Shown here piece after piece: positions 1-64,000 of a DNA stretch of 64,000 nucleotides. Every line of letters begins with the position of its first letter. The first letter of the stretch is position 1. The notes beneath the pieces are model-generated. The model saw only the letters and a program-made list of their open reading frames with translations, ran no database searches and was not told the DNA's origin. The stretch is from Thioalkalivibrio sp. ALJT (GTDB lineage: Bacteria > Pseudomonadota > Gammaproteobacteria > Ectothiorhodospirales > Ectothiorhodospiraceae). The DNA lies in NCBI RefSeq assembly GCF_000381825.1, contig NZ_KB907127.1, forward strand, positions 1 to 64,000, in the 5' to 3' direction. A program made the position numbers and the translations under genes.

Positions 1-297
1 AAAACCGAAAAAGTGCGTGCGTGGTTCGCTGCGCGGCCGCGTTACCATGTGCACTTCACGCCCACCTCGGCGTCATGGATCAACTTGGTTGAACGCTTCT
101 TCGCGCTCATCTCGGAACGCTGGATCAAACGCGGTTCGCATCGCAGCACTCGGGAACTCGAGGATTCCATCCGCGAATACCTGGAGACATACAACGATGA
201 ACCCCGACCGTTCATCTGGCGCAAAACCGCCGACCAGATCATCGCCTCCATCGCCCGTGTAAGCGAGCGCCTCAATAATACTGCGAACTATTGTTAA
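1..297 (+). CDS. IS630-family transposase, C-terminal fragment
   Basis: This is the 3' end of a DDE transposase gene; the reading frame is open to the left edge of the window, so the start lies outside. The visible 98 or so residues include HFTPTSASWINLVERFF, the stretch around the third catalytic acidic residue (Glu of the DDE triad) in IS630-type enzymes, followed by the usual helical tail with YNDEPRPFIW and ending at a TAA. Only nine bases separate the stop codon from a MITE-like repeat beginning at 307, so the right end of the IS is probably damaged. Whether the upstream part is intact cannot be judged here. Confidence 0.85.
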   Translation, partial: KTEKVRAWFAARPRYHVHFTPTSASWINLVERFFALISERWIKRGSHRSTRELEDSIREYLETYNDEPRPFIWRKTADQIIASIARVSERLNNTANYC

Positions 298-306
298 GGG
301 GCACTA

Positions 307-578
307 GGGAGACGCTGATTGAATCGCACGTCCGCGCTCGAGTCGCTTTTGCGTGCGTTTAATGCGCGGTGACGGCCGTGCAGTCACTCTGCTACAGGTG
401 AACCGCAACGCCGTTCCCGCGCCCGTTGCTGATCAAAAACGGGCGGCTGAGCCCCTGCTTTCACTGGCTTGTGGGGTTGGTGCCCCCCCCGATTCTGAAT
501 GAATATGGCCCGATCCTGTGTTGCGCCCCGAATCCATCGAAAACGGGCGGGTAGAACCAATACCCGCTGCACGACGCG
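307..578 (+). repeat. MITE-like repeat, copy 1 (truncated)
   Basis: This stretch matches, in inverted orientation, the segment 59853-60124 over about 272 bases with few differences. It begins with the terminal sequence GGGAGACGCTGATT, which is also one end of the complete copy, and contains a run of eight C and a small hairpin with 7-base arms at 421-427 and 438-444. Similarity stops near 578, so the other terminal repeat (present in copy 2) is missing or diverged. No protein is encoded. It fills most of the gap between the transposase fragment and the methyltransferase gene. Confidence 0.8.
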
Positions 579-746
579 CGAGGTCCCGGAACCTCTGAAC
601 CACCAAAGCGGGTGTGTGCGTTCGCCATTATGTCTCTGTTCTCTAGTGCACTGTCTTTCACGCCGGTTGGCAAAGCGATTGTTCGTTGGAACCGTCTCGC
701 CGGTTCGGGGTCAAGGAACTCATCAACCTCAACAGGACGGCGTGTG

Positions 747-1784
747 ATGCAGCGGATGATCGAATGGGCGGAACAGGGACGGCTCCCGGATAGCCTGGTG
801 CGTGCGGGTATCCGCCGCCTGCTGGCGGAGCGTCTGCGCCGCAGTGGTGCGCCGGCTGAACAGGCGATGGAGCAGCGTTATGCGCTGATCGAGGCGATGC
901 AGGCGGCGCCGGTTGCCTTGTCCACGGATGTGGCGAACGAACAGCATTACGAGGTGCCTACCGCATACTTCGAGCAGTGTCTCGGGCCATGGCTCAAGTA
1001 TTCCTGTGCCTTGTGGCCGGAGGGCGTGGACGAGCTGGGCGCGGCGGAGGAGGCGATGCTCCGCCTGAGCTGCGAACGTGCAGGTCTGGAGAACGGGCAG
1101 CAGGTTCTGGAACTGGGCTGTGGCTGGGGCTCGTTGTCATTGTGGATGGCGCAGCAGTATCCCGAGTCGCGGATTGTTTCGGTATCGAATTCGGCGACGC
1201 AGCGGGCTTCGATCGAGGCGCGTCGCGACGCGCTCGGACTCGACAACCTGACAGTGATCACCGCCGACATGAACGCGTTTGCCCCCGATACGTCGGACTT
1301 CGACCGGGTAATGTCCGTGGAGATGTTCGAACACATGCGCAACTGGCCCGAGCTCCTGCGCCGCGTGGCGAGCTGGCTGCGCCCCGGCGGACAATTTTTC
1401 ATGCATGTGTTTGCGCATCGGGAGTTTGCCTACTTCTTCGAGAGTGAGGGTGCTCATGACTGGATGGGACAGTACTTCTTTCGTGACGGCCTGATGCCGG
1501 CGGATGATCTGGCCCGACACTTTCAGGATGACCTGCGGGTGCAGCGCCAGTGGCGTGTCAACGGCCAGCATTACGCGCGCACGCTGAATGCTTGGCTGGC
1601 CCGTCAGGATGATGCGCGTGACGCCTTGATGCCCTTGTTCGAGCAGACCTATGGCGCCGGGGATGCCGCGCTGTGGTTCCAGCGCTGGCGCATGTTCTAC
1701 ATGGCCTGTGCGGAGCTGTTCGATTATCGCGGTGGTAACGAATGGTTTGTATCGCACATCCTGTTCCGGCGTCCGGAGGCCTAG
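747..1784 (+). CDS. Cyclopropane-fatty-acyl-phospholipid synthase family methyltransferase
   Basis: This 345-residue SAM-dependent methyltransferase belongs to the CFA synthase family, which acts on lipid acyl chains or other small substrates at the cytoplasmic side of the membrane. Motif I (VLELGCGWGSL, about residues 120-130) binds SAM. The upstream block HYEVPTAYFEQCLGPWLKYSC (about 67-86) and the VEMFEHM loop are family hallmarks. I chose the ATG at 747 because an in-frame extension to 612 has no family resemblance and runs toward the repeat element. The next gene starts three bases after the stop and encodes a DUF1295 membrane protein, a common pairing. The VEMFEHM variant resembles the plant-type branch of the family, so the exact substrate (cyclopropane formation or another methylation) is uncertain. 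Confidence 0.85.
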   Translation: MQRMIEWAEQGRLPDSLVRAGIRRLLAERLRRSGAPAEQAMEQRYALIEAMQAAPVALSTDVANEQHYEVPTAYFEQCLGPWLKYSCALWPEGVDELGAAEEAMLRLSCERAGLENGQQVLELGCGWGSLSLWMAQQYPESRIVSVSNSATQRASIEARRDALGLDNLTVITADMNAFAPDTSDFDRVMSVEMFEHMRNWPELLRRVASWLRPGGQFFMHVFAHREFAYFFESEGAHDWMGQYFFRDGLMPADDLARHFQDDLRVQRQWRVNGQHYARTLNAWLARQDDARDALMPLFEQTYGAGDAALWFQRWRMFYMACAELFDYRGGNEWFVSHILFRRPEA

Positions 1785-1787
1785 CCG

Positions 1788-2561
1788 GTGGCGGGCGGGA
1801 CAGTCTTTATGGTCGGACTGGCGGCGGTCCTGGTGCTGATGACCGCCGTGTGGCTGGCCAGTGTGCAACGCCGTGATGCCAGTCTGGTCGACCGTTACTG
1901 GGGACTGGCCTTTGTGCTGTTCACCGGGGTGGTCTGGGGGCTGTCTGGGTGGCCCCTGCACGGGCTGTGGATCGTGCTGCCGGTGCTGTTCTGGGGGTTG
2001 CGGCTTTCCATTTTTATCGCCTGGCGCAACTGGGGCCATGGCGAAGACGGCCGCTACACCGCGATGCGAGCCGGACGTTCGGAGCGGGCCTTTGCCGCGC
2101 GCAGCCTGGTTACGATCTTCTGGCTTCAGGGGGCGCTGGTTGCAGTGATTGGGCTGCCGATGCTGGCGGTCGTGCAGGCCGACGGGCTCTGGTGGCCGCT
2201 CGCGCTGGCGGCCGTTCTGGTGTGGGCGGTCGGGCTTGGGTTCGAGACTCTGGCGGATACGCAGATGGCACGGTTCCGGGCGGAGCCGGCGAACCGCGGG
2301 CAGGTCATGGATCGTGGTCTGTGGCGCTACAGTCGTCACCCCAACTACTTCGGCGAGATCGTGGTCTGGACCGGATTCGGTCTGCTGGCCCTGGCCGCGG
2401 GCGGCTGGTGGGCCCTGCCGTCGGCGGTGCTGATGATCCTGCTGATCCTGCGGGTGTCGGGGGTCACGCTGCTGGAAAGGCGGCTGCATGATTCCCGACC
2501 TGGTTATGCCGACTATGTGCGCCGAACCAACACGCTGATCCCGGGGCCACCACGCGGTTGA
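1788..2561 (+). CDS. DUF1295 family membrane protein (steroid 5-alpha-reductase-like)
   Basis: This 257-residue integral membrane protein has about six to seven hydrophobic segments. Its C-terminal block DRGLWRYSRHPNYFGEI is typical of the DUF1295/isoprenylcysteine methyltransferase/5-alpha-reductase superfamily, where it lines a cofactor site. It starts with GTG three bases after the CFA-like methyltransferase stop, so the two are surely cotranscribed and probably act on the same lipid. An ATG at 1809 is an alternative start. The reaction is unknown; a lipid reductase or methyltransferase accessory role is inference from context. Confidence 0.8.
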   Translation: MAGGTVFMVGLAAVLVLMTAVWLASVQRRDASLVDRYWGLAFVLFTGVVWGLSGWPLHGLWIVLPVLFWGLRLSIFIAWRNWGHGEDGRYTAMRAGRSERAFAARSLVTIFWLQGALVAVIGLPMLAVVQADGLWWPLALAAVLVWAVGLGFETLADTQMARFRAEPANRGQVMDRGLWRYSRHPNYFGEIVVWTGFGLLALAAGGWWALPSAVLMILLILRVSGVTLLERRLHDSRPGYADYVRRTNTLIPGPPRG

Positions 2562-2753
2562 GGTACCGTCCTGGAAAACGCAGATTGATGGGTCAGATTG
2601 ACCGGCGCTTCCGTTGCGGCGCGACGCATGGCACTGATTCCCTTGCTGCGCGGCCCCCCGCCGCGCTATAAAGCGCACCTCGCGCCGGACGAACCTGTTA
2701 TCCGGCGCGGCCTTTACTTGACGCGAACCACCGCCAGCGAGCCAGCCGATTCC

Positions 2754-3524
2754 ATGAGTGCGACCCCGAGTTCCATCCAGGCCATTGAATTGAAGGGGCG
2801 CATGATGCTGGTCTCAGTGCTGCGCGTGTACCAGACGGACCCGAAGGCCCTGGGTGCGGCACTGGCGGCGCGGCGGCAGCAGGCCCCGGAGCTGATGGGT
2901 GACATGCCGATCGTGCTCGACCTGGAGGCGGTAGCCGAGAGCCTGGAGTCGGATCTTCAGGCGACGATCGAACGGGTGCGTGCCGAGGGTTTCAATCTTA
3001 TCGGGTTGCAGGCCGGCGAGGTTGCCGAGCGCCTGCAAAGCTATGCCGAACTGTTCGATGTTCTGCCGGTTCTGCAGCTGGGCGGGCGCGGCGGTGCCCC
3101 CGGTGGCGAGGTGCCGCTGGAGGATTCGAGTCCGGCGCCCGCTCGGGCTGCCGCGGCGCCGGAGAAGAGCGCGCCGGCCGAGGTGGCCGCGGTGCACAGT
3201 ACGACCCGCGTGGTCGATCAGCCGGTGCGTTCCGGGCAGCAGATCTATGCGCGCGGCGGCGACCTGATCGTGACCGGGCCGGTCTCGGCCGGGGCCGAAT
3301 TGCTGGCCGATGGGCACATCCATGTGCTGGGCCCGTTAAGGGGGCGTGCGCTGGCCGGGGTGCGTGGGATGACCACGGCGTGTATCTTCTGTCGGCGACT
3401 GGACGCCGAGTTGTTATCCATCGCCGGGCATTACCGGATTGCCGAAGACATTACTGAATCCGAGCGCGGCGAAAACCAGCTGGTGACACTGGACGGTGAA
3501 AGCCTCAAGATCGTGGGGGTCTGA
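2754..3524 (+). CDS. minC: Septum site-determining protein MinC
   Basis: MinC inhibits FtsZ polymerisation away from midcell and is carried to the membrane by MinD. The 256-residue product has the N-terminal FtsZ-binding domain (about 1-105), a low-complexity Ala/Pro/Glu linker (about 120-150) and the C-terminal beta-helix. The beta-helix is recognised by RSGQQIYARGGDLIVTG and by repeated glycine-rich turns such as VLGPLRGRALAG. I chose the ATG at 2754 because MSATPSSIQAIELKGRMM fits the family N-terminus; the in-frame extension to 2598 does not. It leads the minC-minD-minE order usual in proteobacteria, with 94 bases before minD. Confidence 0.95.
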   Translation: MSATPSSIQAIELKGRMMLVSVLRVYQTDPKALGAALAARRQQAPELMGDMPIVLDLEAVAESLESDLQATIERVRAEGFNLIGLQAGEVAERLQSYAELFDVLPVLQLGGRGGAPGGEVPLEDSSPAPARAAAAPEKSAPAEVAAVHSTTRVVDQPVRSGQQIYARGGDLIVTGPVSAGAELLADGHIHVLGPLRGRALAGVRGMTTACIFCRRLDAELLSIAGHYRIAEDITESERGENQLVTLDGESLKIVGV

Positions 3525-3618
3525 CCGGCAGCCTGCCGGTGATGAACGACGGGAACCCGTCCGCACGCTGCGGTGATATTGCCGGGCGTAGGCATGACGA
3601 CAAGGAGCTGCGGCCAAC

Positions 3619-4428
3619 ATGGCACGAATTGTAGTGATTACCTCGGGCAAGGGCGGGGTGGGCAAGACCACCACCTCGGCCGCGATTGCCACCGGGCTGG
3701 CGTTGCGTGGTCACAAGACCGCCGTGATCGATTTCGATGTGGGTCTGCGTAATCTCGACCTGATCATGGGCTGCGAGCGCCGCGTGGTGTACGACTTCAT
3801 CAACGTGATCAACGGCGATGCGAACCTGAAGCAGGCCCTGATTCGCGACAAGCGGGTGGATAACCTGTACATCCTTCCGGCTTCCCAGACCCGCGACAAG
3901 GACGCCTTGACGCAGGAGGGTGTGGAGCAGGTCCTGAACGAGCTGTCCGAGGATTTTGACTTTATTGTCTGTGACAGCCCGGCGGGTATCGAGCGTGGGG
4001 CGCTGATGGCCGCGTACTTCGCTGACGAAGCGATCGTGGTGACCAATCCCGAGGTCTCTTCCGTGCGCGACTCCGATCGTATCCTCGGGATTCTGGCGAG
4101 CAAGACGCGCAGAGTGGAGCAGGGCGGCGATCCGATTGAGGGCAGGCTGCTGCTGACGCGCTATTCGGCCGAGCGTGCCGAACGCGGCGAGATGCTGAAC
4201 ATTGAAGACGTGGGCGAGATACTGGCCATCGATCTCCTGGGCGTGATCCCCGAGTCGCAGGCCGTGCTCACTGCCTCCAATGCGGGCCAGCCAGTGGTGC
4301 TGGACCAGGAATCCGATGCCGGGCAGGCCTACCTGGATGCGGTGGCCCGCTTCCTGGGCGAGGAGTGTCCGCTGCGTTTTGTTGATGTGCCGAAGAAAAG
4401 CCTCTTCGGGCGCCTGTTCAAGGGGTGA
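3619..4428 (+). CDS. minD: Septum site-determining ATPase MinD
   Basis: MinD is the membrane-binding ATPase that recruits MinC and oscillates under MinE control. The 269-residue protein has the deviant Walker A motif GKGGVGKTT near residues 10-18, the [18 protein letters not shown] block, and a C-terminal amphipathic membrane-targeting helix ([11 protein letters not shown]). Length and motifs match the enterobacterial type. AAGGAG at 3602-3607, somewhat far upstream of the ATG, may act as the ribosome binding site. minE follows seven bases after the stop. Confidence 0.98.
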
Positions 4429-4435
4429 CCTGACT

Positions 4436-4693
4436 ATGGGGATCTTCGATTATTTCCGTCAGCCGAGCCAGAAGAGCGCCAACGTCGCCAAGGAGCGCCT
4501 GCAGATCATCGTGGCACGCGAGCGTGCGGCGCGCTCCGGCCCCGACTATCTCCCGGCGATGCAGCAGGAACTGTTGCAGGTGATCCGCAAGTACGTGCAG
4601 GTGAGTGACGATGCGGTGCTGATGAACGTGGATCGCGAGGGGGATTGTGAGGTGCTGGAACTGAACATTACCCTGCCGGACGACAAGGACTGA
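4436..4693 (+). CDS. minE: Cell division topological specificity factor MinE
   Basis: This 85-residue MinE has the N-terminal membrane and anti-MinC segment (MGIFDYFRQ, then [21 protein letters not shown], the region that binds MinD) and the C-terminal dimerisation domain ([22 protein letters not shown]). It activates MinD ATP hydrolysis and so drives pole-to-pole oscillation. I chose the ATG at 4436 rather than the longer in-frame extension because the family starts with MGIFDYF or similar, and this ATG lies just after the minD stop. It closes the minCDE operon. Confidence 0.97.
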
Positions 4694-4714
4694 CTTGGTG
4701 CAAGGGGCAACAGG

Positions 4715-5722
4715 GTGAAGGTGCTTGTCACCGGTGCGGCCGGTTTCATCGGAAGTGCACTGAGCCTGCGCCTGCTGGAACGCGGCGATGACGTGATCGG
4801 CGTCGACAGTCTGAACGACTATTACGACGTTTCATTGAAGCAGGCACGCCTGGCGCGCACCCGGGATGATCCGAATTACACGGACCTCCGCGAGGATATC
4901 GCCGACCGTGCCGCAATGGAGCGGGTGTTCCGTGAGCACCGCCCCGAGCGGGTGGTGAATCTGGCGGCCCAGGCCGGGGTTCGCTATTCGCTGGAGAACC
5001 CGGCGGCCTATGTCGACACCAACCTGGTCGGTTTCGGGAACATCCTGGAGGGCTGCCGCCATAACGGGGTCGAGCATCTGGTCTATGCGAGCTCGAGTTC
5101 GGTGTACGGGGCCAACACCACCATGCCCTTCTCGGTGCATGACAACGTGGATCATCCGCTGAGCCTCTACGCCGCCAGCAAGAAGGCCAACGAGCTGATG
5201 GCGCATACCTACAGCCATCTCTACGATCTGCCGGTGACCGGACTGCGTTTCTTCACCGTGTATGGCCCCTGGGGTCGGCCGGACATGGCATTGTTCATGT
5301 TCACGAAGAAGATCCTGGCGGGTGAACCGATCGATGTCTTCAACTATGGCCATCATCGGCGTGATTTCACCTATATCGACGACATCGTCGAGGGCGTGAT
5401 CCGCACCCTGGACCATGTCGCTCCGCGCAACTCGGACTGGGACGGTGCCGCGCCCGATTCCGCGACCAGCGCGGCCCCCTATCGCCTGTACAACATCGGC
5501 AACCACGAGCCGGTGGAGCTAATGCGGTACATCGAGGTGCTGGAGGACTGCCTGGGCCGGAAGGCCGAAAAAAACCTGCTGCCCCTCCAGCCGGGCGATG
5601 TGCCGGACACCTATGCGGATGTCGAGGCCCTGCGCGTCGACGTGGGCTATGCCCCGGCGACGGCGGTGGAAGACGGGATCGCCCGCTTTGTTGAGTGGTA
5701 CCGCGACTACTACCGCGTGTAA
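4715..5722 (+). CDS. NAD-dependent epimerase, UDP-glucuronate 4-epimerase type
   Basis: This 335-residue extended short-chain dehydrogenase/reductase probably interconverts UDP-glucuronate and UDP-galacturonate for surface polysaccharide. The NAD site [12 protein letters not shown] lies at the N-terminus, the active-site serine sits in YASSSSVYG, and the catalytic pair is in YAASKKANE. The block [20 protein letters not shown] and the [15 protein letters not shown] region are very typical of this subgroup. Translation starts at a GTG, 21 bases after minE, so readthrough from the min operon is possible although the functions are unrelated. Exact sugar specificity cannot be read from sequence alone. 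Confidence 0.9.
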
Positions 5723-5883
5723 ATGCAGCGGGCCATCCGCCCCCTGCGGCTCCCCGTCTCTCTGTCCTGTCGCCCCCGCCTCGAGCGGGGGCGAGCGTTT
5801 CTGCGCGCGCCGAGATCGTGGCTACAGGAACCTGGTGGCGCGTTGCGAGTCCATGCAACACGTGGATACAGAGTGAGTAAGGG

Positions 5884-6543
5884 ATGAGCCAGACGATTCT
5901 GATGGTCGTGACCAGTCATGGCGAGATCGCCCCGGGGCTGGCCACCGGCGTGTGGTTCGATGAATTCGCGGAGCCCTACGACCGCTTCCGAAAGGCCGGC
6001 TTCGAGATCAAGGTGGCGAGCCCCCGGGGTGGCCCGGTGCCGCTGGACCCCAGGAGCCTGGAGGCCAGCCACCCGGGGGCAACGGCGGGCCCTGGATGCC
6101 ACCATCGCACTGGATGGCGACATGCATCACGACGCCTATGCGGCGACCTTCTTCCCCGGCGGGCATGGCACCATGTTCGATCTGCCGGAGAATCCGCATG
6201 TGCAGCGCCTGGTGGCCGAATTTCTCGAGCACGACAAGGTAGTGGGGCGGTTTGTCATGGCCCTGCCTGCCTGGTCGGGGCAATGCTGGCGGATGGTCGC
6301 TCGGCGGTGCAGGGGCGCAAGGTCGCGGCCTTCACTAACAGCGAGGAGAAGGCCGTCCAGCTGGACCGCGCCATGCCGTTCCTGCTGCAGGACAAGCTGC
6401 AGGAACTGGGCGGCACGGTGGATGCCGCGGAGGACTGGGCCGATCACGTGGTGGTCGACGGCAGGCTGGTGACGGGGCAGAACCCGCAGTCCAGTCGCAG
6501 CGTGGCCGACGCGATCGTGCGCTTGCTGCGCGAGAGCGCGTGA
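5884..6543 (+). pseudogene. DJ-1/PfpI family (type 1 amidotransferase-like) gene with two compensating frameshifts
   Basis: The N-terminal part (TILMVVTSHG, then the VASPRGGPVPLDPRS block) and the C-terminal part (AVCHGPACLVGAML with the nucleophile cysteine, then TNSEEKAVQLD and VVVDGRLVTGQNPQSS) are in one frame. The middle, about 6085-6245, gives sensible family sequence only in the next frame (RALDATIALD, FFPGGHGTMFDLPENP). A one-base gain within about 6072-6088 and a one-base loss within about 6240-6255 explain this. The uninterrupted 219-residue frame therefore carries a scrambled stretch of about 55 residues that replaces the conserved acidic/PGGHG loop. Either the gene is inactive or the assembly has two indel errors. 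Confidence 0.8.
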
Positions 6544-6551
6544 GGGCAATG

Positions 6552-6575
6552 GCCGGGGATGTCTCCGGCTTTTTT
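6552..6575 (+). terminator. Rho-independent terminator
   Basis: An 8-base stem (6552-6559 paired with 6562-6569, one G-U pair) is followed directly by six T. It lies nine bases after the stop of the DJ-1/PfpI gene. Confidence 0.8.
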
Positions 6576-6619
6576 CGGGTCATGTGTGAATCAGGTTCAA
6601 AAAGTGGCGTTGGTTCGAT

Positions 6620-7393
6620 ATGCTCGATCACATGAGCACCGAGGACCGCAGAAGGCGCGAGCGCGAGGCGCGCGAGGCGCTGTTTATCGATCGGGCGCAT
6701 GCGCGCATCCGCGAAGACGGCCTGCTGGGTCTGCAGATGTCGAAGCTGGCGGCGGACTGCGAGTACGCCACTGGCACGCTGTATCAGCATTTCGAATCCC
6801 GCGAGGACCTGCTGGCGGCCGTGGCGGCGCGTTCCACGCGCAAACGCGCCGCCCGCTTTCGCGTGATCCCGGGGCTGGATCTGGACACGCGCGCGCGCAT
6901 GCTGGCGATTGTGCTGGCGGATATCGATTTCGCGGCCGTCAACCCCGATTACCACCGGCTCATGCAATATCTGGTGACCGAAGTGGTGTGGGCGAATGTC
7001 TCGGTCGCCCGGCGTACGGCGCTGCTGGAGGCGGCGCGACCGATCAGCGAGGCGGTGGGGGCGGTGGTGTCCGAGGCCCGCGCGCATGGGGATCTGCCAC
7101 CGGCCCGCGAGATGGGCGCGGAGGAGATGGGGCTGGGGCCGTGGGCGCTCAATGTAGGGATGCAGGATCTGGCCAATGCCCAGGGACTGCTGGACGCCTA
7201 TGACATCCACCGCCCTTATGACCACTTGATTCGCCACTTCCACGCGCTGCTGACGGGCTGGCGCTGGGAACCGTGCCTGGATCCGGACGACCCCGCGCGG
7301 GTGCGCGCGGAGACCGACCGCGTGCGGGCCGCCCTGGCGGCGGCCGGGATTGGCGCCGATACCGTTGAATGCGAGAGGACTGCGGCGGACTGA
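6620..7393 (+). CDS. TetR/AcrR family transcriptional regulator
   Basis: This 257-residue regulator has an N-terminal TetR helix-turn-helix, LQMSKLAADCEYATGTLYQHFESREDL in overlapping parts, at about residues 38-64. The C-terminal ligand-binding half is all-helical and not conserved enough to name an inducer. It sits 52 bases before an RND efflux operon on the same strand, so local repression of that pump is the natural inference. An in-frame ATG at 6632 is an equally good start, and neither has a strong ribosome binding site. Confidence 0.85.
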   Translation: MLDHMSTEDRRRREREAREALFIDRAHARIREDGLLGLQMSKLAADCEYATGTLYQHFESREDLLAAVAARSTRKRAARFRVIPGLDLDTRARMLAIVLADIDFAAVNPDYHRLMQYLVTEVVWANVSVARRTALLEAARPISEAVGAVVSEARAHGDLPPAREMGAEEMGLGPWALNVGMQDLANAQGLLDAYDIHRPYDHLIRHFHALLTGWRWEPCLDPDDPARVRAETDRVRAALAAAGIGADTVECERTAAD

Positions 7394-7445
7394 TCCGCCC
7401 CAGATTACGCCGGTGGGACTGACCCTGCCGGACCGGGAGATTTCG

Positions 7446-8555
7446 ATGAAGCGTTTTATCCTGATGCTGGTGGCCGTGGCCGTCGTGCTTGGTGGCATCT
7501 TTGGTTTCAAGGCCTTTGTGGATCAGCAGATTGCGGCGTTTTTCGACGAGATGCCGGAGCCGGTGGCCACCATCAACGCGGCGGAGGTCGGGATTGATGC
7601 CTGGACGCCGCAGTTGCGCGCCATCGGCGATCTGGAGGCGGTGCAGGGAGCAACTCTTAGCTTCGAGGCGCAGGGTCTGGTGCGGGAGATCCACTTCGAG
7701 AGCGGGGCCCGGGTCGAGGCCGGTGATCCGCTGGTGGATCTCGATACCGCGCTGGATGAGGCCGAGCTGGAGAGTCTGCGCGCCGCAGAGCGTCTGGCGC
7801 GGCGAGAACTGGAGCGCGCGCGGGGGCTGACCGAGCGCCGCGACATCTCCGATTCCGAATTCCAGCGGCGGGTGGCCGAGGCGGAGCAGGCGGCGGCCGC
7901 GGTCAAGGCCCAGGAGGCCCGGATCCGGCAGAAGAGCCTGCGCGCGCCCTTCGCCGGCGAGCTGGGCATCCGCCAGGTGAATGCGGGGCAGTTCGTCGGC
8001 CCGGGTGATCCGATCGTGGTGCTCGAGGCACTGCAGCCGCTGTATGTGAACTTCACCCTGCCGGAGCGGCGCCTGGGCGATGTGGCGCTGGGCCAGGAGG
8101 TGGGTGTTGAGGTCGCGGCCTTTGACGAGCCGTTCATCGGCGAGGTCACGGCGATCGAGCCGCGGGTGCGCGCGGCCTCGCGCATGTTCCGGGTGCAGGC
8201 ACGGCTGGACAACGAGGACGGGCGCCTGCGTCCGGGTCAGTTCGCCCGCGTGACCCTGGACCGCGGCGTGGCGGAGGAGATGGTGGTAATCCCGCAGACT
8301 GCGGTGCGCTTCGCGCCGTGGGGGCAGTCGGTGTTCGTGATCCGGGAGGATGCCGAGGGGCAGAAGCGAGTCGAACAGCGGCTGATCGAGGTCGGCGAGC
8401 GCCGCGGCGATCTGGTGCGGGTGGTCGACGGCCTCGAGCCGGGCGAGCAGGTGGCGGCCAGCGGCCTGTTGAAGCTGCAGAACGATACCCCGGTGGAGAT
8501 CACCGAGGATGCGCAGCCGGATGCCGAGCGTGATCCGCGCCCGGCCAACCGCTGA
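7446..8555 (+). CDS. RND efflux periplasmic adaptor (membrane fusion protein)
   Basis: This 369-residue membrane-fusion protein links an inner-membrane RND pump to an outer-membrane channel. An N-terminal signal anchor (MKRFILMLVAVAVVLGGIFGF) is followed by the split biotinyl-lipoyl domain (GLVREIHFESGARVEAGDPL and its partner near SLRAPFAGELG), an alpha-hairpin rich in Arg/Glu, a beta-barrel domain and a membrane-proximal domain. I chose the ATG at 7446 because it begins the signal anchor; the longer in-frame version starting at 7350 overlaps the TetR gene. The RND permease follows after 14 bases. No outer-membrane channel gene is adjacent, so a shared TolC-like partner is likely. Confidence 0.92.
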   Translation: MKRFILMLVAVAVVLGGIFGFKAFVDQQIAAFFDEMPEPVATINAAEVGIDAWTPQLRAIGDLEAVQGATLSFEAQGLVREIHFESGARVEAGDPLVDLDTALDEAELESLRAAERLARRELERARGLTERRDISDSEFQRRVAEAEQAAAAVKAQEARIRQKSLRAPFAGELGIRQVNAGQFVGPGDPIVVLEALQPLYVNFTLPERRLGDVALGQEVGVEVAAFDEPFIGEVTAIEPRVRAASRMFRVQARLDNEDGRLRPGQFARVTLDRGVAEEMVVIPQTAVRFAPWGQSVFVIREDAEGQKRVEQRLIEVGERRGDLVRVVDGLEPGEQVAASGLLKLQNDTPVEITEDAQPDAERDPRPANR

Positions 8556-8569
8556 GCAGGCCCGCGACC

Positions 8570-11500
8570 ATGCGCTTTACCGATATCTTCATCCAGAAAC
8601 CCGTGCTGGCCACGGTGGTCAGCCTGTTCATCCTGCTGTTCGGGGTGCGCGCGGTTTTCGACCTGAACGTGCGCCAGTTCCCCGAGGTGCAGAACGCAGT
8701 GGTCACCGTCAGCACCGCCTACGTAGGGGCGGATGCCGACCTGGTGCAGGGCTTCATCACCACCCCGATGGAGCGCGAGGTGGCGGAGGCCGAGGGGATC
8801 GATTACCTGGTCTCTACCAGTCGCGCCGGCATCAGTATCGTCGAGGCCCACCTGGAGCTGGACTATGCCCCCAACGAGGCCCTGACCCAGATCTCGGCGC
8901 AGGTCGACAAGATCCGCAGCGATCTGCCGGCCGAGGCCGAGGACCCGGTAGTGGACCTGTCGGTCGGTCAGGACGTGGCCGCAATGTACATGTCCTTCTA
9001 CTCCGAGCGCCTGACCAACAATCAGACCACGGACTACCTGATCCGCGAGGTGCAGCCGGAACTGGCGACCATCAACGGCGTGCAGCGCGCCGAGATCCTC
9101 GGCGCACAGAGCTTTGCCATGCGCGCCTGGCTGGATCCCAGCCGCATGGCCGCCTATGGCGTGACCGGGCGCGACGTCCGCGAGGCCCTGGAGCGCAACA
9201 ATGTGCTCTCGGCCGTGGGTCAGACCCGCGGCTCGATGGTCGGGCTGGATCTGACCGCGGATACCGATCTGCAGCGCCCGGAGGCGTTCGAGCAGTTGAT
9301 CCTGTTCGAGGCCGATGGCGATCTGGTGCGCCTGGAGGATGTCGCCGAGGTCGAGCTGGGGTCCGAGAGCTACGACACCTCGGTGCGCTTTAACGGCGAG
9401 GCGGCGACGTTCGTGGGAATCGAGCTGGCGCCGGATGCGAATGCCCTGGACGTGATCGCCGAGGTGCGCGATGTGTTCGATACGCGCATCCTCCCGCGCC
9501 TGCCCTCGGGGCTGGAGGGCGAGATCGTTTACGACTCTACCGACTATATCCAGAGCGCGATCGACGAGGTGCTGACGACAATCGGCCTGGCCCTGGTCAT
9601 CGTGCTGGTGGTGATCTACCTGTTCCTCGGCTCCCTGCGCAGCGTGATCATCCCGGCGGTGGCGGTACCGCTGTCGCTGGTGGGGACCTTCATGCTGATG
9701 CTGCTGATGGGGTTCTCGCTCAACCTGCTGACCCTGCTGGCGATGGTGCTCGCCATCGGCATTGTGGTGGATGACGCGATCATCATGCTGGAGAACATCT
9801 CGCGCCATATCGAGGAGGGGATGTCGCGCATGGATGCGGCGATCCAGGGCGCGCGCGAGCTGGCGTGGCCGGTTGTGGCCATGTCGACCACACTGGTCGC
9901 GGTGTTTCTGCCGCTGGGTTTCATCGGGGGGCTGACCGGGACCCTGTTCATCGAGTTTGCGTTTACCCTGGCAGCGACCGTGGTGATCTCCGGGATCGTG
10001 GCCATCACCTTGTCGCCGATGATGTGCTCGAAGATCCTGCGAGACGGCGCCACCGAACGCCGCGGCCGCATTGAGAGTTGGCTGGACGCGCGTTTTGACG
10101 GCTTGCAGCGGCGGTATCGCCGGCGTCTGCACGGGGCCCTGAACGATCGTTTCACCATCGCGGTCTTCGGGGCCATCGTGCTGGTGTCGTGCTACTTCCT
10201 CTTCGTGACCTCGCAGGCCGAGCTGGAGCCGCCGGAGGACCAGGGCTTCGCGTTCTCCATCATGGAGGGCGATGCCCATATGGGGCTGGACTGGCTGGAG
10301 CGCAATACAGCGCTGACCGACGATTACTTCGACGTGATCCCGGAACTGGAGAATATCTTCATCGTCAATGGCTTCGGCGGCGGACCGGGGCTTGCCGGTG
10401 CCAGCAACCAGGCCCTGGGCGGTTTCGTGCTGGCCCCCTGGGACCAGCGCGAGCGCGATACCGAGACGATCCTGGAGCAGGACCTGCAGCCGCGCCTGGA
10501 GCGTATCCCGGCGCTGGAGGTCTTCGCGGTACAGCCGCCACAGCTGCCGACGCCGGGTGACGGCACGCCGGTCAGCGTGGTGCTGGGTTCCACCGGGTCG
10601 TTCGAGGAGCTGGGTCAGCTCGCCGACGAGATCCTGGAACGGGCACGCGCGAGCGGCCGCTTCATCTTTATTGACAGCGATCTCGACTTCGATCAGCCGC
10701 AGGTGGACCTGAAGATCGATCGCGAGCGCGCCGCGCAACTGGGCATCGACATGGCCACCCTGAACGCGGACCTGGCGACCCTGCTGTCCGGTGGCTTTGC
10801 CGGGCGCTTCGCGATGGAGAATCGCAGCTATCGGGTGATCCCCCAGATCCAGCGCACGGAGCGCCTGAATCCCGAACAACTGGAGGAGTTGTTTACCCGC
10901 ACCCGCGACGGCGAGCCGGTGCCGTTGTCCAGCATCGTGACCCTGGAGGAGCGCGTCACGCCGCGTTCGCTGCAACGCTTCCAGCAGTTGAACGCGGTCA
11001 CCCTGTCCGCGGTGCCGCGTCCGGGCGTGACTCTGGGCGAGGCCCTGGACATTATTGACGCGATCGCGGCCGAGGTGCTGCCGCCCGGCGTCAGTGTCGA
11101 CTACGCCGGGCAGTCGCGTCAGCTGAAGGCGGAGGGTGGCGACCTGGTCATTACCTTCTTCTTCGCGCTGATCGTGATCTTCCTGGTGCTGGCGGCGCAG
11201 TTCGAGTCCTTCCGGGATCCGCTGATCATCCTGACCACCGTGCCGATGTCGATCGCCGGCGCGCTGACCTTCATCAGCCTCGGGGTCACCTCGCTGAACA
11301 TCTATACCCAGGTGGGCTTGTTGACCCTGGTCGGACTGATTGCAAAGCACGGCATCCTGATCGTGGAGTTCGCCAACCAGTTGCAGCGCCAGGGCCGCGG
11401 CCTGCGCGAGGCGATCGAAGAGGCGGCGAGCCTGCGTCTGCGCCCGATCCTGATGACGACCACCGCCACCGTCGTGGCCATGGTGCCGCTGTTGCTGGCC

Positions 11501-11668
11501 ACGGGTGCCGGTGCCGGCTCGCGCTTTGCGATGGGGCTGGTGATCGCCAGCGGCATGGCGATCGGCACCTTGTTTACCCTGTTCGTGGTGCCCGCCATCT
11601 ATCTGTACCTCGCCCGTGATCACCGGGCTGCTACCGCGGGCGCCGATGCAGCGTCCGGGCCGGCCTGA
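8570..11668 (+). CDS. RND efflux pump inner-membrane permease (HAE-1 type)
   Basis: This 1032-residue AcrB/MexF-like transporter exports hydrophobic compounds using the proton gradient. Twelve transmembrane segments are arranged as TM1 at the N-terminus (LATVVSLFILLFGVRAVF), TM2-6 around residues 335-500, TM7 near 535, and TM8-12 around 855-1020, with two large periplasmic loops. The proton-relay aspartates are visible in TM4 (IGIVVDDAIIMLENI). Length and repeat symmetry are normal. It is translated just after the adaptor and ends with a strong stem-loop. Substrates cannot be predicted from sequence. Confidence 0.95.
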   Translation: MRFTDIFIQKPVLATVVSLFILLFGVRAVFDLNVRQFPEVQNAVVTVSTAYVGADADLVQGFITTPMEREVAEAEGIDYLVSTSRAGISIVEAHLELDYAPNEALTQISAQVDKIRSDLPAEAEDPVVDLSVGQDVAAMYMSFYSERLTNNQTTDYLIREVQPELATINGVQRAEILGAQSFAMRAWLDPSRMAAYGVTGRDVREALERNNVLSAVGQTRGSMVGLDLTADTDLQRPEAFEQLILFEADGDLVRLEDVAEVELGSESYDTSVRFNGEAATFVGIELAPDANALDVIAEVRDVFDTRILPRLPSGLEGEIVYDSTDYIQSAIDEVLTTIGLALVIVLVVIYLFLGSLRSVIIPAVAVPLSLVGTFMLMLLMGFSLNLLTLLAMVLAIGIVVDDAIIMLENISRHIEEGMSRMDAAIQGARELAWPVVAMSTTLVAVFLPLGFIGGLTGTLFIEFAFTLAATVVISGIVAITLSPMMCSKILRDGATERRGRIESWLDARFDGLQRRYRRRLHGALNDRFTIAVFGAIVLVSCYFLFVTSQAELEPPEDQGFAFSIMEGDAHMGLDWLERNTALTDDYFDVIPELENIFIVNGFGGGPGLAGASNQALGGFVLAPWDQRERDTETILEQDLQPRLERIPALEVFAVQPPQLPTPGDGTPVSVVLGSTGSFEELGQLADEILERARASGRFIFIDSDLDFDQPQVDLKIDRERAAQLGIDMATLNADLATLLSGGFAGRFAMENRSYRVIPQIQRTERLNPEQLEELFTRTRDGEPVPLSSIVTLEERVTPRSLQRFQQLNAVTLSAVPRPGVTLGEALDIIDAIAAEVLPPGVSVDYAGQSRQLKAEGGDLVITFFFALIVIFLVLAAQFESFRDPLIILTTVPMSIAGALTFISLGVTSLNIYTQVGLLTLVGLIAKHGILIVEFANQLQRQGRGLREAIEEAASLRLRPILMTTTATVVAMVPLLLATGAGAGSRFAMGLVIASGMAIGTLFTLFVVPAIYLYLARDHRAATAGADAASGPA

Positions 11669-11695
11669 CGCCCCGCCCGGGGGCGCAGGCCGCCT

Positions 11696-11726
11696 GGGGA
11701 GAGGCCCTGTTGCAGGGCCTCTCCCC
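11696..11726 (+). terminator. Strong 14-bp stem-loop after the RND operon
   Basis: Arms 11696-11709 and 11713-11726 are perfectly complementary around a three-base loop (TTG). No T tract follows; CAAAA comes next. It may end RND transcription with Rho help, or insulate the carboxysome promoter downstream. Confidence 0.6.
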
Positions 11727-11865
11727 CAAAAGTCATGCAAGCGCTACGGTCTTGGACTACAATCACGATCCGCATTCTGGCGCAGCAGGGCGTTTGCTGT
11801 CCGGCAGCGCCCATGCGAACCCGAACCCCTGCCGGTCAGCGGCGTTCCCGCTGCCCGGCTTTTGT

Positions 11866-11940
11866 ATAAACGCTAGTCTATCGGTCGTATCTAGATTATT
11901 TATTTGTTATTAGCGATTGCCCTGCCTAATCTAGGCGACC
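11866..11940 (+). promoter_or_regulatory. Probable cbbL promoter and CbbR operator region
   Basis: This AT-rich patch lies in otherwise GC-rich DNA, 35-110 bases before cbbL. It contains a TATAAA box (11875-11880), an 8-base inverted repeat CTAGATTA (11891-11898) / TAATCTAG (11927-11934), and between these a TTA-N7-TTA array (11900-11912) that fits the TNA-N7/8-TNA consensus reported for CbbR. The cbbR gene lies at the far end of the same block. The assignment is inferred from pattern and position. Confidence 0.5.
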
Positions 11941-11973
11941 GTCACGATTAACCAACGCGTAGGAGAAAGCCAC

Positions 11974-13395
11974 ATGGCCGCCAAGAAGTACTCCGCGGGT
12001 GTCAAGGATTACCGCGAAACCTACTGGATGCCGGAATACATGCCGCTGGATACCGATCTTCTGGCATGTTTCAAGATCACCCCGCAGCCGGGAATTGACC
12101 GCGAAGAAGCGGCAGCCGCTGTGGCGGCCGAATCGTCCACCGGTACCTGGACCACGGTGTGGACCGACCTCCTGACCGACATGGACTACTACAAGGGCCG
12201 TGCGTACTCCATCGAAGACGTGCCGGGTGACGACGAGTCCTTCTACGCGTTCATCGCCTACCCGATCGACCTGTTCGAAGAAGGTTCGATGGTCAACGTG
12301 TTCACCTCGCTGGTGGGCAACGTGTTCGGCTTCAAGGCCATCCGCGCCCTGCGTCTGGAAGACGTGCGTTTCCCGATGGCCTACGTGAAGACCTGTGGTG
12401 GTCCGCCCTCCGGTATCCAGGTCGAGCGTGACAAGCTGAACAAATACGGTCGTCCGATGCTGGGTTGCACGATCAAGCCGAAGCTGGGTCTGTCCGCGAA
12501 GAACTATGGCCGCGCCGTGTACGAGTGCCTGCGTGGCGGTCTCGACTTCACCAAGGATGACGAGAACATCAACTCGCAGCCGTTCATGCGCTGGCGTGAC
12601 CGCTTCGAGTTCGTCCAGGAAGCGACCGAAAAGGCCGAAGCCGAGACCGGTGAGCGCAAGGGTCACTACCTGAACGTCACTGCGCCGACCCCGGAAGAGA
12701 TGTACAAGCGTGCCGAGTTCGCCAAGGAGATTGGCGCGCCGATCATCATGCACGACTACATCACCGGTGGTTTCTGCGCCAACACGGGCCTGGCCAACTG
12801 GTGCCGCGACAACGGCGTGCTGCTGCACATCCACCGTGCGATGCACGCGGTGCTCGACCGCCATCCGAAGCACGGGATCCACTTCCGTGTGCTGGCCAAG
12901 ATCCTGCGTCTGTCCGGTGGTGACCACCTGCACACCGGCACCGTGGTCGGCAAGCTGGAAGGCGACCGCGCCGCAACCCTGGGCTGGATCGACCTGCTGC
13001 GCGAATCCTTCGTGCCGGAAGACCGCTCGCGCGGCATCTTCTTCGATCAGGACTGGGGCTCCATGCCGGGCGTGTTCGCCGTGGCCTCCGGTGGTATCCA
13101 CGTCTGGCACATGCCGGCCCTGGTTTCCATCTTCGGCGACGACTCCGTTCTGCAGTTCGGTGGCGGTACGCTGGGCCATCCGTGGGGCAACGCCCCGGGT
13201 GCGGCGGCCAACCGTGTCGCGCTGGAAGCCTGTGTCCAGGCGCGTAACGAAGGCCGGGACATCGAGCGCGAAGGCAAGGAGATCCTGACCCAGGCCGCTC
13301 AGCACAGCCCCGAGCTGAAGATCGCCATGGAAACGTGGAAAGAGATCAAGTTCGAGTTCGACACCGTCGACAAGCTGGACACCCAGCACAAGTGA
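11974..13395 (+). CDS. cbbL: RuBisCO large subunit, form IA
   Basis: The large subunit of ribulose-1,5-bisphosphate carboxylase/oxygenase fixes CO2 in the Calvin cycle inside the carboxysome. The 473-residue chain has the carbamylated lysine in [10 protein letters not shown] (Lys194), the catalytic lysine in GCTIKPKLG (Lys168), the metal ligands around it, and loop 6 within [11 protein letters not shown]. The overall sequence, the short N-terminus and the carboxysomal location place it in form IAc. AGGAGA precedes the ATG. It is the first gene of the cso operon, 68 bases before cbbS. Confidence 0.99.
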
Positions 13396-13403
13396 TCGCC
13401 CGA

Positions 13404-13432
13404 GTGCGGGTGGCCTGACGGGGCACCCGCAC
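13404..13432 (+). other. Stem-loop between cbbL and cbbS
   Basis: Nine-base arms (13404-13412 and 13424-13432) enclose an 11-base loop in the intercistronic gap. There is no T tract, so an mRNA-stabilising or processing hairpin is more likely than a terminator. Confidence 0.5.
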
Positions 13433-13463
13433 CCTGAAAGAACAAGAGCACAGGATTACCGAC

Positions 13464-13796
13464 ATGTCTGATATCCAGAACTTCAAGCAGTCGCAGAAGT
13501 ACGAGACCTTCTCCTACCTGCCGGAGATGAACGCCGACCAGGTGCGTAAGCAGATCGAATACTGCCTCGCCCAGGGCTGGAACCCGGCGATCGAGTACAG
13601 CGAGAAGGAAAACGCCATGGCCCACTACTGGTACATGTGGAAGCTGCCGTTCTTCGGTGAGCAGTCCGTGGAGTCCGTTCTGCAGGAAGTGGAAGAATGC
13701 CGCCGTGCCAATCCGGGCATGATGGTGCGATTCATCGCCTACGATAACTACGCCCAGAGCCAGGGCATGGCCTTCGTGGTCGACCGCGGCCGCTAA
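13464..13796 (+). CDS. cbbS: RuBisCO small subunit, form IA
   Basis: This 110-residue small subunit caps the L8S8 enzyme. The [23 protein letters not shown] region and the [12 protein letters not shown] block are standard. It is the second gene of the operon. In alpha-carboxysomes the groove between the large and small subunits is the site bound by the CsoS2 N-terminal repeats and by the CsoS3 N-terminal peptide, both encoded just downstream. It is followed by a 94-base gap with a stable hairpin. Confidence 0.98.
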
Positions 13797-13811
13797 GACG
13801 AGCCCCGGTAC

Positions 13812-13840
13812 CTGCCGGGCCCACGTAGCGGGTCCGGCAG
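13812..13840 (+). other. Intercistronic stem-loop between cbbS and csoS2
   Basis: An 11-base stem (13812-13822 with 13830-13840, one G-U pair) has a seven-base loop and no T tract. Its position after the two RuBisCO genes suggests differential mRNA stability or partial termination, giving more RuBisCO than shell mRNA. That role is inferred. Confidence 0.55.
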
Positions 13841-13890
13841 TTCAGTACAGCGTTATTTACCGTTGCTGCCGCCAACTGTAAGGAAGTGCC

Positions 13891-16887
13891 ATGAGTAATC
13901 CGACATCTGCGTCTGAAGGTCTCTCGGGTCGTGAACTCGCCCGGGCACGGCGCAAGGCCATGTCTCACAATGGCAAGGCTGCCGTGAAGTCGACCGGCCA
14001 AACCAAGGGGAGCCGCCGCTCCGCCGAGGCTGCGCGGGACGCGCGCCAGGCGAAGCCGAATCCCGCACCGGAGCCCCAGACGCGGGAGCCGGAGCAGCAC
14101 ATCAGCGAATCGTCGTCCCCGGTCTCCGTCGAGACCCGGGACTCCACCCCCGAGCGTCGGCCCGAGCCGGGCGCGCACGCGGGTGCCTCCAACGGCCGTC
14201 AGGCGGCCCTTGAGCGGCGCCGTAAAATGGCGCGCCAGGGCAAGAAAGCCGTCGGCCGTACCAATACCCGGGCGCGAGTCGCCGGCGGCATGGCGCGTGC
14301 GGGCGCCGACCGTTCGCGTCAACTCGAGGCCTTGGCTCAGTCGCAGAACGTGGAAGTCGACTGCTCGCACATGAGCGGTCGCGAGATCTGCCGTCTGCGG
14401 CGCCAGGCGCTTGCCACTGACGGCAAGAAGGCGATGGCGCCCGAACCGCGCCGGGAAGACCGCCTCAAGGGGCAGGAATCGGTGCCGTCCGATTCCGGCA
14501 AGGGTTGTGGTTGCGGTTGCAATGGCGAAAAGGCGGATGCCGATCCGGTCAGCGCGGCGGGGTCCGAGTCGACCACGGTCGCGACCGATCTCGATCAGCT
14601 GTGCGACAAGGTCGAGTCCGGGGGCGAGGCCGCCGGCCCGCATCCGATGATTTCCGAGGTGCGTGCCATCTGCATGGCCCGCCGCGAGGCCCTGGCGCAC
14701 AATGGCAAGCGGGCCATGCGCCGTCGTTTCAAGGGTGGCCAGGCGCGCGGCACGCTGCCACAGGAAGGCGCCTGGAAGGCCGCCAAGCGCAAGGGCATGT
14801 CGACCCGTGAGGTCGCCCGCCAGCGCCGGGAGGAACTGTGCAAGCTGGGGCGCGGCTCCTCCGAGCCCGGTCGGCCCTGCGGCCGTGTCCGTTCGGGGGA
14901 TGGTGATGCCCCGCCCAAGGTTGAAGAGGGCACTACGCTGGCCGGCAGTCACGTGAGCGGGACCCAGGTCGAACGTACGCAGAGCGTAACGGGCACCGAA
15001 GCCGGCAGTTGTTCGGCCATCACCGGTACCGAGTACCTCGGGGCCGAACACTACGAGCGCTACTGCGATACCCGCCCGGCGGCGAATGCGCCCAAGGTCG
15101 GGACCTCCCATACGACGAGTGGGCAGGCCGTTAGCGGTACCGAAGTGGGTCGCTCCACCCGTGTGACCGGTGACGAACGTGGCGCCTGCGAGGCGGTCAC
15201 GGGCACTGAATACCTCAGTAGCGAACAGTACGAAGGCTTCTGTGGTACGCGGCCACAGGCCGCACCGGCCCGCACCAGTGTCATGGTGACGCGTGAGGGC
15301 GAGGGTATTTCCGGCACTTCCGTGGGGCGCAGCCCCAAGGTGACCGGAGATGAATCCGGCTCCTGCCGCGATGTGACTGGCACCGAGTATCTGAATACCG
15401 CGGCGAGCGAGGTGCCCTGCAACACGGGAAAGCCGAGCGGAGCGCCGATGAAGGTCGGCGTCATGCACACCCTTCGCGGTCGTGAACTGACCGGTACCGA
15501 AGTCGGGCGCTCCGTGCACGTGACCGGTGATGAATATGGGAGCTGCAAGCCCGTGACAGGAACCGAATATCTGGGTCAGGAACAGTTCCAGGGCTTCTGC
15601 GGTACACGCCCGGAACCGGCACCCGCCAAGGTGCAGGAATCGCACACACTGGAAGACCAGAGCGTAACCGGCACCGCTGTTGGCCGTAGCGCCCGGGTTA
15701 CGGGTGACGAATCCGGGTCCTGCGCTTCGCTGACCGGCACGCCGTACTACAACCAGTCCGATTTCGGTGGTCTGTGCGAGCAGCCGGGTGGGCGCGGGGT
15801 TGCGAAGGTGGGCGTGATGCACACCCTGCGTGGCCGCGAAGTGTCCGGGACCCGGGTGGAAAGCTCGATCCGCGTGACCGGCGATGAATATGGCGGCTGC
15901 AAGCCGATCACCGGGACCGAATATGCCGGCTCGGAACACTATGATGCGTTCTGCGGTGGCAGCCGACCCGAGGCCGCCCCGGAAAAGGTGACCGTTGGCC
16001 GTACCTGGAACCAGCAGGCGGTGTCCGGCACCGCGGTGGGCCGTTCTGCCCGCGTCACCGGCGATGAATACGGTGCCTGCAAGCCGGTCAGCGGCACGGC
16101 CTACGTCGGCCCTGACCAGTACGAGCAGTTCTGCGAGCCGCGTGAGGCTGCAGTAGCCGATACGCGGGTCGCGGAGCGTCACTCGACGCCGGCGCACCCG
16201 GTCTCCGGTAGCCAGCCGGGCTATGACCAGCGCGTGACCGGGACCGAGCGTGGTGCTTGCCAGGATGTCTCGGGTGCCCCCTATGTGGGAGCCAACGAGT
16301 TCGCGCAGAGCTGCAGCAGTGCGGCGGGCAGTCTGCACCCGCGACTGCGCCCGGAAGGCATGCAGGACGTCGCCGCTCCGGTGGTGCCGCCGGTGGCCGA
16401 GCGGCCGATGCCGAACGCGGGCTTCAGCGTGAACACGCCGGCGCGGGCCGCGGCCGAACGCCGGGAACGGGTCACCGGAACGGCCTACGGCAGTAGCGGC
16501 AGCGTTACGGGCTCGATCAACAAAGCCATGGGTCTGGTCTCGGGTACCGAAGAGTTTCGCTATAACCGCGGGGAGCCGGCAGTGGCCGCCGCCGCGGTGG
16601 AGGAGCAACCGAAGCTCGGGGCCGAACGCGTGACCGTAAACGGAAGCAGCAACGGGGTCTCCATCACCGGTGATGACTGGCAGCGTGGCGATCGTATTAC
16701 CGGGACCGAGGGCTTCTCGACGCGACGTAACGCGACGCAGAAAGGCAATCCGCGCGGAGAAGGGCGTAGTGCTTATCTCAATCGCGAGCTCGAGCGCAAG
16801 GACGTCCCCCCGAGCAAGATCACGGGTTCTTCCGGAAACAGTGACGCCGGGTCGCTGGTGACGCTGTCCGGCGGCGCCCGCGGGTAA
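13891..16887 (+). CDS. csoS2: Carboxysome scaffold protein CsoS2
   Basis: CsoS2 is the disordered 998-residue scaffold that joins RuBisCO to the shell. Five basic N-repeats bind RuBisCO: GRELARARRKAMSHNGKAA (about 13-31), ALERRRKMARQGKKAV, GREICRLRRQALATDGKKA, ICMARREALAHNGKRA and REVARQRREELCKLGRG. Eight middle repeats follow (the last degenerate), each built on VSGT/VTGD/VTGTEY motifs with paired cysteines. A C-terminal region with VTGT, ITGDD, ITGTEGF and a final KITGSSG tail anchors to the shell. Unusual is a GCGCGC cysteine cluster near residue 207, between the third and fourth N-repeats. I see no canonical slippery heptamer for the short CsoS2A form known in some species. csoS3 begins 22 bases later. 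Confidence 0.97.
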   Translation: MSNPTSASEGLSGRELARARRKAMSHNGKAAVKSTGQTKGSRRSAEAARDARQAKPNPAPEPQTREPEQHISESSSPVSVETRDSTPERRPEPGAHAGASNGRQAALERRRKMARQGKKAVGRTNTRARVAGGMARAGADRSRQLEALAQSQNVEVDCSHMSGREICRLRRQALATDGKKAMAPEPRREDRLKGQESVPSDSGKGCGCGCNGEKADADPVSAAGSESTTVATDLDQLCDKVESGGEAAGPHPMISEVRAICMARREALAHNGKRAMRRRFKGGQARGTLPQEGAWKAAKRKGMSTREVARQRREELCKLGRGSSEPGRPCGRVRSGDGDAPPKVEEGTTLAGSHVSGTQVERTQSVTGTEAGSCSAITGTEYLGAEHYERYCDTRPAANAPKVGTSHTTSGQAVSGTEVGRSTRVTGDERGACEAVTGTEYLSSEQYEGFCGTRPQAAPARTSVMVTREGEGISGTSVGRSPKVTGDESGSCRDVTGTEYLNTAASEVPCNTGKPSGAPMKVGVMHTLRGRELTGTEVGRSVHVTGDEYGSCKPVTGTEYLGQEQFQGFCGTRPEPAPAKVQESHTLEDQSVTGTAVGRSARVTGDESGSCASLTGTPYYNQSDFGGLCEQPGGRGVAKVGVMHTLRGREVSGTRVESSIRVTGDEYGGCKPITGTEYAGSEHYDAFCGGSRPEAAPEKVTVGRTWNQQAVSGTAVGRSARVTGDEYGACKPVSGTAYVGPDQYEQFCEPREAAVADTRVAERHSTPAHPVSGSQPGYDQRVTGTERGACQDVSGAPYVGANEFAQSCSSAAGSLHPRLRPEGMQDVAAPVVPPVAERPMPNAGFSVNTPARAAAERRERVTGTAYGSSGSVTGSINKAMGLVSGTEEFRYNRGEPAVAAAAVEEQPKLGAERVTVNGSSNGVSITGDDWQRGDRITGTEGFSTRRNATQKGNPRGEGRSAYLNRELERKDVPPSKITGSSGNSDAGSLVTLSGGARG

Positions 16888-16909
16888 GGGCGGAAAGGTC
16901 CTGAACGCC

Positions 16910-18478
16910 ATGGTGCGCGGTCGTCGCAAAAGCAACGCCCTGGGTTCGCGTTTCGCGAAAGCCCGGGCGCTCGCTGCGAGCAAGTCCGCTGCGGTTGCCG
17001 CAGTAACGGCTCCGCAGCCGGCCCCGGCGCTTGCGCCGCGGGCGGCCGGTGGGTCGGGCGCGGCCCATCGTGGGCGTGACCTGCTGCCTGGCCATGCACT
17101 GGCGGACGTGGCCGCGAACGAACGCCTGCATGCGTTCGAACAGGGCTTCCGGGATCGTTTTTCGGAGCTGGTGCCGGTCCTGAAGGAGGTGCATTCGCTG
17201 CAGCACGAGGTGGATTTCGAGCAACGCGCGCAGGCCGTTGTGGAGCAGCGTCTGGGCTATCGGCTGCCGGAGAAGGCACTGGAGGACGCCTGGATCAATG
17301 ACCTCGATACGCGCGAGTTGTACCTGCACGGGACCTTCGAGCTGTTTGATCAGGTGGTCAATGAGTACTGGGCGGGTCGTGATGATCTGATCGCGGAGGC
17401 GGAGAGCGCGATTGCGTATTTCCTCGACTGCGATTTCCACGAAGTGGATATCTCGCCATGTTCCGACGGGCGCCTGCTGGGGCTGCGGCGGTTCATTCTG
17501 CGGCTGCCCGACCTGGCAGTGCGGGTGCGCAGTTATGCGGGTGCACAGTTCGATATCGAGGAAGACGTGCGTCACTGGACCAAGCGCGAGTTGCTGCGCT
17601 TCCGCGAGGGGCGACCGACGACCGCGGATGTGCCCAGCCGGTACCTGAAGATTGCTGCGTATCACTACAGCAGTGCGGATCCGACGCATCAGGGCTGTAC
17701 GGCACACGGCAGCAATGAACGCGATGCCGCGGACGGGGCCCTGCATCAACTGCGCGCATTTCGGCAGGCAATCGAGAACACCTACTGCTGTGGCGCGTCG
17801 GTGGATACGTTGCTGATCGGCGTGGATACGGACACGGATGCGATCAAGATCCACATTCCGGATGCCGACACGCGGATGAGCTTGTACCGGTTCGTGGACA
17901 GCGCAGACGTGTACCGTGCAACGCAGGGCCTGGACGAACAGACGGCATCGCTGCGGGTGTATCAGACGATCCAGGAGGCGATCCACCAGCAGGGGTGGGG
18001 ACGCGGCAATGGCGCGCCTCATGAAGGAATGCTGCGACTGATCTCGCGGCTGTTGCTGAACAATATCTCGCAGCTCGATTACGTCGCGCGTTACCACGGA
18101 GGGCATTACGCGGACGTGGGTCATCGCGAACGCGTGATCATCGTGGGGCAGGAGATCGAGGAGATGCAGGTGCGCAACTTCGCCTACTTTGCGCACCTGG
18201 AAACGATGGAAGAAGGCTCCGAGGGCATGGATGTCGGGGTCAACAAGATTTTTCGGAAACTGAATGTCGAGCGCGGTCTGCCGGTGCCGGTGGTGGTCCA
18301 TTACCGCTATGACCGCAAGGTGCCGGGATCGCGGGACCGGGCGGAGGCGCGCTGCCGTCGCATCCGGAACACGATCATGGACCGCTATCGGGATCTCGCG
18401 GAAAAGGGCCTTATCGGCTGCCACATGGTGATCCGCGACAAACGTAGCGGCAGCCGGCTCGAGACGCTGGCTGCGTAA
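16910..18478 (+). CDS. csoS3: Carboxysomal beta-type carbonic anhydrase CsoS3 (CsoSCA)
   Basis: This 522-residue lumenal carbonic anhydrase converts bicarbonate to CO2 beside RuBisCO. The active-site Cys-x-Asp-x-Arg motif is visible in SPCSDGRLLG (Cys184, Asp186, Arg188). The other likely zinc ligands are His252 (AAYHYSS) and Cys263 (QGCTAHG), whose spacing agrees with the characterised Halothiobacillus enzyme. The basic, disordered first 50 residues (MVRGRRKSNALGSRFAKAR) correspond to the RuBisCO-binding peptide known in that enzyme. The C-terminal half is the catalytically dead domain duplicate typical of the family. The csoS4A start lies 16 bases after the stop. Confidence 0.97.
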   Translation: MVRGRRKSNALGSRFAKARALAASKSAAVAAVTAPQPAPALAPRAAGGSGAAHRGRDLLPGHALADVAANERLHAFEQGFRDRFSELVPVLKEVHSLQHEVDFEQRAQAVVEQRLGYRLPEKALEDAWINDLDTRELYLHGTFELFDQVVNEYWAGRDDLIAEAESAIAYFLDCDFHEVDISPCSDGRLLGLRRFILRLPDLAVRVRSYAGAQFDIEEDVRHWTKRELLRFREGRPTTADVPSRYLKIAAYHYSSADPTHQGCTAHGSNERDAADGALHQLRAFRQAIENTYCCGASVDTLLIGVDTDTDAIKIHIPDADTRMSLYRFVDSADVYRATQGLDEQTASLRVYQTIQEAIHQQGWGRGNGAPHEGMLRLISRLLLNNISQLDYVARYHGGHYADVGHRERVIIVGQEIEEMQVRNFAYFAHLETMEEGSEGMDVGVNKIFRKLNVERGLPVPVVVHYRYDRKVPGSRDRAEARCRRIRNTIMDRYRDLAEKGLIGCHMVIRDKRSGSRLETLAA

Positions 18479-18494
18479 GTACACGGGAACGGGA

Positions 18495-18746
18495 ATGAAG
18501 ATCTGCAGGGTTGAAAAGACGCTGGTTTCGACCAACCGCATCCGCGATCTGGGGCACCGGCCGCTGCTGGTGGTCCAGGAAAAGGCCGGCGGGCCGCGGA
18601 CGGTAGCGGTGGATGCGGTCGGTTGCGTACCCGGTGACTGGGTGATCGTGGTGGGGAGTTCGGCGGCGCGCGAGGCAGCCGGCGACAAGTCTTACCCCAG
18701 TGATGCGACGATTGTGGGCATTATCGATTACTGGGAGGAGCAGTAG
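18495..18746 (+). CDS. csoS4A: Carboxysome shell vertex pentamer CsoS4A
   Basis: This 83-residue bacterial microcompartment vertex protein (BMC-P, EutN/CcmL fold) caps the icosahedral vertices of the shell. The core AVDAVGCVPGDWVIVVGSSAAREA, with the GDWV turn at the pentamer pore, is diagnostic. Length is normal. The csoS4B ATG lies four bases after its stop. Confidence 0.95.
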   Translation: MKICRVEKTLVSTNRIRDLGHRPLLVVQEKAGGPRTVAVDAVGCVPGDWVIVVGSSAAREAAGDKSYPSDATIVGIIDYWEEQ

Positions 18747-18750
18747 CCCG

Positions 18751-19083
18751 ATGGAGATCATGCAGGTGCAGGATGAACTGGTCGTCACTCGTCGTGTAGA
18801 CGGGCTGAAGAGCATGTCACTGCGCGTGCTGGTAGACCAGAAGGGTGCGCGCAATGTCGCGGTGGATACCGTGGGGGCGCATCCTGGCAACTGGGTGTTC
18901 ACGATTAGCGGGTCGGCCGCGCGTCACGCGCTGGACGACAACAGCATTCTGACCGATCTGACGATCGGCGGCATCATCGACCACTGGGACGATGGTGGAA
19001 AGAAGACGGAAGGGTCTAAGGACGAGGCTGGACGAGACCAGACCGATGCACAGCGCTCTGCTGGTTCCCCCAAGGCGGCGTGA
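18751..19083 (+). CDS. csoS4B: Carboxysome shell vertex pentamer CsoS4B with long C-terminal tail
   Basis: This second BMC-P pentamer subunit has the core VAVDTVGAHPGNWVFTISGSAARHA ending near residue 80 with IGGIIDHWDD. I chose the ATG at 18751 because the longer in-frame version starting at 18700 lies inside csoS4A. At 110 residues it is some 25-30 longer than usual. The extra tail is hydrophilic, rich in Lys, Asp, Glu, Gly and Ser, and likely disordered. It could project from the vertex; the function is unknown. Confidence 0.93.
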   Translation: MEIMQVQDELVVTRRVDGLKSMSLRVLVDQKGARNVAVDTVGAHPGNWVFTISGSAARHALDDNSILTDLTIGGIIDHWDDGGKKTEGSKDEAGRDQTDAQRSAGSPKAA

Positions 19084-19124
19084 GCGTCATTTTTTGAAAA
19101 ACTGTATATCCAGGAGAAAAGACA

Positions 19125-19424
19125 ATGGCAACTGAACGTTTTGGTGTGGCGCTGGGCATGATCGAGACCCGTGGTCTGGTGCCGGCGATTGAAGCCGCCG
19201 ATGCGATGACCAAGGCCTCTGAAGTGCGCCTGATTGGTCGTCAGTTCGTCGGTGGTGGCTACGTGACCGTGCTGGTCCGTGGTGAAACCGGCGCCGTGAA
19301 CGCCGCCGTGCGTGCGGGTGCGGATTCCTGCGAGCGCGTGGGCGACGGCCTGGTGGCTGCGCACATCATCGCCCGTGTGCATTCCGAAGTGGAAAGCATC
19401 CTGCCCGAGCAGGTCGAAAAGTAA
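19125..19424 (+). CDS. csoS1: Carboxysome shell hexamer CsoS1, copy 1
   Basis: This 99-residue single-domain BMC-H protein forms the hexameric tiles of the shell facets. ALGMIETRGLVPAIEAADAM and the pore loop RQFVGGGYVTV are diagnostic; the FVGGG loop lines the central pore proposed to pass bicarbonate and RuBP. It is the first of three paralogues whose start codons are exactly 331 bases apart. It begins MATERFGV where the others begin MASENFGV. AGGAGA precedes the ATG. Confidence 0.97.
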   Translation: MATERFGVALGMIETRGLVPAIEAADAMTKASEVRLIGRQFVGGGYVTVLVRGETGAVNAAVRAGADSCERVGDGLVAAHIIARVHSEVESILPEQVEK

Positions 19425-19455
19425 TTCATCAGTAACGCTTGATAGGAGTTGAGTA

Positions 19456-19755
19456 ATGGCTAGCGAAAACTTTGGTGTGGCCCTCGGCATGATCGAGACC
19501 CGTGGTCTGGTGCCGGCGATTGAAGCCGCCGATGCGATGACCAAGGCCTCCGAAGTGCGCCTGATCGGGCGTCAGTTCGTGGGTGGCGGCTACGTGACCG
19601 TGCTGGTCCGTGGTGAAACCGGTGCCGTGAACGCCGCCGTGCGTGCGGGTGCGGATTCCTGCGAGCGCGTGGGCGACGGCCTGGTGGCTGCACACATCAT
19701 TGCCCGTGTGCATTCCGAAGTGGAAAGCATCCTGCCCGAGCAGGTCGAAAAGTAA
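19456..19755 (+). CDS. csoS1: Carboxysome shell hexamer CsoS1, copy 2
   Basis: This 99-residue BMC-H paralogue is identical to copy 1 apart from the first residues (MASENFGV in place of MATERFGV). The 31-base spacer before it is repeated without change before copy 3, including the ribosome binding site AGGAG. It has the same pore loop and fold. Which copy corresponds to the csoS1A, B or C of other species cannot be assigned from sequence alone. Confidence 0.97.
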   Translation: MASENFGVALGMIETRGLVPAIEAADAMTKASEVRLIGRQFVGGGYVTVLVRGETGAVNAAVRAGADSCERVGDGLVAAHIIARVHSEVESILPEQVEK

Positions 19756-19786
19756 TTCATCAGTAACGCTTGATAGGAGTTGAGTA

Positions 19787-20101
19787 ATGGCTAGCGAAAA
19801 CTTTGGTGTGGCCCTCGGCATGATCGAGACCCGTGGTCTGGTGCCGGCGATTGAAGCCGCCGATGCGATGACCAAGGCCTCCGAAGTGCGCCTGATCGGG
19901 CGTCAGTTCGTGGGTGGCGGCTACGTGACCGTGCTGGTCCGTGGTGAAACCGGCGCCGTGAACGCCGCCGTGCGTGCGGGTGCGGATTCCTGCGAGCGCG
20001 TGGGTGACGGCCTGGTGGCTGCACATATCATTGCGCGCGTGCACTCCGAGGTGGAAGGCATCCTGCCGACCTCTCCGAGCGCGACCGGTTCGGCCAGCTG
20101 A
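19787..20101 (+). CDS. csoS1: Carboxysome shell hexamer CsoS1, copy 3
   Basis: The third BMC-H paralogue has 104 residues. It matches copy 2 until about residue 90 and then ends in a different, Ser/Thr/Ala-rich tail (TSPSATGSAS) in place of EQVEK. A distinct, longer C-terminus on one of three copies also marks CsoS1B in Halothiobacillus, so this is probably the csoS1B equivalent. The ferritin-like gene follows ten bases after the stop. Confidence 0.96.
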   Translation: MASENFGVALGMIETRGLVPAIEAADAMTKASEVRLIGRQFVGGGYVTVLVRGETGAVNAAVRAGADSCERVGDGLVAAHIIARVHSEVEGILPTSPSATGSAS

Positions 20102-20111
20102 GGCAACGTCC

Positions 20112-20534
20112 ATGTCCGATGCACGGATCGTGGGGTATCTGAACCGCGCGGTAGCGCATGAGCTGTCGGCAGTTCAGCAGTACCTGGCCCAGGCGCGGTT
20201 GACCGCGCTGTGGGGCATGACCGATATCAGTGACTGCCTGCGGCGGGATGCACAGGAAGAACTGGACCATGCGGATCGTTTCATGACCCGCATGTTCCAC
20301 TACGGCGTTGCACCGAACGGCTCACAGCTGGCGCCCGTGCGCCTGGGGCGCTCCATGGCCGAATTGATGGCGCATAATCGCGAGCTGGAGATGGAGGCGG
20401 TTCGTCTGTATGACGAGGCGGCGGTCTATTGCCGGCGAGTGGGTGCGCAGGATGACGCCGTGCTGTTCGAGAGCATCCTGGCGGATGAGCTGGAGCATGT
20501 GCGCGAGATCGATGCCCAGGGGCACCCGGCCTGA
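20112..20534 (+). CDS. Bacterioferritin-like (ferritin-fold) protein of the cso operon
   Basis: This 140-residue four-helix ferritin-like protein has carboxylate/histidine motifs spaced as in di-iron sites: HELSAVQQY, EELDHADRF, ELEMEAVRLY and DELEHVREI. Bacterioferritin-like genes are a recurrent but poorly understood member of alpha-carboxysome operons. Iron or redox handling near the carboxysome is inferred only. I chose the ATG at 20112, after the csoS1 stop, over the in-frame extension that overlaps csoS1. Confidence 0.88.
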   Translation: MSDARIVGYLNRAVAHELSAVQQYLAQARLTALWGMTDISDCLRRDAQEELDHADRFMTRMFHYGVAPNGSQLAPVRLGRSMAELMAHNRELEMEAVRLYDEAAVYCRRVGAQDDAVLFESILADELEHVREIDAQGHPA

Positions 20535-20567
20535 CGGCCGGGCGCAGCAACACGAATGGAGTTGGCA

Positions 20568-20849
20568 ATGGCGGATACCGACCTCGTGGTCCCGGCCGGG
20601 TGGGAACCCGGCAAGGGGACCTCGGCATCCATGAGCAAGCAGTTCACCTTCGAGCGTTACGGCATTACGCGGCAGTTTCTGGATCGCGTGGCCGAACTCT
20701 CGGAGCAGGACGGGTACCATCCGAATATCAGCTTTGGAACCACGTACGTGAATATCACCATCGATGCCCGCGATGGCGAGCAGCTCGGTGAGGCCGACAA
20801 GAACTTTGCGGTGGAGGTCGATCGTCTGGCGGAGGCCACCACAGGGTGA
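20568..20849 (+). CDS. acRAF, pterin dehydratase-like RuBisCO assembly factor
   Basis: This 93-residue protein has the fold of pterin-4a-carbinolamine dehydratase (FTFERYGITRQFLDRVAELSEQDGYHPNISF). The catalytic His-His-Pro signature of true dehydratases is reduced to a single YHPN. That fits the carboxysomal acRAF branch, which acts as a RuBisCO assembly chaperone rather than a pterin enzyme. I chose the ATG at 20568 because GGAG precedes it; the ATG at 20556 overlaps that ribosome binding site. It lies between the ferritin-like gene and mcdA, the usual position. Confidence 0.88.
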   Translation: MADTDLVVPAGWEPGKGTSASMSKQFTFERYGITRQFLDRVAELSEQDGYHPNISFGTTYVNITIDARDGEQLGEADKNFAVEVDRLAEATTG

Positions 20850-20911
20850 GGCCCGGGCGTTGTTGATTCCGAGGGCGACGATGCCGGCGCTCATCGGCAG
20901 GAGGGACTGGC

Positions 20912-21547
20912 GTGTCTTCTAGGGTAATCTCGGTCGTGAACCAGAAAGGGGGTACCGGCAAGACCACCCTGACCATGAACCTTGCGGCCGGGCTGGCGCG
21001 TCGTGGTCGCACGCTGGTGGTGGATGCGGATCCCCAGGGTTCGGCCGGTCAGTGGGCGCGGATGGCATCGGAAGCGCGCCCGTTCGCGACGTCGGTTTTC
21101 GCGGTGGCGGGTCCGCTGGACCGGGAGTTGAAGGCACTGCGCAAGGACTACGAAAACATCGTGGTCGATTGTCCGCCGACGCTGGAGGGAGGCGCGGTGA
21201 ACGGGGCCCTGGCGGGCTCGGATGAAGTCCTGATTCCGGTGTTGCCGTCGCCCGTCGATCTCTGGGGCAGTGTACGCATGGGGCGCGGTCTGGAGGAGGC
21301 GCGGATGCGCAACCCGGATCTGCGCCCCTTTATTGTGGTCAATCAGCTCGAGGTCCGCAGTGCGCTGTCGCGGGCGATGAAACATGCACTGATGGAGATC
21401 GAGATCCCGGCTCTGGAGCAGACCCTGAGGCGCCGGGCCATCTACCGGCGGGCCGCGCTGGAAGGCTGTTCCGTCTATGACCTGGGCAAACCGGGCGCGG
21501 CGGCAGCGGCCGAGATCGAAGCCATCATCGAGGAGGTGTCGCAATGA
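20912..21547 (+). CDS. mcdA: ParA-type ATPase McdA, carboxysome positioning
   Basis: This 211-residue ParA/MinD-family ATPase has the deviant Walker A NQKGGTGKTTLTMNLA (about 10-25), VVDADPQGSAGQW as the A' motif and VVDCPPTLEG as Walker B. It is small, with no N-terminal helix-turn-helix, as in McdA proteins that bind the nucleoid and space carboxysomes. It starts with GTG after a strong AGGAGGG. Its stop overlaps the start of the next gene by four bases (ATGA), so it is translationally coupled to the McdB candidate. Confidence 0.88.
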   Translation: MSSRVISVVNQKGGTGKTTLTMNLAAGLARRGRTLVVDADPQGSAGQWARMASEARPFATSVFAVAGPLDRELKALRKDYENIVVDCPPTLEGGAVNGALAGSDEVLIPVLPSPVDLWGSVRMGRGLEEARMRNPDLRPFIVVNQLEVRSALSRAMKHALMEIEIPALEQTLRRRAIYRRAALEGCSVYDLGKPGAAAAAEIEAIIEEVSQ

Positions 21548-21888
21548 GTAATCTGCAGGACAAACTGGCAGCTGGCGTGCGCAGTGCTCGCGAGAATCAG
21601 GACGGGGCGCAGGAAAAGCCCGGGACAACCGCGGCGCAAAAGGATAGCAGTCAGGAGCCGGCGAGTAGCGCCAGCCGCGCGGCGCCCAGCACCAAGGCGG
21701 CGGCGACCAAGCCGGGTACGACGGAGAAGAAGGCACCTGTGGGCAAACGCCCGGGGACTACGCGTAGCAAGGCCCGCAAGGACACGGCGGGTGGCGGGAG
21801 CACGGGTGGTGCGTCCGGGAGCGGCGGGGCCGGGAGGTCGAAAGGCAAGGGCTCCGACCTGCATCCGGAACGGATCTGGCCGGACTGA
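21544..21888 (+). CDS. mcdB: Disordered McdB-type carboxysome adaptor
   Basis: This 114-residue protein is almost wholly low-complexity, rich in Lys, Ala, Gly, Ser and Thr, and ends in HPERIWPD. Alpha-carboxysome McdB proteins are short, intrinsically disordered and defined by an invariant tryptophan near the C-terminus, in the gene position directly after mcdA. All of these features match. It would load onto the carboxysome and stimulate McdA ATPase activity. A hairpin with a short T tract follows, ending this part of the operon. Confidence 0.85.
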   Translation: MSNLQDKLAAGVRSARENQDGAQEKPGTTAAQKDSSQEPASSASRAAPSTKAAATKPGTTEKKAPVGKRPGTTRSKARKDTAGGGSTGGASGSGGAGRSKGKGSDLHPERIWPD

Positions 21889-21901
21889 GGCTCGCGCCAT
21901 C

Positions 21902-21926
21902 GGCCGGGGCTTGCCCCGGCCTTTCT
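21902..21926 (+). terminator. Probable terminator between mcdB and cbbQ
   Basis: Nine-base GC-rich arms (21902-21910 and 21913-21921), effectively closing to a four-base loop, are followed by TTTCT. The T tract is short, so some readthrough into cbbQ is likely. Confidence 0.6.
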
Positions 21927-21943
21927 GATTGAGGAGTCGAATC

Positions 21944-22747
21944 ATGCAGGATGATCTGCGCGATCACATGATCACCGAGGAGCCGTACTACCAGCCGACC
22001 GCGGACGAGGTCGAGCTGTATGAGGCGGCTTATTCGGTGCGTATGCCGATGATGCTCAAGGGCCCGACCGGATGTGGCAAGACGCGTTTCGTGGAGCATA
22101 TGGCATGGAAGCTGGGCAAGCCTCTGATAACGGTAGCCTGTAACGAGGACATGACGGCCTCCGATCTCGTCGGGCGTTACCTGCTCGATGCCAACGGTAC
22201 GCGCTGGCAGGACGGTCCGCTGACGCTGGCCGCCCGCCACGGAGCGATCTGCTATCTGGATGAGATCGTCGAGGCGCGTCAGGACACTACGGTGGTGATC
22301 CACCCGCTGACAGATAACCGGCGCGTGCTGCCACTGGAGAAAAAGGGGGAGATGGTTGAGGCCCATCCGGATTTCCAGGTGGTGATCTCCTACAACCCCG
22401 GCTATCAGAGCCTGATGAAGGACTTGAAGGAATCCACCAAGCAGCGCTTCGGCGCGCTGGATTTCAATTATCCGGACCACGAGACGGAAACGCGCATTGT
22501 GGCGCACGAAGGCGGTGTGTCCGAGGAAATGGCGGGCAAGCTGGTGAGCGTCGCCGAGCGCGCGCGCAACCTCAAGGGGCACGGGCTGGATGAGGGCATC
22601 TCGACCCGCATGCTGGTGTATGCCGCCTCGCTGATTGCCAAACGAGTGGAGCCGCTGGCCGCGTGCCGCATGGCGCTGGTGCGCCCGATCACGGACGATC
22701 CGGATATGCGCGACGCGCTCGATTCCGCCGTCACGACCTTCTTCTAG
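21944..22747 (+). CDS. cbbQ: RuBisCO activase AAA+ subunit CbbQ
   Basis: This 267-residue MoxR-type AAA+ ATPase forms a hexamer and, with CbbO, removes inhibitory sugar phosphates from RuBisCO. Walker A is GPTGCGKT (40-47), Walker B lies in [11 protein letters not shown], and the arginine-finger region follows [16 protein letters not shown] chose the ATG at 21944 as the family start, preceded by GAGGAG. The cbbO ATG lies 20 bases after its stop. This Q/O pair next to the cso operon corresponds to the activase linked to form IA enzymes. Confidence 0.95.
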
Positions 22748-22767
22748 CCCGTACCGCCGGCGCACCC

Positions 22768-25086
22768 ATGAGCGTTCATCTGGAGGACTACCAGGACCTC
22801 CTCGCGGACCTGGGAGACCACGCCGCCGAGGTGCTGGAGGCGTCGTGGCAGGAGGCCTCGCGGGCATTCAGCGCGGGCGGCCTGAAACGCTACTACCTGG
22901 AAGGGGCCCGCAGCCTGCATGCCCTCGGGCGCGGGACCGAGATGGTGGTCGCGTTCATCCAGGAGACGCCCGATCTGGCCCATGAACTGGGTGAGGATGC
23001 GGTCGCCGACCTGGTCAGCTCCGCGGTCAAGATGTATTCCAAGACCTCGGCGGCAGTGATCACCCTGTTGATCTCGACCAGCCCGGTCGCGGCGCGGCGG
23101 CTGGGCGATGCCACGCTGTTCGGTGGTTACCTGCGCCTGGTGGATCATCTGCTGGGTCAGGCCCCGCGCGGGGTGCGGCCGATGCTGGAGCACCTGGACG
23201 AACTGTTGTCGCAGCTGACTCTGGGGGGGCTGCGGCGCTGGGCATCCTGGGGCGCGCAGGCCCACCGGACGGATCTGGAAGCGCAGGTTGCGTACTTCGG
23301 GCTGCAGTCGCCGGAATCGCAGTCGGTGTTCCAGAAGGAACGCCGCGGCACATTGTTCGTGGATGTGCAGCGGCGCATCAACCTCTATCTGCGCTCCCTG
23401 TGGGCGCGAGATTTCTTCATGCGCCCGACCAGCGGCGACTTCGAATCGCGCGAGGGCTACCGGCCCTATATCGAAGGCTTCACGATGTTCCTGCCGGATG
23501 CCTTCGACGACTGGGAGGGCCTGACCGGGCTGGACCTGTACCGGGCGGCCGCCGCACACGCGGCGGCGCATGTGGTGCACACGCGCGAGATGCAGCCGGA
23601 GGAGGCGCCGCGGGGCGTGACCGGCATCCTGACCGAACTGTTCGAGGATGCGCGCGTGGAGGCTCTGGCGGTACGCGCATTCCCCGGTTTGCGCCATCTC
23701 TGGACTCCGCTGCACACGGCCACGGCGAGTGATGGCGAAGGCCCGCAGGCCATACTGGCGCGGACCGCGCGGGCGCTGCTGGACCCGGACTATGCCGACG
23801 ATCATCCCTTCGTGCGCCAAGCGCGGGCTGCATTCGCGGCGGTCGAGGACCTGGAGGTATCGGGGCTGGCTGGCGAGCTGGCGGCGCAGCTGGGTCCGGA
23901 GTTTCCGGAGAGGGGTTACATGAACCCGCGCCAGGTGGCGCCGGAGATCCTGTATCGGGATGATAACCGTTACATCTGGGCGTTCGGCCGCGAGGAGGAA
24001 GACTTGGAGGTGCTGGCGGCGCACGGCAGCAAACAGGAGCGCTTCTACGTCACGCCGATGGAGATGATCAATACGCTGGATGTGGAGTTCGCCGGGGACG
24101 ATGCCCAGCAGATCATGGTGCTGGCGACGGAGTGGTTCCGCGACGGCGAGGAGGAGAGCATCAATCAGCAGGAGGGCAAGGAACCCCTCTCGCTGCCGTA
24201 TCACTATCACGAGTGGGACTACCAGATGCAGCTGGAGCGGCCGCACTGGACGACGCTCCTGGAACGGCGGCCGAAGAAGGGCGACGTGGCCGCGATCGAG
24301 GCCATTAACGAGAAACACAAGCCGCTGATCGCCCGTCTGAAATTCCTGATTGAGGCGATGCAGCCGCAGGGCGTGCAGCGCCTGCGCAAACAGGCCGAAG
24401 GCGACGAGCTGGACGTGAACGCCCTGGTCGACGCGCAGCTCGACCTGCGTATGCGGCGTCAGCCGGACGAGCGGATCTACGTGCGCAATGTCCGCCAGGT
24501 ACGCGATCTCTCGGTCCTGGTGCTGCTCGATCTGTCGGAATCGACCAACGAGATGGTGCGGGGCACCGAGACCAGCGTGGTCCAGCTGGCACGGGAGGCG
24601 ACCGCGTTGCTGGGAGGCGCGATCTCGCGTATTGGCGATCCGTTCGCGATCCATGGCTTTGCCTCCGACGGGCGCCATGATGTGGAGTACTACCGCTTCA
24701 AGGACTTCGATGCCCCGTATGACGATAATGCCAAGGCGCGCCTGGCCGGTATGCAGGGGCAGCTGTCCACGCGCATGGGCACGGCGGTTCGCCACGCCGG
24801 TCACTTGCTGGAGCAGCAGGGTACCCAGAAGAAGCTGCTGCTGATCATCACGGACGGCGAACCGGCGGATACCGATGTACGTGACCCCCAGTACCTGCGC
24901 CAGGATGCGAAGCGGGCAGTGGAAGAGGTGGGGCGCAACGGGGTCTATACCTTCTGTATCAGTCTGGACCCGAATGCGGATGAATACGTCGAGCGGATCT
25001 TCGGCGCACAGCACTTTATGGTGCTGGACCAGATCGAGCGGTTGCCGGAAAAGCTGCCGATGCTGTACGCCGGGTTGACCCGGTAG
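22768..25086 (+). CDS. cbbO: RuBisCO activase adaptor CbbO (VWA domain)
   Basis: This 772-residue adaptor subunit bridges the CbbQ hexamer and RuBisCO. The N-terminal two thirds are the CbbO-specific helical region. The C-terminal von Willebrand A domain (about 580-765) carries the MIDAS motif DLSES, starting at Asp588, which in characterised CbbO engages RuBisCO. I chose the ATG at 22768, 20 bases after cbbQ; the longer in-frame extension lies within cbbQ. Length is typical. Confidence 0.95.
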   Translation: MSVHLEDYQDLLADLGDHAAEVLEASWQEASRAFSAGGLKRYYLEGARSLHALGRGTEMVVAFIQETPDLAHELGEDAVADLVSSAVKMYSKTSAAVITLLISTSPVAARRLGDATLFGGYLRLVDHLLGQAPRGVRPMLEHLDELLSQLTLGGLRRWASWGAQAHRTDLEAQVAYFGLQSPESQSVFQKERRGTLFVDVQRRINLYLRSLWARDFFMRPTSGDFESREGYRPYIEGFTMFLPDAFDDWEGLTGLDLYRAAAAHAAAHVVHTREMQPEEAPRGVTGILTELFEDARVEALAVRAFPGLRHLWTPLHTATASDGEGPQAILARTARALLDPDYADDHPFVRQARAAFAAVEDLEVSGLAGELAAQLGPEFPERGYMNPRQVAPEILYRDDNRYIWAFGREEEDLEVLAAHGSKQERFYVTPMEMINTLDVEFAGDDAQQIMVLATEWFRDGEEESINQQEGKEPLSLPYHYHEWDYQMQLERPHWTTLLERRPKKGDVAAIEAINEKHKPLIARLKFLIEAMQPQGVQRLRKQAEGDELDVNALVDAQLDLRMRRQPDERIYVRNVRQVRDLSVLVLLDLSESTNEMVRGTETSVVQLAREATALLGGAISRIGDPFAIHGFASDGRHDVEYYRFKDFDAPYDDNAKARLAGMQGQLSTRMGTAVRHAGHLLEQQGTQKKLLLIITDGEPADTDVRDPQYLRQDAKRAVEEVGRNGVYTFCISLDPNADEYVERIFGAQHFMVLDQIERLPEKLPMLYAGLTR

Positions 25087-25104
25087 CATCTGCAGGAGGC
25101 GAGG

Positions 25105-26127
25105 GTGGGCAGCCAGGGTTCGGGCAAGGATGGCAGTCTCCCGCAGGTAATGCTGAAGTCGGAGCTGCCGGCGCACTTGATCCGGCACGCGACTCTGCGG
25201 CAGTTACAGGTGTTCGAGGCGATTGTGCGTCTGGGCAGCTTTACCCGCGCGGCGGAGGAGCTGCATCTGACCCAGCCCACGGTCTCGATCCAGATCAAGA
25301 AATTGACTACGGCGCTGGGTCTGCCGCTGTTCGAATATGTCGGACGCAAGGCCTTCCCGACCGAGGTGGGGCTGCTGCTGTATGACACCTGCCGCGAGAT
25401 GCTGGGGGCGCTCACTAACCTGGAGATGAAGCTGGCGGAAATGCACGGCCTCAAGCGCGGCCGGCTGCGCCTGGCGGTCATCACCACGGCCCAGTATTTC
25501 GCGCCCAGCATCCTGGGGCAGTTCGCGCGGCGCTATCCGGATGTGGAACTGTCGCTGGAGGTCAGCAACTTCGACCGGGTGCTGGAGCGGCTGGCCAATA
25601 ATGACGACGATCTCTACATCATCGGTCACGTGCCGGAGCGCCTGACCGATGTCGCGGTGCACCCGTTCGCGCCGAACCCGCTGGTGGTGATGGCCAATCG
25701 CGACCACCCGCTGGCCGGACGCCGCAACATCCCGCTCAGGGAACTGGAGGGGGAAACCTTCCTGATGCGCGAACCGGGCTCCGGCATCCGCGAGTCGACC
25801 CTGCGGCTGTTCGAGGAGCAGGGCATCAACCCGCCAGTGCGCATGGAGCTCGGGTCCAACGAGGCGATCAAGCATGCGGTGATCGGGGGGCTGGGTATTG
25901 CCGTGCTGTCCCTGCATACCCTCAGTGCGGAAGGCGCCGATGGTCCGGTCACGCTGCTCGATGTCGAGCACTTTCCGATCCACCGGCAGTGGCACATCGT
26001 CTACCCGAAAAAGAAGGTCCTGTCGGTGGTGGCACAGACCTTCCTCGATTTTGCGATCCAGGACGAGGCGCGCCTGCGCGCCCAGGTGGAAGACATGCTG
26101 GCCGCGTTCAAGGCGCAGGCCGCCTGA
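25105..26127 (+). CDS. cbbR: LysR-type regulator CbbR
   Basis: This 340-residue LysR-family protein has the winged helix-turn-helix at about 31-90 (LRQLQVFEAIVRLGSFTRAAEEL, LTQPTVSIQIKKL) and the periplasmic-binding-protein-like effector domain after that. Family resemblance (VGRKAFPTEVG, LAVITTAQYFAPSILGQF) and its place right after cbbO indicate CbbR, activator of Calvin-cycle genes. AGGAGG at 25094-25099, five bases before the GTG, decides the start. It is not divergent from cbbL as in many autotrophs but lies some 13 kb downstream on the same strand. Confidence 0.88.
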   Translation: MGSQGSGKDGSLPQVMLKSELPAHLIRHATLRQLQVFEAIVRLGSFTRAAEELHLTQPTVSIQIKKLTTALGLPLFEYVGRKAFPTEVGLLLYDTCREMLGALTNLEMKLAEMHGLKRGRLRLAVITTAQYFAPSILGQFARRYPDVELSLEVSNFDRVLERLANNDDDLYIIGHVPERLTDVAVHPFAPNPLVVMANRDHPLAGRRNIPLRELEGETFLMREPGSGIRESTLRLFEEQGINPPVRMELGSNEAIKHAVIGGLGIAVLSLHTLSAEGADGPVTLLDVEHFPIHRQWHIVYPKKKVLSVVAQTFLDFAIQDEARLRAQVEDMLAAFKAQAA

Positions 26128-26216
26128 CGCCCCGCTTCCTTGCATGACAGGGCCCGGACGGGGCCGTACAATTCAGCATCTATCCGGCCCTGAGGGGCCG
26201 TTGTCGGAGACACGCA

Positions 26217-26783
26217 GTGAGCACGCAGACCCGCACCCGTATCAGTGGTACCCAGTTCATCGACGCCGATGAGGCCCCGCGTTCGCGCCTGAGCCTGAGC
26301 GCATCGCACCGTGACCCGTATCACCCGGTCACCGGTACTGGCGGCGACCCGAATTTCGGCGCCATTGATACCCCGGTCAACGAGAGCTGCGTGGTCTGTG
26401 CCCCGGCTACCCGCCGCCTGGCGGAGGAACTGTTCGATGCCTGGAACGATGCCCTGCAGACTGGCGATGCATATCGCGTAACTGCACTCTATGCCGAGGA
26501 CGCCGTGCTGCTGCCGACGGTCTCGAATGTCCCGCGCACCTCTCACGCCGAGATCCAGGATTACTTCGAACATTTCCTGGAGAAGAAGCCCTTCGGCACC
26601 ATCAATTCGCGGAACGTGAAACTCGGCTGCAACAAGCTGACCGATGCCGGCACGTACACCTTCCGGGTGACCGATGGCGGCGAGACCAAGGAGGTTCCGG
26701 CTCGCTATACCTTCGTCTACGAAAACCGCGACGGCGCGTGGAAGATCGTCCACCACCACTCCTCGATGATGCCCACGGCATAG
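26217..26783 (+). CDS. Iota-class carbonic anhydrase (SgcJ/EcaC, CaMKII-AD fold) with CsoS2-like N-terminal motifs
   Basis: The last 125 or so residues of this 188-residue protein match iota-class carbonic anhydrases: LFDAWNDALQTGD, YAEDAVLLPTVSNVPR, IQDYFEHFL, GCNKLTDAGTYTF, ARYTFVY and the C-terminal HHHSSMMP. Such enzymes interconvert CO2 and bicarbonate, in some cases without metal. Bacterial members usually have an export signal, whereas this one has none. Instead, residues 1-60 are polar and disordered-looking, with ISGT at 9-12 and VTGT at 38-41, the motif type repeated in CsoS2. The GTG start follows GGAGA. It lies 89 bases after cbbR and is closed by a terminator. Catalysis and targeting are inferred; a non-catalytic SnoaL-like role is possible. 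Confidence 0.8.
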   Translation: MSTQTRTRISGTQFIDADEAPRSRLSLSASHRDPYHPVTGTGGDPNFGAIDTPVNESCVVCAPATRRLAEELFDAWNDALQTGDAYRVTALYAEDAVLLPTVSNVPRTSHAEIQDYFEHFLEKKPFGTINSRNVKLGCNKLTDAGTYTFRVTDGGETKEVPARYTFVYENRDGAWKIVHHHSSMMPTA

Positions 26784-26810
26784 GCCGGCTGGGGCATAGC
26801 GAGAACCCGG

Positions 26811-26843
26811 AAGGGCCGGGCGGGATTCCGCCCGGCCCTTCTT
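26811..26843 (+). terminator. Rho-independent terminator of the carbon-fixation block
   Basis: Perfect 13-base arms (26811-26823 and 26828-26840) enclose a GATT loop, with TT at the end of the stem and then CTT. It ends transcription from the cbbR/carbonic anhydrase genes and lies between convergent genes. Confidence 0.8.
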
Positions 26844-26862
26844 CGTTCGGGGCACAGAAAGT

Positions 26863-26889
26863 CGAAGGCCCGGCAGTGCCGGGCCTTCG
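26863..26889 (-). terminator. Stem-loop downstream of ettA
   Basis: Twelve-base arms (26863-26874 and 26878-26889) lie 19 bases beyond the ettA stop on the minus strand, with the sequence ACTTT following on that strand. This is the likely ettA terminator. Its outer edge adjoins a run of 15 G on the plus strand (26889-26903). Confidence 0.65.
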
Positions 26890-26907
26890 GGGGGGGGGGG
26901 GGGCAGA

Positions 26908-28575
<1,668 letters not shown>

Positions 28576-28763
28576 GATGCTCCTGCGACCAATGCGGTTT
28601 GAATGAGGGGCGGGCCACTAACGGCCCTTTCTGGGCCCGCACTTTACCATCCCGGCCGCCGGGAAGCGCATGACCCCATACTTGTGGCTTCCCGTGTCTG
28701 ATCGCCATGCGTGAACGTTGCAGGCAGGGTACCCTCGTCGCCAGTCAGGAAAGGGGCAGGCCT

Positions 28764-29249
28764 ATGGCTGTGCTGTCCTCCCAATTGAAGGACTGGAAAA
28801 CCATGAAGTCCAGCGTTGCGGAGTTCTGCCGGCAGACCGTTCACCGCGTGGCTGCGGATGGCGGCAGAGTGGGATGTATCGGAAAACATCGGCAGTTGTC
28901 CACCGAAGTGGGCAAGGTTCCCGGCGGCATCTACGAGCAAGCCCTTGCCGAGTTGACGCAGCGACACATTTTCGGCAAGGGTCGCGGGCGTGGCAGTTCC
29001 GTTTATATGCAAATGTCGATCGCTGAAGCCGAAGCGGGCCTGAAGCCGGAGGAGGGGTTGGAAGGGGGCGATCCTGCCCCGGATCTGATGCTGGATCAGC
29101 CGGACGGGCGGCTGGACACAACAGCCCAGGTCCGACAAAAACCGAACCAAGAACCGATCAGTCGCGACTCTCGCGGGGCAATGACCCAGTTCAGGTGCTT
29201 TCCGAACGCCACGGCGAGAAGCGTGCCATCAAAAGTCGTGTTGGCATAG
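28764..29249 (+). CDS. Hypothetical protein, possibly degenerate
   Basis: This 161-residue ORF has no family I recognise. The first 75 residues look protein-like (SSVAEFCRQTVHRVAADGG and VGKVPGGIYEQALAELTQ could form two helices of a small basic domain). The second half is Pro/Asp/Arg-rich and could be out-of-frame or untranslated. The ATG at 28764 follows a purine-rich stretch. It lies between ettA and the ATPase/TOPRIM-like pair and may be part of the same acquired island. Coding status is uncertain. Confidence 0.35.
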   Translation: MAVLSSQLKDWKTMKSSVAEFCRQTVHRVAADGGRVGCIGKHRQLSTEVGKVPGGIYEQALAELTQRHIFGKGRGRGSSVYMQMSIAEAEAGLKPEEGLEGGDPAPDLMLDQPDGRLDTTAQVRQKPNQEPISRDSRGAMTQFRCFPNATARSVPSKVVLA

Positions 29250-29589
29250 TCAATACCTTCGGTGACGGGCTTTGCCCGGCTGAGGCGGATAATAGACGAT
29301 ACCCTTGCCTTCGGCGCCCCGTACCCATTATCGAAGTTGTTGGTCTTCTTCGCCTATACCTTCGATGTCGAGACGGCCAAGGCGATCGATAACGTCAAGA
29401 GGGCCTGGCTCTACGAGTACCAATGCACACGAAACCGCTCACTGACAATCCGAAGAAGAGCGCCCGCAGAAACCAGTCGATATCCCTCACAGGTCAGCTG
29501 TATGTCGGGGTGCGGGAACCTGGAGCCAGCAGGCTCCACTTCGAAGTTCATTACTCGCTGGCAGTAATCTCACTGGATTGAGGCGCATC
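29250..29589 (+). other. Gap without a supported gene
   Basis: About 340 bases lie between the orphan ORF and the ATPase gene. An open frame at 29262-29567 gives a short segment (YPLSKLLVFFAYTFDVETAK) that looks protein-like but has no family resemblance and no clear ribosome binding site. It may be debris of a gene disrupted when the island inserted. Confidence 0.4.
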
Positions 29590-30744
29590 ATGGTAATTAC
29601 AAAACTTAAGTTAAAAAACTGGAGAAATTTTCCGCATGCTGAAATGGATCTCGGCCGAATCTCCTACGTTATCGGTCCAAACGCTTCTGGAAAATCGAAT
29701 CTGCTGGATGCCTTTCGATTCCTGCGTGATATATGCAAGGCCGACGGAGGTGGTCTGCAAAAGGCGCTGAAAGACCGGGGGGGCGTCAGGAAGGTGCGCT
29801 GCCTGCACCATCGCAGGGATCCCGAGGTGCATATCGATGTATCTCTCGCCGAGAATTTCGATCAACACACCCCCTCTTGGCGTTATGTGCTTGGTTTCAA
29901 GTCTGAAGGTAAGGGATTGCAAAGGACTTTGGTTACTGATGAGCAAGTTTGGCGTGATGGCGTCTGTATCCTGAAGCGGCCAAAGCCGGAAGAGCGCAAT
30001 GATAATCTTCAGCTTACCGAGACATACATCGAACAAACCATGGCCAATCGAGAATTCCGCGAGTTGGTCGATGTGTTTTCGGATATTACTTATCTCCATT
30101 TGGTTCCGCAACTCTTGAAATATGGTGAGCGGATTGGCGGTTATCAACTGGAGGATGATCCTTTCGGACAGGGGTTCTTGGAAAGGTTAGCGAAGACCCA
30201 GGCCAAAGCCAGAAGCGCTCGCCTTAGACGAATTGGCAAGGCGCTTAGTGTTGCAGTTCCTCAGTTTAAGGAACTACGCTTCCTTAAAGATCAAATGGGT
30301 CATCCGCATCTTGAGGCTCTGTATGAGCATCATCGCCCAAATGCTGGGTGGCAGCGCGAAGAGCATTTGTCTGATGGGACCTTGCGACTGATTGGTCTTT
30401 TGTGGTCTTTGCAAGATGGTAATGGCTTGCTGCTTCTGGAGGAGCCCGAACTGTCTCTGCATCAAGGTGTAGTTGAGCAAATACCTGTCATGATCGATCG
30501 TATTCAGCGTGGACGGAAGGGTAAGCGGCAGGTTCTGATTAGCACACACAGCCAGGCTCTTCTTAACAATCCAGGCATTGATTATAGAGGCATCGCAGTC
30601 CTGGAGCCCGGGCGAGAAGGAACGGTGATGCGTCCGGTGGAAGACGATGAGAAGCAGGCATTGGACGCGGGTCTGAGCGTTGCTGAGGTAGTATTGCCCA
30701 AGACGCGGCCGAAGGGTATTGAGCAGCTGGAGCTTTGGGGGTGA
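29590..30744 (+). CDS. AAA family ATPase (ABC/OLD-like), probable defence protein
   Basis: This 384-residue cytosolic ATPase belongs to the AAA_15/AAA_21 group related to OLD and RecF. Walker A is GPNASGKSN (29-37), an ABC-type signature lies in LSDGTLRLIGLL, Walker B is LLLLEEPELSLHQ, and a switch histidine sits in STHSQALLNN. There is no fused nuclease domain. Translation of the next gene begins at a GTG overlapping this stop by four bases, so the two are coupled. Base composition is clearly more AT-rich than the neighbours, a sign of transfer. ATPase plus small TOPRIM-like partner is an arrangement found in anti-phage systems such as AbiL- and PARIS-type pairs. Membership of a specific system is not established. 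Confidence 0.8.
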   Translation: MVITKLKLKNWRNFPHAEMDLGRISYVIGPNASGKSNLLDAFRFLRDICKADGGGLQKALKDRGGVRKVRCLHHRRDPEVHIDVSLAENFDQHTPSWRYVLGFKSEGKGLQRTLVTDEQVWRDGVCILKRPKPEERNDNLQLTETYIEQTMANREFRELVDVFSDITYLHLVPQLLKYGERIGGYQLEDDPFGQGFLERLAKTQAKARSARLRRIGKALSVAVPQFKELRFLKDQMGHPHLEALYEHHRPNAGWQREEHLSDGTLRLIGLLWSLQDGNGLLLLEEPELSLHQGVVEQIPVMIDRIQRGRKGKRQVLISTHSQALLNNPGIDYRGIAVLEPGREGTVMRPVEDDEKQALDAGLSVAEVVLPKTRPKGIEQLELWG

Positions 30745-31349
30745 CTGCACTTTTTACTGCTACGGAGGACGCGCTGAGCTCAGCGGTAGCCGGTCGGCTG
30801 GTGAAGGATTTTGGTGGCGATAGGTTTGTAGTTACTGAATTGGCAAATACTGGAGGCTCGGGATGGCTAAAAAAGCGGTTTCCTGAGTTCATCGGTTTGT
30901 CGAATAGGTGTCCGGTATTGGTTTTGACTGACCTTGATAGAAAACCATGCGCCCCGGCGTTTGCCCGCGAGTGGTTCCGGGGAGTAATTCAGCCGGATGG
31001 TCTTGTTTTTCGGATCGTGGTTAGAGAAATTGAAGCTTGGGTAATGGCCGACCGGCGCGGGTTTTCCGAGTTTTCGGGTGTTCCCGAAAGTATGGTTCCA
31101 CGTCACACGGAAGGCCTTGATGATCCCAAGCAGGCAATGTTGAATTTGATTTTCCGATATTCTCCGGGTTGGATGAAAAGGGAGATTGTTGTTGATCATG
31201 GAAGTGGTCCGAAGCAAGGGCTCGGGTACAACGCGCTTATGTGCCGCTTTGTTCGTGAGGGTTGGAATCCACAAGCAGCGGCTATGGAATCTCAGAGTTT
31301 AGAGCGGACGCGCCAGAGAATTTCGGAATTGGCAATGACTTTCCGGTAA
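30741..31349 (+). CDS. DUF4276/TOPRIM-like partner of the ATPase
   Basis: This 202-residue protein has features of a TOPRIM-type fold: an N-terminal acidic residue in TATEDALSS (Glu9), an Asp-x-Asp motif in VLVLTDLDRKP (Asp64, Asp66), and VVREIEAWVMAD (about 94-104), a segment resembling DUF4276 proteins. TOPRIM partners in two-gene defence systems often act as nucleases or toxins released by the ATPase. The GTG start overlaps the ATPase stop as GTGA. Composition is AT-rich like its partner. Family assignment is by motif recognition and remains tentative. Confidence 0.65.
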   Translation: MTALFTATEDALSSAVAGRLVKDFGGDRFVVTELANTGGSGWLKKRFPEFIGLSNRCPVLVLTDLDRKPCAPAFAREWFRGVIQPDGLVFRIVVREIEAWVMADRRGFSEFSGVPESMVPRHTEGLDDPKQAMLNLIFRYSPGWMKREIVVDHGSGPKQGLGYNALMCRFVREGWNPQAAAMESQSLERTRQRISELAMTFR

Positions 31350-31685
31350 TGTGAATATGTATTCCGGTTTTGAAGGGGCCTGGGCGTGTTGTTCGGGTTG
31401 ATGTGGTGATGTCACATAATTAGCGCGACGTCGGGAATCAGAAGGGCCGTTCCATTGGTGGGCAGGCCCTTCAGCTTGTCGACACGTTGGTCGAGAACGA
31501 GACTGGGTAACAGCCTTTCAAGCGTGGCTCCCGAGCATTCGGATGGTCAGGGTGGTTGGGAAGTCAATGCCAACGCACCCTCAGGGGTTCGCCTGATCGT
31601 GCTCGAACAGACGTCAGAGCTGCGTTTCGGTGACCGTAGGGCTTCATTGCTCGACAGCTTTGCCAGTGCCGCTGACAATGGCGCC
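31350..31685 (+). other. Gap without a supported gene
   Basis: These 336 bases separate the defence-like pair from the crcB genes; GC content rises along them. An 8-base inverted repeat with a 16-base loop (31442-31449 and 31466-31473) is present, without a T tract. I looked for a fluoride riboswitch before crcB and could not make out its conserved core. Confidence 0.5.
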
Positions 31686-32084
31686 ATGATCGCGTGGTGG
31701 GAGGGCCTGTTGCTGGTGGGAGCCGGGGGTGCGCTGGGGGGGCTGGCGCGCTTCTGGCTGTCGCAGTGGATCGACAACCGCACCGGGGGCGGCCGCTTCC
31801 CGTGGGGGACGCTGGCGGTGAATGCCTCCGGTGCGCTGCTGATCGGGCTGGCGCTGGGCTGGGCCTCGGGGCCGGCGTGGACCTCCTGGCTCTGGCTGCT
31901 GCTGGTGGTGGGGGTGCTCGGCAGCTTCACCACGGTCTCCTCGTTCAGCCTGCAGGTGGTCGGGGTCGCGGAGCAGGACGGCCTGCGCCCGGCGTTGGTC
32001 TACGTCCTGCTGACCCTGGGCGGGGGGCTGGCGCTGGTGGCCATCGGGCACGCGCTGGGCCGCCTGGCAGGGGGCGCGGCGTGA
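31686..32084 (+). CDS. crcB: Fluoride channel CrcB/Fluc, subunit 1
   Basis: This 132-residue membrane protein has four transmembrane segments and the Fluc signatures GGALGGLARFWLS, FPWGTLAVNASGALLIG (with the conserved Asn) and GVLGSFTTVSSFSLQ. It exports fluoride ions passively. I chose the ATG at 31686 because the in-frame extension to 31455 is not membrane protein sequence. The second crcB overlaps its stop by four bases, so the pair probably forms a two-gene heterodimeric channel. Confidence 0.92.
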   Translation: MIAWWEGLLLVGAGGALGGLARFWLSQWIDNRTGGGRFPWGTLAVNASGALLIGLALGWASGPAWTSWLWLLLVVGVLGSFTTVSSFSLQVVGVAEQDGLRPALVYVLLTLGGGLALVAIGHALGRLAGGAA

Positions 32085-32497
32085 CCGGGTATTCGCTACG
32101 CCTCTCGCTGTTCGTGGCGCTGGGGGCGGCCCTTGGCAGCATGGCGCGCTATGGCGTCTCCTGGACCGGGTTGCATCTGGCCGGTACCGGCTTTCCCTGG
32201 GATACGCTGGCCGTGAACGTGGCCGGATCGTGGCTGATCGGGCTGTATGCGGTGATCAGCGCGCCGGGCGGCTGCCGCCCGGCCGACCCGGTGTTCCGTC
32301 ATTTCATGCTGGCCGGTGTCTGCGGTGGTTTCACGACCTTCTCGGTGTTCAGCCTGGAGAGTCTGTGGCTGGTGCAGACCGGGGATCCGGGCCGGGCCGC
32401 GCTCTATGTCGCCGTCTCTCTGGTGTTGTGGATCGCGGGGGTGTGGCTGGGCAGCCGCATGGGACGGCGCTTGAACGCCGCGGCGGCGCAGGGTTGA
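32081..32497 (+). CDS. crcB: Fluoride channel CrcB/Fluc, subunit 2
   Basis: The second Fluc subunit has 138 residues and the blocks GAALGSMARYGVS, FPWDTLAVNVAGSWLIG and GVCGGFTTFSVFSLE. It starts at a GTG whose last bases form the TGA of the first crcB, giving tight coupling. Adjacent unequal crcB genes are known to encode heterodimers in other bacteria. Confidence 0.92.
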   Translation: MTGYSLRLSLFVALGAALGSMARYGVSWTGLHLAGTGFPWDTLAVNVAGSWLIGLYAVISAPGGCRPADPVFRHFMLAGVCGGFTTFSVFSLESLWLVQTGDPGRAALYVAVSLVLWIAGVWLGSRMGRRLNAAAAQG

Positions 32498-32574
32498 ACC
32501 CCGCGGGGCGTGAGACTGAGCGCCGTTTCACGACCCGCGCGTCGGGTGATTCCGGGGCCGCTGGCGTGGCCCGG

Positions 32575-33507
32575 TCAACGGGCCGGCGGTTCGATACGGG
32601 TCCGGCTCGGGCCCGCGTGTTCGATCCAGCCGTGGAGCATGCGCGGGGTGGTGGTGCCGGCCGCGCAGCGCCCGTTGTGGTCGATCACGATGGCCCCGCC
32701 GTAGCCCGCGAGCCGCTCCCGCAGGCGCTGCAGGCTGGCGGTCAGGGCCTCGGCGGCGCTCAGCCCTAGATATTCGATACGGTCGGCCAGTTCCCGGGCA
32801 AACACACTGCGCAGGAAATGCTCGCCATGCCCGGTCGCGGAGACGGCGGCGCTGTGGTCGTCCGCGTAGACGCCGGCACCCGGGATCGGCGAGTCCCCGA
32901 CACGACCGGGGCGCTGGCCGGTCATCCCGCCGGTGGAGGTGGCCGCGGCCAGATGGCCGTGCCGGTCGCGCGCGATCGCGCCGATAGTCCCGGGCGCGGG
33001 TTCGTCATGATCCAGTGTGACCCGGCCCTGGCACAGGGCGCGCTCCAGCTGTTCCCGCCGCTGCGGGATGATCAGGGTGTCCTCGTCCACCTGCGGCATC
33101 CCGATCTCGCGGGCGAAGCTGGCGGCGCCGTCCGCGACCAGCAGCACGTGTTCCCCGTCGTCGAGGATCGCCCGCGCCAGGCGGACCGGGTTGGCAATGC
33201 CGCGAACCGCCGCGACGGCCCCCGCAGCGAGAGCCGCGCCATCCATGATCGCGGCATCCAGTTCCACGGTCCCGTCCCGGGTCAGGGCGGCCCCGGTTCC
33301 GGCATTGAACAGCGGGTTGTCCTCGAGCCGCGCCGCGCAGTACTCCACGGTATCCAGGGCGGTATCGCCCCGCGCCAGCCGCTCGCGACCGGCCTCCAGT
33401 ACCGCGTGCAGCGCGGCATGGTAGCGGCCGGCGGTCTGTGGATGCCCGGCCTCGCGGATCTGCCCGGCGCCACCGTGGATCATCAGCGAGAAGGGTTCGG
33501 ATGGCAT
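32575..33507 (-). CDS. Isoaspartyl peptidase/L-asparaginase (Ntn-hydrolase, type 2)
   Basis: This 310-residue precursor cleaves itself into alpha and beta chains. The autocleavage site and nucleophile threonine are in PAPGTIGAIARD (about residue 172), followed by AAATSTGGMTGQRPGRVGDSPIPGAGVYA, the substrate pocket. The N-terminal MIHGGAG motif is also present. It hydrolyses isoaspartyl dipeptides and asparagine in the cytosol. I chose the ATG at 33507 for its strong GAGGAGG upstream; it overlaps the end of the BNR-repeat gene by 25 bases, so the two are cotranscribed. Confidence 0.92.
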   Translation of the reverse strand: MPSEPFSLMIHGGAGQIREAGHPQTAGRYHAALHAVLEAGRERLARGDTALDTVEYCAARLEDNPLFNAGTGAALTRDGTVELDAAIMDGAALAAGAVAAVRGIANPVRLARAILDDGEHVLLVADGAASFAREIGMPQVDEDTLIIPQRREQLERALCQGRVTLDHDEPAPGTIGAIARDRHGHLAAATSTGGMTGQRPGRVGDSPIPGAGVYADDHSAAVSATGHGEHFLRSVFARELADRIEYLGLSAAEALTASLQRLRERLAGYGGAIVIDHNGRCAAGTTTPRMLHGWIEHAGPSRTRIEPPAR

Positions 33508-34928
33508 CCGTCCTCCTCGATCTGGCCGCGGATCAGCAGGATGTCGCTGTGGCTTCCCGGGATGAAGCGGCTCTGGGCAATCGCGATCGCCCCGTGGCGG
33601 TTGACCGCCATGCGTCGTTTCAGCTGCCCCTGCAGGCCCCCGCTGTAGGGGGTATCGAGCGTGCCCGGGACCGCCTCGACAGGCCCGAACCGCGCGGACT
33701 TCAGCGGCGCGTGGGTAAATGCCAGGCCCCAGGGCCGATCGGTCGGGTGGGGATAGCGCTGCCAGACCAGATACAGACACCGGTCGTCCCGGGTCAGCGT
33801 CGGGAAGCCGCCCGGCCAGTCCTCGGCGTCGAGCCGGGTAGGCGCTGCAAAGTCCAGGCTGTCGGCATCTGCGCGACTGACATGCAGGCGGCGGAAATGC
33901 GGCTGTCGGTAGTCCTCCAGGTCGTTGGCCGGGATCGCCCCGAAGGCCAGGTGAACGACGCCGTCCGCGTCCACCACCAGCGTCGGGGCGTCGGCATGGC
34001 CCGGGTGCTCCAGCGCGGTGGCCGGTTCGGAAAAGCCGGCGTCCAGGTTGTCCGAGCGGGCGATCCGGATGTCCGCGTACGGGCTGTCACCCTCCGACCA
34101 GGCCAGCAGCACGCGACCGGACGGCGCCTGTGCAAGGGCCGGGGCGCGGGCCGGCACCGCGGCGTCCGGGTTGATGGTCACGGGTTCGGCGAAGGACGCG
34201 CCATGATCCGTGGAATAGGTGACACGCAGCGGACCCTTGTACTCGGTCCAGGCCGCGACCACCTCGCCGGTGGCCGTCAGCAGCAGGTCCAGGCTGCCAT
34301 TGTCCCAGCGCTGGGCGGTGATACGGCCCTTGCCGGCACCGTCGCGCGAACGGGACAGGTTCTGGTGTTCCCCGAACGAGCGTCCTCCGTCGCGGGAGCG
34401 GGCGTACAGGATCTCGCCGCCGTGGTCGCCGCCGGTAAACAGGATCTCCTGCCACAACAGGTGGACGTCGAAGGCGTCGGCGTCATCCGGCGCCGGTTGG
34501 ATCGCGACCCGCGGCAGCCAGGAAAAGGTGCCCGGTTCACCACTGATCCGGGTCGGTCGCTCGAAGACCGCCCGGCCGTCGCGGTCGTAGCGCTGCAGGA
34601 ACAGGGCCTGCTGCGCCTGGTCGGCCCAGACGACCAGCGCGTCGCCATGGTCATTGATCGCCACCGAGGCATCGTCGACATAGCGAAAATCCGAGGCGTT
34701 CATGCGCCAGGGCCCTCGAAAGGCCTCGCCGCGCGCAACCTCGACCGGCTCCTGCCAGGCAATCCGGGACTCGGGTGCGCCTCCCGCCAGGGCCGTTGGC
34801 CCGCACAGGGCGAGGGCGAGCGCGCACAGGGGGCCCAGTGCGGCCCCGATCGGGCGCAGCGCAGGGGGCAGGTGAACGCCGGCATCGGGGACGGGGTAGC
34901 GGGTTGCGGGTGTGTCTGTCGCGGCCAT
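33483..34928 (-). CDS. Secreted sialidase-fold (BNR-repeat) protein
   Basis: This 481-residue protein has an N-terminal hydrophobic export segment (GAALGPLCALALALCGPTALAGG, about 28-50, with a positively charged lead). A beta-propeller follows, with Asp-box-like repeats such as YARSRDGGRSFGE, YSTDHGASFAEP and ARSDNLDAGFSEP. These mark the exo-alpha-sialidase/BNR superfamily, but the catalytic Arg triad cannot be confirmed, so a non-enzymatic propeller is equally possible. It overlaps the start of the isoaspartyl peptidase gene. The function is unknown. Confidence 0.7.
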   Translation of the reverse strand: MAATDTPATRYPVPDAGVHLPPALRPIGAALGPLCALALALCGPTALAGGAPESRIAWQEPVEVARGEAFRGPWRMNASDFRYVDDASVAINDHGDALVVWADQAQQALFLQRYDRDGRAVFERPTRISGEPGTFSWLPRVAIQPAPDDADAFDVHLLWQEILFTGGDHGGEILYARSRDGGRSFGEHQNLSRSRDGAGKGRITAQRWDNGSLDLLLTATGEVVAAWTEYKGPLRVTYSTDHGASFAEPVTINPDAAVPARAPALAQAPSGRVLLAWSEGDSPYADIRIARSDNLDAGFSEPATALEHPGHADAPTLVVDADGVVHLAFGAIPANDLEDYRQPHFRRLHVSRADADSLDFAAPTRLDAEDWPGGFPTLTRDDRCLYLVWQRYPHPTDRPWGLAFTHAPLKSARFGPVEAVPGTLDTPYSGGLQGQLKRRMAVNRHGAIAIAQSRFIPGSHSDILLIRGQIEEDGCHPNPSR

Positions 34929-34949
34929 GGGTAGCCTCCCGGGCGTTTC

Positions 34950-37685
34950 CTACCGATGCGGGTCGAAGCCGCTCTGGCGCAGTAGTGTCTTTTCGAGTTC
35001 GACCAGTGTGAACAGGATCAGGCCGAAGGCGAGGATGCGCAGCCATTCCTCCGGCCCGATGGCGGTGGTGCCGAACAGCAGCTGCAGCGGTGGGGCGTAG
35101 GTGAACATGCCCTGCAGCACGATCAGGATCCCGATTGCGATTATGGCCGGTCGGCTTGCGGCCAGGCTGGCACGGCTGAGGGCAGGCGCCAGCAGGGAAC
35201 GGCTGGCCAGCATGAAGAACAGCTGTCCCATGACCAGGGTGTTGATGGCCACGGTGCGGGCGAATTCGAGCTCTACCCCCTGCTGCTGCAGCCACAGGAA
35301 GTGGCCAAAGGCGCCCGCGACCAGCAGGGTGGACACGAAACCGATCCGCCATAGCAGGAAACCGGACAGGATCGGGGTGTTGGGCGGGCGTGGCGGACGT
35401 TGCATGGTGCCGGGTTCGGTGGGTTCGAAGGCCAGCGCCAGGCCGAGGGTGACGGCACTGACCATATTGACCCACAGCACCTGAACCGGTGTAAGCGGCA
35501 GGGTCAGGCCCAGCAGAATCGCGGCGACGATCGTGAAGGCCAGTCCTCCGTTGTTGGGCAGGAGGAACATGATCGCCTTCTTCAGGTTGTCATAGACCGT
35601 TCGGCCCTCTTCTACCGCGTTGGCGATGGATACGAAGTTGTCGTCCGCCAGGATCATTGCGGAGGCCTCGCGCGCGGCCTCGGTGCCCTTCATGCCCATG
35701 GCCACGCCGACATCGGCGCGTTTGAGTGCGGGAGTGTCGTTGACACCGTCGCCGGTCATCGCGACCACGTCGCCGTGGCTCTGAATCGCGCGTACCAGCC
35801 GCAGCTTGTGCTCCGGCGTGGTGCGGGCGAATACGTCGACACGCTGGACGAGCTTCTTGAGGTCTTCGTCGGAGGTGTCGTCCAGTTCGTGGCCGACGAC
35901 GACACCACCCGCGGTGTTGATGCCCAGTTCGTCGGCGATGGCCCTTGCGGTGATGCCGTGATCGCCGGTGATCATCTTCACCCGGATGCCGGCCTCCTGG
36001 CAGTGGGCTACTGCCTTGATAGCTTCTTCGCGCGGCGGGTCGATGATCCCGCACACCGCGACCAGGGTGAGGCCGCCGTCCTCGATATCGGAGAACTGCA
36101 GTTCCTTGCGCTGACCCTCCAGGCGCCGGGTGGCGAGCGCGAGCAGGCGCTGTCCTCGCCCGGCGACGCCATCCATCCACTGTTGCCAGTGTTCGGTGTC
36201 GAGCGGTTCTTCCCCGTCCCGGGTGCGCTGGTGGCTGCAAAGGGCCAGCACGCGCTCCGGTGCGCCCTTCAGGAAGAGGGTGGTATGCCCTTCAGGGGCG
36301 TGGTGCAGGGTGGCCATGAACTTGTAGGACGACTCGAAGGGGATCACGTCGGCGCGTACAAAGCGCTCGCGGATCACCTTCGGTTCCAGGCCGCCCTTCA
36401 TGGCCGCGACGATCAGGGCGCCCTCGGTCGGGTCGCCCTCCATGGTCCATTGATCGTCCTTGCGATAGACCTCGGCGTCGTTGCACAGCAGGAGGCCGCG
36501 CAGGATTTCGGCCAGGTGAGGGTCGTGGTCCGGGTCTGCCACCTGGTTGTCGCGGGTAATGTCGCCGTCGGGTGCGTAGCCAACTCCGCTGAGTTCGTAT
36601 TCCGCCTCGGGGGTGATGATGCTCTTCACCGTCATCTCGTTGCGGGTCAGGGTGCCGGTCTTGTCCGAACAGATGGTGGTGACCGCGCCCAGGGTCTCCA
36701 CCGCCGGCAGGCGGCGGATAATCGCGTGGCGGGCGGCCATGCGCTGCACCCCGATCGCCAGGGTGATGGTCATGATCGCCGGCAGGCCCTCGGGGATCGC
36801 TGCCACCGCCAGGCTGGCCGCGGCGAGGAAGGTCTCCACCAGATCGTAGTCGCGCACCCAGTAGCCGAAGGCGAAGGTCGCCGCCGCCAGGATACCGATG
36901 GCCACCGACAGCCAGCGGCCGAACTGGGCGATCTGGCGCAGCAGCGGCGTGGTCAGGGTCTCGACCTCGCTGATCAGGGTGGAGATGCGGCCAATTTCGG
37001 TATCGGCCCCGGTGCCGACTACCACCCCGTGGCCCTGGCCAAAGGCCACCAGCGTGCCGGAATAGGCCATCGAGCGGCGATCGCCGAGGTCGGAGTCGGC
37101 CTCAACCGGCTCGGTCTGTTTGTCGCTGGCGACCGATTCACCGGTCAGCGCGGCCTCGTCGATGCGCAGGTTGTGCGCGGCCAGCAGCCGCAGGTCGGCC
37201 GGTACCCGGTCGCCCGCCTGCAGGTAGACGATGTCTCCTGGTACCAGCTCCTCCGCCGGCAGGCTGCGCCGCTGGCCATCGCGCAGCACCAGGGCTCGCG
37301 GCGAGAGCATGTGGCGGATCGCGTCCAGGGCCTTTTCGGCCTTGCCCTCCTGGATGTAGCCGATGATCGCGTTGATCAGCACCACGCCCAGGATGACGCC
37401 GGTATCCAGCCAGTGCTGGAGCAATGCGGTCCCCGCCGCAGCTGCGATCAGCACGTATATCAGCACATTGTGGAACTGCAACAGGAAACGGCGGATCGGA
37501 CCGCTGCGGGCCGGTTCGGGCAGCCGGTTCAGGCCAAATCGCTGCAGCCGCCGTCGGCTGGTCGCCGTCGCGAGCCCCTGTTCGTCGGCGTCCAGCCGCT
37601 GCAGGGACGCGGCGGTGTCGAGCGCATGCCAGCGCTGCCCCGCAGCGTTGTCTGCGGGTGCGGATGTGGCGGCGGGTTGTTCCAT
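34950..37685 (-). CDS. P-type cation-transporting ATPase, type II
   Basis: This 911-residue inner-membrane ATPase has an N-terminal cation-ATPase domain, the TGES actuator motif (EAALTGESVASDKQ), PEGLP in the fourth transmembrane segment (AAIPEGLPAIMTITLA), the phosphorylated aspartate in CSDKTGTLTRNEMT, and TGDGVNDTPALKRADVGVAMG. The type II layout suggests Ca2+ or another alkali/alkaline-earth cation. The sixth segment reads LWVNMVSAVTLGLALAFEP and lacks the Asn-x-x-Thr-Asp of calcium pumps, so the transported ion is uncertain (Na+ or H+ possible). It is separated by 22 bases from the BNR-repeat gene downstream. Confidence 0.9.
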   Translation of the reverse strand: MEQPAATSAPADNAAGQRWHALDTAASLQRLDADEQGLATATSRRRLQRFGLNRLPEPARSGPIRRFLLQFHNVLIYVLIAAAAGTALLQHWLDTGVILGVVLINAIIGYIQEGKAEKALDAIRHMLSPRALVLRDGQRRSLPAEELVPGDIVYLQAGDRVPADLRLLAAHNLRIDEAALTGESVASDKQTEPVEADSDLGDRRSMAYSGTLVAFGQGHGVVVGTGADTEIGRISTLISEVETLTTPLLRQIAQFGRWLSVAIGILAAATFAFGYWVRDYDLVETFLAAASLAVAAIPEGLPAIMTITLAIGVQRMAARHAIIRRLPAVETLGAVTTICSDKTGTLTRNEMTVKSIITPEAEYELSGVGYAPDGDITRDNQVADPDHDPHLAEILRGLLLCNDAEVYRKDDQWTMEGDPTEGALIVAAMKGGLEPKVIRERFVRADVIPFESSYKFMATLHHAPEGHTTLFLKGAPERVLALCSHQRTRDGEEPLDTEHWQQWMDGVAGRGQRLLALATRRLEGQRKELQFSDIEDGGLTLVAVCGIIDPPREEAIKAVAHCQEAGIRVKMITGDHGITARAIADELGINTAGGVVVGHELDDTSDEDLKKLVQRVDVFARTTPEHKLRLVRAIQSHGDVVAMTGDGVNDTPALKRADVGVAMGMKGTEAAREASAMILADDNFVSIANAVEEGRTVYDNLKKAIMFLLPNNGGLAFTIVAAILLGLTLPLTPVQVLWVNMVSAVTLGLALAFEPTEPGTMQRPPRPPNTPILSGFLLWRIGFVSTLLVAGAFGHFLWLQQQGVELEFARTVAINTLVMGQLFFMLASRSLLAPALSRASLAASRPAIIAIGILIVLQGMFTYAPPLQLLFGTTAIGPEEWLRILAFGLILFTLVELEKTLLRQSGFDPHR

Positions 37686-37821
37686 GCGGCGGGTTGCCCT
37701 GCTGCGATACCGGATTTCCTATCATGCCGGTCGTCGGCGAGGCCGGCCAGACCTGCAGCGAGGGAATTCGTACGGCGGGTTTTGGGTCCTCTCTCTACTT
37801 CACCCGAACAGGAGAGGCAGC

Positions 37822-38724
37822 ATGCGTTTTTCGTGGATGATGGCGGCAGGGACGGCCCTGGCCATGGCGGTCGGGTCGGTGCTGGCGGCCGACAAGGTGA
37901 CGCTGGAGCACAACGGCCTGGATATGGTCGGTCACTTCCAGGAGGGTGCAGGGGCGGCGCCGGAGGACGGCGTGGTGATGCTCCTGCACGGCACGCTGGC
38001 CCATGGCCGCATGGAGATCATGGGCGCCATGCAGGACCAGCTCGCCGCGCGCGGGTACAACACCCTGTCGGTGAACCTCAGCTACGGCATCGATGCCCGT
38101 GAGGGCATGTTCGAATGCGATGTCGCGGTGCGCCACGGTGTCGAGGGGCACCTGGACGAACTGGAGGCCTGGCAGGGCTGGCTGCGTGACGAGGGCTACG
38201 GTCCGCTCACCCTGATGGGACACTCGCGCGGTGGCAATCAGATGGCACGCTACCTGACCGAACGCGATCCCGACGCCATCCGCGCGCTGGTGCTGGTGGC
38301 CCCGTCCACCTATGACGAGGGTGCGGCCCGCGCGGCCTACGAGGACCAGAGCGGGACGCCGCTCCAGGTGCTGCTGGACCGCGCCCACGAGCTCCAGCGC
38401 ATGGGCCAGGATGACACGCTGCTGGAGGGCGTGCGTTTTCTGCACTGCGGGGAACTGGATGTGACGCCCGCGGCCTTTCTCGGCTATTACGAGCCAACCT
38501 CACGGCACAACACGCCCAGCGTGATTGACGGGGTCCGGGTCCCGACGCTGGTGGTGATCGGCTCCGAGGATGACGTGGTGCCGGATCTGCCCGAGCGCAT
38601 GGAGGCCGTGCCGGACTCCGGCGCCATCACGGTGAAGACGGTGGACGGCGCCGATCACTTCTTCCGTGATTTCTTCGCCGATGACGTGGTCGACTTCAGT
38701 GCCGGCTTCCTCGACCGCAACTAA
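37822..38724 (+). CDS. Exported alpha/beta hydrolase
   Basis: This 300-residue protein begins with a signal peptide (MRFSWMMAAGTALAMAVGSVLA, cleavage likely after VLA). A serine-hydrolase fold follows, with the oxyanion region VVMLLHGTLAH, the nucleophile elbow LMGHSRGGNQ, a likely acid at IGSEDDVVPD and a catalytic histidine in GADHFFRDFF. The substrate is unknown; esterase or lipase-like activity in the periplasm is a fair guess. I chose the ATG at 37822 for the signal peptide and GGAGAGG upstream. It stands alone between two minus-strand blocks. Confidence 0.82.
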   Translation: MRFSWMMAAGTALAMAVGSVLAADKVTLEHNGLDMVGHFQEGAGAAPEDGVVMLLHGTLAHGRMEIMGAMQDQLAARGYNTLSVNLSYGIDAREGMFECDVAVRHGVEGHLDELEAWQGWLRDEGYGPLTLMGHSRGGNQMARYLTERDPDAIRALVLVAPSTYDEGAARAAYEDQSGTPLQVLLDRAHELQRMGQDDTLLEGVRFLHCGELDVTPAAFLGYYEPTSRHNTPSVIDGVRVPTLVVIGSEDDVVPDLPERMEAVPDSGAITVKTVDGADHFFRDFFADDVVDFSAGFLDRN

Positions 38725-38786
38725 GCTGACGTTTGCGCTGGCTGCGGCAAGATCTGCGAACCGCCGGTGCTGGCCTGCACGGGTCG

Positions 38787-40508
38787 TCACCGGCCTTGAC
38801 CGGCCAGCAGTGTCAGGTAGATCCCCAGCATGGCGGCGGTGAACAGCAGCCCGATGGTCTCCCAGCGCGTCAGGACCCGCTCTGCGGATCCCAGCTTGCG
38901 GCGCAGCCAGCAGCGGGCGAGACGGAGCCGCGCGGGGTGCCGACTCGGCGGCAGGCGCAGGCTGGCGGTGGCCAGCAGCCGCAGGGACCGCGTCAGCGCC
39001 TCCAGTACCACGGCCAGATCGCCCTCCGGCAGCCGGGGTGTCGTCCGTTGCCGCTGCAGACGGGCAACTGCCAGTCCGATCCCCAGTCCGGCCAGTATCG
39101 GCCACAGCAGGCTCCAGCCGAACAGATCGCCCGCGGTCGTCGGCGCGCCGCCGGCCGCCGCGAGCAGTGCCGCCACGGGCAGCAGCACGGATATCGAGGC
39201 GAGCCCGCCCCAGGCCGACCAGCTGCGCCAGGCCGGCGGTCCCTCGCGGGTTGCCAGCCCGGCGCGCCAGCACCACAGGTAACGCAGCATCAGCAGGGTG
39301 GTCCCGATGGCGGCCAGGGTCAGCGCGGCCTCCACATGAGCCAGCCATCCTGCGGTGGTCGCGAGGGCCTCCAGCGGGTCCTTCAGGGCGTTCTTCGCCA
39401 GTGCCCCGCTGGTAAACGGTAATCCCGCCAGGGCCAGTGCCGGCAACAGCGCGAACAGGGCGAAGAGCACGCGCCCGGTGGGCGTTGTAGGGCGCTGCCT
39501 GTCCATGCCGGCGCCCAGGAAGAGTGCCCCTTTGGCCAGGCCGTGGTGCACCGCATACAGCACCACCGCCGCCACCAGCCACTCGCGCGCCTCGGGCAGC
39601 AGCAGGGCCAGGCCGACGCCCGTGGTCATCAGCCCCATCTGCGAGATGCTGGAATAGGCGAGGATGGTTTTCGGCCGCTGTTGCAGTACCCCGGCCAGGG
39701 CGCCCAGGAAGGCGGCGGCGAGCCCCAGAAGTATCAGACCCTCGCCCAGCACCGCGTGGCCGGCGGCGTCGATCGGGAACAGTTGCAGCCAGCCGAACAG
39801 GCCGGCCTTGATCATCGCGCCGGAGAGCACCGCGCTGGCCGGGACCGGGGCCGCCGGATGCGCCAGTGGCAACCAGAAATGCAGCGGCAGCATCCCGGCC
39901 TTGATGCCCAGTGCGACCAGCAGCAACAGCAACGCGAGACCGTCGGGGCGTGCTGCTGCCAGAGCCGACAGCTCCATGGCGCCCGCCTCGCGCACGGCCA
40001 TGGCCAGACCCGCGAACAGCAGCACCTCGCCCAGGATTGCGAGCACCAGATAAAAGCGTCCGGCGCGCCAGGCCTCCCGGGTGTTCGGGTGCACGACCAG
40101 GCCGTAGGCGGCAAGGCTCATCAGCGAGAAGAACAGGTAAAAGGCGAGCGCATCCTGCGCCAGGATCAGGCCCAGGTTGCCGGCCAGCGCCAACAGCCAG
40201 AACACATGGAAGCGGTGGCGCAGCGGGTCGCCGCGCCGGTTGTCCCGCGCGAACAGGCCGGCGGCCAGCCACAGGCCGGCGGTCAGGGCGAGAAAGGCCT
40301 GACGTATCGGGTCCAGGCCCAGGGTGGTGCCAAGCAGCAGCCAGTCGAACCGGGCCTCGGTGCCGACTGGCACCAGGATGGCGGTCAGCAGCGCGGGCAG
40401 GGCCGCCCAGGGCACCAGTCGCTGCAGGCCGATTTGCAGCGGCCGCCACCCGACAAGCAGCGCCAGCAGCAGTGGCAGCAGGGGTACGCCCAGCAACCAG
40501 GCGTTCAT
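38787..40508 (-). CDS. Mrp-type antiporter NuoM/MnhD-like subunit (third)
   Basis: This 573-residue proton-conducting membrane protein has some 14 transmembrane segments and the core motifs LGIKAGMLPLHFWLPLAHPAAPVPASAVLSG and LAYSSISQMGL of the NuoL/M/N-MrpA/D superfamily. The lysine in IKAG and the glutamate-free TM5 should be checked for the proton path. I chose the ATG at 40508 because MNAWLLGVPLLPLLLALL begins a membrane helix and overlaps the previous stop as ATGA. It is last in the operon, and its C-terminus has an extra basic, Arg-rich segment before a final helix. Confidence 0.85.
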   Translation of the reverse strand: MNAWLLGVPLLPLLLALLVGWRPLQIGLQRLVPWAALPALLTAILVPVGTEARFDWLLLGTTLGLDPIRQAFLALTAGLWLAAGLFARDNRRGDPLRHRFHVFWLLALAGNLGLILAQDALAFYLFFSLMSLAAYGLVVHPNTREAWRAGRFYLVLAILGEVLLFAGLAMAVREAGAMELSALAAARPDGLALLLLLVALGIKAGMLPLHFWLPLAHPAAPVPASAVLSGAMIKAGLFGWLQLFPIDAAGHAVLGEGLILLGLAAAFLGALAGVLQQRPKTILAYSSISQMGLMTTGVGLALLLPEAREWLVAAVVLYAVHHGLAKGALFLGAGMDRQRPTTPTGRVLFALFALLPALALAGLPFTSGALAKNALKDPLEALATTAGWLAHVEAALTLAAIGTTLLMLRYLWCWRAGLATREGPPAWRSWSAWGGLASISVLLPVAALLAAAGGAPTTAGDLFGWSLLWPILAGLGIGLAVARLQRQRTTPRLPEGDLAVVLEALTRSLRLLATASLRLPPSRHPARLRLARCWLRRKLGSAERVLTRWETIGLLFTAAMLGIYLTLLAGQGR

Positions 40509-42028
40509 GTATCCAGCCCCGGGATGATGTAGTCGCGCTGTACGATGACCGCGACCCAGCCCAGCGGGCTCAGACCCACGGCCGCCAGCAGCCCGGTCAG
40601 GATGCTGAGGGCGGCGACCAGCAGCGTGGGGACCAGCAGCATCCAGTGCGTCTCGAAGCGAGTGGGACCGATCTGCTCCCGCATTGGCTCGGGCCAGGGT
40701 TCGCGGCGCTCGCCCAGCCAGCCCCGGATGATCGGCGGCAGGAAGTAGGCGGCATTCAACAGGCCGGAGAGCACCAGGACCCAGAGGACCCAGAGGGCAT
40801 CCACCTGCAAGGCGCCCAGGCCCAGGTGCCATTTGGTGACGAATCCGGCCAGCGGGGGCAGTCCGATCATGCCGAGTGCCCCCATGGTGAAGGCTAGCAT
40901 GGTCCAGGGCATGCGCCGGCCGACACCGTCCATCTCGCGCACCTTGTGGATGCCCAGGGTCTCGGCAAAGTTGCCGGCGCAGAAGAACAGCGTGATCTTG
41001 GTCAGGCCCTGGTGCACCAGATGCACCAGCCCCCCGATCACGCCCAGTGGTCCGGCCAGGGCAACCCCGAGCACGATGTAGGCGACCTGGCTGACGGTCG
41101 AGAACGCCAGGCGTTGTTTCAGGTCCTGGGCGCGGAGGGCCTGGATGGATCCGTACAGGATGGTGATGGCCGCGACCACCAGCAGGCCGGTCGTCAGGCC
41201 CAGCTCCAGCGCCAGTTCTGCCCCGTAGACATCGTTGACGACCCGCACGATGCCGAAGGCCCCGGCCTTGACCACCGCCACCGCGTGCAGCAGCGCGCTG
41301 ACTGGAGCCGGCGCGACCATGGCGATGGGCAGCCAGGAGTGCAGCGGCACCAGCGCGGCCTTGACCCCGAAGCCGACCATCAGCAGCACGAACAGGACTT
41401 GCAGCGTGACCGCGTGGGTCTCCGCGAGGCTTTCAAGGTAGCCGCCCGGGGTAAAGCCCTCGGCCCCTGCCAGCAGCGTGAGCCAGACGATGGCCGTGAA
41501 CAGCACCAGCCCGCTGGTCAGGGTATAGCCGAGATAGAGGCGTCCGGCCCGCAGCGCCGCCGGCGTGCCGCGGTGGACCACCAGGGGCCAGGTCGCCAGG
41601 GTCAGAATCTCGTAGAAGATCAGGAAGGTGATCAGGTTGCCGGACAGGGCAATCCCCACCGTTGCGCTGACGCACAGCGAGAAGAAGCCGAAGAAGCGGC
41701 TGCGCCGCGGGGAGTGTTCCAGGTAGCCGATTGCGTACACCGTCGTGACCAGCCACAGCACCGCGGAGAGGGTGGCAAACAGCAACGACAGCGAGTCCGC
41801 GGCCAGCACCAGATCGATGCCCGGCATCAGCGGCAGACTGAACCGGTATTCGTCGCCCCGCAGCACCCCCAGCAACAGCACGCCGACCAGTACCAGCTTG
41901 GTGACCGCGCCGGTCAGGTTCAGGCCGATGCGCAGGCGCCGGCGGTGTTCCGCCAGGAAGAAGATCGCGATCCCCGGCAGCAGGGAGCTGAGCAGGATCG
42001 TGAGCAGCAGGCCGCCGGCGTCGTTCAT
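40505..42028 (-). CDS. Mrp-type antiporter NuoM/MnhD-like subunit (second)
   Basis: This 507-residue polytopic protein has the superfamily core VGFGVKAALVPLHSWLPIAMVAPAPVSALLHAVAVVKAG and RLAFSTVSQVAYIVLG. It carries protons or drives cation exchange in the Mrp complex. Both ends overlap neighbours by four bases (ATGA), which supports tight cotranslation. It resembles the MnhD group and is not long enough to be MnhA. Confidence 0.88.
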   Translation of the reverse strand: MNDAGGLLLTILLSSLLPGIAIFFLAEHRRRLRIGLNLTGAVTKLVLVGVLLLGVLRGDEYRFSLPLMPGIDLVLAADSLSLLFATLSAVLWLVTTVYAIGYLEHSPRRSRFFGFFSLCVSATVGIALSGNLITFLIFYEILTLATWPLVVHRGTPAALRAGRLYLGYTLTSGLVLFTAIVWLTLLAGAEGFTPGGYLESLAETHAVTLQVLFVLLMVGFGVKAALVPLHSWLPIAMVAPAPVSALLHAVAVVKAGAFGIVRVVNDVYGAELALELGLTTGLLVVAAITILYGSIQALRAQDLKQRLAFSTVSQVAYIVLGVALAGPLGVIGGLVHLVHQGLTKITLFFCAGNFAETLGIHKVREMDGVGRRMPWTMLAFTMGALGMIGLPPLAGFVTKWHLGLGALQVDALWVLWVLVLSGLLNAAYFLPPIIRGWLGERREPWPEPMREQIGPTRFETHWMLLVPTLLVAALSILTGLLAAVGLSPLGWVAVIVQRDYIIPGLDT

Positions 42029-43509
42029 GGGGCCCCCGGGGTCAGGCTGAGGGTGTACAGGACCAGCGTGCCGCTCAGCCCGGCGGCCGCGGCCACCAGG
42101 GCCAGGCCCAGCGGAACCCAGTCCATCCAGGCGGACACCGCCTCGCCCCGGCGAATCCGGCCCTGATGGAAGGCCGGGGCGACCATGCGCAGTACGTAGG
42201 CCGCCGCCAGCAGGCCGCCCCCGGCAATCGCGATCACCCAGAGCACACCGATCGCGCTGCCCGCGAGCACCGTACCCAGGCCGGCCTCCAGCAGCAGGTA
42301 CTTGGCCACAAAGCCGCCCGTGAACGGCAACCCCATCAGGCTGACACCCGCCAGACCCAGGGCGAACACCGTGCGCAGCCGACCGCGGAGGATGTCGCCC
42401 AGATCCACCAGACGGTCATGCCCGGCCGCGTGCTGCAGCGTGCCCGCAGCCAGGAACACGGCCGCCTTGGCCAGGGCATGGACCACGGCAAAGAACACCA
42501 CCACGCGCCAGGCCGTGGGCTCGACCAGCATCAGCGGGAAGGCGATCAGGAGATACCCGAACTGGGCGACGGTAGAATAGGCGACGATGGACTTCAGCCG
42601 CCCGGCCCGCAGCGCCTGGGCCGAACCCCAGACCAGCGCGGCCACTCCCAGCAGTCCGATCAGGACGCCAAAGGCCGGGGTGGCCAGGGGCGCGAATACC
42701 CCCATCCACAGGCGCAGGATCAGATAAAAGGAGCCGGTGACCACCAGACCCGAGAGCACTGCACTGACCGGGGCCGGGGCGGAGCCGTGCGCCGGCGCCA
42801 GCCACACGTGTACCGGAAACAGGGCCGCCTTCAGCATCAGCCCGGCGGTCATCAGCACCGCTGCCATGCGCTCGGTGGGGCCGACCTGCGCACGCGCCTC
42901 CAGCAGCACCAGGTCCAGCACCCCGTGTTCGCCGAACAGCAGCACCACGCCCATCAGGAAGCTCAGCGATCCGAGCAGGTTGACCAGCAGGTAGCGCATT
43001 GCGCCGGATACCGCGGCAGCGGTGCCGGTAAAGGCGACCAGAGCCACCGCGGTCAGCGAGACCACCTCCAGCGTGATGTAGAGATTGAAGGCATCACCGG
43101 AGACGAACAGCATGTTCAGCCCGGCCCACAGCCACAGCCACAGCGGCCAGAACTGGCGGCGTTCGATGCGGTCATGCACGTAGCCGAGGCTGTACAGGCT
43201 GGTGGCCAGGGCCACCACCGCGGTCAGAGCCAGCAGCGTCATCGCCAGCCCGTCCAGATGCAGCATCAGCCCCAGCGGTGCCTCCCAGCTGCCCAGGGCG
43301 ACGCGGGTGGCGGCAGCCATGGGCTCGGGCCCGGCGTTCAGGAAGACGGCCCCGAGTACCAGTACCCAGGCATTGACGGCCAGCGCGCCGGCGATACCGA
43401 TACGATGCGCCTGACGCGGCCAGACGGTGGCCAGTACGGCCAGCAGCAGGGACAGTGCGATCAGCCCGGCTACACCGCTGGTCAGCCATGCCTCCCCCGG
43501 CAGCGTCAT
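42025..43509 (-). CDS. mnhD: Mrp-type antiporter subunit D (MnhD/MrpD)
   Basis: This 494-residue NuoM-like subunit has the core GLMLKAALFPVHVWLAPAHGSAPAPVSAVLSG and IVAYSTVAQFGYLLIAF. It lies directly after MnhC, the order normal for mrpC-mrpD, and overlaps it by four bases. Together with the two homologues that follow, it gives three candidate proton-translocating subunits. Confidence 0.88.
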   Translation of the reverse strand: MTLPGEAWLTSGVAGLIALSLLLAVLATVWPRQAHRIGIAGALAVNAWVLVLGAVFLNAGPEPMAAATRVALGSWEAPLGLMLHLDGLAMTLLALTAVVALATSLYSLGYVHDRIERRQFWPLWLWLWAGLNMLFVSGDAFNLYITLEVVSLTAVALVAFTGTAAAVSGAMRYLLVNLLGSLSFLMGVVLLFGEHGVLDLVLLEARAQVGPTERMAAVLMTAGLMLKAALFPVHVWLAPAHGSAPAPVSAVLSGLVVTGSFYLILRLWMGVFAPLATPAFGVLIGLLGVAALVWGSAQALRAGRLKSIVAYSTVAQFGYLLIAFPLMLVEPTAWRVVVFFAVVHALAKAAVFLAAGTLQHAAGHDRLVDLGDILRGRLRTVFALGLAGVSLMGLPFTGGFVAKYLLLEAGLGTVLAGSAIGVLWVIAIAGGGLLAAAYVLRMVAPAFHQGRIRRGEAVSAWMDWVPLGLALVAAAAGLSGTLVLYTLSLTPGAP

Positions 43510-43931
43510 CGGCGTTCTCCGGACCTGGCGGTCGGTTCGATGTGTTCCGGGGCTTCGGTATGGGCGTGATGCTCCAGACGCGAGATATCGTCCACAGGGG
43601 CGTCGTCATCGGGAGGCCCGGGCAGGATGATCGCGTTGCCGGTCAGGCGCGCCAGGCGCACGACCAGGGCCAGGGCGAAGGCCGTGGCACTCACCGCGAC
43701 CACGATGCCGGTCAGCGTGAGGGCCTGGGCGACCGGGTCCGGCGGTCCCTCACCGCGGGCGGCGATCCCGAGCAGCACCATGAACACCCCGGAGCCCATG
43801 ATGTTCAGGGCGAGGATGCGCAACACCAGGTGATGGCGCCGGATCAGCCCGTACAGGCCGAGCGCGAACAGGATCGCACCGCCGGTGGGATACAACAGGC
43901 CCGGTGCCAGGGTCTCGACCAGTCCGCTCAT
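43506..43931 (-). CDS. mnhC: Mrp-type antiporter subunit C (MnhC, NuoK-like)
   Basis: This 141-residue membrane protein has three transmembrane segments and the NuoK-type pattern GAILFALGLYGLIRRHHLVLRILALNIMGSGVFMVLLG, followed by DPVAQALTLTGIVVAVSATAFALALVVRL. A charged C-terminal tail rich in Asp and His (about 105-141) is longer than usual. Four-base overlaps join it to both neighbours. Confidence 0.9.
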   Translation of the reverse strand: MSGLVETLAPGLLYPTGGAILFALGLYGLIRRHHLVLRILALNIMGSGVFMVLLGIAARGEGPPDPVAQALTLTGIVVAVSATAFALALVVRLARLTGNAIILPGPPDDDAPVDDISRLEHHAHTEAPEHIEPTARSGERR

Positions 43932-44926
43932 GGGCGATCATCCCCCTCCGGTCGGCCGGCAATGAACAGGGCAACGAGCGTGAGGGCGATCGACAGGGTG
44001 GCGGCGACTTCGATCAGGATGATCAACGGGTAGTCCCAGCCGGGCGGGTAGCCGAGAAAGCCATGGCCGGCGAGCAACCCGTACACGCCCGACGCGAGAA
44101 ACAGCCCGACCCCGGCGCCGAGCCCGAGGCGCAGCAGGGTGCCAGGAGGCGGCGGCATCCGGCGCGGGCGCGACAACACCAGCAGGATGCCCGCGGCCCC
44201 GAGGATGGCTCCGGCCTGGAAGGCGCCACCCGGCTGGTGGCTGCCGGCCCAGAGCACATACACCCCGGTCACGACCGCCACCGGCACCAGCAGGCGCAGG
44301 GTGCCGGGGAGGATCGGCCCGGGCGCCGGGCGTGCCGGGATCCGGTCGTGGCGCCCGAGTGACCAGGCCCCGAGCAGGGCCACCAGCACAATCGCCAGCT
44401 CCAGGAAGGTGTCGTAGGCGCGAAAGTTCAGCAGTACCGCGGTAATTGGGTGGTCCACGCCGGAGGCATCCATGTGCGCGTCCACCACCGGCTCCAGGCC
44501 CGCGGCATCGGGCTGGTGCCAAAGCGTGGTCACCAGCAGACTACCGACGACCAGCGCAAAGGTCAGTGCCGGGAGCCGCGTGCGGGGTTCCGGCGGCGGG
44601 TCATGCAGGGCCTGCAGCGCGGCGCCGGGCCCGGAGGGGTCGGGCGGGACAGTGTCCGGCCGGTCGCTGCGGCGCCCGGCGATGATGACGCGCAGGCGCT
44701 CCAGCGTCACTAGCAGCAGGGCACCCGTGATGCCGGCCCCGATGGCCGCCTCGGCCAGCGCGATGTCCGGCGCCTCCAGCCGCACCCAGGCCAGCGCAAG
44801 CAGCAGCCCGAAGGTGATGAACAGCACCACCGCGCGAAACAGGTCCGTGCTTGCCAGGCAGCGCCAGGCGACCCCGATCAGGCCGGCCAGCAGCGCCAGG
44901 TCAAAGACGACAAGCAGCAGGTTCAT
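43928..44926 (-). CDS. DUF4040-MnhB fusion subunit of the Mrp-type complex
   Basis: This 332-residue membrane protein fuses two parts. Residues 1-80 resemble the MbhD/DUF4040 domain (FGLLLALAWVRLEAPDIALAEAAIGAGITGALLL), which in MrpA is the C-terminal piece. After a Pro-rich cytosolic linker (about 85-115), an MbhE-like helix pair (LLNFRAYDTFLELAIVLVALLG) leads into MnhB (GSHQPGGAFQAGAILGAAGILLVLS). So pieces of MrpA and MrpB are joined, while the NuoL-like part of MrpA is absent from the operon. Layouts of this kind are known from hydrogenase-linked Mbh/Mbx complexes and some bacterial Mrp operons. Confidence 0.82.
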   Translation of the reverse strand: MNLLLVVFDLALLAGLIGVAWRCLASTDLFRAVVLFITFGLLLALAWVRLEAPDIALAEAAIGAGITGALLLVTLERLRVIIAGRRSDRPDTVPPDPSGPGAALQALHDPPPEPRTRLPALTFALVVGSLLVTTLWHQPDAAGLEPVVDAHMDASGVDHPITAVLLNFRAYDTFLELAIVLVALLGAWSLGRHDRIPARPAPGPILPGTLRLLVPVAVVTGVYVLWAGSHQPGGAFQAGAILGAAGILLVLSRPRRMPPPPGTLLRLGLGAGVGLFLASGVYGLLAGHGFLGYPPGWDYPLIILIEVAATLSIALTLVALFIAGRPEGDDRP

Positions 44927-45219
44927 CGGTCGGACTCGAAATCCCCGTGGGTCCAGGTGCGTTGCGCCACCATGTGTGCGGCCGTGGTGCCGGCAGCCAG
45001 GACCAGGGCCCAGATCAGCAGCAGCTTGAGGACATCGGCGAGACCGCCCGCCTGGAACATCAGACCGAGGATCACCAGGCCGAGGCCGACGTTGTCCGCC
45101 TTGGTCAGGGCGTGCAGGCGCGAATACACATCGGGAAAGCGCAGCAGGCCGGCGGTGCCGGCGGCAAAGAAGCCGAGACCGGTCAGGATCAACAGTACGG
45201 TCAGGGTGTTAGCGATCAT
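44923..45219 (-). CDS. mnhG: Mrp-type antiporter subunit G (MnhG)
   Basis: This 98-residue membrane protein has three helices and the MnhG block GTAGLLRFPDVYSRLHALTKADNVGLGLVILGL. I chose the ATG at 45219 (MIANTLTVLLIL) over the longer in-frame version because the extension is not membrane sequence and lies within mnhF. It overlaps mnhF by 11 bases and the DUF4040-MnhB gene by four. Confidence 0.9.
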   Translation of the reverse strand: MIANTLTVLLILTGLGFFAAGTAGLLRFPDVYSRLHALTKADNVGLGLVILGLMFQAGGLADVLKLLLIWALVLAAGTTAAHMVAQRTWTHGDFESDR

Positions 45220-45529
45220 CGGACGGCTCCTCCGGCGGTGGGTGGTGGCCGCGCCGGGTCGGCGTATCCTGCGGCTCCGGCAGCCCGTGCTGGCGCACGA
45301 ACGCAACTGCGGCGACCACCGCGAGCAGGGCGAATACCAGGGCCACGTCGACCAGTGCCGGGGTCTCCAGCACCATCGACAACAACAGCAGGATGGCGAC
45401 CCCGGAGGTGCCGAACAGCAGTGCGGCCAGCATGCGGTCGCCGGAGCCCGGCCCGCGCAGCACGCGGATCAGGCCGAGGAGGATGGTCCCCAGAAGGAAC
45501 AGGGCGGCGCCGAGATAGAACAGCGTCAT
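45209..45529 (-). CDS. mnhF: Mrp-type antiporter subunit F (MnhF)
   Basis: This 106-residue membrane protein has three helices and the MnhF pattern IRVLRGPGSGDRMLAALLFGTSGVAILLL, then DVALVFALLAVVAAVAFVR. It ends in a Pro/Arg/Asp-rich cytosolic tail of about 20 residues. Overlaps with mnhE (four bases) and mnhG show a compact operon. Confidence 0.9.
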   Translation of the reverse strand: MTLFYLGAALFLLGTILLGLIRVLRGPGSGDRMLAALLFGTSGVAILLLLSMVLETPALVDVALVFALLAVVAAVAFVRQHGLPEPQDTPTRRGHHPPPEEPSDDR

Positions 45530-46080
45530 CGGCGTGCCTGCGGCCGGTCATCGCGCGGCAGCGCAAAAGCCGCGCGGATGCGCCGCTCCAGTTGCTGGAG
45601 GTCGTCCCCCGGTGCAGCCCCCAGATCCAGCACGTGCACCGTGAGCAGGGGTCCCTCCAGACGCACGCTCAGGGTGCCGGGCAGCAGGCTGATCGTCGCC
45701 ATGAACAAGGTCAGCGGTGGCCCGTGCGGCAGCTCGCTGCGGTAGTCGATAAAGCCCGGTTGCAGTGGCAGCTGCGGATCCAGTGCGCGGCGAGAGACGT
45801 CCAGCCCGCCGACAAACGAACGGACCAGGAAGTGGGCCAGCAGGCCCGGGATCGCAGCCGGTCGCAGGGGGAGCGGCCGGCCGGCTGGCAGTAGCAGGCT
45901 GGCCCCCGCCGCCAGCAGAACGGCCAGTAGTGCGAGGGGCTCGAACAGGGCATCAACGCCGGCCATGATCCACCACAGTACCCACGCCGTGACGGCTACG
46001 CCTGCGGCCCGCCGCCAGGGGGGACGCCTGCGCCGAAGCCGTGCCGGATCCGCGGGTGTTCGGGGCGAGGGTGCGGTCAT
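45526..46080 (-). CDS. mnhE: Mrp-type antiporter subunit E (MnhE)
   Basis: This 184-residue subunit has two N-terminal helices after a basic lead, followed by the cytosolic MnhE domain (VSRRALDPQLPLQPGFIDYRSEL, ISLLPGTLSVRLEGPLLTVHVLDLG). It is the first gene of the operon E-F-G-(DUF4040-B)-C-D-D-D. The complex should exchange Na+ or K+ for protons, useful at high pH and salt, or couple ion gradients to bicarbonate uptake in an autotroph. Both roles are inferred. Confidence 0.9.
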   Translation of the reverse strand: MTAPSPRTPADPARLRRRRPPWRRAAGVAVTAWVLWWIMAGVDALFEPLALLAVLLAAGASLLLPAGRPLPLRPAAIPGLLAHFLVRSFVGGLDVSRRALDPQLPLQPGFIDYRSELPHGPPLTLFMATISLLPGTLSVRLEGPLLTVHVLDLGAAPGDDLQQLERRIRAAFALPRDDRPQARR

Positions 46081-46119
46081 GGAGACGCCAGTTTTGTGGT
46101 TCTGGATGTCCGGAGGCGC

Positions 46120-46635
46120 TTACCGGAGGCGCTCGCTGGCGGCGGTAAAGCCCATGAGTGAGATATCGAACACGAATGGTTGCTCCTGGTGCAGGGCACG
46201 AAAAGCCACGGACAACGTGCGCCCGGCGCGCATCGCGCCCATCTGGGCCTCGCTCAGTTCGCGTCCGGCTACGCAGCCCTGCTGGACGCAGGTTACGTAG
46301 GGGGCATCCATCTCCTCGCCACTGCGGTCGACCTGCATGCGGATGCCGGGACGCAGGTCCACACCCAGCGGTAGCAGCATCTCGATGACCGGCTGGTCGC
46401 CATCAAGGGATACGGTGGCCTGCAGGGACAGCTCGTCGGCCTGTTCGTCCTGAGTCTGCAGCATCTGCCGCATCTGGCAGCGTTCGCCGGCGCCGGTCTC
46501 GAAGCAGGTAACCTGCCAGTCCTGGTAGCTGCTGGTCTCCGGTTCCTGTTGTGCCGCGGCGAGTGTCGGCCATGCCAGAAGCAGGCCCGTCAACAGGCCC
46601 GTATGCAGGCGGGTGGGGATCGTGCGAGTCGTCAT
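46120..46635 (-). CDS. Invasion-associated locus B (IalB)-like exported protein
   Basis: This 171-residue protein has a signal peptide (TGLLTGLLLAWPTLAAA, cleavage near AAA-QQ) and the IalB pattern YQDWQVTCFETGAGERCQM, LPLGVDLRPGIRMQVD, PYVTCVQQGCVAGRELSE. Paired cysteines suggest disulfides in the periplasm. Members outside pathogens have no known role. I chose the ATG at 46635 because GGAG precedes it; another ATG at 46662 is possible. It is 39 bases upstream of mnhE on the same strand. Confidence 0.85.
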   Translation of the reverse strand: MTTRTIPTRLHTGLLTGLLLAWPTLAAAQQEPETSSYQDWQVTCFETGAGERCQMRQMLQTQDEQADELSLQATVSLDGDQPVIEMLLPLGVDLRPGIRMQVDRSGEEMDAPYVTCVQQGCVAGRELSEAQMGAMRAGRTLSVAFRALHQEQPFVFDISLMGFTAASERLR

Positions 46636-46901
46636 GCAATGTACTCCGTTGCGTTTGTGCAACCGCCGAGCCCGGGCAATGGCGGCAGTCGTGGGTCAAC
46701 ATGGCCAGGACGTTCCTGAAGACTGCGAGGCGACGGCCGTGTTCCCCGTGCCGGTCCCGGTGCAGCCCGGCGCCTCGGGCGCAGGCCACATCCAGGGGAA
46801 CATGGATCAGTGTCTTCCTGGACGGAATGGGGGGCGATGGTCGCTGCGAACCTGGCCGTTTCGGGTGGTCTTAAGATATAAAAACTCTTAATAATATCGA
46901 T

Positions 46902-48449
46902 TTATAAACTGTTTTCGTAGCGATTTGTAAAGTCGCAGCGGCCCTTCGGGAGCCAGTTCGGGAAGTCGTAATAGCGTGCAAGAACGGGCTGCAGCACCTG
47001 CTCGTGATAGGCGGCGTAGTCGAAGCCGTGACCCTCCGCGAGCGACCACTCGACCCCGCGCACCTCCACGGTGCGCACGCGGACCTCCTCGAAGAAGGGT
47101 TCGACATGGCCCGGATCGAGTTCGCCGCGGACCGGGACGTACAGCAGGTTGGCCCCGTCCAGCGCGCGAAAGTCGGTCAGCAGGTCGTCCTGGCGGCCGT
47201 AGTGCGAGCCGGGGCCGAACACGCCGACCTCGCGCCCGGCGTAGTAGGCGAGTACCGCCGAGCGCGAATAACTGCGGGTGAATACCGGCCAGTCGGGGTC
47301 GTACGCGTTCACCACCTCGGCCAGTGCCTGGGGAGTCAGGTAGAACACGGCGTCCGGGTAGCGGTCGTGGCGCTCCAGCCACTCCACCGGCATCAGCGCG
47401 ATGGTCAGCAGGATGGCGGCGTGCACGAGCGCCAGCCCGCCGGAGAGCCAGGCGCTGATGGCCAGCGCGCGCACGCTCAGGAACAGCGCCGGCAGCAGCA
47501 GGAACGGGGCGAAGGCGGCCAGCCAGTGCAGCCCGATGCTCTTGAACGGGGCCAGCAGGGCGAACACCAGCAGCGGGATCAGGCCGGCGGAGAGGAACAC
47601 CGCGAAGCGGTAACGCCGGATGCCCGCACCCAGCGCGCGCCACTGGCGGGCGTAGAACCACAGCAGCCAGGGCGTGAACAGGTAGATCAGCAGCAGCGCG
47701 TAGGTCAGCCAGTTGCCGGGGTCGAAGCCGCCGTCGCCATGCCGGTTCACGATGTTGAACATCACGTTGTACCAGCAGTGGCCCCAGTTCCAGTACAGGT
47801 TGACGGCCACGGCCGGCAGTACGCCGAGGATGACCAGGAGCAACCCGCGCCAGTGCTGGCGCGCGAACAGCAGGATATGCAGCCCGAACGCGATCCCCAG
47901 CAGCACGGCAAAGTACTTGGACAGGAACGCCAGCCCCAGGGCCAGACCGGCCAGCAGGAACCAGTGTGCAGCCCCGCTGCGCAGGGCCTGCCAGAGCAAT
48001 CCGGTGGCGAGCAGGCTGAACAGGATCAGCGGGGTGTCGGTGGCGGTCAGAACCGCGATGAAGAACAGCGGCACGAACAGGGCGATCAGTGATGCCAGCC
48101 GTGCCCGCACCGGGTCTTCGCGCCGCCACAGCAGCAGGATCGCCAGGGACGGTGCCAGCGACACCAGGATGCCCGGGGCACGGATCGCCAGCGGGTGTTC
48201 GGACAGCGGCAGGATCAGGCTCAGCCACCAGCCGACCATCGGCGGGTGGTCGTAGTAGCCCAGATCCGGGTGCTGGCCCCAGATCAGGAAATAGGCCTCG
48301 TCGCCGGTGATCGGGAGCGTCCAGGCGATTGCCAGCTTGATCAGGACAACGGCCAGCAGCACCGCGCCGTAATGGCGCGCCAGCCAGGGGGCGTTTTGCC
48401 ATTCGGTGTTCTGTGATGTGGCCCTTTCTGATGCCGGATGGGTATTCAT
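46902..48449 (-). CDS. GT39-family membrane glycosyltransferase (GT-C fold)
   Basis: This 515-residue polytopic protein has the GT-C catalytic acidic motif in the first loop, ITGDEAYFLIWGQHPDLGYYDHPPMVGW, then about 12 helices and a C-terminal soluble domain. Such enzymes transfer a sugar from a polyprenyl-phosphate donor on the periplasmic face. It is last in an operon that probably makes a polyprenyl-phosphoryl pentose, so it is the best candidate for the transferase that uses it. I chose the ATG at 48449, which overlaps the phosphatase stop as ATGA. Confidence 0.88.
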   Translation of the reverse strand: MNTHPASERATSQNTEWQNAPWLARHYGAVLLAVVLIKLAIAWTLPITGDEAYFLIWGQHPDLGYYDHPPMVGWWLSLILPLSEHPLAIRAPGILVSLAPSLAILLLWRREDPVRARLASLIALFVPLFFIAVLTATDTPLILFSLLATGLLWQALRSGAAHWFLLAGLALGLAFLSKYFAVLLGIAFGLHILLFARQHWRGLLLVILGVLPAVAVNLYWNWGHCWYNVMFNIVNRHGDGGFDPGNWLTYALLLIYLFTPWLLWFYARQWRALGAGIRRYRFAVFLSAGLIPLLVFALLAPFKSIGLHWLAAFAPFLLLPALFLSVRALAISAWLSGGLALVHAAILLTIALMPVEWLERHDRYPDAVFYLTPQALAEVVNAYDPDWPVFTRSYSRSAVLAYYAGREVGVFGPGSHYGRQDDLLTDFRALDGANLLYVPVRGELDPGHVEPFFEEVRVRTVEVRGVEWSLAEGHGFDYAAYHEQVLQPVLARYYDFPNWLPKGRCDFTNRYENSL

Positions 48450-49108
48450 GCATCCGGCTCCTTTGCGGCAAACACCCGCTGGAAGGCGCCGGCGCGCCAC
48501 AGGTAGCCCTCGCGTGCCAGCGCCAGCATGTGGCGGTCGCCGGCCGTGTCGCCGTAGGCTGCAACGTATTCCACGCGGACCTGCGGGCCCAGCTGCGCGC
48601 GCCAGGCCGTGATGGCCGGCGGCTTGGCCGCACCCTGGCAGTTCGCGCCCTCGAGCTGCCCGGTTATGCGGCCCACGGCGTCGACCGCCAGCCGCGAGCC
48701 GATCACGTGGTCGATGCCGTGGCGGCGTGCCCAGGGCCGCAGGTACAGCTCCGGCGAGGCGGAGACCAGTACGCAGGTGTCGCCGCGCGCCTGGTGCCAT
48801 TGCAGCCGCTGCATACCGGCTGGCCGCAGCAGGCGGTCCAGCGGACCGGCCGCGTAGGCCTGCGCCTGCGCCTCCAGGTCCGCCAGGGCTCGCCCGCCGA
48901 GCATGCGGGTCAGGACCCGTTCCTTGGCGGCCTGGCGTGACAGCCGCCCGGCCGCCATGCCCAGCAATGGGGGCAGGCAGGCGGGCAGCCGCGCCGCGAA
49001 CAGGGGCGTGCCCAGCACAAAGCGCAGGAACGGGAACAGGCTGTCGCGACGGCTCAGGGTGCCGTCGAAATCGAACAGCGCAACAGGCAGCGGGGCGGGA
49101 TAATCCAT
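48446..49108 (-). CDS. HAD-IB family phosphatase
   Basis: This 220-residue cytosolic phosphatase has motif I VALFDFDGTLSRRDS, motif II VLVSASPELY, a lysine in GAAKPPAI and motif IV AAYGDTAGDRHML. In the decaprenyl-phosphoryl-arabinose pathway an enzyme of this kind removes the 5-phosphate from polyprenyl-phosphoryl-5-phosphoribose, and the operon context fits. Four-base ATGA and 1-base overlaps join it to the GT39 and SDR genes. I chose the ATG at 49108 (MDYPAPLPVALFDFDG). Confidence 0.88.
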   Translation of the reverse strand: MDYPAPLPVALFDFDGTLSRRDSLFPFLRFVLGTPLFAARLPACLPPLLGMAAGRLSRQAAKERVLTRMLGGRALADLEAQAQAYAAGPLDRLLRPAGMQRLQWHQARGDTCVLVSASPELYLRPWARRHGIDHVIGSRLAVDAVGRITGQLEGANCQGAAKPPAITAWRAQLGPQVRVEYVAAYGDTAGDRHMLALAREGYLWRAGAFQRVFAAKEPDA

Positions 49109-49881
49109 CAGAGCTTCAGCCGCTTGAACAGGTATTCGGGGAGCAGGCGGATCACGGTCATGATGATCCGCCAGATCCAGGGCAGGTATGCGACTTCGCG
49201 GCCGCGCTGCATGGCCTTCACGATGCCGGAGGCCACGGCCTCGGGTTCGGCCCACAGCGCGCCGGCGCGGTTGAAGCCTGCGGTCATCGGGGTGCGCACG
49301 AAGCCGGGCTTGAGGGTGACCACGTCCACGCCGTGGAAGAAGAGGCGGTTGCGCAGCCCCTGCAGATAGGTCGCGAGCATGCCCTTGGCGGTGCCATAGG
49401 CGTAGTTGCTCTGGCGTCCGCGGTCCCCCGCGACCGAGCCGATTGCGGCGATGACCCCGCGGCCCTGACGTTCGAAGTCCGGGGCGATACGGGCGAGCAG
49501 GGCGATGGCGCTGGTGCCGTTCACGTGGATGGCGTCCAGCGTTGCCTCGACCGAGGCATCACAGGCGGCCTGGTCCGGCAGGGTCCCCCAGGCGAGCAAC
49601 ACCGCGTCCACCTCGCCCAGGGCCTGCTGCGCCTGCTGCCATACGGCCGCGTGGGCGTCGATGTCGGCCAGGTCGGCGGTCGTGCCCTGGATGCGGGTAC
49701 CGTCGGTGTCGTCGGCGCGTACCCGGAGGTCATCCAGCAGGGCCTGCAGGGCGGTGCCGTCGCGGGCCACGCAGAACAGTTGCGTGTCCGGTGTGGCCAG
49801 CTCGCGCGCCACGGCGCTTGCGATCGCGGAGGTGGCACCAAAGAGGACGATGCGCTGCAGCGGGTTTTTTCTCGGGGTCAT
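49108..49881 (-). CDS. Short-chain dehydrogenase, DprE2-like
   Basis: This 257-residue SDR has the NAD(P) motif LFGATSAIASAVAREL near the N-terminus, an active-site serine in AIGSVAGDRGRQSNYAYGTAKG and the Tyr-x-x-x-Lys pair in the same block. DprE2-type reductases complete the 2'-epimerisation of polyprenyl-phosphoryl-ribose to arabinose after FAD-dependent oxidation. The FAD oxidase lies directly upstream with a four-base overlap. I chose the ATG at 49881. Confidence 0.88.
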   Translation of the reverse strand: MTPRKNPLQRIVLFGATSAIASAVARELATPDTQLFCVARDGTALQALLDDLRVRADDTDGTRIQGTTADLADIDAHAAVWQQAQQALGEVDAVLLAWGTLPDQAACDASVEATLDAIHVNGTSAIALLARIAPDFERQGRGVIAAIGSVAGDRGRQSNYAYGTAKGMLATYLQGLRNRLFFHGVDVVTLKPGFVRTPMTAGFNRAGALWAEPEAVASGIVKAMQRGREVAYLPWIWRIIMTVIRLLPEYLFKRLKL

Positions 49882-51176
49882 GCGGTCACCCTGCGCCAGA
49901 AGCCGGAGGAGAATTCGGGGTCTACATAATCGGCGAATGCCTCCCAGCGGGGAAACCCCGTGCGGAACATCGGGGCCGGCATGCGCGCGTCCTTGGCCGG
50001 GTAAAGGGCACCCCCGCACTCCTGCACGATCGCATCCAGACGCGCAAACAGGCGCTCGGTGGCGCGGCCTTTCTCCGGGAAATCCAGCGCAAGCGTGGCC
50101 CCGGGGCGGGGGAAGGACAGCATGCCCGGGGCGGGGCGGGTGCCGAAGGTCTTGAGGACTGCGAGAAACGAGCCCTGGCCGCTGGCGGCGATGGTATCCA
50201 GCAGGGTCTGCACGCCCTCCTTTGCATCTGCCGGCGGCAGTACGCACTGGTACTGGTAGAAGCCTTTATGCCCGTAGATCCGGTTCCAGTGCCGGATCGC
50301 GTCCAGCGGAAACAGCCATGGCTGGTGATGGATCGCGCGCGGGGTCGCATGCACCGGCTGGCGGTAATAGAGGTGGTTGAAGGCGCGCAGGGTCAGACGG
50401 TTGACCAGGGATAGCGGCGGGTCCAGCGGGATGCTGCGCCGTGGTTCGCGCCAGGTGGCTGAGTGCCGGGCCAGGTTGGCATGCCGCGCGGCACTGTAGA
50501 TACCGCGCCCCACACGGCCGTCACGGCCCGGGTTCAGGCAGTCGATCCAGGCCACCGTGTACGGCCAATCGCGTTCCGAGCGGGTGTTCAGGTCCCAGAA
50601 TTCGTCGAGACTGGTGAAGCGTTGCGACCAGGCGTGCATCCAGGCGCTGCGGACCGGCGCCAGTTGCAGGGTCACGGTCTCGATCAGGCCGGTCAGGCCC
50701 AGGCCGCCGACGGTGGCTGCAAACCAACCGGGGCGCTCCTCCGGGGTGACCTCCAGGACCTGGCCGTCGGAACGACGCAGGGTCAGCCCGAGCACGTGAT
50801 CCCCGAAACTCCCGGCCTGGTGGTGGTTCTTGCCGTGCACGTCGTTGGCCACGGCCCCGCCCAGCGTCACGCAGCGGGTGCCGGGTACCACTGGCGGGAA
50901 CCAGCCGCGCGGTATCGCGAAGCGCAGCAGCGCGTCCAGTGACAGGCCGGCCTCGGCGCGGAGGATGCCGGTCGCCGGGTCGAAGGCGATGAAGCGATCC
51001 AGCCCCGAGGTGTGCAGTAGCGACGCCCCCGGATTCAGACAGACATCGCCATAACTGCGCCCGAGCCCGTGGGCGAGCAGCGGGCGCGGTGTCTCGGGCA
51101 GGGCGCGGCCGCGCCGCGCCAGCGGGACCTCGGCGGCATGCTCCACGCGCGGGATGCGGTTCCAGCTGGCGGTCAT
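49878..51176 (-). CDS. FAD-dependent oxidase, DprE1-like
   Basis: This 432-residue flavoprotein of the PCMH/vanillyl-alcohol-oxidase fold has the family blocks LLAHGLGRSYGDVCLNPG, FPPVVPGTRCVTLGGAVAND and HGKNHHQAGSFGDHVLG, as in decaprenylphosphoryl-ribose oxidase. The C-terminal half has KGFYQYQCVLP and FPEKGRATERLFARLD. It would oxidise the 2'-hydroxyl of polyprenyl-phosphoryl-ribose. I chose the ATG at 51176 because GGAGAGG precedes it; an ATG at 51191 is the alternative. Confidence 0.9.
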   Translation of the reverse strand: MTASWNRIPRVEHAAEVPLARRGRALPETPRPLLAHGLGRSYGDVCLNPGASLLHTSGLDRFIAFDPATGILRAEAGLSLDALLRFAIPRGWFPPVVPGTRCVTLGGAVANDVHGKNHHQAGSFGDHVLGLTLRRSDGQVLEVTPEERPGWFAATVGGLGLTGLIETVTLQLAPVRSAWMHAWSQRFTSLDEFWDLNTRSERDWPYTVAWIDCLNPGRDGRVGRGIYSAARHANLARHSATWREPRRSIPLDPPLSLVNRLTLRAFNHLYYRQPVHATPRAIHHQPWLFPLDAIRHWNRIYGHKGFYQYQCVLPPADAKEGVQTLLDTIAASGQGSFLAVLKTFGTRPAPGMLSFPRPGATLALDFPEKGRATERLFARLDAIVQECGGALYPAKDARMPAPMFRTGFPRWEAFADYVDPEFSSGFWRRVTA

Positions 51177-51218
51177 GCCCGACCTCTCCACCCGGGAGCC
51201 TGTCGGGTTCGGGTAAGA

Positions 51219-52193
51219 CTACGCATGGCGTTTTTCCGGGTGTTCGCGGCCGCGCGCCTCGGCGTTGGTGGACAGGGCGATCAGCCCCAGGATGACCGCG
51301 AACCAGAGGGTGGTAAAGCGGATCAGCATGGTCGCCGCGACGGCATCGGCGGCCGGTATGTCGTGCAGGAGCAGCAGCCCGACCATCACCGCCTCGGTTC
51401 CGCCCAGTCCGCCCGGCAGGAAGCTGAGCGCGCCGGCCAGCATGGCCAGGGCGAACACGAAGGCGGCAAAGGTAAAGCCGACCTCGAACCCCATGGTATT
51501 GAGGATCCACCAGAAGGCCAGGGCCTCGGCGCTCCAGGCGATCACGCTGAGGGCGGTGGCGCCCGCCAGCAGGCCCGGCCGATGGCAGCGCCGCGCCTGC
51601 AGCAGGACCGTGGCCAGGTGATGCAGGCTGCGCCACAGGCGCCGCCCCGGGCGGTCACTGATGGCCTGCAGCCAGGCCAGCGGGCGGCGCCAGGAGAGCA
51701 CCACCAGTGCCGCCAGTATGCAGGCGGCCCCGACCGCGATCAGCCACGCGCCCTGGGCGACCAGAGTCAGCCCCAGCATCGACAGCAGCACGACGGCGAT
51801 CAGGTCGGACAGGCGTTCGGAGACGAATGCGGCGAAGCTGTCCGGGTAGGGGAGTCCGCGACGCTTGAGCAGGACTCCGCGCAGGGCCTCGCCGGCCTTG
51901 CCCGGTGTCGTGGTCAGGGCGAAGCCGGCCAGGTAGATGTGCAGGCTGGCCATTGTCGGCACGCGGTGCTGCAGGGTGCGCAGGTACAGCTGCCAGCGGG
52001 TGAAACGCAGTGTGTAGTTCACCAGTGACAGTGCCAGGGCCAGCAGCACGCCGCCGACGCCGACCATCTGCAGGGCGCGCCAGACATCTTCGGCACCGGC
52101 CCACAGGGCGACGCCCAGATACAGCGCGACCGCAACCACGACCGAGGCCATGACCGCGCGCAGGCGCCAGCCCGAGAGCAATACGCCATTCAT
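51219..52193 (-). CDS. Lysylphosphatidylglycerol synthase TM-region/flippase-like membrane protein
   Basis: This 324-residue protein has about eight helices and belongs to the LPG_synthase_TM (YbhN/AglD-like) family. The conserved blocks are LRFTRWQLYLRTL, GFALTTTPGKAGEALRGVLLKRRG, FVSERLSDLIAVVLL and FLPGGLGGTEAVMVGLLL. Proteins of this kind are often linked to polyprenyl-linked sugars, and a role in moving the lipid-linked pentose across the membrane is inferred. The ATG at 52193 overlaps the UbiA stop. Confidence 0.85.
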   Translation of the reverse strand: MNGVLLSGWRLRAVMASVVVAVALYLGVALWAGAEDVWRALQMVGVGGVLLALALSLVNYTLRFTRWQLYLRTLQHRVPTMASLHIYLAGFALTTTPGKAGEALRGVLLKRRGLPYPDSFAAFVSERLSDLIAVVLLSMLGLTLVAQGAWLIAVGAACILAALVVLSWRRPLAWLQAISDRPGRRLWRSLHHLATVLLQARRCHRPGLLAGATALSVIAWSAEALAFWWILNTMGFEVGFTFAAFVFALAMLAGALSFLPGGLGGTEAVMVGLLLLHDIPAADAVAATMLIRFTTLWFAVILGLIALSTNAEARGREHPEKRHA

Positions 52194-53068
52194 GCGAGCA
52201 CGGCGAAGGTGACCACCAGCCACAACGCGACGGTAGCCAGCAGGTGGCGGTCGGTCATCAGGTCACGCGAGGTGTCGTTGCCGCCGCCGCGGACGTGCAG
52301 CAGGAACAGGTACCGGAAGATGCCATAGATGACGAACGGGAGGGTGTATATCAGCCCGTCGGTGCCGTGCAGCGCAATGGTCTCGGTGCTGACGGTGTAC
52401 AGGCCGTAGGCGAGCACGGTGCAGGCGGCGCTGATGGCGATGAACTGGTCCAGCAGGCTGACGCTGTAGTCATCCAGCACGCGGCGCGCGCCTTCGCCGT
52501 TGTCGCTGCGTTCGACGCGGGCATCGGCCAGCTCCGCACGGCGCTTGGCGAACCCGAGGAACAGGGTCAGCATCAGGCCGCACAGCAGCAGCCACTGGGA
52601 GGGCTCGATGCCGAGTCCCAGGGTACCGGCCAGGATGCGCAGCATGAAGCCGGCCGCGATGCTGAAGACATCGAGGATCACGATGTGCTTGAGCGACCAG
52701 GAGTAGGCGACGTTCAGTACAAGGTAGATCATGATCAGTGCGATCACCCAGGTGCTGACCAGCGCCGCCAGGGCCAGTGCCACGGCGACCGCGATCACGA
52801 AGATCACCCAGGCGGTGGGGACCGCGATCGCGCCACTGGCGATCGGACGCTGGCACTTGGTCGGGTGGCGGCGGTCGGCCTCGACGTCGACGATATCGTT
52901 GAGTACATAGACCGCGCTGGCCACCGCACTGAAGGCGAGAAACGCGAGGCTTGCGGCCAGCACGGTGCCCGCATCGCCCCATTCGTGCGCGAACACCACG
53001 CCCAGGAACACGAACCCGTTCTTGATGTACTGGTGTGGTCGCAGCAGTTTGATTAGCGATTGCAGCAT
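52190..53068 (-). CDS. UbiA-family decaprenyl-phosphate phosphoribosyltransferase-like protein
   Basis: This 292-residue membrane prenyltransferase has about nine helices. The first Asp-rich motif is NDIVDVEADRRHPTKCQRPIASG, and a second acidic site follows near KRRAELADARVERS. The N-terminus LLRPHQYIKNGFVF and the NDxxDxxxDR form match the branch that attaches phosphoribose to polyprenyl phosphate (as in Mycobacterium Rv3806c) rather than quinone biosynthesis. It is first in the operon UbiA-flippase-DprE1-DprE2-HAD-GT39, which supports this reading. Confidence 0.88.
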   Translation of the reverse strand: MLQSLIKLLRPHQYIKNGFVFLGVVFAHEWGDAGTVLAASLAFLAFSAVASAVYVLNDIVDVEADRRHPTKCQRPIASGAIAVPTAWVIFVIAVAVALALAALVSTWVIALIMIYLVLNVAYSWSLKHIVILDVFSIAAGFMLRILAGTLGLGIEPSQWLLLCGLMLTLFLGFAKRRAELADARVERSDNGEGARRVLDDYSVSLLDQFIAISAACTVLAYGLYTVSTETIALHGTDGLIYTLPFVIYGIFRYLFLLHVRGGGNDTSRDLMTDRHLLATVALWLVVTFAVLA

Positions 53069-53213
53069 GTTCGCGGTTGGCGATAGAGGGGACTGCAGTC
53101 TACTGACGCCTTCGATGCGTTACCATCGGCGCCGCTGTTGCGCGCGTCCCCGGGAGGCCGGTCAGGCGCAGGGGCGCGCGCACCGAATTTCCCGAATCTG
53201 CAGGAGAACCGCC

Positions 53214-53726
53214 ATGTCGCTCGTTGCCCGATCCTTTCTGCCCGCCCTGATGCTGCTTGCGGCCGGGCTTGTCGCCGGTTGCATGTCCGGGGGCGGTCCG
53301 GAGCCCGAATTCGCCGAGGGGCAGCCGTTCCCCGAGCGCACGCTGAATGATCAGCATGGCAACGCGGTAGAACTGCCGGGCAACGCACGCGTGATCCTGA
53401 AGACGGTCGAGGCTGCGCCGGCCGGTGTGGCCAATGCGGTGCTCGGCGCGATGAGCGCCGAGGAGCGCGACGCGCTGGGCATCATTTACATTGCCGATAT
53501 CCACGAGATGCCGGCGCAGCCGATGCAGAATGTGGTTCTGCCGCGCATGCAGGCGCGGGATTATTCTATCGTGGTTACCACCCGCGAGGCCGATGCGGCC
53601 TTCCTGCCGCATCAGCGCGAACAGGTGACGGTCGTGCGCCTGGATGACAACGGGGTGGTCACGGGGGTTGACCATGCCGGCAGCGAAGAGGCGTTGCAGG
53701 ATCTGCTCGCGAGCGTCGTTGAATAG
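53214..53726 (+). CDS. Lipoprotein of unknown function
   Basis: This 170-residue protein has a lipoprotein signal (LPALMLLAAGLVAGC, lipidated Cys23). The mature part EGQPFPERTLNDQHGNAVELPGNARVILKTV recalls the start of thioredoxin/SCO-like folds, but there is no Cys-x-x-Cys. A role cannot be assigned. I chose the ATG at 53214 because AGGAG precedes it and the signal starts there; the longer in-frame extension is not convincing. Confidence 0.78.
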   Translation: MSLVARSFLPALMLLAAGLVAGCMSGGGPEPEFAEGQPFPERTLNDQHGNAVELPGNARVILKTVEAAPAGVANAVLGAMSAEERDALGIIYIADIHEMPAQPMQNVVLPRMQARDYSIVVTTREADAAFLPHQREQVTVVRLDDNGVVTGVDHAGSEEALQDLLASVVE

Positions 53727-53769
53727 GCAGCGTGCATGATGCGGCCCGCGACCCGCGCGGGGCGCTGAC

Positions 53770-54660
53770 ATGGCCTTTTTCCTGGGTCTGCTGACGGCGC
53801 TGGGCTTCGGTGCCGGTGACTTCCTCGGCGGGCTGGCCTCACGCCGCATCCCGGCGCTGGTGGTGGCCTGCTATTCGCAGGTCCTGGCCACCTTCGTCCT
53901 GCTGCTGATCGCCCTGCCGCTGGCGGGTCTGCCGGGCCCGCAGGCCCTGATCTGGGGTGGGGCCTCGGGGCTTGGCTTGGCCCTCGGCCTGCTCGCCTAT
54001 TACCGCGGCCTGGCCGAGGGCTCCATGGGCCTGGTCGCAGCGATCACCGGCGTGATCTCCGCCTTGGTGCCGCTGGTCGCGGGGCTTGCGCTGGGTGAAC
54101 GTCCGGGCCTGCTGGCTCTTGTTGGCGTGGCCGCGATCGTGGCAGCGATCGGGATGATCTCGGGCGGGTCGCGCAAGGCCAGCCCGCGGCGTCTGGATCA
54201 GCCGGTGCGCGGATGGGTCGCGCTGGCGCGCGGCACGCATCCGGTGAAGGGGCTGCTGGATGCGGTCATCGCCGGGATCTGTTTCGGCCTGGTGTTCGTA
54301 TTCCTGGGGCAGGCCAGTGAGGGCTCCCCGCTCTGGCCGGTAGTGGCGACCTCCGCGGTCGGCGCCCTGACCCTGGCCCTGGTAATGCTGGTGTTGCGGC
54401 CGGCGACCGGCATGCGTCGCTCCACCCTGGTATTGCTGGCGCTGGCCGGCCTGTTCCAGGCGGCGGCCACGCTGGCCTTCGTGGTCGCGGTGCGGATGGG
54501 GCTGTTGTCCATCATTGCCGTCGCCGGGGCGTTGTCACCGGCGCCGACCGCCATCATGGCGCGTATCTTTCAGGCCGAGCGCATGTCGCGGGTACAGATC
54601 GCGGGTTTTGTGTTCGCGCTGGCGGGCATCGCCTTGATCGTGCTTGGTGGTCCTGGCTGA
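53770..54660 (+). CDS. DMT-superfamily transporter (EamA domains)
   Basis: This 296-residue inner-membrane protein has ten helices in two EamA halves (about 1-135 and 150-295). The first half has FGAGDFLGGLASRR and GLAEGSMGLVAAITGVISALVPLVAGLALGERP; the second ends GALSPAPTAIMARIFQAERMSRVQIAGFVFALAGIALIVL. It likely exports or imports a small metabolite, and the substrate is unknown. It lies 43 bases after the lipoprotein gene. Confidence 0.9.
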   Translation: MAFFLGLLTALGFGAGDFLGGLASRRIPALVVACYSQVLATFVLLLIALPLAGLPGPQALIWGGASGLGLALGLLAYYRGLAEGSMGLVAAITGVISALVPLVAGLALGERPGLLALVGVAAIVAAIGMISGGSRKASPRRLDQPVRGWVALARGTHPVKGLLDAVIAGICFGLVFVFLGQASEGSPLWPVVATSAVGALTLALVMLVLRPATGMRRSTLVLLALAGLFQAAATLAFVVAVRMGLLSIIAVAGALSPAPTAIMARIFQAERMSRVQIAGFVFALAGIALIVLGGPG

Positions 54661-54767
54661 GGGGTGTTCAGATCGGGGTGATCGTCACGCGCGTGTCGGT
54701 ACATCCGTGTTTTCGTAGTCTGGTAGTTTCAATGCAGCGGTGCGATCCGCGCGAATGGAGGTAGAAC

Positions 54768-55157
54768 GTGTCCGAACCGTCCCGACCGGAAGTCATCCCC
54801 AGCGAGGTCAGCGAGCCGCGCCCGGGTCCACGCAGGGAAAGCACCATGGTGACCGTGGTATACGTGCTTTACCTGGTCAGCTTTCTGACTGCGATCACGG
54901 CCATCGTCGGCCTAGTCATTGCGTACATCAAGCGTAGCGAGGACGATGCCGTCAGCGCTTCGCACTTTACCTACCAGATCCGTACCTTCTGGATCGGCCT
55001 GTTGTTCGCGGTGATCGGGACGCTTACATCCCCGATCCTGATCGGCTTCCTGGTCTTCTTGTTCCTGTTCGTCTGGGTCCTGGTGCGTTGCATCAAGGGG
55101 CTGCTGGCCAACAGCGACAATCGTGCCATCGAACAGCCCGAGACCTGGCTGTGGTAG
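54768..55157 (+). CDS. Small membrane protein, DUF4870-like
   Basis: This 129-residue protein has a polar N-terminus of about 27 residues and then three hydrophobic helices (VTVVYVLYLVSFLTAITAIVGLVIAYI, FWIGLLFAVIGTLTSPILIGFLVFLFLFVWVLVRCIKGL). The pattern, with SASHFTYQIRTFW between helices, is that of DUF4870-type proteins of unknown function. The GTG start follows GGAGG. Confidence 0.75.
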   Translation: MSEPSRPEVIPSEVSEPRPGPRRESTMVTVVYVLYLVSFLTAITAIVGLVIAYIKRSEDDAVSASHFTYQIRTFWIGLLFAVIGTLTSPILIGFLVFLFLFVWVLVRCIKGLLANSDNRAIEQPETWLW

Positions 55158-55588
55158 GACCCGGAATGGCACGGGTGCGGTACGTCTGACATCGCGCCAA
55201 GCCGAGAGCGCCCGGAGCAGTATCAGGATCTGATCCATTCGGGTCGGGTCTACGATGCGGTCCCGACCCTGCCTGCGGGTCCGAGGCGGGCTTCCGCTTT
55301 GCCGAAGATGTGGTTGTGCGTTAGCGGTTCTTGCGGCGTTTGCCGCAGGAAGCCGTGCAGCGTCCGGACGGGGCGCGAACGCCTGAGGTATGTGGGCGTT
55401 TGCCGGCAGCAGGGGGCACGGGCGCCTGTACGCGGTGCCCCGGCCGGCGCGTCTGCTGGCCCGCACGCGCCGCCGAATCTGTCCCGAATCCGACAGACTC
55501 CCGGGTTCGGTACTCGGCGATGGTGGTTCGGGGATATCCGCGCACGGTCGGTTGTGCGTCATGGCGCGTACAGCCGACCGTGTCGGGG
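55158..55588 (+). other. Gap without a supported gene
   Basis: Open frames exist on both strands in these 430 bases, but none resembles a known protein or has a good ribosome binding site. One 12-base inverted repeat (55544-55555 and 55570-55581, one G-U pair) lies just beyond the fdxA stop and may end fdxA transcription, though no T tract is present on the minus strand. Confidence 0.5.
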
Positions 55589-55912
55589 TCAGCGCTCCAA
55601 GTGCTGGAGTTTTCCTTCCACGCCGTCCCATTCTTCCGCGTCTTCCAGCGGGTCCTTGCGCGCGGTGATCACCGGCCAGGTGCGGGAGAGTTCGGCGTTC
55701 AGTTCGATGAACTGCAGCTGATCCTCGGGGACGTCATCTTCCGGGACGATGGCCTCGGCCGGGCATTCCGGTTCGCACAGGGTGCAGTCGATGCATTCGT
55801 CGGGATCAATGACCAGGAAGTTCGGGCCTTCATGAAAGCAGTCGACCGGGCAGACCTCGACGCAATCGGTGTACTTGCACTTGATGCAGTTCTCGAGAAC
55901 GATGAACGCCAT
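55589..55912 (-). CDS. fdxA: 7Fe ferredoxin FdxA
   Basis: This 107-residue ferredoxin has cysteine motifs [18 protein letters not shown] and [12 protein letters not shown] near the N-terminus, which bind [3Fe-4S] and [4Fe-4S] clusters, followed by the usual acidic C-terminal extension. It is a cytosolic electron carrier. It lies downstream of mutS on the same strand with a 185-base gap, so it may have its own promoter. Confidence 0.95.
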
Positions 55913-56097
55913 GCTTTTCTCCCTTTGAATTCAGTCGGTTGACCGGACATCCAGGTGATGCGGTCGCAGGCGCGGCGTTGCGGTCCATGACCCGCCGGCG
56001 GTAAACGCTCGCATTGTAACGCCTCGCCCACCGCTGTCGGGAATCCCGGGTGAACCCTGGCCACATTCCGTGCGGTCCGGCCATCGCAATGTCCGGC

Positions 56098-58740
56098 TCA
56101 ATCCGGGTGGCGCAGGGTCTCCTTCATCCGGTAGAGCGCGTCCAGGGCCTCGCGTGGGGACATCGCGTCCGGGTCCAGGGTGTCGAACAATGTCTTCAGG
56201 GCGCGTTCTTCCGGGGTCGGGCCGGCCGGCGCGGGCGGGGGGTCGGCGACGGCGTTGTTTGCGGGCGCGGTGAACAGGCCGAGCTGGGGCGAGTCGCTGG
56301 CGGCTGCGCGGTCTTCCAGTTCGCGCAGGTGGCTGCGCGCCAGCTTCAGCACGTCGGCCGGCACTCCGGCCAGCTGGGCCACTTGCAGGCCGTAACTCTG
56401 ATTCGCCGGGCCTTCGCATACCTGATGGAGGAACACGATGCTGTGCTCGTGTTCCATCGCATCGGTATGCACGTTGGCGACGGCCGGTTCGCGCTCGGCC
56501 AGGGTGGTCAGCTCGAAGTAGTGGGTAGCGAACAGGGTCAGTGCGCGGTTGTGGCGCGCCAGGCGTTCGGCGCAGGCCAGTGCCAGCGCCAGCCCGTCAA
56601 AGGTACTGGTCCCGCGGCCGATCTCGTCCATCAATACCAGGCTCTCGGGACCCGCGTTGTGCAGGATGTTGGCGGCCTCGGTCATTTCCACCATGAAGGT
56701 GGAGCGCCCGGAGGTGAGATCGTCGGAGGCCCCGATGCGGGTGAAGATGCGGTCCACCGGCCCGATCTGCGCCCGCGTGGCCGGCACGAAGCTGCCCATG
56801 CAGGCGAGCAGTACGATCAGCGCGGTCTGGCGCATGTAGGTGGATTTGCCGCCCATATTGGGGCCGGTAATGACCAAAAGGCGACGCGCCTCCGGATCGA
56901 GTTCGGTGTCGTTGGCGACGAACGGCGTGTCCAGGCCATTTTCCACGACGGGGTGGCGACCCTGCTCGATGTGGATGCCGGGGTTCTCCACCAGTTCCGG
57001 GCAGTGCCAGTCGAGTCGTTCGGCCCGCTCGGCCAGGCAGGCCAGGGCATCGAGCTCGGCGAGTGCGTCTGCGATCGCCCGCAGACGCGGGGCGCGGCCC
57101 TGGAGTTCGCCAATCAGGCCATCGAACAGTGCGCGTTCGCGCGCCATGGCCTGCTCGCGGGCGGAGAGGATCTCGTCTTCAAAGCGCTTGAGTTCCTCGG
57201 TGGTATAGCGTTCGGCATTCTTCAGCGTCTGGCGGCGCATAAAGCGCCCGGGCAGCTCGGCCGAGCGCGTGCGCGAGACCTCGATGTAGTAGCCGTGCAC
57301 GCGGTTGTAGGCCACCTTCAGTGTGGGGATGCCGGTGGCCTCGCGCTCGCGCGCCTCGATCTCGCGCAGGAAGGTGTCGGCGTCATGTTCCAGGGCGCGC
57401 AGGCGGTCGAGTTCGGCGTCGAAGCCGGCGCGGATCATGCCGCCGTCGCTGACCCGCAGCGGTGGTTCTTCGACCAGTGCGGCGGCCAGGGTCGCGCTGA
57501 GCGGATCCTCCGGGGTCAGTGTCTGATGCAGGACCTGAAGGGAAGCGGCGCTGGTGGCAAGCGGGGTCAGGATCTGGTGCAGGGGCGGCAGGCGCTCGAG
57601 GCTCGCGAGCAGGGCGGTGAGGTCACGCGGGCGGGCGCTGCCGAGGACGATCCGCGACAGGATGCGTTCGACGTCCGCACTGCCGGCCAGGGCCACGCGC
57701 AGGGGGCCACTGGCGTCTGCCTCCAGCAGGGCGGTGATCGCGGTCTGGCGTTCGCGGATCAGCGCGCGATCCCGCAGTGGCTGGTGCAACCATTGCAGCA
57801 GGCGTCGCGACCCCATTGCCGAGCGGGTGGTGTCCAGCAGGGCCAGCAGCGAGCCATGACGTTCGCCGCCCAGGGTGCGGGTCAGTTCCAGATTGCGGCG
57901 AGTGGCCGGGTCCAGTACCAGCATCTGGCTGCGCAGCTCGTGCGCGAGGCCGGTAATGTGGGCCAGATCGCCGCGATAGCGGCTCTGCACATAGGCCAGC
58001 AGCGCGCCGGCTGCGGCAATACCCAGGTCGAGGCCCTCGCAGCCGAAACCGGCCAGGTCACGGGTGCCGAAGTGGTCGGTAAGTACGCGGCGGGCGGTGA
58101 CGCCGTCGAAGTGCCAGTCGGCGTGGCGTTGCGGGGCGAACGCCTCGATCCCGGGAATGGCGGCGGCCTGGTCCGGTATCAGGCATTCGACCGGGTCCAG
58201 CCGTGCGAGCTCGGCGGCAAGTTCGGTGGTGTCCGCCACCTCGAGCAGGCGAAACTGGCCGCTGGCGAATTCCAGGCTGGCGATCCCGTAACCATTCTTG
58301 CGGCCCTTGATGGCGGCCGAGCCGGCAGGGCATACCGCGACCAGGCGGTTGATGTTGCGGGCCTCCAGCAGGGCCTCCTCGGTGACCGTGCCGGGGGTGA
58401 CGATCCGCACGACTTCGCGCTTGACCGGGCCCTTCTGCGCGCCCACCGCACCGGTTTGTTCGCAGATCGCCACGCTCTCGCCCAGTTTCAGCAGGCGTGC
58501 GAGGTAGCTTTCCTGGGTGTGCACCGGGATCCCCGCCATGGGGATCGGCTGGCCGGCCGATTCACCGCGCCGGGTCAGGGTGATGTCGAGCAATGCCGCA
58601 GCGCGCTCGGCATCGTCGTAGAACAATTCGTAGAAATCGCCCATGCGGTAGAGCAGCAGCGTATCCGGGTACTCGGCCTTGATACCGAGGTATTGCTGCA
58701 TCATCGGGGTGTGGGCAGAAATAGCTTTATTATCAGTCAC
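56098..58740 (-). CDS. mutS: DNA mismatch repair ATPase MutS
   Basis: This 880-residue protein recognises mismatches through the N-terminal Phe-x-Glu motif ([13 protein letters not shown], about 33-45). The connector, lever and clamp domains follow. The ATPase has Walker [16 protein letters not shown], the [14 protein letters not shown] loop, Walker [17 protein letters not shown], and the C-terminal dimerisation region ending [11 protein letters not shown]. Length is normal for MutS1. It stands alone, with fdxA downstream. Confidence 0.98.
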
Positions 58741-58966
58741 TTGGATGCGTTTGTCTGAGGAGATTGGGTTTCAGTTAGACAGTTGTCCAATACTCGGGGG
58801 TGTGGCGCGCACGGTATCATGGGTGCGGACCTGGTGGCGGGTGGTGCCCGGGGTGCGTCACCAGGCTCGGCCCCGGGAACCGGGCCCTTGCGTCCGGTGG
58901 GGGCGTGCCGGCCTTTGTGCCACACTCGGGAGTGTGCATCTGGCAGGTTCCAGGGAGGCGAAGGGG

Positions 58967-59269
58967 ATGATCGGGGAAGAGGATCGGCGCGATCACCGGC
59001 GCATGCGGGTGACAACCGAGGCGCGGGTGACCTGGCGCGCAGATGGCGAATCCATGGTGGTGCAGCTGGAGGACCTGTCAGCCACGGGTTGTGCCTTCGT
59101 GGCATCGCGCGAGTGCGGCGAACGCATGGGATTGAGTGTTTCGGTGCCCAGCCCGGACCATCGCCTGGACGGGCTGGAACGCCGTGGCCGGGTGGTGCGA
59201 TGCGAGCCGCTCGGGCCGGGCCGCGAGGACGGCTGGCGAGTGGCCGTAGCGTTCGAGGCCGAGGAGTGA
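58967..59269 (+). CDS. PilZ-domain protein
   Basis: This 100-residue single-domain protein has the c-di-GMP-binding motifs of PilZ: RRDHRR near the N-terminus (the Arg-x-x-x-Arg) and DLSATG (Asp-x-Ser-x-x-Gly) at about 37-42. I chose the ATG at 58967, after GGAGG and AAGGGG purine runs. The stop lies seven bases before the pncC start, so the two are probably cotranscribed. Its target is unknown. Confidence 0.85.
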   Translation: MIGEEDRRDHRRMRVTTEARVTWRADGESMVVQLEDLSATGCAFVASRECGERMGLSVSVPSPDHRLDGLERRGRVVRCEPLGPGREDGWRVAVAFEAEE

Positions 59270-59276
59270 GCGCGAT

Positions 59277-59792
59277 ATGAGGGCGGCCCCGGAAGGCAGT
59301 ACGCGGCGCGCCGCGGATGCGACTGGTCTGCCGGCCCTGGCCCATGCGCTGGGTGAACGGCTGCTGGGGCGGGGCGAGCGCCTGTGTACCGTTGAGTCCT
59401 GTACCGGCGGGGGTATTGCGAAGGTTGTGACGGATGTCCCCGGCAGTTCGCAGTGGTTCGAGTGCGGCTGGGTTACGTACTCCAATGCGGCCAAGACGGC
59501 GATGGTTGGGGTTTCGCCTGCACTGATCGCGGAACACGGTGCCGTGAGCGAGGCCGTGGCCCGGGCGATGGTCGCAGGCGCCCTGGCGCGTTGCGAAGCG
59601 GATCACGCGGTGGCAGTGACCGGGATTGCCGGGCCGGGTGGCGGAACACCCATGAAGCCGGTGGGCACGGTCTGCTTTGGCTGGCAGACGCGTGGTGGCC
59701 CGGCCCGGGTTCAGACCTGTCAGTTTGACGGCGACCGCCATGGCGTCCGTTTGCAGTCGATCTTCCACGCGCTGAGGGAGACGCTGATTTAA
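59277..59792 (+). CDS. pncC: Nicotinamide-nucleotide amidohydrolase (PncC/CinA C-terminal)
   Basis: This 171-residue stand-alone CinA C-terminal domain deamidates NMN to nicotinate mononucleotide in pyridine nucleotide salvage. Diagnostic blocks are CTVESCTGGGIAKVVTDVPGSS, CGWVTYSNAAKTAMVGV, HGAVSEAVARAMVAGA and VTGIAGPGGGTPMKPVGTV. The last five codons and the TAA stop (RETLI, stop) lie within the terminal repeat of a MITE-like element that begins at 59776, so the native C-terminus was probably altered slightly. Length is close to the usual 160-165 residues. Confidence 0.93.
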   Translation: MRAAPEGSTRRAADATGLPALAHALGERLLGRGERLCTVESCTGGGIAKVVTDVPGSSQWFECGWVTYSNAAKTAMVGVSPALIAEHGAVSEAVARAMVAGALARCEADHAVAVTGIAGPGGGTPMKPVGTVCFGWQTRGGPARVQTCQFDGDRHGVRLQSIFHALRETLI

Positions 59793-60124
59793 TCGCACGT
59801 CCGCGTTGGCGCCCCCCCCCCAGTTTCCGGAGACACGCGTTCCGAGACAAGACGCGTCGTGCAGCGATTAGTGGTTCTGCCCGCCCGTTTCTGATGGATT
59901 CGGGGCGCAACGCAGGCTCGGGCCATATTCATTCAGAATCGGGGGGGGCACCAACCCCACAAGCCATTGAAAGCAGGGGCTCGGCCGCCCGTTGCTGATC
60001 AAAAACGGGCGCGGGAACGGCGTTGCGGTTCACCTGTAGCAGAATGACTGCACGGCCGTCACCGCGCATTAAACGCACGCAAAAGCGACTCGAGCGCGGA
60101 CGCGCGATTCAATCAGCGTCTCCC
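59776..60124 (-). repeat. MITE-like element, copy 2 (complete, with terminal inverted repeats)
   Basis: This 349-base non-coding element is bounded by inverted repeats. The left end begins GGGAGACGCTGATTTAATCG and the right end is the near-perfect complement, with about 28 paired bases. It contains a C run and a G run of seven to ten bases and short GC-rich hairpins. The segment 59853-60124 matches copy 1 (307-578) in inverted orientation. It carries no transposase, so it would need one in trans. It sits between pncC and recA and its left end overlaps the pncC 3' end. I cannot define a target-site duplication. Confidence 0.85.
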
Positions 60125-60319
60125 CGAGCGAATTGCGCGTGAAACACTGAGTGGTCGGGCTTTCCACAGTTCCGGACCGGGCGATCGGCCGGGCCACGGG
60201 CCGCATCATGGGCCATCCAGCGGGTTGGGTCGCCCCCCGCCCTGTGGGATACTGCGACCCCGTATCTGCCCCGGGGAAACGGGTCGGAAACCATCGCTGC
60301 AAGCATCGGGAGGCATACC

Positions 60320-61340
<1,021 letters not shown>

Positions 61341-61366
<26 letters not shown>

Positions 61367-61829
61367 TCCGGCCGATCCGGACGCCGCACTGGAGGCCGGA
61401 CTCCGGCTGCTGGTGCGGCGTGAGCATTCCGCGCCGGAACTCGCGCGGAAACTGGCCGAGCGTGGTTTCGAGCGCGATGCAGTGGATGCCGCACTCGAGC
61501 GCGCGCGCGAGCTCGACTATCTGAGCGACACCCGCTACGCGGACTTCATTGCCCGCCACCGCACCGAACAGGGCTACGGCGAACAGCGTATCCGCGCCGA
61601 ACTGGCCCACAACGGTATCGGCAGCGATACCGTCAACACCGCGATCGACGCCCTGGAGGTCGACTGGATCGACCAGGCCCGCGGTCAGATGGAACGCCAC
61701 TTCCGCCAGCTCCCCGAGACCCGTGAGGACGAGGCCCGCTGCTTGCGCCACCTCGCCAGCCGTGGCTTCCCTGGCGGCGTTGCGCGCCAGGCCCTCGCGG
61801 CCTGGAAGGCCGCCGGTGACGCTTCCTGA
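61341..61829 (+). CDS. recX: RecA regulator RecX
   Basis: This 162-residue protein has the three-helix repeats of Rec[46 protein letters not shown] in successive parts, then [19 protein letters not shown] and [20 protein letters not shown]. It restrains RecA filament growth. The ATG at 61341 lies within the recA 3' end in another frame, an overlap that suggests coupled translation. Confidence 0.93.
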
Positions 61830-62016
61830 TGCACTGCGCAGCGGGTGGCATGTTGATCTCTGGCCCGCCAGGCCGTGGTCGGATGGACCATGCGATTCCG
61901 CGCCTTGCAGCGGGCGGCGCGCGGGGTGTGCACGTTGAGGGTCTGTCGGGTTCGAGTGAGGGTCGCGCGCGTGCCGTCGTGGGCAGGGGCGGGCCCGGTC
62001 GTTATACTCTGCGCGC

Positions 62017-62928
62017 ATGAAGAAACGCCTGCACCCTGAATCCTTCCCGACCCTTGAGCAGTTCGTCGGCAACACGCCGCTGGTGCATCTGCAGCGCATG
62101 GCGGCGGACCTGCCGTCCACCGTGCTGGTGAAGCTCGAGGGCAATAATCCCGCCGGTTCGGTCAAGGACCGGCCCGCGCTGAACATGATCCAGGCGGCCG
62201 AGCGCCGCGGCGACATCCAGCCCGGCGATACCCTGATCGAGGCAACCAGCGGCAATACCGGCATCGCGCTGGCGATGGTCGCGGCAATGAAGGGCTATCG
62301 CATGGTCCTGGTGATGCCGGACAACATGTCTGCCGAGCGTCGCGCCTCGATGAAGGCCTTTGGCGCCGAGCTGGTGCTGGTCTCGCGCGAGGAGAGCATG
62401 GAGGGTGCGCGGGATCTGGCCGATCAGATGGAGGCCGAGGGCAAGGGCCGGGTGCTGAACCAGTTCGGCAACCCGGACAACCCGGACGCGCACTACATCG
62501 GCACCGGCCCGGAGATCTGGCGCGACACCGAGGGCACGGTGACCCATTTTGTTTCCGCGATGGGGACCACCGGCACCATCATGGGCGTGTCGCGCTATCT
62601 GAAGGAGCGCGACCCCGATGTGCAGATCGTCGGCGTGCAGCCCACCGAGGGGGCATCCATCCCCGGCATCCGGCGCTGGCCGGAGGCCTATCTGCCGACG
62701 ATCTTCGAGGCCGCACGGGTCGATCAGACCGTGGATGTGACCCAGGAAGAAGCGGAGGACACCATGCGCCGGCTGGCCGCCGAGGAGGGCATCTTCGCCG
62801 GGGTCTCCTCCGGGGGTTCCGTGGCCGCGGCCCTGAAGCTTGCGGCCGCGACGGAGGGCGGGACCTTCGTCGCGATCATCTGTGACCGCGGCGACCGCTA
62901 CATCTCCACCGGCGTGTTCCCGTCATGA
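62017..62928 (+). CDS. cysM: Cysteine synthase B
   Basis: This 303-residue PLP enzyme makes cysteine (or S-sulfocysteine from thiosulfate) from O-acetylserine. The PLP lysine is in VKLEGNNPAGSVKDRPA (about Lys52), the substrate loop is EATSGNTGIALAMVA and the phosphate-binding loop is in GVSSGGSVAAAL. The N-terminus FPTLEQFVGNTPLVHLQRM and VKDRPA point to CysM rather than CysK. The exonuclease gene overlaps its stop by four bases (ATGA). Confidence 0.94.
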   Translation: MKKRLHPESFPTLEQFVGNTPLVHLQRMAADLPSTVLVKLEGNNPAGSVKDRPALNMIQAAERRGDIQPGDTLIEATSGNTGIALAMVAAMKGYRMVLVMPDNMSAERRASMKAFGAELVLVSREESMEGARDLADQMEAEGKGRVLNQFGNPDNPDAHYIGTGPEIWRDTEGTVTHFVSAMGTTGTIMGVSRYLKERDPDVQIVGVQPTEGASIPGIRRWPEAYLPTIFEAARVDQTVDVTQEEAEDTMRRLAAEEGIFAGVSSGGSVAAALKLAAATEGGTFVAIICDRGDRYISTGVFPS

Positions 62929-63731
62929 GCGCCCCGATCCTGATCTTCGATCTCGAGACCGTCCCGGATATCGACGGCGCCCGGCGCCTGCACGACTTCG
63001 AGGACCTGAGCGATCACGAGGTGGCCGAGGCGCTGTTCGCGCTGCGGCGTGCGCAGGCGGGGACGGAGTTCCTGAAACACCCGCTGCACCGCATCGTCTC
63101 CATCGGCGTGCTCTACCAGGGGGGTGACGCGCTGAAGCTCTCCGCCTTCGGGCGCGAGAGCGAGGACGGTCAGGTGCCGACCGAGGCCGAGCTGCTGCGT
63201 CAGTTCTTCGACGTGATCGACAAGCGCACGCCGCAGCTGGTCAGCTGGAACGGCGGCGGCTTTGACCTGCCGGTGCTGCACTACCGCGCGCTGGTCAACG
63301 GCGTGCAGGCCCCGCGCTACTGGGAGCAGGGCGATGACGACCGCGAGTTTCGCTATAACAATTACCTGTCGCGCTTCCACTGGCGCCATGTGGACCTGAT
63401 GGACGTGCTGGCGGGGTTTCAGGGGCGCGCGGTGACCAGCCTCGACACGATGGCCAGCCTGCTGGGTGGTCCCGGCAAGCTGGGCATGGATGGCTCCAGG
63501 GTCTGGCCCGCCTGGCGCGACGGTCGCGCCCGCGAGATCCACGACTATGTGGAGCATGACGTCCTGAACACCTATCTGGTCTGGCTGCGGTTCGAATACA
63601 TGCGCGGCCATCTGACGGACGCGGCCCTGGCCAGTCGCCAGCAGCAACTGGCCGAGTACCTGGGCGGCACCGGCGCCGCACACCACCGCGAATTCCTTGA
63701 CGCCTGGCAGGCGGCCGGACGCACCGACTGA
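62925..63731 (+). CDS. Predicted 3'-5' exonuclease (PolB-like DEDD)
   Basis: This 268-residue RNase H-fold nuclease has ILIFDLETVPDIDGA (first Asp and Glu), SWNGGGFDLPVLHYRAL (second acidic motif) and EHDVLNTYLVWLR (C-terminal Asp). It matches the stand-alone family related to the proofreading domain of DNA polymerase B. Its cellular role is not known. It overlaps cysM by four bases and rlmD by one. Confidence 0.9.
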   Translation: MSAPILIFDLETVPDIDGARRLHDFEDLSDHEVAEALFALRRAQAGTEFLKHPLHRIVSIGVLYQGGDALKLSAFGRESEDGQVPTEAELLRQFFDVIDKRTPQLVSWNGGGFDLPVLHYRALVNGVQAPRYWEQGDDDREFRYNNYLSRFHWRHVDLMDVLAGFQGRAVTSLDTMASLLGGPGKLGMDGSRVWPAWRDGRAREIHDYVEHDVLNTYLVWLRFEYMRGHLTDAALASRQQQLAEYLGGTGAAHHREFLDAWQAAGRTD

Positions 63732-64000
63732 TGGCACGCATCGACAAGACCCCGTTCGAGGCCACCATCGAGGAGGTCACGCTGGATGGCCAGGGCGTGA
63801 TCCGCCGCGATGGCAAGGCCTGCTTCATCCACGGGGCGCTGAAGGGCGAGCGGGTGCGGGCCGTGCAGACCGGGCGCAAGCGCCGTTTCGATTCCGCCGA
63901 GGTGGTCGAAGTGCTGGAGCCGGCCGCGGGCCGGGTCGAGCCGCCCTGCGAGTTCTTCGGCCTGTGCGGTGGCTGCAAGCTGCAGCATGCGTCGATCGAG
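63731..64000 (+). CDS. rlmD: 23S rRNA (uracil-1939-C5)-methyltransferase RlmD, N-terminal part
   Basis: The first 90 residues run off the right edge. A TRAM domain comes first (EATIEEVTLDGQGVIRRDGK, FIHGALKGERVRAV). The iron-sulfur cysteines typical of RlmD/RumA follow (PPCEFFGLCGGCKLQHAS). The SAM-binding part lies outside the window. RlmC/TrmA relatives lack the TRAM plus this cysteine arrangement, so RlmD is the best call. The ATG overlaps the exonuclease stop by one base (TGATG). Confidence 0.88.
   Translation, partial: MARIDKTPFEATIEEVTLDGQGVIRRDGKACFIHGALKGERVRAVQTGRKRRFDSAEVVEVLEPAAGRVEPPCEFFGLCGGCKLQHASIE

What the first reader, a model, noticed from the sequence alone, without database searches (positions are those of the whole stretch)
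26217..26783. Possible second carboxysomal carbonic anhydrase: iota-class enzyme with CsoS2-like targeting motifs
Seen: a C-terminal domain with the iota-CA signature blocks (LLPTVSN.PR, DYF.HFL, ARYTF.Y, HHSSMMP), no signal peptide, and a 55-60 residue polar extension holding ISGT (9-12) and VTGT (38-41). The gene is at the end of the cso-cbbQO-cbbR block. Known: bacterial iota-CAs are usually exported; CsoS2 binds the shell through repeated [VI][TS]G motifs. Inference: the extension could recruit the enzyme to the shell or scaffold, giving a carboxysome with both CsoSCA and an iota-CA, or a backup when CsoSCA is limiting. The motif is short and could occur by chance.
Basis: partly seen in the sequence, partly recalled or inferred. 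Interest (0 to 1): 0.87.

Follow-up and report, generated by a model that had tools for sequence, protein, structure and literature searches.

The report
Carboxysome enzyme with shell-binding tail
A carbonic anhydrase of a sulfur bacterium carries a short disordered tail that resembles the motifs by which the carboxysome's scaffold grips its shell, so the CO2-fixing compartment probably holds two unrelated carbonic anhydrases instead of one.

Summary
Confirmed. ORF 26217-26783 is an iota-class carbonic anhydrase (CA) domain behind a ~57-residue disordered tail with ISGT and VTGT. The tail is not chance: 33 tailed proteins from several families form one clade, and its first motif, [IV][ST]GTx[FG][IL], is kept in 14 of 14 non-redundant members. 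Of 35 tailed genomes, 34 have CsoS2; the last, an incomplete MAG, has CsoS1D. Of 35 searched genomes with tail-less relatives, none has CsoS2. The gene need not sit beside cso: in several genomes it lies elsewhere and keeps the tail. CsoSCA is present in 32 of 35, so two-CA carboxysomes look usual in this clade. One duplicate in T. thiocyanoxidans has a leader in place of the tail. Carboxysomal iota-CA is already published for Thiomicrospira, where it replaces CsoSCA; I found no mention of the tail in print, but could not read the key 2024 paper. The tail's likeness to CsoS2 rests on short motifs. Shell binding and activity are inferred, not shown.

The parts
26217..26783 (+). tailed iota-class carbonic anhydrase gene (188 aa, GTG start)
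26217..26387 (+). N-terminal disordered tail (residues 1-57) with CsoS2-like motifs; pLDDT below 50 in 1-44 and 46-58
26241..26252 (+). first motif ISGT (residues 9-12), [IV][ST]GT in 14 of 14 non-redundant tails (31 of all 33; two have GS)
26328..26339 (+). second motif VTGT (residues 38-41), aligned [VI][TS]G in 12 of 14 non-redundant tails
26364..26375 (+). IDTP element at the end of the tail; D51 invariant
26397..26774 (+). iota-CA (CaMKII_AD/SnoaL-like) domain, residues 61-186
26144..26172 (+). promoter-like site ATGACA-17-TACAAT; similar bases upstream of some Thioalkalivibrio orthologues
   Evidence: a consensus match only
26206..26209 (+). ribosome binding site GGAG
26863..26889 (-). 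terminator-like hairpin between the CA gene and the downstream ABC-F gene (1 found, 0.6 expected in shuffles)
13891..16887 (+). csoS2 (998 aa), 28 [VI][TS]G sites
16910..18478 (+). csoSCA, all three Pfam domains nearly complete
11974..26127 (+). cbbL-cbbS-csoS2-csoSCA-csoS4A-csoS4B-csoS1x3-bfr-acRAF-parA-hyp-cbbQ-cbbO-cbbR block that the CA gene follows
   Evidence: csoS1 as BMC; the names cbbS, csoS4, bfr and acRAF are recalled

Best explanation
The protein is a second carboxysomal carbonic anhydrase. Its flexible tail carries two CsoS2-type [VI][TS]G motifs and acts as a built-in targeting peptide that binds the inner face of the CsoS1 shell as CsoS2 repeats do. If the domain is a dimer like 3h51, two tails give four motifs, so weak contacts add up. 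Inside, the enzyme converts bicarbonate to CO2 next to Rubisco, in parallel with CsoSCA. Without the tail it would be free in the cytosol and would drain the bicarbonate pool. Shown here: the domain, the tail, its conservation, its restriction to carboxysome genomes in the samples searched, and co-occurrence with CsoSCA. Inferred: shell binding, encapsulation, activity and the direction of the reaction.
For: Tail clade: 33 tailed CAs lie on one side of a branch (100/98), 36 tail-less ones on the other. CsoS2 in 34 of 35 distinct tailed genomes; the 35th (G104, 84% complete) has a CsoS1D-like gene beside a cbbR-like gene. CsoS2 in 0 of 35 searched genomes with tail-less relatives. Among 80 CsoS2-positive genomes the 8 PF08332 proteins over the cut-off are all tailed. 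None of 30 partial matches that I read from the class and phylum samples has the tail. Tail kept when the gene is away from cso. The tail profile aligns on the third VTG of the CsoS2 middle repeat (window residues 7-20 on AITGTEYLG...), 0 of 440 column shuffles as good. Literature passages: (V/I)(T/S)G motifs of CsoS2 bind CsoS1A and contact His79 (PMC11365436); the CsoS2 C-terminus loads GFP into shells and its repeats matter (PMC7595155); iota-CA in Thiomicrospira carboxysomes (PMC12628692).
Against: Only two motifs, 29 residues apart, not triplets 8 apart as in CsoS2 repeats. G099b has lost the second motif and G237 has VTQ there, with a VSG elsewhere. hmmsearch with the tail finds no CsoS2 at a significant E-value (best about 1); hhalign probability is only 22% and the CsoS2 C-terminal repeats match weakly. 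The 49 repeats used were picked by a motif pattern. One origin, so genome counts are not independent. One genome in the tail-less set (L076's, G437) has BMC matches. The tested COG4337 iota-CAs showed no bicarbonate dehydration, the direction needed here, and CA activity of 3h51, the nearest structure, is unconfirmed (PMC8132391). The window tail is acidic (pI 5.4), unlike the basic CsoS2 C-terminus.
Confidence: 0.8

Rival explanations
1. The enzyme is encapsulated, but the tail binds Rubisco or CsoS2 rather than the shell, as the CsoSCA N-terminus is thought to bind Rubisco.
For: CsoSCA is described with disordered N-terminal regions free to bind Rubisco (PMC12646314, passages); tails also keep S26, R32 and D51, which are not part of the VTG motif.
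Against: [IV][ST]G motifs are known shell binders; the R..RR..GK repeats by which the CsoS2 N-terminus organises Rubisco (PMC12918739) are not seen in the tail by eye.
Confidence: 0.12
2. The enzyme works in the cytosol or on the outside of the shell, for example trapping leaked CO2, and the tail serves docking outside.
For: No export signal by eye; own promoter-like site; tested COG4337 iota-CAs only hydrate CO2.
Against: Cytosolic CA is held to risk bicarbonate leakage in carboxysome bacteria (PMC10880623, passages); Thiomicrospira relatives are reported as carboxysomal.
Confidence: 0.06
3. The motifs are coincidental and the tail has no carboxysome role.
For: The motif is short; the hmmsearch link to CsoS2 is not significant.
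Against: Background rate 0 of 845 N-termini; conserved in a diverged clade; found only with carboxysome genes so far.
Confidence: 0.02

Closest known systems
Carboxysomal iota-CA of Thiomicrospira (Wieschollek et al. 2024, doi 10.1128/aem.01075-24; paper not held, seen only through citing papers)
   Same: iota-class CA tied to alpha-carboxysomes; G099, a genome like Thiomicrospira in lacking CsoSCA, has two tailed members of this clade beside its cso block
   Different: There it replaces CsoSCA; here CsoSCA is intact beside it. Whether that paper noted the tail motifs or genomes with both enzymes I could not check
CsoS2 middle-region and C-terminal repeats (PF12288 and C-terminal domain)
   Same: (V/I)(T/S)G motifs in a disordered chain; first tail motif aligns on VTGTEYL, with F or G at the Tyr position
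   Different: Two motifs 29 residues apart, no triplets, fused to an enzyme; no significant homology beyond the motif
CsoS2 C-terminus used as encapsulation peptide (PMC7595155, passages)
   Same: CsoS2-type motifs that carry cargo to the shell
   Different: That is an engineered fusion of 278 residues; here the arrangement is natural and short
CsoSCA (beta-type carboxysomal CA)
   Same: Carbonic anhydrase in the same genomes, with a disordered N-terminal region
   Different: Unrelated family; different Pfam domains
Tail-less bacterial PF08332 proteins (3h51; SgcJ/EcaC in plasmid annotation)
   Same: Same domain (54% identity to 3h51 in the structural match)
   Different: Leader-like N-terminus or none, no tail; no CsoS2 in the 35 genomes searched

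Membership tests
iota-class carbonic anhydrase (PF08332 type) | CaMKII_AD domain over its cut-off | tested here: met
   79.7 bits, cut-off 22.1; fold match to 3h51. The fold is shared with NTF2-like proteins that are not CAs, such as ketosteroid isomerase
iota-class carbonic anhydrase (PF08332 type) | conserved Thr, Tyr, His and Ser of the active site | tested here: inconclusive
   T101, Y116, H180, H181, S182, S183 are 90% or more conserved and HHSS aligns with 7c5x; equivalence of Thr/Tyr to T106/Y124 of all2909 was not mapped residue by residue
iota-class carbonic anhydrase (PF08332 type) | CO2 hydration activity | not testable with these tools
   needs enzyme assay
carboxysomal iota-CA (Thiomicrospira type) | encoded in or beside the carboxysome locus | tested here: met
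   follows cbbR of the cso block; not true of all clade members
carboxysomal iota-CA (Thiomicrospira type) | stands in for a missing CsoSCA | tested here: not met
   CsoSCA present at 16910-18478 and in 32 of 35 tailed genomes
carboxysomal iota-CA (Thiomicrospira type) | found in purified carboxysomes | not testable with these tools
   needs proteomics
CsoS2-type shell-binding motif | (V/I)(T/S)G motifs in a disordered region | tested here: met
   two motifs, pLDDT below 50
CsoS2-type shell-binding motif | triplets of motifs 8 residues apart with conserved Tyr | tested here: not met
   29 residues apart; F or G in place of Tyr
CsoS2-type shell-binding motif | binding to CsoS1 hexamers | not testable with these tools
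   needs binding assay
CsoS2 protein family | PF12288 match | tested here: not met
   no PF12288 hit at E 0.01

The most novel reading that the evidence does not exclude
A cargo enzyme has evolved its own natural CsoS2-mimicking encapsulation tail, a short portable targeting peptide that docks directly on the alpha-carboxysome shell, and most carboxysomes that use it hold two unrelated CAs, one zinc-dependent and one possibly metal-free. In the Thiomicrospira line and in G162 the tailed enzyme then took over and CsoSCA was lost.
Probability: 0.5. Interest if true: 0.78.

Novelty: new variant of a known kind. Interest (0 to 1): 0.66.

Why it matters
A compact natural tail that copies the CsoS2 motif would give a testable rule for predicting and engineering cargo of alpha-carboxysomes. 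It would also bear on a worry voiced in print (PMC10880623, passage): genomes of carboxysome bacteria seem to encode cytosolic CAs that should harm them; some of these may be carboxysomal. A two-CA state offers a route by which Thiomicrospira could lose CsoSCA.

Tried and rejected
The idea that the tail occurs only beside cso was tested and rejected. The thought that G104 is a tailed genome without carboxysomes was set aside: CsoS2 and CsoSCA were not found, but a CsoS1D-like gene beside a cbbR-like gene was. Similarity to the CsoS2 C-terminal repeats was weak (1 of 40 and 0 of 40 shuffles as good; aligned stretches of 1 and 7 columns). An hmmsearch of the tail profile against 1,264 ORFs gave no significant non-CA match; the two best non-CA ORFs look like CsoS2 C-terminal fragments (E 1.0 and 1.2), followed by a mix of unrelated ORFs and CsoS2 pieces. 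A basic, shell-binding tail fails for the window (pI 5.4), though four other tails had pI 8.0 to 10.8 (five of 33 tails computed). Rows dropped or faulty: L076, a shortened copy in a Thiohalocapsa MAG, was left out of the tree; L071's genome was not held; the A2 row of L090 was a 47-residue fragment because I gave wrong coordinates, and A2 was used. The order-level protein search returned the same 47 genomes. In one search, 70 of the 80 genomes had already been searched with A1 and ten were known to lack the CA, so it is a re-check with another profile, not a new sample.

Full report
What is there. The ORF at 26217-26783 (+) encodes 188 residues with a plausible ribosome site. Residues 71-186 match PF08332 at 2.8e-22; the closest solved sequence is 3h51 (2.1e-38), and the solved iota-CA 7c5x also matches (4.2e-07). 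An AlphaFold2 model has a confident domain from about residue 61, with residues 1-58 all but one below pLDDT 50. Its best PDB match is 3h51 (1.7e-17, 54% identity); the fold is shared with other NTF2-like proteins, and no solved iota-CA stood among the 50 matches listed. CA activity of 3h51 itself is unconfirmed (passage of PMC8132391). This is the only PF08332 match in the own genome.

The tail across genomes. A search of the 47 held genomes of the order found full-length orthologues in 18; all 18 have CsoS2_M, on the same contig as the CA gene in 17 (in G044 on another), while 19 further CsoS2 genomes lack the CA. A scan of genome contigs with 18 orthologues gave 61 loci: 25 match through the tail (Thioalkalivibrio, Guyparkeria, Halothiobacillus MAGs, Methylonatrum, Ectothiorhodospiraceae, Chromatiales and unclassified MAGs), 36 only from residue 53 or later. 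The scan used two narrow patterns and missed the more diverged tailed CAs found later. In an even sample of 369 genomes of the class, 34 match; 10 are tailed, 9 of these have CsoS2, and CsoS2 occurs in 72 of 369 (Fisher p 2e-6, which overstates because of common descent). In a phylum sample of 398 genomes 42 match, and of these only the own genome's match runs through both motifs. Of the tail-less matches I read 10 of 24 (class) and 20 of 41 (phylum); none has the tail, most have a leader-like N-terminus by eye.

Carboxysome link. CsoS2 is found in 34. The other, G104, is an 84% complete MAG with a CsoS1D-like gene beside a cbbR-like gene (the name CsoS1D is recalled, the BMC match is). CsoSCA is found in 32 of 35, not in G099, G104 or G162. 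Of the 36 tail-less loci, 35 genomes were searched and none has CsoS2 (L071 not held); one of them, that of the shortened copy L076, has two BMC matches. Among 80 CsoS2-positive genomes, PF08332 reaches its cut-off in 7, with 8 proteins, all tailed (a re-check of genomes already searched). A known exception to 'carboxysome genome, tailed CA' is the second copy in G039, below.

Position. In Thioalkalivibrio, Methylonatrum and the Ectothiorhodospiraceae MAGs the gene ends the cso block, after cbbR or, in T. denitrificans, T. sulfidiphilus and G043, after cbbO (tblastn with window proteins). In Guyparkeria, the Halothiobacillus MAGs, L042-L045 and G162 no cso gene was found within the fetched flank, apart from a CbbR-like match near L040; for L042-L044 the contigs are short on one or both sides. 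In G313 and G406 the gene lies about 725 and 535 kb from csoS2, in G162 about 81 kb, in G203 on another contig. The tail is kept there.

Conservation. Among 14 sequences below 80% identity, the first motif reads [IV][ST]GT in 14 of 14; S26, R32 and D51 are invariant; the second [VI][TS]G aligns in 12 of 14; many other tail columns vary. In all 33 tails the first motif has T in 31 and S in 2 at its fourth place, and F (28) or G (5) at its sixth, where CsoS2 VTGT-type sites have Y in 54 of 112 and G in 10 (ten CsoS2 proteins). The tail profile aligns with the third motif of CsoS2 middle repeats (hhalign score 19.25, E 0.00094, probability 22%; 0 of 40 and 0 of 400 column shuffles as high). The 49 repeats were cut out with a motif pattern, so this tests the order of tail columns, not homology. 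Among 1,264 ORFs, apart from those labelled CsoS2 or iota-CA, five have two [VI][TS]GT within 45 residues; by position and sequence all five are CsoS2 fragments. Two motifs 20-34 residues apart occur in 0 of 845 background N-termini.

History. On the CA domain tree the 33 tailed proteins and the G039 second copy form one group (100/98) with the 36 tail-less ones outside (130 columns, many forks open, midpoint root). The G039 copy (T. thiocyanoxidans) has a hydrophobic, signal-peptide-like leader in place of the tail (judged by eye). G099 has two tailed CAs flanking a CsoS1D-like gene and, by eye, an XTP-pyrophosphatase-like gene beside its cso block, and no CsoSCA. This fits the description of Thiomicrospira loci as lacking csoSCA (PMC9164163).

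What is known. [quoted passage not shown] I recall from its abstract that the protein was in carboxysome enrichments and that its disruption stopped growth at low CO2; I did not see this here. A passage of PMC10880623 says that two Hydrogenovibrio genomes both have CsoSCA while iota-CA is 'not present in both'; so a genome with both genes may already have been tabulated, without a carboxysome role being drawn in the passage seen. PMC11365436 (abstract and passages) shows that (V/I)(T/S)G motifs of CsoS2 bind CsoS1A, reports contact with His79, and places a conserved Tyr at the hexamer junction. PMC7595155 (passages) shows that the CsoS2 C-terminus loads GFP into shells, better with more repeats. 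PMC8132391 (passages) gives active-site residues, predicts signal peptides for most bacterial COG4337 proteins and found no clear bicarbonate dehydration. PMC12646314 (passages) suggests that CsoSCA binds both shell and Rubisco. A transcriptome paper on T. thiocyanoxidans (PMC5744179) names only CsoSCA as carboxysomal CA in the passages seen. Searches for iota-CA with carboxysomes, for CsoS2 motifs and for Thioalkalivibrio carboxysomes listed no title or opening of an abstract that names a CsoS2-like tail on an iota-CA; most subscription papers are not in the library.

Mechanism. The most likely reading is a natural targeting tail that mimics CsoS2 and brings the CA to the inner shell face, beside CsoSCA. 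Domain, disorder, conservation and carboxysome genomes are shown; binding, encapsulation and activity are inferred. A free cytosolic CA is held to risk the bicarbonate pool (PMC10880623), so a retained CA without export signal is itself an argument for encapsulation, if the enzyme is active. A promoter-like site lies directly upstream, with similar bases in some orthologues, so the gene may be expressed apart from the operon.

Noticed in passing
L102 13817-14203 (G039, T. thiocyanoxidans): Tandem second iota-CA copy with a signal-peptide-like leader in place of the tail, lying inside the tailed group of the tree; a natural tail swap.
   Followed up: partly
L093 6840-9324 (G099): Two tailed iota-CAs flank a CsoS1D-like gene and an XTP-pyrophosphatase-like gene beside the cso block; the second copy has lost its second VTG motif.
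   Followed up: partly
L076: Thiohalocapsa MAG with a shortened copy: a VSGMRFL start joined to the second half of the CA domain; its genome has BMC matches but no CsoS2 or CsoSCA was found.
   Followed up: partly
window 26889-26903: Run of 15 G just after the hairpin between the CA gene and the ABC-F gene; could be an assembly weak spot.
   Followed up: no
window 20912-21888: ParA-type ATPase followed by a short low-complexity protein inside the cso block, possibly an McdA/McdB carboxysome-positioning pair (recalled).
   Followed up: no
window 19125-20101: Three nearly identical csoS1 copies in tandem; some relatives show two by tblastn.
   Followed up: no
window 31455-32497: Two adjacent ORFs resembling CrcB/Fluc fluoride channel subunits (by eye).
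   Followed up: no
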